The position numbers and the translations under genes are program-made. The notes under the pieces are model-generated. The model made no database searches. It had not been told where the DNA came from and saw only the letters and a list, made by a program, of their open reading frames with translations. This document shows positions 1 to 39,427 of a stretch of DNA of 39,427 bases, piece by piece (the stretch's first letter is position 1; each line of letters opens with the position of its first letter). The stretch is from an uncultured SAR86 cluster bacterium. Its GTDB lineage: Bacteria; Pseudomonadota; Gammaproteobacteria; Magnimaribacterales; D2472. The stretch covers positions 1-39,427 of the forward strand of contig CACBPT010000006.1 in NCBI GenBank assembly GCA_902541245.1, in the 5' to 3' direction.

Positions 1-437
1 ATGATTCCAGCTGGCGTACATGAACCAAATGCTTCCTCTCCCATTGTCATTTGGCCAAAACCAAGGCAAGTTACACCATCAACATCTTTTTGAACATTTA
101 TTGCATCAAAGCATCTGCGCTCATTTATTTGCGAAGGCACTGGGTGCTGCAACAAGATTCCATGAACATTTTTGTCGTTATTGAGATTATTGATAGACTC
201 TAATAATCCTTCTGTAGTTGTATCTTTACTAAGTTCAACTGCAATTGATTTCATGCCAAGCCTAGCACAGGCATTCTGCTTCATTTTTACATACGTTGCT
301 GACGCAGGATCCAAACCAACAAGAATAGTTGCCAAAGTAGGAGTAATACCTTTTTTCTTAAGTTTAGAGACGTTAGTTTGAATATCTTCTTCAGCTAACT
401 TTGCGAGTGCTTTACCGTCTAAGATTTTTGATGACAT
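1..437 (-). CDS. folD: FolD, methylenetetrahydrofolate dehydrogenase/cyclohydrolase (partial)
   Basis: Cytoplasmic bifunctional enzyme that interconverts 5,10-methylene-THF, methenyl-THF and 10-formyl-THF, supplying one-carbon units for purines and formyl-Met. About 145 N-terminal residues of an expected ~285 are present; the C-terminal half lies beyond the left edge. The protein starts [12 protein letters not shown]. It carries the substrate-site motif YVKMK at about residues 49-53, with the catalytic lysine in it. The segment GILLQHPVP follows; this is the variant of the more usual QLPLP loop. Next come KDVDGVT and, at the cut edge, CTPAGI, both hallmarks of the family. It is divergent from the tRNA-Pro/tRNA-Arg pair. 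A GATGAG stretch sits just upstream of the chosen ATG and may serve as ribosome binding site. Identity is near certain; only completeness is limited. Confidence 0.96.
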
Positions 438-477
438 TGATGCATTTTCTCATCATTAAATTTTTATGCAATGGACA

Positions 478-506
478 TTGATTATTTAACTCTAAAACTT
501 TAATAT
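478..506 (+). promoter_or_regulatory. Sigma70-type promoter for tRNA-Pro/tRNA-Arg
   Basis: TTGATT (-35) and TAATAT (-10) are separated by 17 bases. The -10 box ends ten bases before the tRNA-Pro 5' end, so transcription would begin two or three bases before the mature tRNA. The prediction rests on consensus only. Confidence 0.5.
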
Positions 507-515
507 CATTCGTCT

Positions 516-592
516 CGGGGTATGGCGCAGTCTGGTAGCGCACTCGCTTTGGGAGCGAGTGGTCGTAAGTTCGAATCTTACTACCCCGACCA
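516..592 (+). tRNA. tRNA-Pro(TGG)
   Basis: The sequence folds as a full cloverleaf of 77 bases. The acceptor arm CGGGGTA pairs with TACCCCG. The anticodon stem CTCGC/GCGAG encloses the loop TTTGGGA, which gives anticodon TGG. The T arm contains GTTCGAATC, and CCA is encoded. The first base is C, as is typical of bacterial proline tRNAs. Only two bases separate it from the following tRNA-Arg, so both are probably cut from one precursor. Confidence 0.97.
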
Positions 593-594
593 GT

Positions 595-671
595 GCGCCT
601 GTAGCTCAGCTGGATAGAGCAACGGTTTTCTAAACCGTGGGTCAGGAGTTCGAATCTCTTCAGGCGCGCCA
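595..671 (+). tRNA. tRNA-Arg(TCT)
   Basis: Cloverleaf of 77 bases with acceptor arm GCGCCTG/CAGGCGC, discriminator G and encoded CCA. The anticodon stem ACGGT/ACCGT holds the loop TTTCTAA, so the anticodon is TCT, reading AGA/AGG. These are likely common arginine codons in an AT-rich genome. It is the second member of the tRNA pair and no intrinsic terminator follows it. Confidence 0.97.
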
Positions 672-743
672 CCTTTCCAACTTTTCTTTCATCGATATTT
701 GCTAAAAGTATTGTCCAAACATATAGAAAAATATGAAAAAAGT

Positions 744-802
744 TATAATCAGTGTGTAAATTCTAGTTTTTGTTTTCTTTAATTTAAAGATTATAAAAAC
801 TA
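744..802 (+). promoter_or_regulatory. Putative -10 box and inverted repeats upstream of trhO
   Basis: A perfect TATAAT lies at 744-749, without a convincing -35. Downstream of it TAGTTTTT (764-771) and AAAAACTA (795-802) form a perfect 8-base inverted repeat. This encloses a second palindrome, CTTTAA-T-TTAAAG (777-789). It may be an operator or a weak AU-rich leader structure. The rest of the 672-822 gap shows nothing else. Confidence 0.3.
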
Positions 803-822
803 AATATGTTTGCAACTAAATA

Positions 823-1740
823 ATGAAAATAGATCTTTTTAAAGTAGCAGCTTTTTATTCCTTCGTAGATTTATCAGATCTACTGCAATTGAAAAGGGAA
901 TTTTCTGAATTTTTAAAAAACCAAGATATTAGAGGCACAATACTGATAGCATCAGAGGGAATAAATGGAACTTTAGCTGGAAAAGAATTGAGTATTAACG
1001 AATTTAAGAATTTTCTTAAATCTAAAAATTTATATGAAGCTAAAAACTTTAAAACGTCTCAATGTGAATACAATCCATTTCCTCGTCTAAAGATAAAACT
1101 GAAAGATGAAATTGTTACCATCGGAAACAAATTAGTCGATCCAAAAAAAATTGTTGGTGAATACATTCCACCTGAGGATTGGAATCAATTAATTGCTGAT
1201 AAAGAAGTAATGGTTTTAGATACCAGAAATACTTATGAACATTCAATAGGTTCATTTAAAAATGCTATTCAGCCAGAAACCAGAAATTTTAGAGAATTTC
1301 CTGAATGGCTCGATCGAGTTGAAGCATCAGGTTTAGACAAGAATAAAAAAGTTGCTATGTTTTGTACAGGTGGCATAAGATGCGAAAAGGCATCTTCTTT
1401 AATGAGATCTAAAGGTTTTGAAAATATATATCATCTGCAAGGCGGAATTTTAAATTACCTTGAAAAAATAAACGAGGAGGATTCTCTTTGGAAGGGAGAA
1501 TGTTTTGTGTTTGATGATAGAGTAGCCATTAATCACAAACTCCAAGTTGGCTCTTATGACATGTGCCATGGCTGCAGAATGCCAATAACTGAATCGGATA
1601 AAAATTCAGAATATTATGAAAGGGGGATCAGTTGTCCAAATTGTTTTAATAAGAAAACTCCTGCTCAAAAAAAAAGATATGCTGAAAGGCAAAGACAAGT
1701 TGATTTAGCAAAATTAAGAAATGAAAAACACATCGGTTGA
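823..1740 (+). CDS. trhO: TrhO, tRNA uridine(34) hydroxylase (rhodanese family)
   Basis: Homologue of E. coli YceA/TrhO, which uses O2 to hydroxylate U34 of certain tRNAs on the way to cmo5U/mo5U wobble modifications. The 305-residue protein has an N-terminal alpha/beta domain (about 1-95) containing the IASEGINGTLAG signature. A rhodanese domain (about 115-220) follows, with the active-site loop CTGGIRCEK and its cysteine near residue 181. The C-terminal region has two cysteine pairs (MCHGC and CPNC) in the layout of a metal site. No Shine-Dalgarno is seen before the ATG. A GST-like gene follows after 20 bases, so the two are probably co-transcribed. Family assignment is firm. The hydroxylase role comes from characterised homologues. 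Confidence 0.92.
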   Translation: MKIDLFKVAAFYSFVDLSDLLQLKREFSEFLKNQDIRGTILIASEGINGTLAGKELSINEFKNFLKSKNLYEAKNFKTSQCEYNPFPRLKIKLKDEIVTIGNKLVDPKKIVGEYIPPEDWNQLIADKEVMVLDTRNTYEHSIGSFKNAIQPETRNFREFPEWLDRVEASGLDKNKKVAMFCTGGIRCEKASSLMRSKGFENIYHLQGGILNYLEKINEEDSLWKGECFVFDDRVAINHKLQVGSYDMCHGCRMPITESDKNSEYYERGISCPNCFNKKTPAQKKRYAERQRQVDLAKLRNEKHIG

Positions 1741-1760
1741 AATTTTATGCTTAATAAAAA

Positions 1761-2399
1761 ATGAATTTACCAATACTTTATAGTTTCAGAAGATGTCCTT
1801 ATGCCATGCGAGCTCGCATGGCGCTTATTTTGGCTTCAAAAAATTGTGAACTAAGAGAGATTACACTTAAAAATAAGCCGGATGAAATGCTAAAGATTTC
1901 TGCAAAGGGTACTGTTCCAGTTCTAGAGCTTCGAAATAAAGTATTAGAGGAAAGCTTAGATATAATTTCCTGGGCCATGCAATCTCATCCTGACAATGTT
2001 TATATTTTTTCCGCTAAGGAGAAGTTAATGAGCGAGACCTTGATTCATCTGTTTGATTCAAAGTTTAAATATCATCTTGATAGGTATAAATATGCATTTA
2101 GATATAAGGCTGATTCTTTTAACCATCAAGAGCAATGTAAAAGTATTCTGGAAAAATTAGATACTAAAATTAATCCAAGTCCATGGATTTTTGGTAAGAA
2201 AGTAAGTTTGTTAGACATATCAATCCTGCCATTTATTCGTCAATGCAAAATCGCAAACCCTGAATGGTTTTTTGAACAGAATTTTAAAAAAGTAATTGCT
2301 CTGCTAAATTTTTTTGAAGCTTCTGATTTATTTATTCATGCCATGAAAAAGTTTGATTTGTGGGATCCTCAAAATCCTAATGGATCATTGTTTCCATAG
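1761..2399 (+). CDS. Glutathione S-transferase-like protein
   Basis: A protein of 212 residues with an N-terminal thioredoxin-like GST domain (about 1-80). The CPYAMR motif at residues 12-17 offers a possible catalytic cysteine, as in the Grx2/omega-like GSTs. The TVPVL cis-proline segment and a residual ESLDI motif (normally ES.aI) bind the glutathione gamma-glutamyl moiety in related proteins. The C-terminal half is helical and GST-like, with LLDISILPFIRQ matching the usual hydrophobic core helix. It directly follows trhO. The substrate cannot be told from sequence; thiol-disulfide exchange or deglutathionylation are the likeliest reactions given the CPY motif. No ribosome binding site is evident. 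Confidence 0.8.
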   Translation: MNLPILYSFRRCPYAMRARMALILASKNCELREITLKNKPDEMLKISAKGTVPVLELRNKVLEESLDIISWAMQSHPDNVYIFSAKEKLMSETLIHLFDSKFKYHLDRYKYAFRYKADSFNHQEQCKSILEKLDTKINPSPWIFGKKVSLLDISILPFIRQCKIANPEWFFEQNFKKVIALLNFFEASDLFIHAMKKFDLWDPQNPNGSLFP

Positions 2400-2440
2400 T
2401 TTTCTATTAATCAAAAATATTATTCTGCGCTTTTTACATC

Positions 2441-2446
2441 TATAAT
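2441..2446 (+). promoter_or_regulatory. -10 box of the tRNA-His/tig transcript
   Basis: A perfect TATAAT lies twelve bases before the 5' end of tRNA-His. The -35 region is poor. No other promoter-like sequence is visible between the tRNA and tig, so this one probably drives both. Confidence 0.4.
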
Positions 2447-2458
2447 GTTTCGTTTCTT

Positions 2459-2536
2459 GGCGGGCGTAGCTCAGTTGGTTAGAGCGCTGGATTGTGGCTC
2501 CGGAGGCCGTGGGTTCGAACCCCATCGCTCGCCCCA
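2459..2536 (+). tRNA. tRNA-His(GTG)
   Basis: Cloverleaf with the extra 5' G (G-1) paired to the discriminator C73, the identity mark of tRNA-His. The acceptor GGCGGGCG pairs with CGCTCGCC, including one G-T, and CCA is encoded. The anticodon stem CTGGA/TCCGG encloses TTGTGGC, giving anticodon GTG. The gene ends only 19 bases before the tig start codon, so a shared primary transcript with tig is likely. Confidence 0.97.
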
Positions 2537-2555
2537 TTTAAGATAGATAAATAAG

Positions 2556-3857
2556 ATGACTAGTAAATTAAAAAAACTCAAAGATTTAGAACGCAAGCTA
2601 ACTGTTTCAGTGCCAGTTATTGATTATGAAAAAAAATATACTGGCAAGCTTTCAAAAATTAAATCCACTGCAAAACTTGATGGTTTCAGGAAAGGAAATG
2701 TCCCTGATGACGTCTTGAAGCAGCGTTATGGAGATTCCATTCATTATGAGGTTCTAAATGAATTGATCCAAGAAAGTTACCCCAAGGAACTTCAGGAAAA
2801 TAACATTAAACCAGCATCATCTCCTTCAATAAGTATTGAAAGTGAAGAACCAACAAAGCCAATTTCATATTCGGCAGTGTTTGAAGTTTTTCCAGAAATT
2901 AAGCCAAAAATTTCTCGTTGGAAGAGTTTTGAAAAATCTGAAATAACTCTCGATGAATCGGATATAGATTTTGCAATTAATGATATCTTGGAAAGGTATT
3001 GCACTTGGGAGAAAGTCGACAGACCAGCAAAAGAAAATGATCAAGTTATTATTGATTTTGAAGGCAAGATTGATGGAGAGAGTTTTGAAGGCAACGAATC
3101 AAAAGATTTTAAATTAACTATTGGATCTAAATCAATGATTCCAGGATTTGAGGATAATTTGATCGGTAAAATATCTGGAAATAGTTTTTCATTCACCACC
3201 AAATTTCCAAATGACTATTTTAAGAAAGATTTATGTGGCAAAGAAACTGAATTTTTTATTACCCTGCATGAAGTTCAGGAGATGTCGAAAGCAAAAATTG
3301 ACAATGAATTGTTTGAGAAGCTTGCCATGGAAAATGTATCAGATGAACAGAGTTTTCGCTCAGAAATTAGTAAGCGAATGGAAGGAGAAATTAGTCAACA
3401 AGAAAAGTCTCTTACTAAAGAGTCAATTTATGAAACACTTCTGTTAAGTAATGATTTTAAGGTGCCCAAAGCAACTGTAAATGAGCAAGCTGACCTAATG
3501 AGAAAGGATTCCTTAATGAGAATGGGCCAAACAGCTGAAAATTCAGCTGACGACTTTTTTCCAATTGAAGATTTCATAGATAATGCAGAAAAAAGAGTGC
3601 GATTAGATCTTCTATTTTCAGCGTTAATTCAAAAATATGAACTCGAAGTTGAAGAGGAAGATTTAAATAAATTTATTGAAGATGAAGCGCAAAAATATAA
3701 AGATGCAGATCAATTTAAAACATGGATTAAAACTCAACCGGAACAAATTAATCAATACAAAATGGTTATACTGGAAAACTTGCTCATTGAAAAATTAGAT
3801 TCTGCCCTTAAATCTAAAGTTAAGGTGATAAAATTTTCTGATTTAGCTAATAAATAA
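2556..3857 (+). CDS. tig: Trigger factor, ribosome-associated chaperone
   Basis: Trigger factor binds ribosomal protein L23 at the exit tunnel and shields nascent chains; it also has peptidyl-prolyl isomerase activity. The 433-residue length fits the family. The N-terminal ribosome-binding domain contains the signature GFRKGNVP (residues 43-50). The central FKBP-type domain (about 150-245) includes VIIDFEGKIDGESFEG and IPGFEDNLIG. A long helical C-terminal chaperone arm follows (about 250-430). It begins the block tig-clpP-clpX-lon-hupB, whose order is conserved in many proteobacteria. clpP starts three bases after its stop. The ATG is preceded only by a weak purine stretch. Confidence 0.97.
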   Translation: MTSKLKKLKDLERKLTVSVPVIDYEKKYTGKLSKIKSTAKLDGFRKGNVPDDVLKQRYGDSIHYEVLNELIQESYPKELQENNIKPASSPSISIESEEPTKPISYSAVFEVFPEIKPKISRWKSFEKSEITLDESDIDFAINDILERYCTWEKVDRPAKENDQVIIDFEGKIDGESFEGNESKDFKLTIGSKSMIPGFEDNLIGKISGNSFSFTTKFPNDYFKKDLCGKETEFFITLHEVQEMSKAKIDNELFEKLAMENVSDEQSFRSEISKRMEGEISQQEKSLTKESIYETLLLSNDFKVPKATVNEQADLMRKDSLMRMGQTAENSADDFFPIEDFIDNAEKRVRLDLLFSALIQKYELEVEEEDLNKFIEDEAQKYKDADQFKTWIKTQPEQINQYKMVILENLLIEKLDSALKSKVKVIKFSDLANK

Positions 3858-3860
3858 AAT

Positions 3861-4475
3861 ATGGATAAATTAAATTCAGGTTTAGTGCCCATGGTTGTGG
3901 AGCAAACCCCAAGAGGCGAGCGGGCTTTTGATATTTACTCTCGTCTTTTGAAAGAAAGAATAATTTTCTTATCAGGTCCTATCGATGATTACATCTCAAA
4001 TCTCGTGGTAGCTCAACTTCTATTTTTAGAGTCAGAAAATCCTGAGAAAGATATCAGTATTTACATTAACTCTCCTGGCGGAGTTATTTCATCAGGTCTT
4101 GCAATTTATGACACAATGCAGTTCGTGGCTCCAGAAGTTTCAACCTTGTGCATAGGTCAAGCTGCAAGTATGGGATCATTGTTGTTAGCCGGTGGTCAAA
4201 AGGGAAAAAGATTTGCTTTAACCAACTCTCGAATTATGATTCATCAACCTCTTGGCGGATTTCAAGGGCAGGCATCTGATTTTGAAATTCACGCAAAAGA
4301 AATGCTTTTAGTCAAAAAAAAGGTCAATGAAATTCTTTCAAAGCATACAGGCAAAACTCTTAAAAAAGTTGAGCAAGACACCGATAGAGATAATTTTCTA
4401 AATGCCAAGGAAGCCAAGAGCTATGGCATAATTGATGAAATACTAGAAACTAGACCTAATACAGATGGAAAATAA
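3861..4475 (+). CDS. clpP: ClpP, ATP-dependent protease proteolytic subunit
   Basis: Serine peptidase (family S14) that forms the double-heptamer chamber of the ClpXP protease. The 204 residues carry the full triad: Ser103 in GQAASMGS, His128 in MIHQP, and Asp177 in DTDRDN. The spacings equal those of the E. coli enzyme. The N-terminal segment before [18 protein letters not shown] is short and would be cut off as the propeptide. Its end overlaps the start of clpX by 11 bases, which implies translational coupling of the two partner subunits. Confidence 0.98.
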
Positions 4476-5712
4476 AGATAAGATTAAGTTATCCTGTACC
4501 TTTTGTGGTAAAGGTCAAGAAGACGTTCGTAAACTAATTGCTGGACCAAGTGTATACATATGTGATGAGTGTGTAGATCTCTGTAACGATATTATTGAAG
4601 AGGAAGTGAAAGCTGAGGATGAGCAGGTTTTAGATTTACTGCCTTCTCCGATAGAAATCTTTCAACAGCTCGACGAATATGTCATTGGGCAGGAAAAAGC
4701 AAAGAAGACTCTATCAGTAGCTGTTTACAATCATTATAAACGTTTAAGGTCTAATTCTAAAAAAGATGATGTAGAATTACAAAAAAGCAATGTCTTACTT
4801 CTTGGCCCAACAGGAAGTGGTAAAACTCTTCTAGCTCAAACATTAGCCAGAGTATTAAATGTTCCTTTTACAATAGCTGACGCAACCACTTTAACTGAAG
4901 CAGGATATGTTGGTGAGGACGTTGAAAATATTATTCAAAAGCTGCTTCAAAAATGTGATTATGATCCTGAAAAAGCTGCTTTGGGAATTGTTTACATTGA
5001 TGAAATAGATAAAATTGCACGAAAATCGGATAATCCATCGATAACTAGAGATGTTTCTGGAGAAGGAGTCCAGCAGGCATTGCTTAAGCTAATTGAGGGA
5101 ACAGTTGCTTCAATCCCTCCTCAAGGTGGCAGAAAGCATCCCCAACAGGAATTTATTCAAATAGATACTTCAAACATTCTCTTTATTTGTGGTGGAGCAT
5201 TTTCTGGGATTGACGAGGTAATAAAACATCGAACTGATAAGTCAGGCATTGGGTTTGGAGCAGCTGTTAAAGATACTCAATCGTCCCTTGCTTTAATAAT
5301 AGATAATTTAGAGCCTGAAGACCTAGTAAAGTTTGGCTTAATTCCAGAATTTGTTGGCAGACTTCCTGTAATATCAACTTTGCATGAACTCGATGAGGAT
5401 GCATTAGTACGAATCCTACAGGAGCCAAAAAATGCATTGGTTAATCAATATAAGTATTTATTCAATATAGATGATGTAGAACTAGATTTCAGAACAGAAG
5501 CCCTGCTTGAGATTGCAAAAAAGGCATTGCAACGTAAAACAGGTGCAAGAGGTCTTAGATCGATTTTGGAAGAACTGTTGATGGATACAATGTTCGAGCT
5601 GCCAAATATCGATTTAGAGAAAGTAATAGTCGATGAAAATTCTGTTTTACATTCAACTGATCCAATCAAAGTGTATAAAACTACTAAGAAGAAATCTTCT
5701 TCTGCTGGTTGA
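4465..5712 (+). CDS. clpX: ClpX, ATPase/unfoldase subunit of ClpXP
   Basis: AAA+ unfoldase that recognises tagged substrates and threads them into ClpP. The 415 residues include the N-terminal zinc-binding domain with Cys11, Cys14, Cys33 and Cys36. Walker A is GPTGSGKT, and the pore loop is GYVGEDVE. Walker B is in IVYIDEIDK. The RKH loop lies in [10 protein letters not shown], and sensor 2 is in [10 protein letters not shown]. The start lies inside clpP, and no separate Shine-Dalgarno is seen, as expected for coupled translation. lon follows after 30 bases. Confidence 0.98.
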
Positions 5713-5742
5713 TTTTAATTAATTGCCCCTCATTATATTTGT

Positions 5743-8154
5743 ATGGCTAATATTAAATATGATTTACCTCTTATCCCTCTTAGGGATGTTGTTGTTTATC
5801 CTGGAGTTGTAACAACTCTTTTTGTTGGTAGGAATAAATCTATTAATGCTCTTAATGCTGCTATGGCAGGTGAGAAAAAAATTATTCTAGCTGCTCAGAA
5901 GGATGGTTCTTTAGATGCTCCTTTGTTTGATGACTTATATAAAACAGCAACCATCGCAAATATTCTTCAATTGATTAAATTGCCTGATGGAACTGTTAAA
6001 GTTTTGGTTGAAGGCTCGCACAGAGCTCTAATGGAATCACTTGAATCTGATGAAAAATTTTCCAAAGTAAGAGCTTGCCTCATTGCAGAGTCATCTATAG
6101 ATGAAAAGGATGGTAAAAATTTAGCAATATTTATTAAAGCTAAATTTCATGACTATATAAAGATTACAAAGAAAATTGCACCTGAGGTACTAGCCTCAAT
6201 CGACGCTTTAGATGAACTTTCTCGAATTATAGATTCAATTGCTGCACAGCTTCCTATTGAAATCAAGCAAAAACAAGAAATATTAGAAGCTGCAGATTTT
6301 CAACTCAGAGCAGAAATTCTTATTGCCTTCATTGAGTCACAGCTAGATGTAATGGATGTTGATAAGAGGATCAGAAATAGGGTTAAAGGTCAGATGGAAA
6401 AGTCTCAACGTGAGTATTATCTTAACGAGCAAATTAAAGCTGCTCAAAAAGAATTAGGAGATATCAGCGAAGAAGGAGATGAAATATCTCAACTCCAAGA
6501 GGATATTGCTAAGGCTGGTATGTCTAAAGAAGCTCTTAAGAAAGCTAATACTGAATTTGCTAAATTTAAACAAATGTCACCAATGTCTGCTGAAGCTTCT
6601 GTTGTCCGCTCTTATTTAGATTGGCTGACTACAATTCCATGGAAGAAAAAAAGTAAAGTAAAATCAAATTTAAAATCAGCTACCGAAATACTAAATGAAG
6701 ACCATTTTGGTCTAGATGAGGTTAAAGAGAGAATTCTTGAGTATCTTGCAGTGCAGCAAAGAGTAAAAAAATTAAAAGCACCTGTACTCTGTTTGGTTGG
6801 CCCTCCTGGAGTTGGCAAAACTTCTTTGGGAAAATCAATAGCGAGGGCTACTAATAGAAAATTTACCAGAATGTCTCTTGGCGGTGTTAGGGATGAAGCA
6901 GAAATTAGAGGGCATAGAAGAACTTATATCGGATCGATGCCTGGCAAGATAATTCAAAAACTTTCTAAAGTAGAGGTTAAAAATCCATTATTTTTATTAG
7001 ATGAAATTGACAAAATGGGTATGGATAGTAGGGGTGATCCTGCTTCTGCTCTTCTAGAGGTTCTTGATCCAGAGCAAAATAATACATTCTCCGATCATTA
7101 TTTAGAGGTTGACTTTGATTTATCAGAGATTATGTTTGTATGCACGGCAAACAGTTTAAATATTCCTGGTCCTTTATTAGATAGAATGGAAATCATTAGA
7201 CTCCCAGGATATATCGAAGATGAGAAATTAAATATTGCGAAGCAGTATCTTATTCCCAAGCAGTTAGACAGAAACGGATTGGACTACAATGAAGTTAAAC
7301 TAAGCGATAAATCTATATTAGACATAGTTCGCTATTACACAAGAGAAGCTGGAGTAAGAGGTTTAGAAAGACAAATTGCAAAAATATTTAGAAAATCCGT
7401 CAAGGAGCGAGTTTTATCTCATCCCAAAAAGTCTGAATCTTCTATTAAAATAACTCCAAAAAATCTTGAGAAATATTGTGGAGTTGCAAAATTTAAATAT
7501 GGTGAAGCAGATGTTGAAGACATTGTTGGAAAAGTTGCAGGGCTAGCCTGGACAGAGGTAGGTGGTGAGTTACTTACTATTGAATCTTCATATGTCCCAG
7601 GAAAGGGACAAGTTATTAAAACAGGATCTTTGGGAGACGTGATGCAAGAATCTATCCAGGCTGCATTGACTGTGGTTAGATCAAGATCTAAAAATTTAGG
7701 CATACCCAGTAATTTTTATGAAAAATATGATGTCCACATACATGTCCCAGATGGTGCAACTCCTAAAGATGGTCCAAGCGCAGGAGTAGGAATGTGCACA
7801 GCACTAATCTCAGTCTTTACAGGTATCCCCGTAAGATCAGATACTGCAATGACTGGAGAAATTACATTGCATGGCCAAGTTACTAAAATTGGGGGATTGA
7901 AAGAAAAGTTGCTTGCTGCAAAACGTGCTGGAATCAAGAGAGTTATTATTCCTCAGGATAATGCTGCTGATCTAAGAGAAATTCCTTCTCAAATAACTCA
8001 TGCTCTTGACATCCTTCCTGTGAGATGGGTGGATGAGGCTATATCGCTGGCTCTTACTTCTGAGCCAAAACCAAGTAAAAAAAGATTGCCTGCAAAAAGT
8101 TTAAGCAAACCAAAAAAGACAAGCTCAAGGTCCAGCACCAGAAAACCCCACTAA
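5743..8154 (+). CDS. lon: Lon, ATP-dependent serine protease (LonA)
   Basis: Homohexameric AAA+ protease that degrades misfolded and regulatory proteins. At 803 residues it has an N-terminal substrate-binding domain starting DLPLIPLRDVVVYPG. A coiled-coil linker with EYYLNEQIKAAQKELG follows. Walker A is GPPGVGKTSLGK and Walker B is FLLDEIDKM. The S16 protease domain has catalytic Ser in PKDGPSAGVGM and catalytic Lys in GGLKEKLLAAKRAG. After the normal end of the family the protein continues with roughly 28 residues rich in Lys, Ser, Pro and Arg, which is unusual. Spacing to clpX is 30 bases and no clear Shine-Dalgarno precedes the ATG. Confidence 0.97.
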   Translation: MANIKYDLPLIPLRDVVVYPGVVTTLFVGRNKSINALNAAMAGEKKIILAAQKDGSLDAPLFDDLYKTATIANILQLIKLPDGTVKVLVEGSHRALMESLESDEKFSKVRACLIAESSIDEKDGKNLAIFIKAKFHDYIKITKKIAPEVLASIDALDELSRIIDSIAAQLPIEIKQKQEILEAADFQLRAEILIAFIESQLDVMDVDKRIRNRVKGQMEKSQREYYLNEQIKAAQKELGDISEEGDEISQLQEDIAKAGMSKEALKKANTEFAKFKQMSPMSAEASVVRSYLDWLTTIPWKKKSKVKSNLKSATEILNEDHFGLDEVKERILEYLAVQQRVKKLKAPVLCLVGPPGVGKTSLGKSIARATNRKFTRMSLGGVRDEAEIRGHRRTYIGSMPGKIIQKLSKVEVKNPLFLLDEIDKMGMDSRGDPASALLEVLDPEQNNTFSDHYLEVDFDLSEIMFVCTANSLNIPGPLLDRMEIIRLPGYIEDEKLNIAKQYLIPKQLDRNGLDYNEVKLSDKSILDIVRYYTREAGVRGLERQIAKIFRKSVKERVLSHPKKSESSIKITPKNLEKYCGVAKFKYGEADVEDIVGKVAGLAWTEVGGELLTIESSYVPGKGQVIKTGSLGDVMQESIQAALTVVRSRSKNLGIPSNFYEKYDVHIHVPDGATPKDGPSAGVGMCTALISVFTGIPVRSDTAMTGEITLHGQVTKIGGLKEKLLAAKRAGIKRVIIPQDNAADLREIPSQITHALDILPVRWVDEAISLALTSEPKPSKKRLPAKSLSKPKKTSSRSSTRKPH

Positions 8155-8169
8155 CGTAGCTTTTAAAGC

Positions 8170-8200
8170 TTGACATTTTCTCTATGATAGCTTTTCATAG
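8170..8200 (+). promoter_or_regulatory. hupB promoter with inverted repeat
   Basis: TTGACA (8170-8175) is followed at 17 bases by TTTCAT (8193-8198). A perfect inverted repeat CTATGA-N7-TCATAG spans 8182-8200, covering the spacer and the -10 region, where a repressor would block RNA polymerase. A strong AGAGGAGA ribosome binding site follows just before hupB. Confidence 0.5.
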
Positions 8201-8234
8201 GGTTTAGGTATTCAATTAACCAGAGGAGAAATCA

Positions 8235-8513
8235 ATGAATAAATCAGACTTAGTAGATGCGGTTGCATCATCAGCAGACGTCACCAAAGCTTCAGCTGGA
8301 AGAGCTGTTGATGCGGTATTAGATTCGATAGGTGATGCATTAGGTAAGGGTGACACAGTTTCACTTGTAGGTTTTGGAACTTTTTCTGTCAGACATAGAG
8401 CTGCTAGAGAAGGAAGAAATCCACAAACAGGTGCTTCAATGCATATTGCGGCATCAAAAGTTCCAGGCTTTAAAGCTGGTAAAGGTTTAAAGGATAAAGT
8501 TAAGTACTCATAA
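8235..8513 (+). CDS. hupB: HU-family DNA-binding protein
   Basis: Small histone-like nucleoid protein that bends DNA as a dimer. Its 92 residues cover the whole family fold: two N-terminal helices, the core [21 protein letters not shown] that includes the DNA-grasping beta arm signature GRNPQTG, and a basic C-terminus ([11 protein letters not shown]). It is slightly acidic/alanine rich in helix two, as in other marine HU proteins. It has the strongest ribosome binding site in this block, its own promoter and an intrinsic terminator, all consistent with high, separately controlled expression. The placement after lon matches the usual lon-hupB order. The choice of hupB rather than hupA is by synteny. 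Confidence 0.95.
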
Positions 8514-8542
8514 ATAATTCATAGAGTATTTTTGTGTTATAG

Positions 8543-8569
8543 AAAAGGGTGCATTTGCACCCTTTTTTT
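8543..8569 (+). terminator. Intrinsic terminator after hupB
   Basis: The stem GGGTGC/GCACCC with loop ATTT is extended by an A-tract/T-tract pairing and followed by seven T. It separates hupB from ppiD, so ppiD needs read-through or a promoter in the short AT-rich gap that follows. Confidence 0.9.
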
Positions 8570-8608
8570 ATGTATGATTGTTACGTTTTAAAAAAGGGAT
8601 AATTGAAA

Positions 8609-10474
8609 ATGATGGAGTTTTTAAGAAATTTTTTGTCTGGAAGAAGACTTATATTCATAGCCATATTGCTTGCTATCCCATTTGTTTTTTTTGGATCCAC
8701 TTCCTTTGGAACAACATTCACAAGTTATGGTTCAGTAAATGGAGAGTCAGTTACACAAACAGATGTTAACCTTGCAACAAGTCAAGTTTCTCAAAGACTA
8801 CAATCTATTTATGGGGAAGAATTTAGCCTTGATGATCTTGATGAGGAAGTATCTATTGAATTAATCAAAAATGAAATCATCAATCAAAAGACCATGATTG
8901 CTCAAGCCAAAGATCTTGGTCTCAGTGTGTCTTTGCAGGAAGCAAAAAAAGAAATAATCAACTTAGAAAACTTTCAAGGTGATTCAGGATTTGATCAAAA
9001 TATCTTTGAGTCAACAATCCGAGCGAATGGTTGGACGCCAGATGAGTACTTTGTTTTAGTTCAAGAAAGCATTGCGCTCGATAGGTTGATAGGGGCTATG
9101 AGTTCAATTGCATTTCCTATTCAAAGTGATATTGAGTTTCTCTCAGCTATCCTAGAAACCTCAAGAGATATTAATTTTTTAAAGATTGATAAAAAAGCTT
9201 TTGTTGATTCTCAAGATGTTTCATTACAAGAGGCAGAAGAATTTTATAATAATAATCCATTTTTATTTTTATCAAAGGAAAAGAGAGATTTTTCGTATAT
9301 TGTTTTGTCCTATGAAGCTTATAAAGATCAAGTTGTAATCCCTGATAATTATATTGATGAAGCTTATGCAGACTATATTGGTAATATTGATCAGCAAACT
9401 CAAAATAGAATTTCTCATCATATGATTGAAAAATCAAATTATGATGATGTGGATGCTGCTAAAACAAAGATATTGCAGGATTATGAACAAATTAATTCTG
9501 GGAAAATCTCTTTCGAAGAAATGGTTTCTTCTTCTAGCGAAGACCTTGCATCGAAGGATGAATTGGGAGACTTGGGCCTTTCTTCTGGGAACGCTTTTCC
9601 AGCTGAGTTTGAGGATGCAATTAAAAAAATGAATTTAAATGACATCAGTGAAATTATAGAGCTTGAAGATACATTTCATATTCTAAAACTTACTGAAGTT
9701 TTAAAGCCAGAACTTAAGTCTAAGTCACAAGTTGAAGAGGAGCTTTTAAATGAATTGATTGATGCCGAAGCTCTCGCATTAATGGAAGATGATTTTTTGG
9801 AGCTTGAATCTTTGGTGCTTGAAGGCAAAAATTTGTATGAGTTAAATGACATAGTAGGATCAAATCTTGAAATTTCAGGCCTTCAGACAATTGATGACCT
9901 TCAGATCAAAAATTTTTCTGGCCTCTCTGCTTCTGAATTATTTTCTAGAGAGATCATTCCTAATAAAATCGAAATATTTGAGAGTGAAAATAGTTATGCA
10001 TTCATTATGCTGACCGATATAGTGCAGCCAGTTGTTCAGCCATATATTGACGTAACTGAGCTTGCCTTAGAAGAAACCAGAATTGAGAAAGCAAATATCT
10101 TCTTAAATGAGTTTGATGGCAGAGCAGAAAAAATTATTCTCGGAGAGGAAATGCTTCCTGAAGTAGACGGTATATCGGTGGAAAACTACAAATCTGTAAA
10201 GAGGTTTAGTTCATTACTTCCATCTGAGGTAGTAAATAGAATCTTTGAATCAAAACTTCAATCAATTATTGCACATGAATCAATTAATGGTGATCGCTAT
10301 TGGACCCAATCCTCCAATGAGGTTGTTCCAACTCCAGAGGAGTTAACAGAAACAGTTTCAAAATATGAAGAATTTTATAATAGTTCTCTTGGTCAACAGT
10401 TTGATAGCTTTCTAGATCATACAATGAAACAAGGACAGAAAGTTCGTTTGCAAAATTTTGCTGTAAATAATTAA
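8609..10474 (+). CDS. ppiD: PpiD-like periplasmic folding chaperone, membrane anchored
   Basis: SurA/PpiD-type protein of 621 residues anchored in the inner membrane with a large periplasmic part, assisting folding of secreted and outer-membrane proteins. One transmembrane helix ([15 protein letters not shown]) follows the short basic N-terminus [13 protein letters not shown]. The SurA N-like helical region spans about 40-180. A parvulin-type domain lies at about 255-365 (a GDLG segment followed by AEFEDAI and DTFHILKL); it seems degenerate, as in E. coli PpiD. The ATG chosen lies nine bases after AGGGA; the in-frame TTG six bases earlier is too close to that site. The stop overlaps fabI's stop by four bases. 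Given three large outer-membrane receptors nearby, it is likely an important factor. Confidence 0.9.
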
Positions 10475-11256
10475 TCTGTATATTCTTCGATAGACATTGC
10501 AGCAGTGTTAAAACCGCCATCAACGTAAGTAATCTCTCCAGTAATACCGCTTGCCAAATCTGAGCACAAGAAAGCAGCCACATTGCCTACCTCTGATGTA
10601 GTAACCACTCTTCTCAGCGGAGCCCTGTTTGCATAGTTAACAAGCATTTTTCTAAAGTTCTTTACTCCAGATGCAGCCAACGTTTTGATTGGGCCAGCTG
10701 ATATAGCATTTACCCTGATGTCATCTGGCCCCAAAGCGGCTGCAAGAAAGCGCGTATTGGCCTCTAAGCTGGCTTTTGCTAAGCCCATAACATTATAGTT
10801 TGGAAGTGATTGGACTGAGCCTAAATATGTCAAAGTTAATAAAGCAGAGCCGGGATTTAACATTGATTTTGCAGCTTTTGCCATCGCAGTAAAACTATAT
10901 GAGCTAATATCATGGGCAACTTTGAAGCCCTCTCTTGTTGCCGCATCTACAAAGTTGCCTTCTAGTTCGTTTGCAGGAGCAAACCCAATAGAATGAACAA
11001 AACCATCAAATTTTTTCCAATCCTCAGAAAGGTTTTGATACATTGTTTCAATGCTTTTATCTGAGGAAACATCACATTCAAATAAAAGTTTTGAATTAAG
11101 CTCCAAGGCTATCTTTTCAACATTCTTTTTTAATCTCTCATTTTGATAGGTGAATGCTAGCTGCGCACCTTGTGCATGCATTGCTTTCGCGATACCAGCC
11201 GCTATTGAATGCTTATTAGCAAGGCCTGCAATAAGTATTTTTTTATTTTCTAACAT
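10471..11256 (-). CDS. fabI: FabI, enoyl-ACP reductase [NADH]
   Basis: Catalyses the last reduction of each fatty-acid elongation cycle. The 261-residue short-chain dehydrogenase fold starts with the FabI-type cofactor motif [16 protein letters not shown]. The active site shows Tyr144 and Tyr154 with Lys161 in [12 protein letters not shown], aligned with E. coli Tyr146/Tyr156/Lys163. Gly91-Phe92 correspond to the E. coli Gly93-Phe94 pair at the triclosan-binding site, so a sensitive-type enzyme is expected. A TATAAT box (complement of 11287-11292) lies about 30 bases upstream, with a poor -35. It converges on ppiD with a four-base overlap and no terminator. Confidence 0.97.
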
Positions 11257-11334
11257 AGGAGCTATTATTAATACCTTAGATTTTTTATTATATAACTATT
11301 TAAAGAGGCTTATTTAAATTTTAAAAAACAATAC

Positions 11335-11353
11335 TAGAAAAAATTATTTTCTA
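11335..11353. repeat. Inverted repeat between fabI and TonB-dependent receptor 1
   Basis: TAGAAAA and TTTTCTA form a perfect 7-base inverted repeat around AATTA. It lies just upstream of the receptor promoter and about 80 bases before fabI. It is a candidate regulator site, but AT-rich repeats also arise by chance. Confidence 0.35.
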
Positions 11354-11366
11354 AGCAATTAATTAC

Positions 11367-11395
11367 TTGTTTCTTATGCTTAAAACAGTTATAAA
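11367..11395 (+). promoter_or_regulatory. Promoter of TonB-dependent receptor 1
   Basis: TTGTTT and TATAAA are separated by exactly 17 bases. Transcription would start near 11402, leaving a leader of about 50 bases that holds a hairpin and a good ribosome binding site. Confidence 0.55.
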
Positions 11396-11406
11396 TTACT
11401 TTGGTT

Positions 11407-11446
11407 AAGCATTTAGTGCATTCTAAATGCTTTATTTTAAGGGAGA
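11407..11446 (+). promoter_or_regulatory. Leader hairpin and ribosome binding site of receptor 1
   Basis: AAGCATTTAG (11407-11416) pairs perfectly with CTAAATGCTT (11423-11432) around the loop TGCATT. A T-rich run (TATTTT) follows, then the Shine-Dalgarno AAGGGAGA seven bases before the ATG. The hairpin starts only a few bases after the predicted transcription start. It could stabilise the mRNA or act as an attenuator. The rest of the 11257-11453 gap holds only promoter elements and the 11335 repeat. Confidence 0.55.
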
Positions 11447-11453
11447 AACCAAA

Positions 11454-14447
11454 ATGTCTAGTTTTAATAAATACATATTCAGTGCTTTTGCCATCTTTTT
11501 TTTCGGTATTCCTGAAGCAATTGCTCAGGATTCCGATGAGAACGTTGAAGAGGTAGTCGTTACTGGTTCAAGAATTACTAATCCAAATATTGTCAGCACT
11601 TCTCAAGTTCAAGTTGTTACTGCTGCAGATATTGAGAATAGGGGAGCAGTAAGGATAGAAGAAGTTCTAAATGATTTACCGCAAATTGCTCCAGGACAAA
11701 TTGCTCAAACGGCAAATGGCTCAAATGGAACCGCTACAGCCAATCTAAGAAATTTAGGATGTGATAGAACATTGGTTTTAATTAATGGTAAGAGAATGGC
11801 TCCGGGTACTGCATCTGGTGGTAGTTGCGCAGATATTAGCCAAGTCCCCGCATTACTTATCAAAAGAGTAGAGGTTTTAACCGGCGGAGCTACATCAGTT
11901 TATGGTTCCGATGCACTTGCAGGAGTTGTTAACTTTATTCTTGATGATGAGTTCGATGGCTTCAAAGCTAGCGCTACTAACTCTTTCTATTATCATGAAA
12001 ATGATAACGGTAAGCTGAGGGCGCTTCATGATTCATATAATTACAAAAAGGCTCCCTCAGAAGTCACTGAAGGAGACTCTCTTAAACTGTCAATTGCTTT
12101 TGGTGGTTCAATTGATGATGGAAAAGGACACATCACTGGATTTTTTGAACACGTAAATACCAATCCAATACTTCAAGGTGCATATGATGGTGGGGCTTGT
12201 GCTCTAGGTGGCGGTGATACTACATGTGGTGGTTCAAGTACTATTCCAGCAGGCAGATTGTATGACTTTGGTTATGCAAAAAAAGGCTTTACACCAATCA
12301 ACACAGCTGTATCTGATTTCAAGTTTGATTATTTGACATTAGGTGACGAGTTTGCTGATAGAAACGGAAGACTTTATAACTATAATCCAACTAACCATTA
12401 TCAAAGACCACAAGATAAGGTTAATTCTGGTTTTTTTGCGAAATATCAAATCTCTGATAAGGCAGAGTTATATTCCAGTGCTAGATTTATGAAAAATGAA
12501 TCTCCATCTCAAATCGCATACTCTGGTACATTTGGTGATCTAAGAGCATTACCGTGTTACAACGCCAATCTCTCAGCTCAGCAATATCAAGCTATTTGTG
12601 GAAACTGGACAGGAATGGGTGGCTCTCATGCTCCCAATTTCGCAACTGGCGCTGCTGCATTGAGTTATATTAATTCACTCAACAGTCAAGTGGCTGATGG
12701 ATCTATTATCGATTACATGGCACCAGTAAGAAGTTTAAAAAGAAATGTTGAAGGTGGCCCCAGAACATATGCTACAAAATATCAAAACGTTACATATTCA
12801 ATTGGTCTAAGAGGAGATTTAAATGATGATTGGAGATATGATATTTCATATCAAACATCCGAGGTAGATTTTTCAGAAGAAATTCAAAATGATCTTTCTA
12901 TTACAAAATTACTTAGAGCTACTAATGTAATTAATGTAAATGGAACTCCAACTTGTGTATCTGTAATAGATGGATCGGATCCAGATTGTATTCCTTATAA
13001 TTTATTTTCAGGTGGTTTGCCTGGAGATGGTGGAATTCAAGCAATTTGGGATGCAAATCCAGAAATTCAAGCATACATGGCTATTCCTAATTTTATATTA
13101 GGCGATTCTAGCGAAACAGTTTTCCAGGCTTTTGTTGAAGGAGAGACAGGATTTTCTCTTCCTGGAGCTCCATCTCCTGTAAGTGTTGTATTCGGTTATG
13201 AGTCAAGAGAGCTTGAATCAGATTATCGTCCAGATGCATCCGCACAAGCTGCTGACAGAACTGGAGCAGGTGGCCCAATTGTTGCTCTTGCTGGCGGATA
13301 CGATGTAAAAGAATTTTTTCTTGAATTAGGTATACCTGTAACAGATAACATCAACCTTGAAGCTGGAGCTAGATTTGCTGATTATTCTACTGACAATGAT
13401 ACTGATGCATTTAAGCTTGGAGCTTACTGGCAAGTAAATGATCAGTTATCGGTTAGGGGTACAGTCCAAACCGCTACTCGTCACGGATCAATCACTGAAT
13501 TGTATAGAGGTCAAGGCTCAGGTCTTACAGATTTAGATCCTGATCCTTGTGGTACTGATCCAGAAACAGGTATTGGACCTAGTTACACTCAAGCTGAGTG
13601 TGCTAGAACTGGTCTGTCTGCTGTTGATTATGGATCAGATCTAAAATCGCCAGCTGATCAATACAATATTTTGACCGGTGGTAATCCGAACATGGTTCCT
13701 GAAGAGTCAGAGTCTATAACTTTAGGATTTGTATGGACTCCTGCATTTGTTCCTGGCCTAACTCTAACATTAGATTATTTTGATATTGAAATTACAGATG
13801 GTATTGGAACCATTCCTGCTTCAACCTCATTAACACAATGTCTTGAGACAGGAAATGCAACATTTTGTAATCTAATTCAAAGAGATCCAATTGCTGGAAC
13901 ATTGTGGGTATCTCCAGGTCAAATAATTACAACTAATACCAATGTTTCTGAGCAAGGCCTTACCGGCTTCGATATAATTTTTACCTATCCACTTGACACA
14001 CCTCTTGGTGTAGTTGATCTGAAGGGTATTTCAACTATTACTGACTCAGATACTTTGATTACTATCCCTGGTGCCGCTGAACTTGAGTGTGCAGGATATT
14101 ATGGAAAAGATTGTGGTAAAAATCCTACTCCCGAATTTGCAGGAAATTATTCTGCATCTCTCACAAGAGGCGATTTAGATTATATTCTTGGTCTTAGATA
14201 TTTAGGTGAGACCGATGACCTTAATTCAACCGCTATTGATTTTGAGGACAAAACATATCTTGATTTCACTGTAAATTATCAGTTTAATGATAATTTAAGA
14301 TTTAGCGTTGGTGCTAGCAATATATTTGATGAAGACCCTATCTATACATCTAGCGCTGGTACTGCTCCTGGAAATGGAAATACTTTCCCAGGATATTTTG
14401 ACGCTTTGGGAACATATATATTCTTGAATGCTACATTTGAGCTTTAA
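11454..14447 (+). CDS. TonB-dependent outer-membrane receptor 1
   Basis: Gated outer-membrane beta-barrel that imports a scarce substrate using TonB/ExbBD energy. The 997 residues begin with a signal peptide (MSSFNKYIFSAFAIFFFGIP, cleaved after AIAQ). A TonB-box-like segment EEVVVTGSRI follows. The plug domain (about 40-165) has the hallmarks NLRNLGCDRTLVLINGKR and SVYGSDALAGVVNFIL. The remainder is the barrel, ending in YIFLNATFEL. Extracellular loops contain paired cysteines (for example CALGGGDTTC and CLETGNATFC), suggesting disulfide-stabilised loops. The chosen start follows a strong AAGGGAGA site; an in-frame ATG 27 bases earlier lies within the leader hairpin and is unlikely. The substrate cannot be inferred. 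The downstream peptide importer makes a peptide plausible but unproven. Confidence 0.93.
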   Translation: MSSFNKYIFSAFAIFFFGIPEAIAQDSDENVEEVVVTGSRITNPNIVSTSQVQVVTAADIENRGAVRIEEVLNDLPQIAPGQIAQTANGSNGTATANLRNLGCDRTLVLINGKRMAPGTASGGSCADISQVPALLIKRVEVLTGGATSVYGSDALAGVVNFILDDEFDGFKASATNSFYYHENDNGKLRALHDSYNYKKAPSEVTEGDSLKLSIAFGGSIDDGKGHITGFFEHVNTNPILQGAYDGGACALGGGDTTCGGSSTIPAGRLYDFGYAKKGFTPINTAVSDFKFDYLTLGDEFADRNGRLYNYNPTNHYQRPQDKVNSGFFAKYQISDKAELYSSARFMKNESPSQIAYSGTFGDLRALPCYNANLSAQQYQAICGNWTGMGGSHAPNFATGAAALSYINSLNSQVADGSIIDYMAPVRSLKRNVEGGPRTYATKYQNVTYSIGLRGDLNDDWRYDISYQTSEVDFSEEIQNDLSITKLLRATNVINVNGTPTCVSVIDGSDPDCIPYNLFSGGLPGDGGIQAIWDANPEIQAYMAIPNFILGDSSETVFQAFVEGETGFSLPGAPSPVSVVFGYESRELESDYRPDASAQAADRTGAGGPIVALAGGYDVKEFFLELGIPVTDNINLEAGARFADYSTDNDTDAFKLGAYWQVNDQLSVRGTVQTATRHGSITELYRGQGSGLTDLDPDPCGTDPETGIGPSYTQAECARTGLSAVDYGSDLKSPADQYNILTGGNPNMVPEESESITLGFVWTPAFVPGLTLTLDYFDIEITDGIGTIPASTSLTQCLETGNATFCNLIQRDPIAGTLWVSPGQIITTNTNVSEQGLTGFDIIFTYPLDTPLGVVDLKGISTITDSDTLITIPGAAELECAGYYGKDCGKNPTPEFAGNYSASLTRGDLDYILGLRYLGETDDLNSTAIDFEDKTYLDFTVNYQFNDNLRFSVGASNIFDEDPIYTSSAGTAPGNGNTFPGYFDALGTYIFLNATFEL

Positions 14448-14464
14448 GATCTAATCATAATTAT

Positions 14465-14492
14465 AAAGGGGGGCTATTAAGCCCCTCTTTTG
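14465..14492 (+). terminator. Intrinsic terminator after receptor 1
   Basis: AAAGGGGGGC pairs with GCCCCTCTTT around TATTAA, a ten-base stem with one G-T pair, followed by a T-rich stretch. It ends the receptor transcript, so oppA is probably transcribed on its own. Confidence 0.85.
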
Positions 14493-14535
14493 ATTATTTT
14501 ATTGATTTAGAGCGGCTTTTTAAAAATCTTTTTCA

Positions 14536-14541
14536 TATAAT
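14536..14541 (+). promoter_or_regulatory. -10 box immediately before oppA
   Basis: A perfect TATAAT is separated from the GTG start codon by seven bases, so transcription would begin at the start codon itself. No convincing -35 at the usual spacing and no Shine-Dalgarno are visible. Confidence 0.45.
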
Positions 14542-14548
14542 ATAGACA

Positions 14549-16150
14549 GTGAAAATTTTTAACATATTCCTTATTCTATTTATTCTTTATGGATGCGGTG
14601 GAAATGTATCTCCTATTGATTCGGCTCTTGAAAACCAAACCCTTTTGTTTGGCAATGGGAGTGAGCCACAGGGTTTAGATCCTCATATTGTCACTGGTGT
14701 GCCGGAGCATCATTTACTTATTTCACTGTGTGAAGGCTTAACAATTGCAAATCCAAAGGGTGGTGAAAACCTTCCTGGTGTTGCCGAGTCATGGGAAATT
14801 AGTGAGGATGGAAAGACATATACTTTTTTTCTTAATCACAATGCTAAATGGTCAAATGGAGATCTAGTAACAGCTCAAGATTTTGTTTGGTCATGGATGA
14901 GAATTCTGACTCCATCACTTGGGTCTCAATATCCTGATATGCTTTATTATTTGAAGGGTGCTGAAGATTTTCATCAGGGCAAAACTAGTGATTTCTCTGA
15001 TGTAGGAGTAAGTGCAATTAACGATCATGAGCTGAGAGTTGAGCTAAAAAATCCAACTCCCTTTTTCATAAGACTTTTAAGCCACTACAGTACATATCCC
15101 GTTCACAAGGAAACTATTTTGAAATATGGGACCATTGATGATAGAAATGGTCAGTGGACTAGACCCGGAAACTTCGTTTGCAACGGACCAATGAATTTAA
15201 AAACCTGGGAACTGAACAAGCAAATCATTGTTGAAAAGAATCCATTGTATTGGGATGCAGGTAGAGTTAAGTTGAATGAAATTAGGTACTTTCCTGTTTC
15301 TAATGAATCAACTGAAGATAGAATGTTTCGAGCAGGTCAATTACATGTTACAAATGTTGTTCCCCTAGAAAAATGCCCTATATATATTGAAAATGGAAAC
15401 CCTAACCTAAGAATTGAGCCATATATGGGAACTTATTTTTATAGAATAAATACCCTTCATCCAATTCTTAAAAATAAAGATATTAGATTAGCGTTAGCAT
15501 TCGCAATTAACAGAAAACAAATCGTTGAAAAAGTTTCAAAATGTGGTCAAGCAGCTGCTTACTCTTTTACTCCACCAGGATCTGCTGGGTATGAGCCAGA
15601 CACTGATGTTCCATACAATCCAGAGCTTGCAAGATCTTTGCTTGCAGATTCTGGTTATGAAAATGGTGATGGGTTTCCTGTCCTAGAAATACTCTTTAAC
15701 ACATCAGAGGGCCATAGAAAGATAGCTTTAGCTATTCAGCAAATGTGGCAAGAAAATTTAGGAATCTCAGTTGAATTAGTTAATCAAGATTGGAAGGTGT
15801 ACTTAGCAAGGGAAATGACTGGAGATTTTCAAATTTCAAGGGCAGGCTGGATAGGTGATTATGAAGATCCGAATACATTCCTTGATACTTTGAGACCAAA
15901 CAGAGGCAATAATAAGACTGGTTGGGAGAACGAGGAATATGATCAGTTATTAGAATTAGCGAATTCTACAAATGAACAGTCATTAAGATATCAATATCTT
16001 ATGGAAGCTGAAAGATTATTAATAAGTGAGATGCCTATCATTCCAATTTATACATACGTCCGTCAATATCAATTATCAAGTGACGTAAAGGGCTGGCATC
16101 CCAATCTACTAGATACACATCATCCTAAATTCATCTATTTAGAGAGATAA
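14549..16150 (+). CDS. oppA: Peptide ABC transporter substrate-binding lipoprotein
   Basis: Family 5 solute-binding protein (OppA/DppA type) that captures oligopeptides in the periplasm. The 533-residue protein starts with a lipoprotein signal (MKIFNIFLILFILYGC, lipid-modified Cys16). It then has LLFGNGSEPQGLDPHIV, LCEGLTIANPKG and ESWEISEDGKTYTF, all typical of the family. The middle domain region KNPLYWDAGRVKLNEIRY is also diagnostic. It starts with GTG; an in-frame TAG six bases earlier rules out an upstream start, and the signal peptide needs this start. The permease gene follows after eight bases. Peptides are the likeliest ligand; other family 5 ligands such as nickel or glutathione cannot be excluded. 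Confidence 0.93.
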   Translation: MKIFNIFLILFILYGCGGNVSPIDSALENQTLLFGNGSEPQGLDPHIVTGVPEHHLLISLCEGLTIANPKGGENLPGVAESWEISEDGKTYTFFLNHNAKWSNGDLVTAQDFVWSWMRILTPSLGSQYPDMLYYLKGAEDFHQGKTSDFSDVGVSAINDHELRVELKNPTPFFIRLLSHYSTYPVHKETILKYGTIDDRNGQWTRPGNFVCNGPMNLKTWELNKQIIVEKNPLYWDAGRVKLNEIRYFPVSNESTEDRMFRAGQLHVTNVVPLEKCPIYIENGNPNLRIEPYMGTYFYRINTLHPILKNKDIRLALAFAINRKQIVEKVSKCGQAAAYSFTPPGSAGYEPDTDVPYNPELARSLLADSGYENGDGFPVLEILFNTSEGHRKIALAIQQMWQENLGISVELVNQDWKVYLAREMTGDFQISRAGWIGDYEDPNTFLDTLRPNRGNNKTGWENEEYDQLLELANSTNEQSLRYQYLMEAERLLISEMPIIPIYTYVRQYQLSSDVKGWHPNLLDTHHPKFIYLER

Positions 16151-16158
16151 TCTCATAT

Positions 16159-17082
16159 ATGCTGCAAGTTATTTTGAAAAGAATTGCAATCGCAATCCCT
16201 GTAATTTTAATTGTAGCTTCATTAACATTTTTTTTGGTTCGCATGGCTCCAGGTGGCCCTTTTGATGCTGAAAAAGTTGTCCCTCCTCAGGTCATGAAGA
16301 ATCTAAATGCGGTTTACAATTTAGATGCCCCCTTAATTATTCAGTACAGGGATTATATGTTAAATCTTGTTCAAGGAGATTTTGGTCCGTCATTTCGATA
16401 TCCAGGACGTTCAGTAACTGAGATGATTTTTACTGGTTTACCAGTAACTTTTGAATTAGCTTTTTACGCAATTATTGTTGCCATGATTATTGGCAGTCTT
16501 GCGGGGGTCATTGCAGCTGTTAAGAGGAATACACTTTTAGATTATGTGCCCATGACAATTGCTATGATTGGAATTTGTATGCCAACCTTTTTGCTAGGAC
16601 CTCTGCTGGTATTATATTTTGGAATTTATCTCGAGGCATTACCTGTTTCTGGATGGAGTTCATTGCCTGGAGATAAAATTTTGCCCTCTATTACTTTAGG
16701 GGCTGCATATGCCGCATACATAGCCAGGCTCAGCAGGGGAGGGATGCTAGAGACACTTAGTCAAGATTATATTCGAACAGCAAGAGCAAAAGGTTTACCA
16801 GAGTATCAAGTAATTATTAAGCATGCATTGCAGGGTGGATTGGTCCCAGTGGTTTCTTTTTTAGGCCCAGCAGTTGCAGGATTGATCGGGGGCTCTTTTG
16901 TCGTTGAAACTATTTTTCAAATTCCAGGACTAGGACGTTTTTATGTTGAGGCAGCCTTTAATCGGGATTACACAATGATTCTAGGTACTACTATTTTCTT
17001 TTCTACTTTAATAATATTCTTTAATTTATTATCTGATATTGCTGTTTTATTGATGAATCCTCGTGCAAGGAGTCAAATGTGA
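16159..17082 (+). CDS. oppB: Peptide ABC transporter permease OppB
   Basis: Inner-membrane permease subunit of the importer, 307 residues with about six transmembrane helices. It starts MLQVILKRIAIAIPVILIVA and has the family features VRMAPGGPFDAE, NLDAPLIIQYRDY and the periplasmic loop before helix two. The cytoplasmic EAA loop that docks an ATPase is present in the segment DYIRTARAKGLPEYQVIIKHAL (EAA consensus ...ARAKG...). The end overlaps the GTG start of oppC by four bases (GTGA). It forms an operon with oppA and oppC. The ATPase subunits it should contact are not encoded in this window. Confidence 0.95.
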   Translation: MLQVILKRIAIAIPVILIVASLTFFLVRMAPGGPFDAEKVVPPQVMKNLNAVYNLDAPLIIQYRDYMLNLVQGDFGPSFRYPGRSVTEMIFTGLPVTFELAFYAIIVAMIIGSLAGVIAAVKRNTLLDYVPMTIAMIGICMPTFLLGPLLVLYFGIYLEALPVSGWSSLPGDKILPSITLGAAYAAYIARLSRGGMLETLSQDYIRTARAKGLPEYQVIIKHALQGGLVPVVSFLGPAVAGLIGGSFVVETIFQIPGLGRFYVEAAFNRDYTMILGTTIFFSTLIIFFNLLSDIAVLLMNPRARSQM

Positions 17083-17933
17083 ATCAAGAAAGTTCATTAT
17101 GGTCGGATGCATGGAGAAGATTGCTTGCAAACAAAGCGGCTGTGGCAGGTGGAATTATTTTATTAGTCTTAATTTTCCTCGCAATTTTTGCTCCATGGAT
17201 TGCGCCACATTCATATTCGTATCAAAATCTGGAGTTAGGGGCTCAACCTCCCTCTTCTAAATTTTTACTTGGTACAGATACATTGGGCAGGGATCTTTTC
17301 AGCAGGATCTTGTATGGTGCAAGAGTTTCATTGCTGGTAGGTTTTGTTGCTACAAGTGTTGCGCTAGTTATAGGCGTGAGCTGGGGAATAGTTGCAGGAT
17401 ATTTTGGCGGAAGAATTGATTCTGTGATGATGAGGATTGTAGATGTACTATATGGTCTTCCATTTATTATTTTTATAATCTTGCTCATGGTAATTTTTGG
17501 AAGAAATATATGGCTGTTATTCGGTGCCATAGGAGCCGTAGAGTGGCTTACCATGGCACGAATTGTTCGAGGACAAGTTTTAACAATTAAAACTCAAGAA
17601 TATGTCTTAGCTGCTCAGGCTATGGGAGTATCAAACATTCAAATGTTTAGAAAACATATATATCCGAATATTCTTGGGCCCATAGCTGTTTATGCAACTT
17701 TAACAATTCCTCAAGTTATGCTACTTGAAGCATTTTTAAGTTTTCTTGGTCTTGGAATTCAGCCACCTATGAGCAGCTGGGGCACGTTAATAAGATATGG
17801 TGTTGAATCAATGGAAGAATATTCCTGGTTATTAATTTATCCGGGATTAACTTTCACACTTACATTATTTGCCCTTAATTTTTTTGGCGATGGTCTTAGA
17901 GATGCATTAGATCCGAAAATATCCTCTGATTAA
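17079..17933 (+). CDS. oppC: Peptide ABC transporter permease OppC
   Basis: Second permease subunit, 284 residues, inner membrane. The N-terminal cytoplasmic segment SLWSDAWRRLLANKAAVAGG precedes the first helix, as in DppC/OppC. The signature LLGTDTLGRDLFSRILYGAR is followed by five further helices. The EAA loop is in EYVLAAQAMGVSNIQMFRKH, and FLSFLGLGIQPPMSSWG is typical. It starts with GTG, seven bases after an AGGAG site and overlapping the oppB stop. The stop codon overlaps that of mltD by four bases. No oppD or oppF follows. Confidence 0.95.
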   Translation: MNQESSLWSDAWRRLLANKAAVAGGIILLVLIFLAIFAPWIAPHSYSYQNLELGAQPPSSKFLLGTDTLGRDLFSRILYGARVSLLVGFVATSVALVIGVSWGIVAGYFGGRIDSVMMRIVDVLYGLPFIIFIILLMVIFGRNIWLLFGAIGAVEWLTMARIVRGQVLTIKTQEYVLAAQAMGVSNIQMFRKHIYPNILGPIAVYATLTIPQVMLLEAFLSFLGLGIQPPMSSWGTLIRYGVESMEEYSWLLIYPGLTFTLTLFALNFFGDGLRDALDPKISSD

Positions 17934-19381
17934 AAAGCCTTTATTATAATTTTTAGTACTTGACCAGGAGCAATCTCATTTTTTTCTAACTCATTAATCT
18001 TTTTTATATCTGAAATCTCAATATTAAAAATGTCGGCTATTCGATAAAGACTATCTCCTTGTTTGACGCTGTATAGGATGGTTCTTTTTTTTGAATTGAT
18101 TGTTCGATAAATATTTTTGTTTCCTATATTTAATTCTTTTCCTATTGTTAAGGGAGTATTTAATCTCAATCCATTATTTTTTGCTATCTCAGCTGGTGCT
18201 ACTTTATACTTGTTACCAAGTTCCCATAATGTATCACCCTCACTAATAATGTGAGCTTGATAGGGAATAAATGCTTTATTTTGATCATTGCTTAAAGGAA
18301 TAAGTAGCTCTTGATAAAGACTTAAAATATCGGATTTTAAGTAATTAACTTTCTTTAATATATTTACCTCTGTGTCATATTTTCTTGCTATCTTCCAAAG
18401 ACTATCTCCCGATATAACCTTATGGGTTACCCAATTAATTTGGTTGTTTTGAATGAACTGATCCTTTTTGAGATTTAGCTCTCGCTCTAATTCAATTGGA
18501 ATATTAAAAGTAGTTTTTTTACCAGGAGGAGATGCCCATTTTGTATATCCTGCATTTAATTTGTAAACAAATTCAGGCTTTAAATTGGCGAACTCACTAA
18601 AAGCTAGTATTTCAACTTGGCCTTCTAGCTCAATAGAACCAAGAACAGGTTTATTTGGAAAATTTGGTAAATTAATTCCATATTTTTCAGCGTTGACAGC
18701 TAATTCTTTAATAGCCATAAATTTTGGAACATATTCCAATGTTTGTTTGGGCAATTTAAGATTTTTATAATCAGTAGGTTTGCCAGATTGCCTATTAAGC
18801 TTAATTCGCTTTTCAAGGAGAGTTGGCCCACCATTATAGGCAGCAAGAGTATATGTAATATCTTTATTAAACCTATTATGCAAATAAGCTAAATATCTTA
18901 CTGCTGCCCTTGATGAGGCTAAGGGATCATGTCTTTGTTCATACCACCAAGTATCTTTTAAACCATAAATTCTTGCAGTAGCAGGCATAAACTGCCAAAT
19001 TCCCATTGCTCCTGATGATGAGATTGAAAATGGATCATAACTGCTTTCAATGTATGGAAGAAGTGCTAATTCTGAAGGCAGACTATATCTTTCTAATTCT
19101 TCAAGAACAAAGTATATAAAGTACCTGCCTTTTTCAAAAAGCAAATCTAGCTGATCTGGATTTTTAAGATATGCATTTATATATTCAATAGTTTTTTTAT
19201 CTAAGTATCCTTGATTATTTTCACTGGTAATTCTTATGCGGCCCCAAACATCATCAGAAATCGGAATATTTTCTGAAACATTTACCGGAATAGGCTCAAG
19301 ATATTCATCAGCTTCGATGATAGAGGGCAATTCACAACCTGTTATCAAAAGTATTGCTAAAGCAATTAGAAAAATTTTCAT
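17930..19381 (-). CDS. mltD: MltD-like membrane-bound lytic transglycosylase with three LysM repeats
   Basis: Cleaves the glycan strands of peptidoglycan, forming 1,6-anhydro-muramic ends, from a lipoprotein anchor. The 483 residues begin with a lipoprotein signal (MKIFLIALAILLITGC, Cys16). A family 1E SLT domain spans about 90-240, with catalytic Glu112 in LLPYIESSYDP. SSSGAMGIWQFMPATA and AAYNGGP motifs are also present. Three LysM domains that bind peptidoglycan follow at about 315-365, 372-420 and 432-481, each opening near a SGDSLW, EGDTLW or QGDSLY motif. It is divergent from rnhA, an association also seen in other gammaproteobacteria. The ATG is preceded by TATAAT seven bases upstream and lacks a Shine-Dalgarno. 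Confidence 0.95.
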   Translation of the reverse strand: MKIFLIALAILLITGCELPSIIEADEYLEPIPVNVSENIPISDDVWGRIRITSENNQGYLDKKTIEYINAYLKNPDQLDLLFEKGRYFIYFVLEELERYSLPSELALLPYIESSYDPFSISSSGAMGIWQFMPATARIYGLKDTWWYEQRHDPLASSRAAVRYLAYLHNRFNKDITYTLAAYNGGPTLLEKRIKLNRQSGKPTDYKNLKLPKQTLEYVPKFMAIKELAVNAEKYGINLPNFPNKPVLGSIELEGQVEILAFSEFANLKPEFVYKLNAGYTKWASPPGKKTTFNIPIELERELNLKKDQFIQNNQINWVTHKVISGDSLWKIARKYDTEVNILKKVNYLKSDILSLYQELLIPLSNDQNKAFIPYQAHIISEGDTLWELGNKYKVAPAEIAKNNGLRLNTPLTIGKELNIGNKNIYRTINSKKRTILYSVKQGDSLYRIADIFNIEISDIKKINELEKNEIAPGQVLKIIIKAF

Positions 19382-19388
19382 ATTTTAA

Positions 19389-19394
19389 ATTATA
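19389..19394 (-). promoter_or_regulatory. -10 box immediately before mltD
   Basis: The minus strand reads TATAAT seven bases before the ATG. A weak TTCATT lies 16 bases further upstream. The geometry suggests a leaderless mltD mRNA. The remaining 19395-19530 interval to rnhA is AT-rich, and I see only a CATATT box seven bases before the rnhA ATG. Confidence 0.4.
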
Positions 19395-19530
19395 TGAATA
19401 TTAAGTTGGGAATGAATTTCTTGAGTAGAACGAAAGATTATCTTCATTAGTTACAATTAACCAAATATAATTATTATTATAAGCGTTTAAAAATAAAATA
19501 GTCATTAGTATTGATGTCATATTCCTAACA

Positions 19531-19965
19531 ATGAAAGATGTAATTATTTTTACAGATGGAGCTTGCAGAGGTAATCCTGGTCCAGGTGGCTGGGGAGCGC
19601 TAATTAAATTTGACACAGTGCAAAAAGAGATTTTCGGTGGACAAAATAATACTACAAATAATCAAATGGAGCTTTTTGCAGCCATCGAGGGACTCTCAAC
19701 TTTGAAAGAACCTTGTAATGTTGAGCTATTTACTGATTCAAAGTATGTGATGGATGGAATTACTCAATGGATACAAAATTGGAAAAAAAATAACTGGAAA
19801 ACTTCTTCAAAAAAAGAGGTTAAAAATAAAGAATTATGGCAAAAATTAGATCAGTTAATGACTTATCATCAAGTGAAATGGCGATGGGTTAAAGGCCATT
19901 CTGGAGATCCTGGTAATGAGACAGCCGACCTTTTAGCTAATATGGGAATTGATTCTATCTTATGA
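19531..19965 (+). CDS. rnhA: Ribonuclease HI
   Basis: Degrades the RNA strand of RNA-DNA hybrids during replication and R-loop removal. The 144 residues contain all catalytic acids: Asp9 in [14 protein letters not shown], Glu47 in [10 protein letters not shown], Asp69 in FTDSKYV and Asp133 in ETAD. His123 lies in [12 protein letters not shown]. The E. coli-like basic handle ([11 protein letters not shown]) is present. The stop codon overlaps the dnaQ start (ATGA), beginning an operon rnhA-dnaQ-gltX. In E. coli rnhA and dnaQ are divergent, whereas here they run in the same direction. No Shine-Dalgarno is visible. Confidence 0.97.
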
Positions 19966-20660
19966 CAAAAAAACTTATTGTTCTCGATACTGAAACAACT
20001 GGACTTGAGGTTGATCAAGGTCACAGAATTGTAGAAGTAGGCGCAGTAGTACTTGAGGACAGGAAAAGAACAGATATTCATTTTCATTCATACCTTAATC
20101 CTCAAAGATCCATTGATGAAGAGGCTGAAAAAGTTCATGGTCTTTCAATGGAAAGGCTTGCAAGTGAACCAGAATTTTCAGAAATAGCAGAAAGTTTTTT
20201 AGAATTTGTTGAAGGCAGTATATTGATTATTCATAATTCTTCTTTCGATTTGGGTTTTCTTAATTCTGAGTTAAAAAGAGCATCCTCTAGCTATCCATCT
20301 CTTGAGGAAATATGCGATGTTGAAGATACTTTGTTGATGGCAAGAAATAAGTTTCCTGGTCAGCGGAATTCTTTGGATGCACTTGCATCCAGATTTGAAG
20401 TAAGCGGCTATGATAGAAGTTTTCACGGAGCTTTATTAGATGCAAACATACTTGCTGACGTTTACATCCATCTAACAGGTGGCCAAAGTAAATTCGAATT
20501 TATGTCCTCTAATATAGTCTCTAATTCAGATTTTAATTCGAGTGACTTAAGAGTTGATTTAAAAAAATTTCCAATCCAAAAAGTTAAGATTTCAAAAGAA
20601 GATATGGTTGCCAATGATCGAAGGATGGAACAGATTAATTTAAATAGAGATTCTTCATGA
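19962..20660 (+). CDS. dnaQ: DNA polymerase III epsilon subunit (3'-5' exonuclease)
   Basis: Proofreading subunit of the replicative polymerase. The 232 residues include ExoI (VLDTETTG with Asp9 and Glu11), ExoII ([13 protein letters not shown]) and ExoIII epsilon ([14 protein letters not shown]). Together these supply the DEDDh-type metal ligands and the active-site histidine. After the nuclease domain, GGQSKFEF aligns with the clamp-binding segment of E. coli epsilon (GGQTSMAF). The C-terminal tail that would contact the alpha subunit is short. It is coupled by ATGA overlaps to both rnhA and gltX. Confidence 0.95.
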
Positions 20661-22054
20661 CAAAAGTAACAAGATTTGCACCAAGCCCAACTGGACCTTT
20701 GCATATTGGAGGAGTCAGAACAGCTTTATTTAATTATGTATACGCAAAACAAAATAAAGGAAAATTTTTAATTAGAGTTGAGGATACAGATGCTGAAAGA
20801 TCAAAAAAAGAGTTTGAAGAAAACATATTAAAAGGGCTTTCAAATATAGGAATTAGTCCTGATGAGCCTCCCGTTCGTCAGTCTGAAAGATCTGAGTTAT
20901 ATACTTTGGCAGCAGATCAAATTTTTAAATCAGGTAATGCATATTGGTGTAATTGCTCAAAAGAAACACTTGATGAGATGCGCAAAGAGCAAGAAGCAGC
21001 AGGCAAAAAACCTATGTATGATGGCAGAAGTAGAAATCTTGGCCTTGAACGAACAAATAATTCAGTATTAAGACTAAAAACGCCTCAAGATGGAGAGTTA
21101 GTTTTTCACGATTTGGTAAGAGGCGAAGTAATTTTTCAAAATTCTGAACTAGATGATTTAATTCTTCTGAGAAGTGATGGGTCTCCAACTTATCATTTAT
21201 GTAATGTTGTTGATGATTTCAATCAAGGAGTTACAACTGTTGTTCGAGGAGAAGATCATTTAAGCAATACTCCTAGACAAATTCATATTCAAAATGCACT
21301 TGGTTATCATGCCCTTGAATATGCACATTTACCAATGGTTTTAGGACAAGATAAAAAAAGATTATCAAAAAGGAATGCTGTTACCAGCTTGCAGGATTAC
21401 TTCGATCAAGGTTATTTAGAGTCATCAATAATCAATATGCTTGCTCGGCTAGGTTGGTCGAAAGGTGATAAAGAAATTTTCTATTTAGATGATTTAGTTT
21501 CAGATTTTAGAATTCAAGAAGTTCAAAAAGCTGGCGCTATTTTTGATCCCTCCAAACTTGATTGGATTAATAACCATCATCTAGCAGCGCTATCTTTCGA
21601 TGAGTTCAAAAATAGACTAATTCCATTTTTAGATTCGCTTGGTCTTGATTACATGAAAAAGAAAAACAACAATGAAATCATTGCAGCAATGAGAAGCTCA
21701 AAACCTAATCTTCTTGGCGTAGCTCAAGCTCTAATACCTTATTTCTCTGAATTAAGTTCTTATGATGATAAAGCGGCAAAAAAATTTTTAATTGGATCAG
21801 AGGCAGTTTTAGAATTTGTGCAAAGAAAGTTAAATGGTCTCGATAAATGGAATGAAGCTTCAATTGATAAAGCTTTAAATGAGGCACAAACAGGATTAAG
21901 TTTGCCGACTCCTAAATTAAATCAACCAATAAGAATTGCTATGACTGGCAATACTCAATCTCCCTCTTTAGGATTAACTCTCTCATTATTTAATCTAGAA
22001 GAAGTTAATCAAAGAATTAATGCTGCTTTAAAGTATCTTTCTGATACAAACTAA
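20657..22054 (+). CDS. gltX: Glutamyl-tRNA synthetase
   Basis: Class I aminoacyl-tRNA synthetase that charges tRNA-Glu. The 465-residue length is normal for the bacterial discriminating type. The HIGH-class motif is PSPTGPLHIGGVRTAL, and the KMSKS-class motif is DKKRLSKRN. A cysteine pair in YWCNCSKETL marks the zinc-type region in the connecting domain. A helical anticodon-binding domain occupies the C-terminal third. It is the last gene of rnhA-dnaQ-gltX, with a four-base ATGA overlap to dnaQ. Its stop overlaps the stop of the convergent EthD gene by four bases. Confidence 0.97.
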   Translation: MTKVTRFAPSPTGPLHIGGVRTALFNYVYAKQNKGKFLIRVEDTDAERSKKEFEENILKGLSNIGISPDEPPVRQSERSELYTLAADQIFKSGNAYWCNCSKETLDEMRKEQEAAGKKPMYDGRSRNLGLERTNNSVLRLKTPQDGELVFHDLVRGEVIFQNSELDDLILLRSDGSPTYHLCNVVDDFNQGVTTVVRGEDHLSNTPRQIHIQNALGYHALEYAHLPMVLGQDKKRLSKRNAVTSLQDYFDQGYLESSIINMLARLGWSKGDKEIFYLDDLVSDFRIQEVQKAGAIFDPSKLDWINNHHLAALSFDEFKNRLIPFLDSLGLDYMKKKNNNEIIAAMRSSKPNLLGVAQALIPYFSELSSYDDKAAKKFLIGSEAVLEFVQRKLNGLDKWNEASIDKALNEAQTGLSLPTPKLNQPIRIAMTGNTQSPSLGLTLSLFNLEEVNQRINAALKYLSDTN

Positions 22055-22605
22055 GAAACACAAGATGCAATTATTGCTTTAGGATGCTCTTGCACCAAGT
22101 TTTCTAAAGTATCAAAAGATGTTTTTTGAGAAATTCCATACTCAGAGATGCCTTTTATATCATTTGGCTCAAGAAGTATGTTTTCAGAGATTTGCTTTAA
22201 ACCCTCATAAGAATTTAATGAATTCAAGTCTTCAATTTTATTACAAGGATAAAAAATTTTTTTCTTAAATTCCTGTTCTGTTAATTGAACTGACTGAGTT
22301 AGCACAAAATAATTTTTTTCGACGTTCATAAATTTTAGCTCATCTTTTCTAAGGATATCTCCCACATTTGAAGACATTTTCTCTTCTATAATTTTTAACG
22401 ACTCAATTGATTGATATTGAAAAATACTAATAGATCCAAGAGATGAATACAGGGGATTGATCCCAGCGCTAATATAATTCCTTTCATAACCTTCAAAAGT
22501 TAGAAGAGATGTGGCTAATGGAGCGTGATTTTTTTCATAATAATCTTTAAAGTCATTATCAGATAAACCATTCTTTTTATGAATGAATGCTAAAGCTTTA
22601 ATCAT
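22051..22605 (-). CDS. EthD-domain (dimeric alpha/beta barrel) protein
   Basis: A protein of 184 residues whose first ~105 match the EthD family: MIKALAFIHKKNGLSDNDFKDYYE is followed by NHAPLA, with the characteristic YYEKNHAPLA segment. EthD proteins form small ferredoxin-like dimers; some members support degradation of ethers or shape polyketide-like intermediates, but most have no known reaction. The second part (about 106-184) may be a degenerate repeat of the same fold. The ATG chosen begins at the usual family start. An in-frame ATG seven codons earlier is possible. It overlaps the end of ggt by eight bases, so translation is probably coupled. It is the last gene of the minus-strand run. 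The function is unknown. Confidence 0.7.
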   Translation of the reverse strand: MIKALAFIHKKNGLSDNDFKDYYEKNHAPLATSLLTFEGYERNYISAGINPLYSSLGSISIFQYQSIESLKIIEEKMSSNVGDILRKDELKFMNVEKNYFVLTQSVQLTEQEFKKKIFYPCNKIEDLNSLNSYEGLKQISENILLEPNDIKGISEYGISQKTSFDTLENLVQEHPKAIIASCVS

Positions 22606-24301
22606 GTTGAATGGCCACGCCTGCATTAGGTCTTCTTAGATCTGCAAAACCCTCAACGCCCTTTGAGGATATTAAAATGCTTTGAGTAGAACCCATTGTC
22701 TTTGATTCTTCAATCTTATGACCAAATGATTGAAGAATATTAATAGTATCCTTGCTAAAACCTCTTTCTAAAAGTAAATTTTCCTTCGGCCAATCTTTAT
22801 GAATTCTAGGAAGCATGGATGCTTCACCTAAAGTTAATTCAAAGTCTATAATTCCAGTCACCACTCTCAAGATAGCTGCAGGAATTAAAGCGCCTCCAGG
22901 AGATCCTGTAACAAGCTTTATAGAGTTATTTTCATTAAATACTATTATAGGAGACATGGTACTCATAGGCCTTTTTCCAGATTCAAATCTATTACCAACA
23001 CTTGCAGATCGATCAACTACACCAGATTCTCCATATTGATATGCAAAATTATTCATTTGATTGTTTAAGAGAATACCTGTTCCAGGAATTGTTACTCCAG
23101 AGCCAAATGAATATCCCAAAGTATATGTATTGGAGACGACATTACCATCACCATCAATAATTGAATAATGAGTAGTATTTTCACCTTCAACAAATAATGA
23201 TTCTGGGTTAATTGATTCTGATTTTGTGACCAAATTTAAATCAATATCTTTCGCAAGAGACCTAGCTCTTTGTTTAGAAATAATTTTTTCTATTGGTACG
23301 TCGTAAAATAGAGGATCTCCCATAAATCTGGATCGATCCATGTGTCCTCGTTGCAATGCTTCTGCAAAAATATGAATAAAGTCTGCTGAGTTTGGACCCA
23401 GATCATTAGTTTCAAAGTTTTCAATAATATTTAATCCCTCAAGCAGTACTGCAGCCCCTCCAGCAGGAGGAGGATGAGCAAAAATTTTGTAATTTCTGTA
23501 AGTTGTATGAATAGGTTCTGAAAATCTAGGCTTATAATTTTTGAGGTCTTTTGCTGATATATAACCATTATTCTGTTTCATAGCTTTGACAATTTTTTTT
23601 GAAATCGAACCAGAGTAAAAAGCCTCTTGACCATTATTTGCAATTTCATTTAATGTCCAGGCTAAGTCACTTCTTTTTACAAGTGCGTGTTTCCTTTGCG
23701 GCACATCATTTTTATAATAAATGCTTTTAGATTCATCATCTAATTTTATTTGGTCAGCACTGCCAATCGCTTGATTTAGGTCGTAGCTTATGTACATTCC
23801 TTCTTCAGCTTGTGAAATAACCGGCTGCATGATTTTTTTAAGTGGTAAATTACCATAACGTTTATGCGTCTCAAGAAGGCCAGCTACAGTTCCAGGCACA
23901 GCTGAAGCTTTATAACCATATCTTCGCTGATCATAATTATTTTTTAGAAATAAAAAATCTTTTTCGGTAAGATTATCCGGGGCGGCGCTTCTAAAATCTA
24001 CAGCAATAGTTCTTTGCTCAGCACTTAAATAAACAAGCATAAAACCTCCACCACCAAGGTTTCCTGCTCTAGGAAGCGTTATTGCAAGAGATAATCCAAC
24101 TGCAACAGCTGCATCAATGGCATTGCCACCCATATTCAAAATTTCTATTCCTATCTCTGAAGAATCTTGATTTTGAGACACAACCATGCCAGATTTTCCA
24201 ATGGTTGAGTGAAAGGGTGATGGATAGTCAATATATCTAACCTGTGCCCAAATACTTATTGATATAAACAGAAATGAAAAGATGATATTTCTATAAGCCA
24301 T
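22598..24301 (-). CDS. ggt: Gamma-glutamyltranspeptidase precursor
   Basis: Periplasmic N-terminal nucleophile hydrolase that cleaves gamma-glutamyl bonds, for example in glutathione, or transfers the glutamyl group. The 567-residue precursor has a signal peptide (MAYRNIIFSFLFISISIWAQ). GGNAIDAAVAVGLSLAIT and GNLGGGGFMLVY follow. The autocleavage site is Thr376 in GENTTHYSIIDGDGNVVS, which splits it into large and small subunits. The oxyanion Gly-Gly segment (GSPGGALIPAA) is present, as is SMLPRIH. The start is the ATG at the signal peptide. In-frame sequence further upstream lies inside the DASS gene and has no such signal. Only five bases separate it from the DASS stop, so they form an operon. 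Confidence 0.94.
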   Translation of the reverse strand: MAYRNIIFSFLFISISIWAQVRYIDYPSPFHSTIGKSGMVVSQNQDSSEIGIEILNMGGNAIDAAVAVGLSLAITLPRAGNLGGGGFMLVYLSAEQRTIAVDFRSAAPDNLTEKDFLFLKNNYDQRRYGYKASAVPGTVAGLLETHKRYGNLPLKKIMQPVISQAEEGMYISYDLNQAIGSADQIKLDDESKSIYYKNDVPQRKHALVKRSDLAWTLNEIANNGQEAFYSGSISKKIVKAMKQNNGYISAKDLKNYKPRFSEPIHTTYRNYKIFAHPPPAGGAAVLLEGLNIIENFETNDLGPNSADFIHIFAEALQRGHMDRSRFMGDPLFYDVPIEKIISKQRARSLAKDIDLNLVTKSESINPESLFVEGENTTHYSIIDGDGNVVSNTYTLGYSFGSGVTIPGTGILLNNQMNNFAYQYGESGVVDRSASVGNRFESGKRPMSTMSPIIVFNENNSIKLVTGSPGGALIPAAILRVVTGIIDFELTLGEASMLPRIHKDWPKENLLLERGFSKDTINILQSFGHKIEESKTMGSTQSILISSKGVEGFADLRRPNAGVAIQHD

Positions 24302-24306
24302 AAATT

Positions 24307-25743
24307 TTAAAATATCATTGGAGCTAGATAGAAGGCAAAAAGAGTAACTAAAAATATTCCAATAATATTTAATACAAAACCAGCTCTGATCATATCTGGA
24401 ATAGTTAGTTTGCCTGAACCAAAAACAATTGCATTGGGTGGAGTAGCTACAGGAAGCATGAAAGCACAACTTGCGGCTAAAACCACCGGAATCGTTAAAG
24501 ATATTGGGGTAATGCCTAAAGCAACAGCAACAGCACCGACAACAGGTAAGAAAGTAGAGGTTGTTGCGACATTAGATGTAATTTCTGTCAAAAATATAAT
24601 CATGGCTGCTACAGCCAATATAAGAATAATGGAAGGTACATTTTCTAAAACAGTGAGGCCTTGCCCAATCCATCCGCCCAAACCTGATGAGCCAATTGAT
24701 GCTGCTAGAGACAAACCACCGCCAAATAAAACAAGTAAGCCCCATGGAAGCTTATTTGCTTGTTCCCAAGTCAGCAGATCAGTTTTATGATTTTCTGAGG
24801 GAATGAAAAAGAAACTTAATGCTGCAATTATTGCAATGCCAGCATCTGTAAGACCAGAAAATGGGGCGTAATTATCAAGCAGTGTTCTAAACATCCACGC
24901 ACTTGCTGCTAAAGAAAAAATAGTCAAAACTTTTTTTTCATCTTTGCTAAGAGGACCTAAATCATTGAGCATATTTTGAAGCTGAAGCTTTGTTTCAATA
25001 CTTGCTACGAAATTTACTGGATAGACAATTTTTGTGATTGCATACCACGAGGAAAATAACATAAATGTTGCAATAGGAACTCCAAGTTTCATCCAATCAG
25101 TAAAAGAGATTTGAAGATCATATGTTTCTTGCATAAAACCTGCAAATATTATGTTTGGAGCTGTTCCTACTAAAGTAGACATACCACCAATGGATGCAGC
25201 ATATGCAATTCCTAATAGAAGTGAAATTTCAAAATTCCTTTTATCTCTTTGAGAAAAATTTGGAATGGTTTCAGCTACACTCGCGCAAACAGCTAGACCA
25301 ATTGGGAGCAGCATTAACGTTGTGGAGGTATTCATTACCCACATGCTTATTATTGCTGATACCAACATAAAACCGCCTATAAGTTTAGCTCCACTATTAC
25401 CAACAGCAATAAGCATCTTTAACGCAAGACGCTTATGAAGACCTGATGACTCAATTCCTAAAGCTAAAATGAAGCCACCCATAAATAAATAGATATTAGG
25501 ATTAGCATATGGAAGAGCGGCAGTTTTAAAATCAGTAACTCCAAGCATTGGAAAGCAGGCAAGAGGCAAAAGTGCTGTAACTGCAACGGGAACAGCCTCA
25601 GTAGCCCACCAAATAGCCATTAATAAAGTTACTGCCGCCACGGCCCATCCAACTGAAGAAAGAGATTCTGGATTAGGCGAAAAAAGAATAAAAAAGAAAG
25701 TTGCTAAGCCGATCCAAAAACCTCTTTTTTTATAGGCTTGCAT
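24307..25743 (-). CDS. DASS/SLC13-family sodium:anion symporter
   Basis: Inner-membrane carrier of 478 residues with about eleven to twelve hydrophobic segments. Two pseudo-repeats carry the sodium/substrate motifs SMWVMNTSTTLMLLPIG and TSNVATTSTFLPVVGAV, which correspond to the paired SNT signatures of VcINDY. Other hallmarks are WWATEAVPVAVTALLPLACFP, PYANPNIYLFMGGFILA and VATPPNAIVFG. Family members import C4-dicarboxylates, citrate or sulfate with sodium. A dicarboxylate or acidic amino acid would fit the ggt neighbour, but this is inferred. The start overlaps the stop of the upstream hydrolase-fold gene by one base, and a GAGG site lies eight bases ahead. Confidence 0.9.
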   Translation of the reverse strand: MQAYKKRGFWIGLATFFFILFSPNPESLSSVGWAVAAVTLLMAIWWATEAVPVAVTALLPLACFPMLGVTDFKTAALPYANPNIYLFMGGFILALGIESSGLHKRLALKMLIAVGNSGAKLIGGFMLVSAIISMWVMNTSTTLMLLPIGLAVCASVAETIPNFSQRDKRNFEISLLLGIAYAASIGGMSTLVGTAPNIIFAGFMQETYDLQISFTDWMKLGVPIATFMLFSSWYAITKIVYPVNFVASIETKLQLQNMLNDLGPLSKDEKKVLTIFSLAASAWMFRTLLDNYAPFSGLTDAGIAIIAALSFFFIPSENHKTDLLTWEQANKLPWGLLVLFGGGLSLAASIGSSGLGGWIGQGLTVLENVPSIILILAVAAMIIFLTEITSNVATTSTFLPVVGAVAVALGITPISLTIPVVLAASCAFMLPVATPPNAIVFGSGKLTIPDMIRAGFVLNIIGIFLVTLFAFYLAPMIF

Positions 25744-26606
25744 TATTTTAACCTCGCATAAAACATTTCAGCTGCATATGGAACCATTTGCTTGGTATTA
25801 CCATGACCTTTTTTTGTTGGAACTTCAACCATTCCCCACTTGAAAAATTGATTTACTTCTTTGGATTTAACAATTGCAGATTCAAAAAAATTTCTTCCTC
25901 TTGCTAATCTATGCTCACCTTGCTGAGAAATAATATCCCAATTTTTTTCAACATATGGAGTATTGGGTTTTGAGGATATATCAGATCTTCCCAACATCAA
26001 CAAAAAGTATTTATTCATTGCTTTTTTTAACTGTGGAGTTGTAATTCCCGATTCTGAGAGCCCAAAGGGCCATTTTTGATCTGTCATAGAAAGATACCAC
26101 CCAGGATTTGCAGCAATGGCAAGTGTGTATTTATCATCAGGTCGATGCAGAACATAGCGATGAACAAAATGAGCACCTGCACCGTGTCCATATATACCCC
26201 AATGATTTGATTTTAAATCAAATCTTTTAAGCGCTTCCAAAACTATTGGCTCAATTGCACTAAAAGCATGAAGATTTTTTTGAATAGGCTCTAAAGTTTT
26301 TGTTTTGACATTACCATAATTGAAACCCCATACCTCAGGAAAATTTTTGTTACTAAATTCTGGAACCACCACTAATAGATTTAATTCATTTGAGGCCTCA
26401 ATCCACTGATCACGATATTCTTCTGCATTTCTTTTTCTTCCATGCATTACTACAACCAGTCTTGTTTGGGAGTTTATTCTTTTAGGTTTTGTTACATATA
26501 GTGATAATGGCTTCCCTGACCAATTACTAAACTCATAGTTTAGTGACTCGGATTTAATTTCACTTGAAGAAAACGCTAAAAAAAATATTAAATAGTACTT
26601 GTGCAT
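25743..26606 (-). CDS. Secreted alpha/beta hydrolase-fold protein, nucleophile serine replaced
   Basis: A protein of 287 residues with a signal peptide (MHKYYLIFFLAFSSSEIKS). It resembles the PHB-depolymerase-like or peptidase-like alpha/beta hydrolases. The oxyanion-side motif VVMHGRKRNAEEYRDQW is present, as is PEFSNKNFPEVWGFNYGN. The nucleophile elbow reads YGHGAGAHFVHR, whereas relatives as I know them have GHSAG; residue 142 is therefore Gly, not Ser. A histidine in KKGHGNTKQM sits where the catalytic His is expected. The protein may be catalytically dead, a binding protein, or use another mechanism. No Shine-Dalgarno is visible: the ATG lies nine bases after the terminator T-tract of receptor 2. 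The DASS gene overlaps its stop. Confidence 0.75.
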   Translation of the reverse strand: MHKYYLIFFLAFSSSEIKSESLNYEFSNWSGKPLSLYVTKPKRINSQTRLVVVMHGRKRNAEEYRDQWIEASNELNLLVVVPEFSNKNFPEVWGFNYGNVKTKTLEPIQKNLHAFSAIEPIVLEALKRFDLKSNHWGIYGHGAGAHFVHRYVLHRPDDKYTLAIAANPGWYLSMTDQKWPFGLSESGITTPQLKKAMNKYFLLMLGRSDISSKPNTPYVEKNWDIISQQGEHRLARGRNFFESAIVKSKEVNQFFKWGMVEVPTKKGHGNTKQMVPYAAEMFYARLK

Positions 26607-26615
26607 GTTGTAGAT

Positions 26616-26641
26616 AAAAAAAGGGAGCCTAAGCTCCCTTT
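26616..26641 (-). terminator. Intrinsic terminator after receptor 2
   Basis: A nine-base stem (AAAGGGAGC/GCTCCCTTT in plus-strand terms) with a tetraloop is followed on the minus strand by seven T. It lies between receptor 2 and the hydrolase-fold gene, almost touching the start of the latter. Confidence 0.88.
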
Positions 26642-26656
26642 AAATTTTACTTGACT

Positions 26657-29600
26657 TTAGAAGTCTATCTTAAGATCTAAATAGTAATGTCTGCCATCGT
26701 CTCTATGAATATCAGAATAGAAGCCAAAGAAGCCATCAGCTAATGGCGCTCTTTCATCGGATATATTTCTTACCATAAATCTGAGTCTTGCATCATTACC
26801 ACTTAGATTAAAGTTCTTGTATACGCTTAAATTGCTAGTAGTCATTGAAGGTATCTTCCATGGATTTCCATCGTCATCTCTTACACCAGTATCATTTAGA
26901 TGTCCAAGTCTCAGTGTAGTAAGAGACGCACCCCAATCACCTCGACGGTAATTAATTTTTAACGTATCTTTTCTGTCTGTTCCTGTTGTTTCAACATTTA
27001 ATAAATCACCAAAGCCTTCGAGATTAGTATAAGCAGGCAAGGTTCCATCAGCTACAGCTGCTGATATTGCAGCGAACTCAGCAGAAGGTTCTTGTTCAAA
27101 CTTATCTGTAACAGATGATTGAAGTGTAATTCTAAAATCACCAAAGTCTGTATCTATGTCGTAGTAAACAGATAAATCAGTCCCTTCAATTGTTCTTAAC
27201 GCAAGATTTGAATATGGCTCATAAACAACATCTTGCTGACCAGCTGGACATATTCCAGCATTCAAAAATTCCTCATTGAATGAGGAGCTTGGATTAGCGT
27301 CTCTATGTACAGGAGAGCCTGCAATTGCATATCCACCTGTCGTGGCTGTTTGTTGAACGTTTACGCCTTCACAAAAACTTAACATCTCAGCTACTGTTGT
27401 TGCACCACCAATACCTTTTTGCAATCTAAGTAGGAGGTCATAGACACTTGAGTTATTCCTTCCAAAAAGACCAATAGTGTTATCTTTTTCAATTGACCAT
27501 CTATCAACTGTAATTGTTAAATTTTCATTAGGAGTAATTACTACTCCAAGAGTAGCGTTATCAGATTCTTCTGGTTCAAGATTTGGATTACCAAGTCTAA
27601 AGTGCAGGGTATCAGATATGGTGTAGTCGTTTGCAAATCCATTTCCTGAATTAACTTGAGATCCTTCTCTGATAAATATTCTATATTTTTGAACAGCGTC
27701 GTCTCTTCTACCAGTCCTTGTAACATAGGGCTGATTAACTTGAATCAAATTTGGTGGTCTAAATGCTGTTGAAAATGAAGCTCTTAGACTAATCATTTCA
27801 TTTACAGCATATCCAAGTGCCAATCTTCCAACTGTAGCAGAATCAGAATCTGAAAAATCCTCATGTCTAGCTGCGACTTGTGCAGTAAGTTTTTCTGTTA
27901 ATGGCATCACAAATTCTACAAATGCTGCATCAACGGTCTTTTCACCATAAACATCAACTGTTGGACTGGAGCCTAAAGCAGCTGACCTAAATGGATGAGA
28001 TCTAGTTCTTCGTGTAATTCCACAGCAATCTTGTGTGGTAATAGTTCCATCAAGAATAGGATCTCGATCATCATCATATGTTTCCTCTCTTCTCTCGAGT
28101 CCAAATAGAACTGCAACTGGGCCAGCTGGGAGCTGGAATAGCTCTGGATGACTCATCTTGAAATCTACCATTTCAAGAGTAGATTCATCATCTCTTCTAA
28201 CATCAGCTAAAATTCCTGCACCATTATTAGTTTCCCAATTTGTATCAAAAATATTAAATGCATTTGGAGTTAACCTTGTTGCACCTTGGAAGTGCTCATA
28301 CATTAAAGGATAGGTCGCTCTATTGCTTGCTAAGTCCTTAGATTTCGATCTTGCATCTACAATTGCTGCTTCCCAATCCCAACCTGAATCAAGCGTTCCT
28401 CTCATGCCAACTAATATCCTACTACTTTCTTTGGAAACATTGATGATTCTATTCAAGTTATAGGGTCTCCAACCATCAAGAGCGACAGATCTATTAGTGG
28501 GAAAGTTTAGGGACGCAGGTAATTGACTAAACCAATAATAATCTGGAGCAATGCTCAACATGAGAGATGTCAGAGAGCCTGCAGATATAGCTCTATTTGA
28601 ATCAGAGCTGTAGTGTGCTAATTCAGAAAAAAACTCCATCCCATTATCAAATTCGTGATTTATGAAAACAAAACCTTGATTTCTTTCCATTTCGCCTCTG
28701 TAATCACCACTTCCTCTTTGGCTTGATCTATTATCACCAAGGTTGGTATCAAACAAACATGTTCCGAAACCAGTAAGAGCAGCTCCAGGAAGCGCACATA
28801 ACGCACTGCCACCTCTTGGATCAGTAGCGCTAGCCATTTCAGCCTCTCCATCATTGGAAGCGTGCCAAGATTGACCAGGACCTCTTCCGCTAAAATCAAG
28901 TTGAAACCAACCATAAGTACTTGTATTTCTTAATCCAGCCCCACGGAATGGAGAATCGGCAGGGAGATATCTTTCATAATCTTGGTCATACCATCTCTCA
29001 TCTTCTGAGGCTCTTATTCTATCTCTTTCACGTTGACTTAAGAAAACTGCAACATTTGTTGCGCCATCATTGAGATCAAAACCAAATTTATATGTTAAAT
29101 CTTTGTTGGTCGCATCAAAATGCTCATACCCAGTAAGTCTGACAGATAGACTTTGACCAACATAATCTGTTTGAAGAACATTATTTACTACCCCAGCAAC
29201 AGCATCAGCACCATAAATAGCTGAGGCACCATCTCTAAGAACTTCCACTCTTTGAAGTCCATTGGTTGGGATAAGATTCGTATTTACTGTTACGGTTGGG
29301 ACAAAGTCTCCACCAATGAACTCAGTTTGATAACCAGCATTATTTACCATTCTTCTTCCATTAAGCAAAGTAAGTGTATTACCCACACCCATGCTTCTAA
29401 TGTTATAGGCTCCAGTATCTCCTCTGGCTGCGTTTACTCCCCCAGAAGCTTGTTCGGCCTCATTAAAGAAGTTCAGACCCTGTTCAACAAGGTTTTCCAC
29501 TAATTCGTCGCCGTCAGATACACCAAGTGCTTCTATATCTTCAATACTCATTACGGTAACTGGAAGAACGCCAGTAATATCTGCGCCTTTGATTTGTGTT

Positions 29601-29704
29601 CCCACAACAATAATTTCTTCAACATCAGAAGTATTTTCTTGAGCTAAGATATTTATTGAAAATGGAACAACCAAGGCAATTAAAGCCAATTTTAATAATT
29701 TCAT
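26657..29704 (-). CDS. TonB-dependent outer-membrane receptor 2
   Basis: Outer-membrane importer of 1015 residues. Signal peptide MKLLKLALIALVVPFSINIL ends in AQ. The TonB-box-like VEEIIVVGTQI follows. The plug (about 40-165) contains YNIRSMGVGNTLTLLNGRRM and ASAIYGADAVAGVVNNVL. The barrel ends YYLDLKIDF, with the expected terminal aromatic residue. Compared with receptors 1 and 3 it has a longer insertion before the plug SMGVGNT segment (FFNEAEQASGGVNAARG). The ATG chosen follows a GGGG site at six bases; an in-frame TTG four codons earlier is unlikely. It lies in a minus-strand run downstream of a secreted M20 hydrolase, which hints at a shared amide-type substrate. The substrate is not determinable from sequence. 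Confidence 0.93.
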   Translation of the reverse strand: MKLLKLALIALVVPFSINILAQENTSDVEEIIVVGTQIKGADITGVLPVTVMSIEDIEALGVSDGDELVENLVEQGLNFFNEAEQASGGVNAARGDTGAYNIRSMGVGNTLTLLNGRRMVNNAGYQTEFIGGDFVPTVTVNTNLIPTNGLQRVEVLRDGASAIYGADAVAGVVNNVLQTDYVGQSLSVRLTGYEHFDATNKDLTYKFGFDLNDGATNVAVFLSQRERDRIRASEDERWYDQDYERYLPADSPFRGAGLRNTSTYGWFQLDFSGRGPGQSWHASNDGEAEMASATDPRGGSALCALPGAALTGFGTCLFDTNLGDNRSSQRGSGDYRGEMERNQGFVFINHEFDNGMEFFSELAHYSSDSNRAISAGSLTSLMLSIAPDYYWFSQLPASLNFPTNRSVALDGWRPYNLNRIINVSKESSRILVGMRGTLDSGWDWEAAIVDARSKSKDLASNRATYPLMYEHFQGATRLTPNAFNIFDTNWETNNGAGILADVRRDDESTLEMVDFKMSHPELFQLPAGPVAVLFGLERREETYDDDRDPILDGTITTQDCCGITRRTRSHPFRSAALGSSPTVDVYGEKTVDAAFVEFVMPLTEKLTAQVAARHEDFSDSDSATVGRLALGYAVNEMISLRASFSTAFRPPNLIQVNQPYVTRTGRRDDAVQKYRIFIREGSQVNSGNGFANDYTISDTLHFRLGNPNLEPEESDNATLGVVITPNENLTITVDRWSIEKDNTIGLFGRNNSSVYDLLLRLQKGIGGATTVAEMLSFCEGVNVQQTATTGGYAIAGSPVHRDANPSSSFNEEFLNAGICPAGQQDVVYEPYSNLALRTIEGTDLSVYYDIDTDFGDFRITLQSSVTDKFEQEPSAEFAAISAAVADGTLPAYTNLEGFGDLLNVETTGTDRKDTLKINYRRGDWGASLTTLRLGHLNDTGVRDDDGNPWKIPSMTTSNLSVYKNFNLSGNDARLRFMVRNISDERAPLADGFFGFYSDIHRDDGRHYYLDLKIDF

Positions 29705-29728
29705 AATTTTCCCCAAATATGTTTAATA

Positions 29729-29758
29729 AATATAGCAATAAGGCCTATACAAAGTAAA
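29729..29758 (-). promoter_or_regulatory. Candidate promoter of receptor 2
   Basis: On the minus strand TTTACT and TATATT are separated by 18 bases. They would give a leader of about 18 bases ending in the GGGGA site. Consensus match only, in AT-rich sequence. Confidence 0.4.
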
Positions 29759-29783
29759 TATTTTGATTGTAAAAAAAAATAAA

Positions 29784-31220
29784 TTATTTTCTATAATCTA
29801 AGGGAGGCTTTCTTTCCCCAAGGAGGGGATAATACTCAAAATCTTCACCAACTGTATTTGTATACTCAGTTTTTGCCAAGGCAATAATTTCAGGATTTGA
29901 AAATAGATCTTTTGCTGTGTCTGCAAGAACTTGAGCAGCTAACTTAGTTCCTTTCAGGCCTATTGAATGACCACCTGTAGAGACTGCTTGCCAAGAATGA
30001 GCAGCTGTTCCAGGAACCCACGTTGCAGTTCTTAAGCCTGCCTGCGGAACAACCCAGCTGACATCTCCTACGTCTGTTGAACCATATGTATGACTTGTTG
30101 AATAAGGCCTTATGTTTTCTTGATCTCCAATCTTACTCCCAGGAGAGATTAAAGTTTGATGAATTTTTTTTGCATATTCATGCTCTGCTTGTGAATACTG
30201 AATTCCTCCACGTGATAGAAGGTTTTTATGCATAACCTTTTGAAGAGTTTGATTGGGAAGCTTGGAATAATTTCCATGCATCACTTCATATGTAACATCA
30301 GTTTGTGTTCCAATGGCAGCGCCTTCTGCAGCTTCAACCACCCATTCAAAGATTTCTTGAACTTTTTCCCTTCTTGGATGCCTCACATAGTAATAAACCT
30401 CAGCCAAATCAGGTATTACATTTGGCGCAAGGCCTCCTTTAGTAATGACGTAATGAATTCTTGATTCTTGAGGAATATGTTCTCTCATCATATTTACCAT
30501 CATGTTCATAGCCTCAACTCCATCTAAAGCAGATCTACCCTTATGTGGAGATCCAGCAGCATGGGCTGAGATACCGGTGAATCTAAATTTTGCAGATTTA
30601 TTTGAATTTGAGGATTCGGCATTTGCTGCATTTGAGCTACTTGGATGCCAGTGTAATACAGCATCGACATCATCAAATAATCCTGCACGTACCATGTAAA
30701 CTTTCCCAGATCCTCCTTCTTCTGCAGGAGTTCCATAGAACCTAATTGTTCCAGAAGTATTTGTCTTAACAAGCCATTCTTTAATTGCAATGGCAGCCCA
30801 AGCAGATGCTGCGCCAAAAAGATGATGTCCACAGGCATGACCAGCAATAACATCGTTTCTTTTCTCTTTAAATGGTGAAGATGTTTGCATTAGTCCAGGC
30901 AAGGCATCATATTCTCCCAAAATCCCTATCACAGGACCTCCATTCGAATACTCTGCTATGAATGCAGTTGGTATGTCTGCAACTCCAGATTGAATGTTAA
31001 ATCCATTTGCCAATAATTCTTCTTTTAAAATTGCCGAACTTTTAAATTCTTGATAGCCAACCTCAGCCCAATCCCAAATTTTTAATGCAACAGCCTCAAA
31101 AGTTTTCTGATGTTTGTTTATAGAGTTATCAAGGTCTGTTTCAGCATTTAAATAAACTGATGAAATTAATCCAAAGACAATAGTTGATTTGATGAGTGTT
31201 TTGCTTTTAAACCTACGCAT
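29784..31220 (-). CDS. Secreted M20 amidohydrolase, AbgB-like
   Basis: Zinc amidohydrolase of 478 residues similar to AbgB, the subunit that cleaves p-aminobenzoyl-glutamate, and to other M20D amide hydrolases. Metal-binding segments are seen in [31 protein letters not shown] and HWHPSS. The lid/dimerisation domain starts near [16 protein letters not shown]. The late motif [15 protein letters not shown], followed by HSW, is also typical of AbgB-like proteins. Unlike cytoplasmic AbgB it has a signal peptide ([20 protein letters not shown], cleavage near LNA), so it should act in the periplasm. Its first 18 codons are encoded inside the end of the thiolase-like gene (55-base overlap). An AGAAGA purine stretch abuts the ATG. 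Confidence 0.85.
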
Positions 31221-32623
31221 TCTTCTTTTTCTACTTGTTTAATAATTTCTTTATCATTAGATATTAATACTAATCTGTGACCTTTGGAATCTTCTGCATA
31301 AAAAACTGCTCTTAATGCATTATTTTTCTCGTACAGATTCGTGCAACCGATCACAATAGCCTCACCTTTTGTTTGCTTAGACATAGGAACAGCAACTTCA
31401 AGTTCTTCGGCTTTATTGGTTACATCTTTAGATTCAAAATCCATTAAGGGTTCTTTAGCCCAAATAGCTAATGATTGTTTAGTCATCATTCCGGAAACTC
31501 CTGTCACTAGACCTATTTCCTCTGTATTCTCACGAATTTTTAGAAGCATTTGAGCAGTAGCGTGTAACATATAATTATTTAAAGGGCCGCCTGCAAAGGG
31601 CATACCTCCAGTTATAGTTTCAATGATCTCATCTGAGAGATTTAATACTTTTGAAAACATTTGTACAGCTATAGGAAAGCAGCTATAAAGCTCATAGATT
31701 GATGGTTGTATATTATTTTTCCTAGTTGTTTTAAGGATGAAATCTGCAGCCAGCTTGAGACCAATAGGATTTGTCATATCAGGTCTTTGTATAAGACCAA
31801 CCATATGATTGGTTTCGCTTGATATTAATGGATAGATTTTTTTTGAGGAGGGTATATTAAGCTCCTTTGCAATCCTTTCGCTAGTCAAGATTAGGGCTGA
31901 TGACTGATTAACATTCCAGCTAGAATTGTGAAGTTTATTATACGGATAAGCAATCCTAGGATTGCTTATAGAAGGTTTTTGAATTTCATTTGAGGAATAG
32001 ATTTTTTGATTCCATGCATGTGGATTTTTTGAAGCAATTTTTGAAAAATTTGAATAGAAATCACCAAGAAATTTTTCATGATCGATCAGAGAAATTTTTT
32101 GTTTATGTCGCATTGCGCTCTCCATAACAGCATAGTATCCAACTGCCATCATGCCTAATGCATCAAGCTCTTCAGGCACATACAAATCCTCTTTTGCTTT
32201 TACATAATGGTCAGGATTTTTAAGTAATTTCATTTCTTTAAAATCTATTCCTTCTTTTAAAGCTTGAATTTTCTTATACCTAGCCTCTCCTCCGACAATC
32301 AGACTTGCCCTAATTTCTCCATTGATAATTTTTTTACATGCGGAATTTATTAAGTTCTGTTGCAGCACACCAATTTTGGTAACGCTGGTTGTTGCATCAG
32401 AAAATCCATGCTTATCAGCAATCCATTTTCCAGGGTCTCTGTACGTCCAATATCCTTTGGGGATTTGAATTTCATCTACGTAATTAATAATTTCAGAATT
32501 TTCTGTATCTTGAATGGCGGCTAAGGTTGCTTTCTCCATCAAGATTAATGCTTCATCAAGTTCAGCAAAAGATCCTTTTTGTTGAATGCAACCTATACCA
32601 ATTAGGACAGGTCTATTTTTCAT
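31166..32623 (-). CDS. Thiolase-like (acetyl-CoA acetyltransferase/SCP-x type) protein
   Basis: A protein of 485 residues with the thiolase fold. The N-terminal half contains [11 protein letters not shown], matching the conserved GGxE region. The C-terminal half contains [15 protein letters not shown] and [20 protein letters not shown], typical of the SCP-x-like acetyltransferases of unclear substrate. A small extra C-terminal domain follows (about 410-485; [16 protein letters not shown] onward). The usual N-terminal nucleophile cysteine in a VCxSG context is not apparent. Probably cytoplasmic, acting on acyl-CoA. The start is an ATG two codons after a less likely TTG. A TATATT box lies eight bases before it and there is no Shine-Dalgarno. 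It heads the minus-strand run and overlaps the M20 gene. Confidence 0.78.
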
Positions 32624-32669
32624 GAACAATCAATATATCAAAAAACCTACTACACAGATATTAGTGATA

Positions 32670-32675
32670 TATAAT
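32670..32675 (+). promoter_or_regulatory. -10 box of tRNA-Ala
   Basis: A perfect TATAAT lies twelve bases before the mature tRNA 5' end. The -35 is weak. The spacing is the same as for tRNA-His. Confidence 0.4.
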
Positions 32676-32687
32676 TCATACATTTTA

Positions 32688-32763
32688 GGGGCTATAGCTC
32701 AGCTGGGAGAGCGCTTGCGTGGCACGCAAGAGGTCGGCGGTTCGATCCCGCCTAGCTCCACCA
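32688..32763 (+). tRNA. tRNA-Ala(GGC)
   Basis: Cloverleaf of 76 bases. The acceptor GGGGCTA pairs with TAGCTCC with a G-T at the third pair; the discriminator is A and CCA is encoded. The anticodon stem CTTGC/GCAAG encloses GTGGCAC, giving anticodon GGC. The acceptor here has G3-T70, the G3-U70 pair that is the alanine identity element. It stands alone, seven bases from the end of the convergent alternative oxidase gene. Confidence 0.97.
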
Positions 32764-32770
32764 ATCAATC

Positions 32771-33373
32771 TTATAAATTATCTGCGTACTCGTGATTCGT
32801 TTTGCTGTGATGTTGCTCATCAGCTCGGACGCATTTGATTACATCTGATAATTTTGCATCTTTTGCAAGCTTATAATAATTTATAGCCAAAGGAGGAGCG
32901 GGGCTGTCTTCTAGCTTTCCTGTCTCAACCATATTTAGATATTCGGTATAGCTATTTACTGCTTCGTCTTCAAAATAACCGATCATTCTATGCGCAGTTC
33001 TTGTAAAGAATGCATACATAAAAAGATAAAATATTCCAAAAATCAGCTGAGAGCATAGAACTATAAATCTTTCTAAAGTGTTTGGTTGAGCAATCTCAAT
33101 GAAAAACATTAAATGCATGCGTTCGTTTTCAGCTTCTGCAAGCATCTCTCTAATTTGCTCTCCATAGCCTGCTTTCATTTTTCTTAGGCTTTTAAAATGC
33201 ATCCAAACACCAGCAACCATACCCGGAACACCAGCAACTGTCTCTAGAACTACAGCTCTATGTCCATACCTTTTTAAAAAAAAACTATCGGCAATTAGCC
33301 TGAAGAATCTTGTCATTGATAAAGCAAACGCGTCTGAAACACGCATAGTACCTTTTTTAATCAGAGAATACAT
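32771..33373 (-). CDS. aox: Alternative oxidase (ubiquinol oxidase, cyanide-insensitive)
   Basis: Diiron oxidase that transfers electrons from ubiquinol to O2 without pumping protons, as an interfacial inner-membrane protein. All six iron ligands are visible: Glu44 in VLETVAGVPG, Glu84 and His87 in AENERMHL, Glu137 in FEDEAVNSYTEY, and Glu186 and His189 in RADEQHH. The 200 residues match a minimal bacterial enzyme without the plant-type regulatory N-terminal cysteine region. Upstream, three TATAAT hexamers lie within 27 bases of the ATG, one ending five bases before it, and there is no Shine-Dalgarno. It is divergent from an SGNH-like gene and is not part of a respiratory operon here. Confidence 0.93.
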   Translation of the reverse strand: MYSLIKKGTMRVSDAFALSMTRFFRLIADSFFLKRYGHRAVVLETVAGVPGMVAGVWMHFKSLRKMKAGYGEQIREMLAEAENERMHLMFFIEIAQPNTLERFIVLCSQLIFGIFYLFMYAFFTRTAHRMIGYFEDEAVNSYTEYLNMVETGKLEDSPAPPLAINYYKLAKDAKLSDVIKCVRADEQHHSKTNHEYADNL

Positions 33374-33440
33374 AATAAATTATAATTATAATATATTATA
33401 CATAAAATCTATATTAAGTAAACTATATATTTTCTAATTC
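33374..33440. promoter_or_regulatory. Divergent AOX/SGNH promoter region
   Basis: This 67-base gap is almost pure A/T. On the minus strand it carries three TATAAT boxes ahead of aox. On the plus strand TATATT (33426-33431) lies nine bases before the SGNH-like ATG. No clear -35 elements or operators stand out. Confidence 0.35.
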
Positions 33441-34274
33441 ATGTATCATAAAGTTATACGAACTATTTTTTTTATCTTGCAAACTAAATTACATCCATTG
33501 TTGCTAATGCTCACAAGCATGCAAATGTTTGCAAATCCTATTGATGTATCAAATGAAATCTTAGAGAGTAAGAAGATTGAATCCATCATGTATGTGGGTA
33601 ATAGTTTCTTTTATTACAACAACAGTCTTCATAATCACGTTAGTTCAATTGTAAAAAATCATCGATCAAATCAAACTTTAAAACAGCGCTCAATTACCAT
33701 CAATGGATCTTCCTTGTCTTGGCATCCACTAGAAGCATATCTAAATAATGAAAATATTGGGAATTTTAGAATTGATACTGCTAATGATAATGAGTATGTG
33801 AACATAGAAGATACCGCAATTGATGCCGTAATCTTTATGGATTGCAGTCTTTGCCCGGTTCATCCAGAGACTAAAAAAGGTTTTCATGAGAATGTTGCTA
33901 AATATACAAAAATCATTAGAGCTAAGGGGATGGAGCCAATCCTTTTCATGTCATGGCCATATAAAAATAAACCATCTATGATTAAGGGGCTTAGAGAAGA
34001 GTTCTTTAAAGCTGCAAAGGTTAATAATATTCTTTTAATACCAGTGGGCGAAGCATTCCATGCCTTTGAAAAGAAATATCCAGAAATTAACCTTTACACT
34101 GATGATTTTCGACATCCTTCAAAAGAGGGCACATACCTTGCTGCATCGGTTGTGTTTGGAACTCTTTTTAATCTTGAAGTAAAGGGCACGAATGGAAAGA
34201 AGGGCATCGATGCAAAAACTACGCTTAAAATTCAAGAAATTGCTGACTTAACAGTTAAAAAATTTTTTAATTAA
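33441..34274 (+). CDS. SGNH-like secreted hydrolase
   Basis: A 277-residue protein with an N-terminal hydrophobic segment (about 7-31, ending QMFANP) that looks like a signal peptide. The SGNH fold is suggested by the first block IMYVGNSFFYYNN, with nucleophile Ser55, and by the last block TDDFRHPSKEGTYLAA, with the Asp222-x-x-His225 dyad. A central VIFMDCS segment may be the third block. Such enzymes are esterases, often deacetylating polysaccharides or glycans. This sequence resembles the variants common near TonB-dependent receptors, and receptor 3 follows after 162 bases. The substrate is unknown. No Shine-Dalgarno precedes the ATG. Confidence 0.65.
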   Translation: MYHKVIRTIFFILQTKLHPLLLMLTSMQMFANPIDVSNEILESKKIESIMYVGNSFFYYNNSLHNHVSSIVKNHRSNQTLKQRSITINGSSLSWHPLEAYLNNENIGNFRIDTANDNEYVNIEDTAIDAVIFMDCSLCPVHPETKKGFHENVAKYTKIIRAKGMEPILFMSWPYKNKPSMIKGLREEFFKAAKVNNILLIPVGEAFHAFEKKYPEINLYTDDFRHPSKEGTYLAASVVFGTLFNLEVKGTNGKKGIDAKTTLKIQEIADLTVKKFFN

Positions 34275-34349
34275 TCAAAAATTTAAATATTTTACAAAAC
34301 TAAGTAATATTTTTATGGAATTTTAATGTTACAAAATTGCTCAAATTTA

Positions 34350-34383
34350 TTGACTTTAAGGCATTTTTGTCACAGAATTGTCA
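34350..34383 (+). promoter_or_regulatory. Candidate promoter and direct repeat upstream of receptor 3
   Basis: TTGACT (34350-34355) and CAGAAT (34373-34378) are separated by 17 bases, a moderate promoter. TTGTCA occurs twice (34367-34372 and 34378-34383), 11 bases apart, about one helical turn. The repeat may be a second -35 or a regulator site. Confidence 0.35.
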
Positions 34384-34395
34384 AAATTATGGCAT

Positions 34396-34430
34396 AGCTG
34401 TGCATACAGCTTTTTTATTAAAGGAAAGGG
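34396..34430 (+). promoter_or_regulatory. Terminator-like leader hairpin and ribosome binding site of receptor 3
   Basis: AGCTGT (34396-34401) pairs with ACAGCT (34406-34411) around GCAT, directly followed by a run of T to 34416. The strong Shine-Dalgarno AAGGAAAGGGG comes next. It could be an attenuator of the receptor gene or a weak terminator for the SGNH-like gene upstream. Confidence 0.45.
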
Positions 34431-34436
34431 GATATT

Positions 34437-37400
34437 ATGAAAAACAAACTTTTTTTATTGTTTGGGTTATTTGCAGTAACTGCATTTGCTCAAGATACCA
34501 GCAATGATGCTGATGTCGAGCAGGTTGTAGAAGTTGAAGAAATAACAATTATCGGTTCAAGAATTAAATCAAAAACTACTTTCGAAAGCCCAGTACCAGT
34601 TACTATTGTAACCGGTGAGGATTTTGAAAATAGGCTTTTTGATTATGCAAGTTCTGCCGTAACAAGATTGCCGTCTGCTGCAGGAACCGAAAGTGGTCCT
34701 ACTGGGAGTAGTGCAATTAATAACTTAAGACTTGGTTCTCAAAGAACACTTGTAACTGTTAACGGAAATAGATTTGTTTCCTCTAACGGTTATGGTGGTG
34801 GCCAGGTCGATGTTAACAACATTCCAACTATGTTAATTGACAGAGTGGAAGTTATTAACATTGGTGGTGCTGCTGTTTATGGCTCTGACGCAGTTGCTGG
34901 TGTGGTGAATTATATTCTTAAAGATGACTTTGAAGGATTCAAATTCCAATATAACCATAATAATATTTTTGAAGACCTAGACCTTCAAAGAGGATATAAA
35001 ATGCTTTTTGGTGGCAACTTCCTCGATGGCAAAGCTAATTTAACATTCTCTCTAGATTACACAACAACTGGTGGATCAAGAGTGATGGATATCCCCGAAG
35101 ATGTTAAATGTAAAGCCCTAGGAACTGACTCTAACGGAAGAGTCCCTGGTCAAAATTTTGTATTTCCTGCATGTGAATCTTTCACATATTTTGGTATAAG
35201 TCCAAACGGTAGTATAGCTTTTGGTGATCTTATCGACACTCCAGGCGCACTTGGTTATGGTCCAAATGTATTGGGTGTAACTGAGCCAGGAATTCCATTA
35301 ACTAATTTTTATGGTTTTGGTCCAAGTGGAGCTTTACAAATTAATACACCAGGTATCTCAACCGATGGATCACTCAGATATAGAGGCGGTGATGGTCTTA
35401 ACTTCGGTTTAAGACATGATCCAGATCGTTATACAGTGCCAATTGAGAAGTTTAACTATGTAACTACAGGTAGATTTGATGTTACACCTAGAATGAGAGT
35501 TTCAGGTTCCGTTTACTTAACTTCATATGAAGCTATTGACGAAAGCACTCAAGGTTTTTACAACACAGGTTTATTTGGATCCCCTTCAGATACACTTGTG
35601 CTTGAATGTAATCATCCTTTCTTAAGTGCAGAAGATTCTGCATTTATTTGTGCTAATTTAGTGCAACCTAATGGAACTAGCCCTTATGGCAACGAAACTT
35701 TTAGATTTGGTAAAGCTTGGGGTCCATATTACAAATCATTAGGTGGAGAAGATCAAGATAACGTTGATAACAGAGTCTTTAATCTAAGAATCGATGGTGA
35801 CTTCGATATGGGTGATAGAACTTTCAATTACTCAGCAGGTGTTACAGACGGTGAATCTAGAAGAGTAGCCTCAAGACCTGATATTATTAAAGGAAGATTG
35901 TTTGCAGCTCTTGATGCTGTTCTTCTTGCTGATGGCACTATTGACTGCAGATATAATCAGCTAGGTGCAGGTGCCTACACTAACGATGTATTCCAAAACC
36001 CCTACATGCAACCAGGCGGAACAACTGACCCATCTTACTTTTTACTAGGTGAACCAGGTGATTGTGTGCCATTAAATCCTTTCGGTGACGGCACACAGAT
36101 GTCTGATGCTGCCATCGATTATGTAGGTGGCATGGTTTCAACCAGAACAACAACAGAACAAAATTATAACTTTGGTTATATTTCTGGACCTGTTGCAGAT
36201 CTACCAGCTGGTGAACTTTCAGTTCTAGTTGGATATGAAGAAAGAACAGAATCATACAAATTCAAAGATTCTTTAATTGATGAAGCATATGTTGCAGAAG
36301 GTTCTGGTGGTATGACCGCCTTAACTGGTAAGTTCTCTACTTCAGATACTTATATGGAGGTAGTTGCTCCAATAGTTTCTCCAGACATGAATATTCCATT
36401 CCTTGAAGAAGTAACTCTTTCAGGAGCTTACCGTGAAATGGATCATAGTGTTTCTGGCGAGGATAATGTAGACAGTCTTTCATTGGTTGTTAGAGTAAAT
36501 TCAGCATTAGCCCTTCGAGTAAATCAGCAAAATACAGTTAGATCTCCAGCTATTGGAGAGGCTTTCCAGCCGCAATTTATTTCTAGCTATATCATTGATG
36601 ATCCATGCGACAGATCAAATGTAAATTCTGGTCCCGCACCAGAAAATAGAGCAGCTAACTGTTCTGCAGCTGGAATTGTTCAGCCGTTTGCATCAACAGC
36701 TGAAACTGCATCAATTTTCACTTATAGAGGTGGTAACCCAAATCTGTTAACTGAAAAATCTGATTCACTTAATGTTGGTGTTATTTACACCCCAACAAAT
36801 CTTCCGTTTACCGCGGTCGAAATTCCAGGAAACTTAAGAATTGCTCTTGACTACATTACTGTTGACTTAACAGATGCAATTATTGATTTGAATCCTGATG
36901 AAGTTATGTCAGCTTGTTATGACGCTGATCCAAGTTCATTCCCGAACTCATTTTGTTCACAGGTATTCCGTCTCTCTAATAATCAAATGGATGGTTTCAA
37001 TCCCGGTTCCATTGGTGTGCAAGGTGGAACATCTAATGGTTCAACATACGACTATGAAGCCTATATTGTTGAGCTAGCATATGATATTGATGTTGAAGAT
37101 ATCTTCGAAGGTGGTATTGGTAACATTGGATATAATCTAAAAGGATATCAAGAGAAAAAGGATGCTTTCCAGGCAACCGCTGCTTCACCTGTAGTTGATA
37201 CTACTGGAGCATTTTCTAAGCCTGAAAATAGATTCCTTCATACATGGGACTGGTCATATGATGATTGGTATGTCTATGTCGACGGTGTATATACTGATGG
37301 TGGTTTAACTGATTTCTACTGGAACAAAGAAACTCAGCCTGATAAATATGTTTACATGAACGCTGATGGTAGCACCGGCAGAACATACCCATTTGAAATG

Positions 37401-37571
37401 GATGGCTACTGGTCATTTAGTGGTGGTGTTGTGTATGACTACAATGAGAATATGTCATTTGTAGTTCGTGTAACTAACCTTAATGATCAACAATGTTCAG
37501 GTGATGAATGTTACCTACCAGGTTATTTCGTTCCAAGAACATTTAGATTTGGTTTCAGGTACGAATATTAA
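34437..37571 (+). CDS. TonB-dependent outer-membrane receptor 3
   Basis: Outer-membrane importer of 1044 residues. Signal peptide MKNKLFLLFGLFAVTAFAQ is followed by an acidic stretch and the TonB-box-like VEEITIIGSRI. The plug (about 35-165) has INNLRLGSQRTLVTVNGNRF and AAVYGSDAVAGVVNYIL. The barrel ends RTFRFGFRYEY. It shares the plug style of receptor 1 more than of receptor 2. Loops contain several cysteine pairs (for example CYDADPSSFPNSFC and CSGDEC near the end). It has a strong ribosome binding site, a leader hairpin and its own terminator, as expected for an abundant, separately controlled protein. The substrate is unknown. Confidence 0.93.
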   Translation: MKNKLFLLFGLFAVTAFAQDTSNDADVEQVVEVEEITIIGSRIKSKTTFESPVPVTIVTGEDFENRLFDYASSAVTRLPSAAGTESGPTGSSAINNLRLGSQRTLVTVNGNRFVSSNGYGGGQVDVNNIPTMLIDRVEVINIGGAAVYGSDAVAGVVNYILKDDFEGFKFQYNHNNIFEDLDLQRGYKMLFGGNFLDGKANLTFSLDYTTTGGSRVMDIPEDVKCKALGTDSNGRVPGQNFVFPACESFTYFGISPNGSIAFGDLIDTPGALGYGPNVLGVTEPGIPLTNFYGFGPSGALQINTPGISTDGSLRYRGGDGLNFGLRHDPDRYTVPIEKFNYVTTGRFDVTPRMRVSGSVYLTSYEAIDESTQGFYNTGLFGSPSDTLVLECNHPFLSAEDSAFICANLVQPNGTSPYGNETFRFGKAWGPYYKSLGGEDQDNVDNRVFNLRIDGDFDMGDRTFNYSAGVTDGESRRVASRPDIIKGRLFAALDAVLLADGTIDCRYNQLGAGAYTNDVFQNPYMQPGGTTDPSYFLLGEPGDCVPLNPFGDGTQMSDAAIDYVGGMVSTRTTTEQNYNFGYISGPVADLPAGELSVLVGYEERTESYKFKDSLIDEAYVAEGSGGMTALTGKFSTSDTYMEVVAPIVSPDMNIPFLEEVTLSGAYREMDHSVSGEDNVDSLSLVVRVNSALALRVNQQNTVRSPAIGEAFQPQFISSYIIDDPCDRSNVNSGPAPENRAANCSAAGIVQPFASTAETASIFTYRGGNPNLLTEKSDSLNVGVIYTPTNLPFTAVEIPGNLRIALDYITVDLTDAIIDLNPDEVMSACYDADPSSFPNSFCSQVFRLSNNQMDGFNPGSIGVQGGTSNGSTYDYEAYIVELAYDIDVEDIFEGGIGNIGYNLKGYQEKKDAFQATAASPVVDTTGAFSKPENRFLHTWDWSYDDWYVYVDGVYTDGGLTDFYWNKETQPDKYVYMNADGSTGRTYPFEMDGYWSFSGGVVYDYNENMSFVVRVTNLNDQQCSGDECYLPGYFVPRTFRFGFRYEY

Positions 37572-37590
37572 GAATATTAACTAATATCTT

Positions 37591-37619
37591 AAAAAGGGGT
37601 CTATGTGACCCCTTTTTTT
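37591..37619 (+). terminator. Intrinsic terminator after receptor 3
   Basis: AAAAAGGGGTC pairs with GACCCCTTTTT around TATGT, an eleven-base stem, with seven T. It stands only 29 bases before the start codon of the next gene, which must use read-through or a promoter inside this short interval. Confidence 0.92.
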
Positions 37620-37632
37620 ATAAAGTGTTTAT

Positions 37633-37656
37633 ATGAAAAAATGAAAAAATGAAAAA
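37633..37656 (+). repeat. Three tandem ATGAAAAA units at the start of the DUF305 gene
   Basis: The eight-base unit ATGAAAAA occurs three times head to tail. The first two copies read ATG AAA AAA TGA, each stop overlapping the next ATG. The third opens the long reading frame. The unit length is not a multiple of three. Confidence 0.8.
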
Positions 37657-39427
37657 AATTAATTTATTTCTAACTTTAATTATTTCATCTTATGTGATGA
37701 GTGCTCCAATTATTCTGCCTAGTGCTCCCGGAAGTAAATCAATTGAAATCAATGAGCAAAAAGCAATCGCAATAGCAGATACAAGCTATAACTCACATGA
37801 TGTCCATTTTTTACAGATGATGATTATGCATCATGATCAGGCTATGGTGATGTCTAGACTTGCTCCATTGAGAACTAATTCAAAAAATATACTTGATCTT
37901 GCTGGAAGAATTGATTCTACCCAGGAAGATGAAATGTTATTTATGAAAAGTTGGCTTCAGGATAGAAATGAATCTTCTAAATATATTCACAATCATAAAA
38001 TGATGAAGATGGCTGGGATGGCATCACCTGAAGAAATTTCTCAGCTTAAAGAGAGTGATGGCGTTGAATTCGATAGACTTTTCTTAAGGTTAATGATCAA
38101 TCATCACGATGGAGCAATTGAAATGGTAGATGATTTAAGAGATCAATCTGGTACGGCTTATGATCCCATATTAAATGAATTTGTAGCTGATTTAACAAAT
38201 GATCAGGCTATTGAAATTGAAAGAATGAATGGCCTCTTAATAGGTTTATCTGATGATCCAAGGGCAAACCTTTCAGCAGGTTTATATCACGCAGATGAAG
38301 CTATATATAACTTAGAAAAATTAGTTTCATTAAAAAAACCCGTTGGTTTTTTTGACCCTAGCAATCCTATGGAGTTAAGACCTCAGGATACAACAAATGA
38401 TAACGCAGATGATTCTGATGAACCTAAATCAATCGAACAGAGATCCAGAAACAGCAGATATCCCATGCTTAGTTTTACAAATACCGACATGGCGTTTCGA
38501 GATAATATCCTAATTGCTGGAAGTTATCATGGTTTTAACATTTATGAATTAAATGATGATGGCATACCAATGTTAAAGTCCTCTGTAATTTGTCCAGGTG
38601 GTCAAGGAGATGTCTCTATTGTTGGAGATTTATTGATCATGTCTGTTGAGCAAAACAGAGGTAGGGTTGATTGTGGTTTAGAGGGAGTAAATTCGGAGCC
38701 TTCAGAAGAAAGATTTAGAGGCATTCGAATATTTGATATATCAGATTTATTGCAACCTCAACAAGTTGGCCTGGTGCAAACTTGTAGAGGCTCCCATACG
38801 CATTCTGTCGTAGGTATGAGTTCCGATAATCAAAAGATTATTATTTACAATTCTGGCACTTCCAATGTCCGAGATCAGGAAGAATTAGAATCCTGCTTTG
38901 AGGATATACCTGGAGATAACAGGACTGCATTATTTAGGATAGATATTATTGAAATCCCTATCCAGCATCCTGAAGAATCTAAGATTGTGAGTAGCCCAAC
39001 TGTTTTTGCTGACAATCAGACCGGTGTTTTAGCTGGACTTTGGCGTGGAGGCGATCACGGTGATGATACGCAACGAACATCAAGAACTGATCAGTGTCAT
39101 GATATAACAGTCTTTCCTTCTGCTAATATTGCAGCAGGAGCATGCTCAGGAAATGGGATATTGTTTGATATTTCAGATCCATATAACCCTCATAGAATAG
39201 ACGTAGTTACTGATACTGGTTTTGCTTACTGGCACTCAGCAACATTTAATAATGATGGAACAAAAGTAGTTTTTACAGACGAATGGGGTGGCGGAGGAAG
39301 GCCTAGATGTAGAGCCTGGGATCCCTTGAATTGGGGTGCAAACGCTATCTATGACATAGTTGATAAAAAATTAATTTTTAAAAGTCATTATAAAATGCCT
39401 GCTCCTCAGAAAGAATCTGAAAATTGT
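37649..39427 (+). CDS. Secreted DUF305 plus LVIVD-type beta-propeller fusion protein (partial)
   Basis: The first 593 residues are present; the gene runs past the right edge. A signal peptide (MKKINLFLTLIISSYVMSAP) is followed by a DUF305 four-helix domain (about 45-200). This has the two His-His motifs MMIMHHDQAMVMS and LMINHHDGAIEMV, and a Met/His-rich stretch (HNHKMMKMAGM). DUF305 proteins such as CopM bind copper or occur in metal-stress loci. From about residue 260 a propeller-like region follows, with RGIRIFDISDLLQPQQVG, DQCHDITVFPS and ACSGNGILFDISDPYNPH; these are LVIVD-style repeats with conserved cysteines. A periplasmic or surface location is expected. The function is unknown. No good Shine-Dalgarno is seen; the third ATG of a tandem repeat is the only one open to the long frame. 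Confidence 0.85.
   Translation, partial: MKKINLFLTLIISSYVMSAPIILPSAPGSKSIEINEQKAIAIADTSYNSHDVHFLQMMIMHHDQAMVMSRLAPLRTNSKNILDLAGRIDSTQEDEMLFMKSWLQDRNESSKYIHNHKMMKMAGMASPEEISQLKESDGVEFDRLFLRLMINHHDGAIEMVDDLRDQSGTAYDPILNEFVADLTNDQAIEIERMNGLLIGLSDDPRANLSAGLYHADEAIYNLEKLVSLKKPVGFFDPSNPMELRPQDTTNDNADDSDEPKSIEQRSRNSRYPMLSFTNTDMAFRDNILIAGSYHGFNIYELNDDGIPMLKSSVICPGGQGDVSIVGDLLIMSVEQNRGRVDCGLEGVNSEPSEERFRGIRIFDISDLLQPQQVGLVQTCRGSHTHSVVGMSSDNQKIIIYNSGTSNVRDQEELESCFEDIPGDNRTALFRIDIIEIPIQHPEESKIVSSPTVFADNQTGVLAGLWRGGDHGDDTQRTSRTDQCHDITVFPSANIAAGACSGNGILFDISDPYNPHRIDVVTDTGFAYWHSATFNNDGTKVVFTDEWGGGGRPRCRAWDPLNWGANAIYDIVDKKLIFKSHYKMPAPQKESENC

Follow-up and report, generated by a model that had tools for sequence, protein, structure and literature searches.

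A SAR86 locus joining a TonB-dependent receptor to a variant gamma-glutamyltransferase: a possible route of uptake for amide-linked acidic conjugates

The window analysed here is a stretch of 39,427 nucleotides from an uncultured SAR86 cluster bacterium (contig CACBPT010000006.1 of assembly GCA_902541245.1), whose genome is 58% complete. Seven genes of the minus strand lie within positions 22051-32623 and all run in one direction, as a sequence-only reading of this DNA had it, although that reading counted eight genes while its own list names seven. At the upstream end is a thiolase-like protein of 485 residues (31166..32623) of the PRK08257/4egv group; its NCBIfam score of 252.7 bits (E 8e-75) falls below the curated cut-off of 654 for the PRK08257 acetyl-CoA acetyltransferase, and the nearest solved chain is 4egv (E 5e-27). 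It is followed by an AbgB-like M20 amidohydrolase of 478 residues, with a dimerisation domain and a leader-like start (29784..31220; TIGR01891, E 1e-77), and by a TonB-dependent receptor of 1015 residues with Pfam plug and beta-barrel domains (26657..29704). Next come an alpha/beta-hydrolase-fold protein resembling poly(aspartic acid) hydrolase-1, PahZ1 (25743..26606), a DASS sodium-coupled anion symporter of 478 residues (24307..25743; whole-length match to TIGR00785, E 3e-88, 296.7 bits against a cut-off of 198.6), and a variant enzyme of the gamma-glutamyltransferase (GGT) fold, 566 residues long with a leader-like start (22598..24298). The last gene encodes an EthD-like protein of about 184 residues (22051..22605; Pfam EthD, 24.4 bits over 35 residues, cut-off 22), found among the clustered loci in the window's genus only (a cluster of 10 loci). 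The next minus-strand gene, for an alternative oxidase (32771-33373), lies beyond the upstream end of this span, at a distance of 147 bp from the thiolase-like gene.

With gene starts shifted by eye to a leader-bearing ATG, leader peptides being judged by eye throughout, the thiolase-like and M20 genes overlap by 55 bp, the hydrolase and DASS genes by 1 and the GGT and EthD-like genes by 8, and 8 bp separate DASS from GGT. The receptor gene is set apart by gaps of 79 bp from the M20 gene and 50 bp from the hydrolase gene, so the earlier description of close spacing except around the receptor agrees with the measured values. A terminator-like hairpin with a T run follows the receptor gene on the minus strand (26620..26641), in a region where 12 terminator-like sites were found against 7.4 expected; similar hairpins occur in 21 of the 22 receptor-to-next-gene gaps in the SAR86 families f1 and f4. 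Because this hairpin is conserved, the locus does not appear to be one simple operon. It would probably hold the receptor transcript above those of the enzymes, leaving the enzymes partly dependent on read-through. A weak promoter-like site precedes the receptor gene (29729..29758, minus strand); such sites are fewer in the region than in shuffled sequence (29 versus 41.6 expected), and no claim is therefore built on them.

The GGT-fold enzyme is a strong match to its family (G_glu_transpept, E 4e-144; TIGR00066, E 4e-141, 471 bits against a cut-off of 358). It resembles E. coli Ggt in its whole-length fold and retains the nucleophile Thr391, the carboxylate-binding Arg114 and the oxyanion glycines, with Lys replacing Arg114 in one relative (L053). 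Alignment to E. coli Ggt places Gly at the position of Asn411 (codon 23114..23116, minus strand) and Asn at that of Asp433 (codon 23048..23050, minus strand), and both residues are present in all 40 locus rows covering the two positions. Position 444 is non-aromatic in 11/11 variant rows. The canonical GGTs of the same 13 genomes, by contrast, carry Asn411, Asp433 and Tyr or Phe444 (11/11 rows), and on the tree the variants form one clade with support of 92. Positions 411 and 433 have a published link to the alpha-amino group of the donor (PMC8062742). The residues which make these contacts in canonical GGTs, Asn or Glu at 411 and Asp at 433, are absent from the locus enzyme, and the view of it as an ordinary gamma-glutamyl enzyme is not sustained. 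According to PMC8062742, the D433N mutation of the E. coli enzyme abolishes transpeptidation, introduces glutaryl-amide acylase activity and retains 82% of gamma-glutamyl hydrolysis; given the last figure, activity of the variant towards gamma-glutamyl compounds is still conceivable. By the rule drawn from the same source, Asn433 in a GGT fold is common to the locus enzyme and the class IV cephalosporin (glutaryl-7-ACA) acylases, to which it is likened via this position. It differs from these and from E. coli Ggt in the non-aromatic residue 444 and in the location of its gene inside a TonB-receptor/DASS unit, and from E. coli Ggt also in Gly411.

A second departure concerns the hydrolase-fold protein. 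No Pfam match was found for it; a profile search leads to PahZ1 (E 4.5e-53 to 6ve6), also ranked first by Foldseek, and it is related in fold and sequence to the PahZ1 system of Sphingomonas KT-1 and Pedobacter KP-2. In place of the Ser nucleophile of the GxSxG elbow, which the solved relatives carry, it has Gly (codon 26181-26183), the elbow reading GHGAG in 12 of 12 sequences. Thus the secreted hydrolase of the sequence-only reading stands as regards its fold, but its nucleophile is lost. The protein is limited to the window's genus and one other, and its gene has been exchanged between strains together with that of the receptor. A search of 275 genomes of the class yielded two such proteins besides that of the window. 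The structure model of the receptor has a mean pLDDT of 60 and is too uncertain to guide a guess at its ligand.

The M20 enzyme shares 40% identity with E. coli AbgB over 475 residues (E 4e-106) and 25% with AbgA, which bears out its description as AbgB-like. No AbgA gene lies within the locus; this incomplete genome encodes another M20 protein, with 27% identity to AbgA over 305 residues. The SAR86 locus has in common with the E. coli abg locus (AbgA, AbgB, AbgT) an AbgB relative and the pairing of a hydrolase with a neighbouring carrier for an acidic compound, whilst it differs in the leader-like start of the M20 enzyme, in having DASS for AbgT, in the added TonB receptor and GGT and in lacking AbgA. 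Secretion of the AbgB-type enzyme had been seen as the key departure from the E. coli pathway. The leader-like start indeed has no counterpart in E. coli AbgB, as described in PMC5082436, but leader-bearing AbgB-like enzymes are common, and 42 of the 80 loci fetched with an M20 gene have no other window gene nearby. The symporter belongs to the family of VcINDY and the SLC13 carriers, its relatives including the human citrate carrier. Of its SNT-type motifs the second reads SNV, as in NaCT, whereas the first differs from these carriers in reading MNT. A link between the latter and the variant GGT was considered and rejected, since family f3 has MNT but no variant GGT. Assignment to DASS is upheld; the import of glutamate is uncertain, since VcINDY, according to PMC8652582, binds glutarate and alpha-ketoglutarate and not glutamate.

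A search for the same gene order in relatives had been suggested as a check, and the order is indeed kept in close relatives and the genes are not scattered. Since it recurs in related genomes, the locus is more than a chance arrangement. DASS and variant GGT genes are adjacent in 69 of the 73 genomes with both, across three SAR86 families, and a receptor lies directly upstream of DASS, or of the hydrolase and DASS, in all 27 chosen loci with such pairs. Receptor-(hydrolase)-DASS-GGT thus forms the stable core, joined in one family, f1, by the thiolase-like and M20 genes. Here the thiolase-like gene adjoins M20 in 35 of 36 genomes with both, M20 and variant GGT lie within 12 kb of each other in 39/39 genomes with both on one contig, and the two units share a strand in 17/39. 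Forty f1 genomes have both M20 and variant GGT, one M20 only, seven GGT only (M20 thus missing in 7/47 with the variant GGT) and ten neither (Fisher p 3.6e-6, with no correction for relatedness or for genome incompleteness). The M20 gene of families f2 and f4 is at the core locus only in a few exceptions and elsewhere in most genomes; in same-contig cases it lies within 12 kb of the core in 1/1 and 0/2, respectively.

Beyond these families, a single locus of a distant gammaproteobacterium (G257) holds a receptor, a Gly411 GGT with Thr rather than Asn at 433, an M20 enzyme, an organic-acid-type binding protein and an M14 carboxypeptidase with an AstE/AspA-type match. In another genome (G026) the place after DASS is taken instead by a lyase of the adenylosuccinate-lyase superfamily that bears a leader. 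Four Bacteroidota loci with M20, GGT and DASS (L108, L112, L117 and L131) were discounted as independent support, their GGT being of a third type without the variant pocket and M20 being separated from DASS by a gene judged by eye to be ABC-F-like. In seven loci, but not in that of the window, a TauD-like dioxygenase gene immediately precedes the thiolase-like gene; it suggests taurine-like substrates, as a lead only. Among open-licence PMC literature no title was found describing the gene set, and nothing for SAR86 together with gamma-glutamyltransferase.

In marine TonB-receptor nutrient loci a receptor lies beside periplasmic enzymes and an inner-membrane carrier. The SAR86 locus has the same arrangement, with amide-cleaving rather than glycoside-cleaving families. 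We favour, as a possibility that falls somewhat short of probable, a TonB-linked nutrient uptake system for amide-linked acidic conjugates, from which a dicarboxylate would be imported; the gene families, their linkage, the pocket changes, the missing nucleophile and the conserved hairpin, on which this rests, are read from the sequence itself. Also in its favour are the literature on D433N, the gene grouping in G257, the lyase after DASS in G026 and the joint exchange of receptor and PahZ1-like genes; the 82% of hydrolysis kept by D433N, the f1 genomes and most of f2 and f4 in which M20 is missing from the locus, and Thr433 in G257 count against it. An oligomer or conjugate would cross into the periplasm through the receptor, for which the nucleophile-less PahZ1-like protein may serve as a binding partner. 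The GGT-fold enzyme would hydrolyse, rather than transpeptidate, omega-carboxyacyl amides that lack a free alpha-amino group on the donor side; the pocket residues and the published mutants suggest either an N-acylated gamma-glutamyl unit or a glutaryl-like dicarboxylyl amide. In f1 the AbgB-like enzyme may cleave a second amide, and the freed dicarboxylate would enter via DASS; the thiolase-like and EthD-like proteins might conceivably act on the products in the cytoplasm. The earlier scheme of receptor, amidases and importer is thus retained in part: the kept order, the AbgB-like M20 and the co-occurrence of M20 with GGT agree with it, whereas the atypical GGT, the nucleophile-less hydrolase, the split at the hairpin and the location of M20 off the core in f2 and f4 do not.

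Closer to the earlier view is ordinary scavenging of gamma-glutamyl peptides or glutathione, with hydrolysis by the GGT in the periplasm and uptake of glutamate by DASS. To our knowledge small peptides need no TonB receptor, which counts against it, as do the change of both alpha-amino contacts in 40/40 rows and the canonical GGTs elsewhere in the same genomes. The strong GGT family match is in its favour, along with the 82% of hydrolysis kept by E. coli D433N (PMC8062742); of the carriers described in PMC8652582, some interact with Asp or Glu but VcINDY does not bind glutamate. On this balance we regard it as rather unlikely. No greater credence is given to two separate pathways that are chance neighbours in f1, an order-wide unit of receptor, DASS and GGT alongside a thiolase-M20 unit that serves a purpose of its own. 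The hairpin after the receptor, the variable orientation of the units (same strand in 17/39), the placing of M20 elsewhere in most f2 and f4 genomes and the 42 of 80 M20 loci devoid of other window genes would all be explained; the proximity of M20 and variant GGT in 39/39 f1 genomes, their co-occurrence (at the uncorrected p of 3.6e-6) and the grouping of M20 with receptor and Gly411 GGT in G257 argue otherwise.

A specific form of the favoured uptake reading would have acidic polyamides or oligomers as substrate (poly(aspartate), poly-gamma-glutamate or folate-type gamma-polyglutamates), with the chain bound by the PahZ1-like protein and trimmed by GGT and M20. Homology of the M20 enzyme to AbgB and the M14 carboxypeptidase of the G257 locus point this way, as does homology to PahZ1, which in Pedobacter cleaves beta-Asp amides (PMC4456602). 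Set against this, the PahZ1-like protein has no nucleophile and occurs in two genera only, and E. coli AbgAB has poor activity on folates, according to PMC5082436; we consider this form improbable. Least likely by far is siderophore uptake or recycling, in which the chelator would release citrate or succinate for transport by DASS. The human citrate carrier is among the DASS relatives, and the receptor has weak matches, none of them near the cut-off, to receptor models for siderophores, heme and B12, but the window's second receptor gives such weak matches too and no iron gene was recognised within the stretch scanned.

SAR86 bacteria are abundant and uncultured, and their diet has been inferred mainly from gene lists. 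Carried further, and with considerable doubt, the favoured reading would make the locus an undescribed catabolic system, in which a natural D433N-type change, with Tyr444 and Asn411 lost, yields an amidase whose donors carry no alpha-amino group. This enzyme would be coupled to a dicarboxylate symporter, a TonB receptor and a nucleophile-less PahZ1-like protein exchanged along with the receptor allele, and the system would draw on a class of dissolved organic nitrogen that has been overlooked. As part of this amidase reading, and held just as tentatively, the locus may have evolved the same change that enzyme engineers had made by hand. The pocket change predicts glutaryl-type or N-acyl-gamma-glutamyl amides over free gamma-glutamyl compounds, and the locus cautions against taking 'ggt' in SAR86 genomes for glutathione metabolism. 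That three SAR86 families keep the core unit in their genomes, which measure about 1-2 Mb, makes it probable that these bacteria feed on its substrate regularly.

The locus at 22051-32623 is real and conserved. A gene scan finds seven minus-strand genes, encoding a thiolase-like protein, an AbgB-like M20 amidohydrolase, a TonB receptor, an alpha/beta-hydrolase-fold protein, a DASS symporter (a sodium-coupled anion carrier), a GGT-fold enzyme and an EthD-like protein; the sequence-only reading had given eight, but its own list also names seven. The window's genome, from SAR86, comprises 951 kb and is 58% complete. In its genus (L032-L044) the order gltX, EthD, GGT, DASS, hydrolase, receptor, M20, thiolase is retained wherever the contig suffices, with a LysR gene separating receptor and M20 in one branch; the M20 of one relative, G021, is 96% identical to that of the window. 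Among the clustered loci, EthD is confined to this genus and the hydrolase to this genus and L048. In genera of family f1 other than the window's, the thiolase-M20 pair can be oriented against the receptor-DASS-GGT unit. Directly upstream of the thiolase-like gene lies an alternative oxidase gene (32771-33373), so placed in some relatives only, while in seven other loci (L064-L067, L070, L072, L073), though not in the window, a TauD-like dioxygenase gene is found 10-18 bp upstream of it. Single draft genomes carry apparently broken or frameshifted locus genes (DASS at 15366-16700 of L061 in G006, GGT in L082, thiolase in G111), perhaps through assembly errors.

Adjacency was surveyed in 117 genomes of the order, all with a completeness of 80% or more apart from that of the window. 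The variant GGT (Gly411/Asn433 in E. coli Ggt numbering) and DASS lie no more than 300 bp apart in 43 of the 47 f1 genomes with both, in 15 of 15 in f2, where the two are convergent, and in 11 of 11 in f4. The four f1 exceptions are G026 and G027 (DASS elsewhere), G034 (separate contigs) and G105 (a partial match, 760 bp); in G026 and G027 a receptor gene is still directly upstream of GGT (L053, L056). The f3 DASS shows 43-47% identity, and none of the four loci inspected has a GGT next to it. A receptor gene precedes the DASS-variant GGT neighbours in all 27 fetched loci, which were chosen rather than randomly sampled; in 12 of them the hydrolase gene intervenes. Thiolase-like and M20 genes adjoin in 35/36 f1 genomes carrying both; all four genes occur in 35 of 58 f1 genomes, none in 7 and some in the remainder, absences being soft as the genomes are incomplete. 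These adjacency counts and the receptor position show that the core is receptor-DASS-GGT, to which M20 and thiolase have been added in one family.

The sequence-only reading had treated the GGT as a gamma-glutamyl-type enzyme. Aligned with E. coli Ggt, it preserves the oxyanion glycines, Arg114, Ser462 and Thr391, the nucleophile; Ser463 is replaced by Thr, Asn411 by Gly and Asp433 by Asn. The changes at 411 and 433 are present in 40/40 locus rows covering these sites (two truncated rows, L074 and L085, are left out), so that the enzyme is non-canonical at both alpha-amino-contact positions; in row L053, Arg114 is also replaced by Lys and positions 462-463 differ. Among 30 GGT loci from 13 genomes, 11 are of the type linked to DASS; these are uniformly Gly411/Asn433 and lack an aromatic residue at 444. 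Another 11 retain Asn411 and Asp433 together with Tyr/Phe444, and 8 form a distant third type. Canonical and variant genes stand in tandem beside DASS in f2. In four Bacteroidota loci (L108, L112, L117, L131) an M20 gene adjoins a third-type GGT, with DASS about 2 kb off.

Passages of the review PMC8062742 describe how the B. subtilis equivalents of 411, 430 and 433 touch the donor alpha-amino group, and how Asn411 is bonded to the lid residue Tyr444. The same passages report that E. coli D433N loses transpeptidation, keeps 82% of hydrolysis and gains glutaryl-7-ACA acylase activity, which Y444A/G484A raises further, and that Asn also occupies position 433 in class IV cephalosporin acylases, as it does in the locus enzyme. 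The D433N point recurs in passages of PMC11421214, where a GGT variant is applied to 'GTA' conjugates, a term these passages leave undefined and which we take to mean glutaric acid. The locus enzyme is thus predicted from its residues to be a hydrolase tolerating or preferring donors without a free alpha-amino group, and may retain residual gamma-glutamyl hydrolysis.

Outside SAR86, 23/25 examined gammaproteobacterial GGTs are canonical, as are 29/30 best matches in a phylum sample. The exceptions come from two single genomes, G257 (L190/L223: Gly411, Thr433) and G139 (L197: Gly411, Asn433). A rapidly built tree of 68 GGTs groups the Gly411 proteins in a single clade (SH-aLRT 92, and 91 for the SAR86 variants by themselves), with a single change of state; L197 lies on a long branch. 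In G257 one strand of L216 carries a receptor, an M14 carboxypeptidase (AstE/AspA-type match), a solute-binding protein, a second receptor and the Gly411 GGT, followed by a TAXI solute-binding protein, an M20 (57% identical), a creatininase-family protein, a sensor kinase and a sigma-54 response regulator; the genome also encodes an Asn411 GGT elsewhere (L217) and a further atypical one, Met411/Asn433 (L218). The G139 gene (L219) likewise follows a receptor gene. These loci may reflect either inheritance from a common source or transfer. The gene order, which the sequence-only reading proposed to look for in other marine gammaproteobacterial genomes, is kept in SAR86 relatives; G257 groups receptor, Gly411 GGT and M20, and within SAR86 M20 and thiolase join the core in one family.

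In G026 the DASS gene, away from GGT, is followed by the gene of a leader-bearing lyase; this lyase belongs to the adenylosuccinate-lyase superfamily, whose members commonly release fumarate. One set there (L184:5550-11597) comprises a different 738-aa TonB receptor, DASS, this enzyme and DUF4886. According to passages of PMC8652582, C4 dicarboxylates, glutarate and alpha-ketoglutarate interact with VcINDY and glutamate does not, while some other DASS-family carriers interact with Asp or Glu. Dicarboxylate import would fit the VcINDY substrates and the lyase neighbour. The first SNT motif reads MNT in the aligned SAR86 rows (FNT in L188), f3 included, and so marks lineage.

Foldseek and profile searches both relate the hydrolase-fold protein to poly(aspartic acid) hydrolase-1 (PahZ1; structure 6ve6, profile E 4.5e-53), its predicted model being moderate (mean pLDDT 69.5). 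However, its elbow is GHGAG in 12/12 SAR86 members; Gly occupies the position of the Ser found in solved relatives, which makes hydrolase activity unlikely. A relative in another gammaproteobacterium (L257) retains GHSAG and adjoins a DUF4886 gene as well as a TonB receptor; DUF4886 also accompanies receptors or DASS in L172 and L184, and in the window (33441-37571) it precedes a second TonB receptor, this pair running divergently to the locus. Between near strains the receptor and PahZ1-like genes (25850-29700, breakpoints near both ends) have been swapped as one cassette, flanking genes being 80-97% identical. Against the window, L078 is 89-97% identical in DASS, 49-65% in the receptor and 58-70% over most of the hydrolase gene, yet matches L062 and L061 at 77-88% over this divergent region. 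Such joint exchange suggests that the hydrolase-fold protein functions with the receptor. Elsewhere in the window, a TonB receptor followed by family-5 solute-binding protein and permease genes (11427-17933) resembles an independent uptake set of the peptide type.

A strong terminator-like hairpin lies 3' of the receptor gene (26641-26620), and similar ones, with paired stem changes, occur in 21/22 receptor-to-next-gene gaps of f1 and f4 (L188 lacks it). From this the receptor would be expected to be made in excess of the enzymes. In L172 and L173 the T run abuts the start codon of DASS, whose expression there must come from read-through or from a promoter within the receptor gene. The hairpin style is not unique to this gap, as similar strong AAAGGG-type hairpins follow a lon-like gene (8543-8565) and the second TonB receptor (37591-37615).

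Over its full length the M20 shares 40% identity with E. coli AbgB; with AbgA it shares 25%, across a shorter segment. Secretion of the M20 had been considered the key departure from E. coli. This stands in so far as the AbgA/AbgB heterotetramer, Mn-requiring and preferring p-aminobenzoyl-glutamate, is described without a leader in passages of PMC5082436, whereas the locus M20 has a leader-like start. Many of 23 M20 N-termini inspected also look leader-like, however, so secretion seems a family trait, not special to this locus. The M20 family is widespread: the best 80 of 397 confirmed relatives include Bacteroidota, Gemmatimonadota, Opitutales and other Gammaproteobacteria; 42 of these 80 had no other window gene found nearby, some contigs being short. 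Remote M20-like matches in G008 (C4:60573) and G011 (C1:17502) are long frames with one in-frame TAG. The nearest solved relative of the thiolase-like protein is 4egv (E 5e-27), which is not known to have proven thiolase activity.

Tentatively, and at somewhat under even odds, the receptor would import an acidic, amide-linked conjugate from which the variant GGT would free an omega-carboxyacyl unit, M20, where present, would cut a further amide and DASS would bring in the dicarboxylate; we infer every step beyond family assignment. The sequence-only reading is partly right: the locus is conserved and of the TonB-linked uptake kind, though with a non-canonical GGT and a hydrolase-fold protein without its Ser nucleophile. 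It presents known enzyme families in a new form, within a familiar type of TonB-linked uptake locus.
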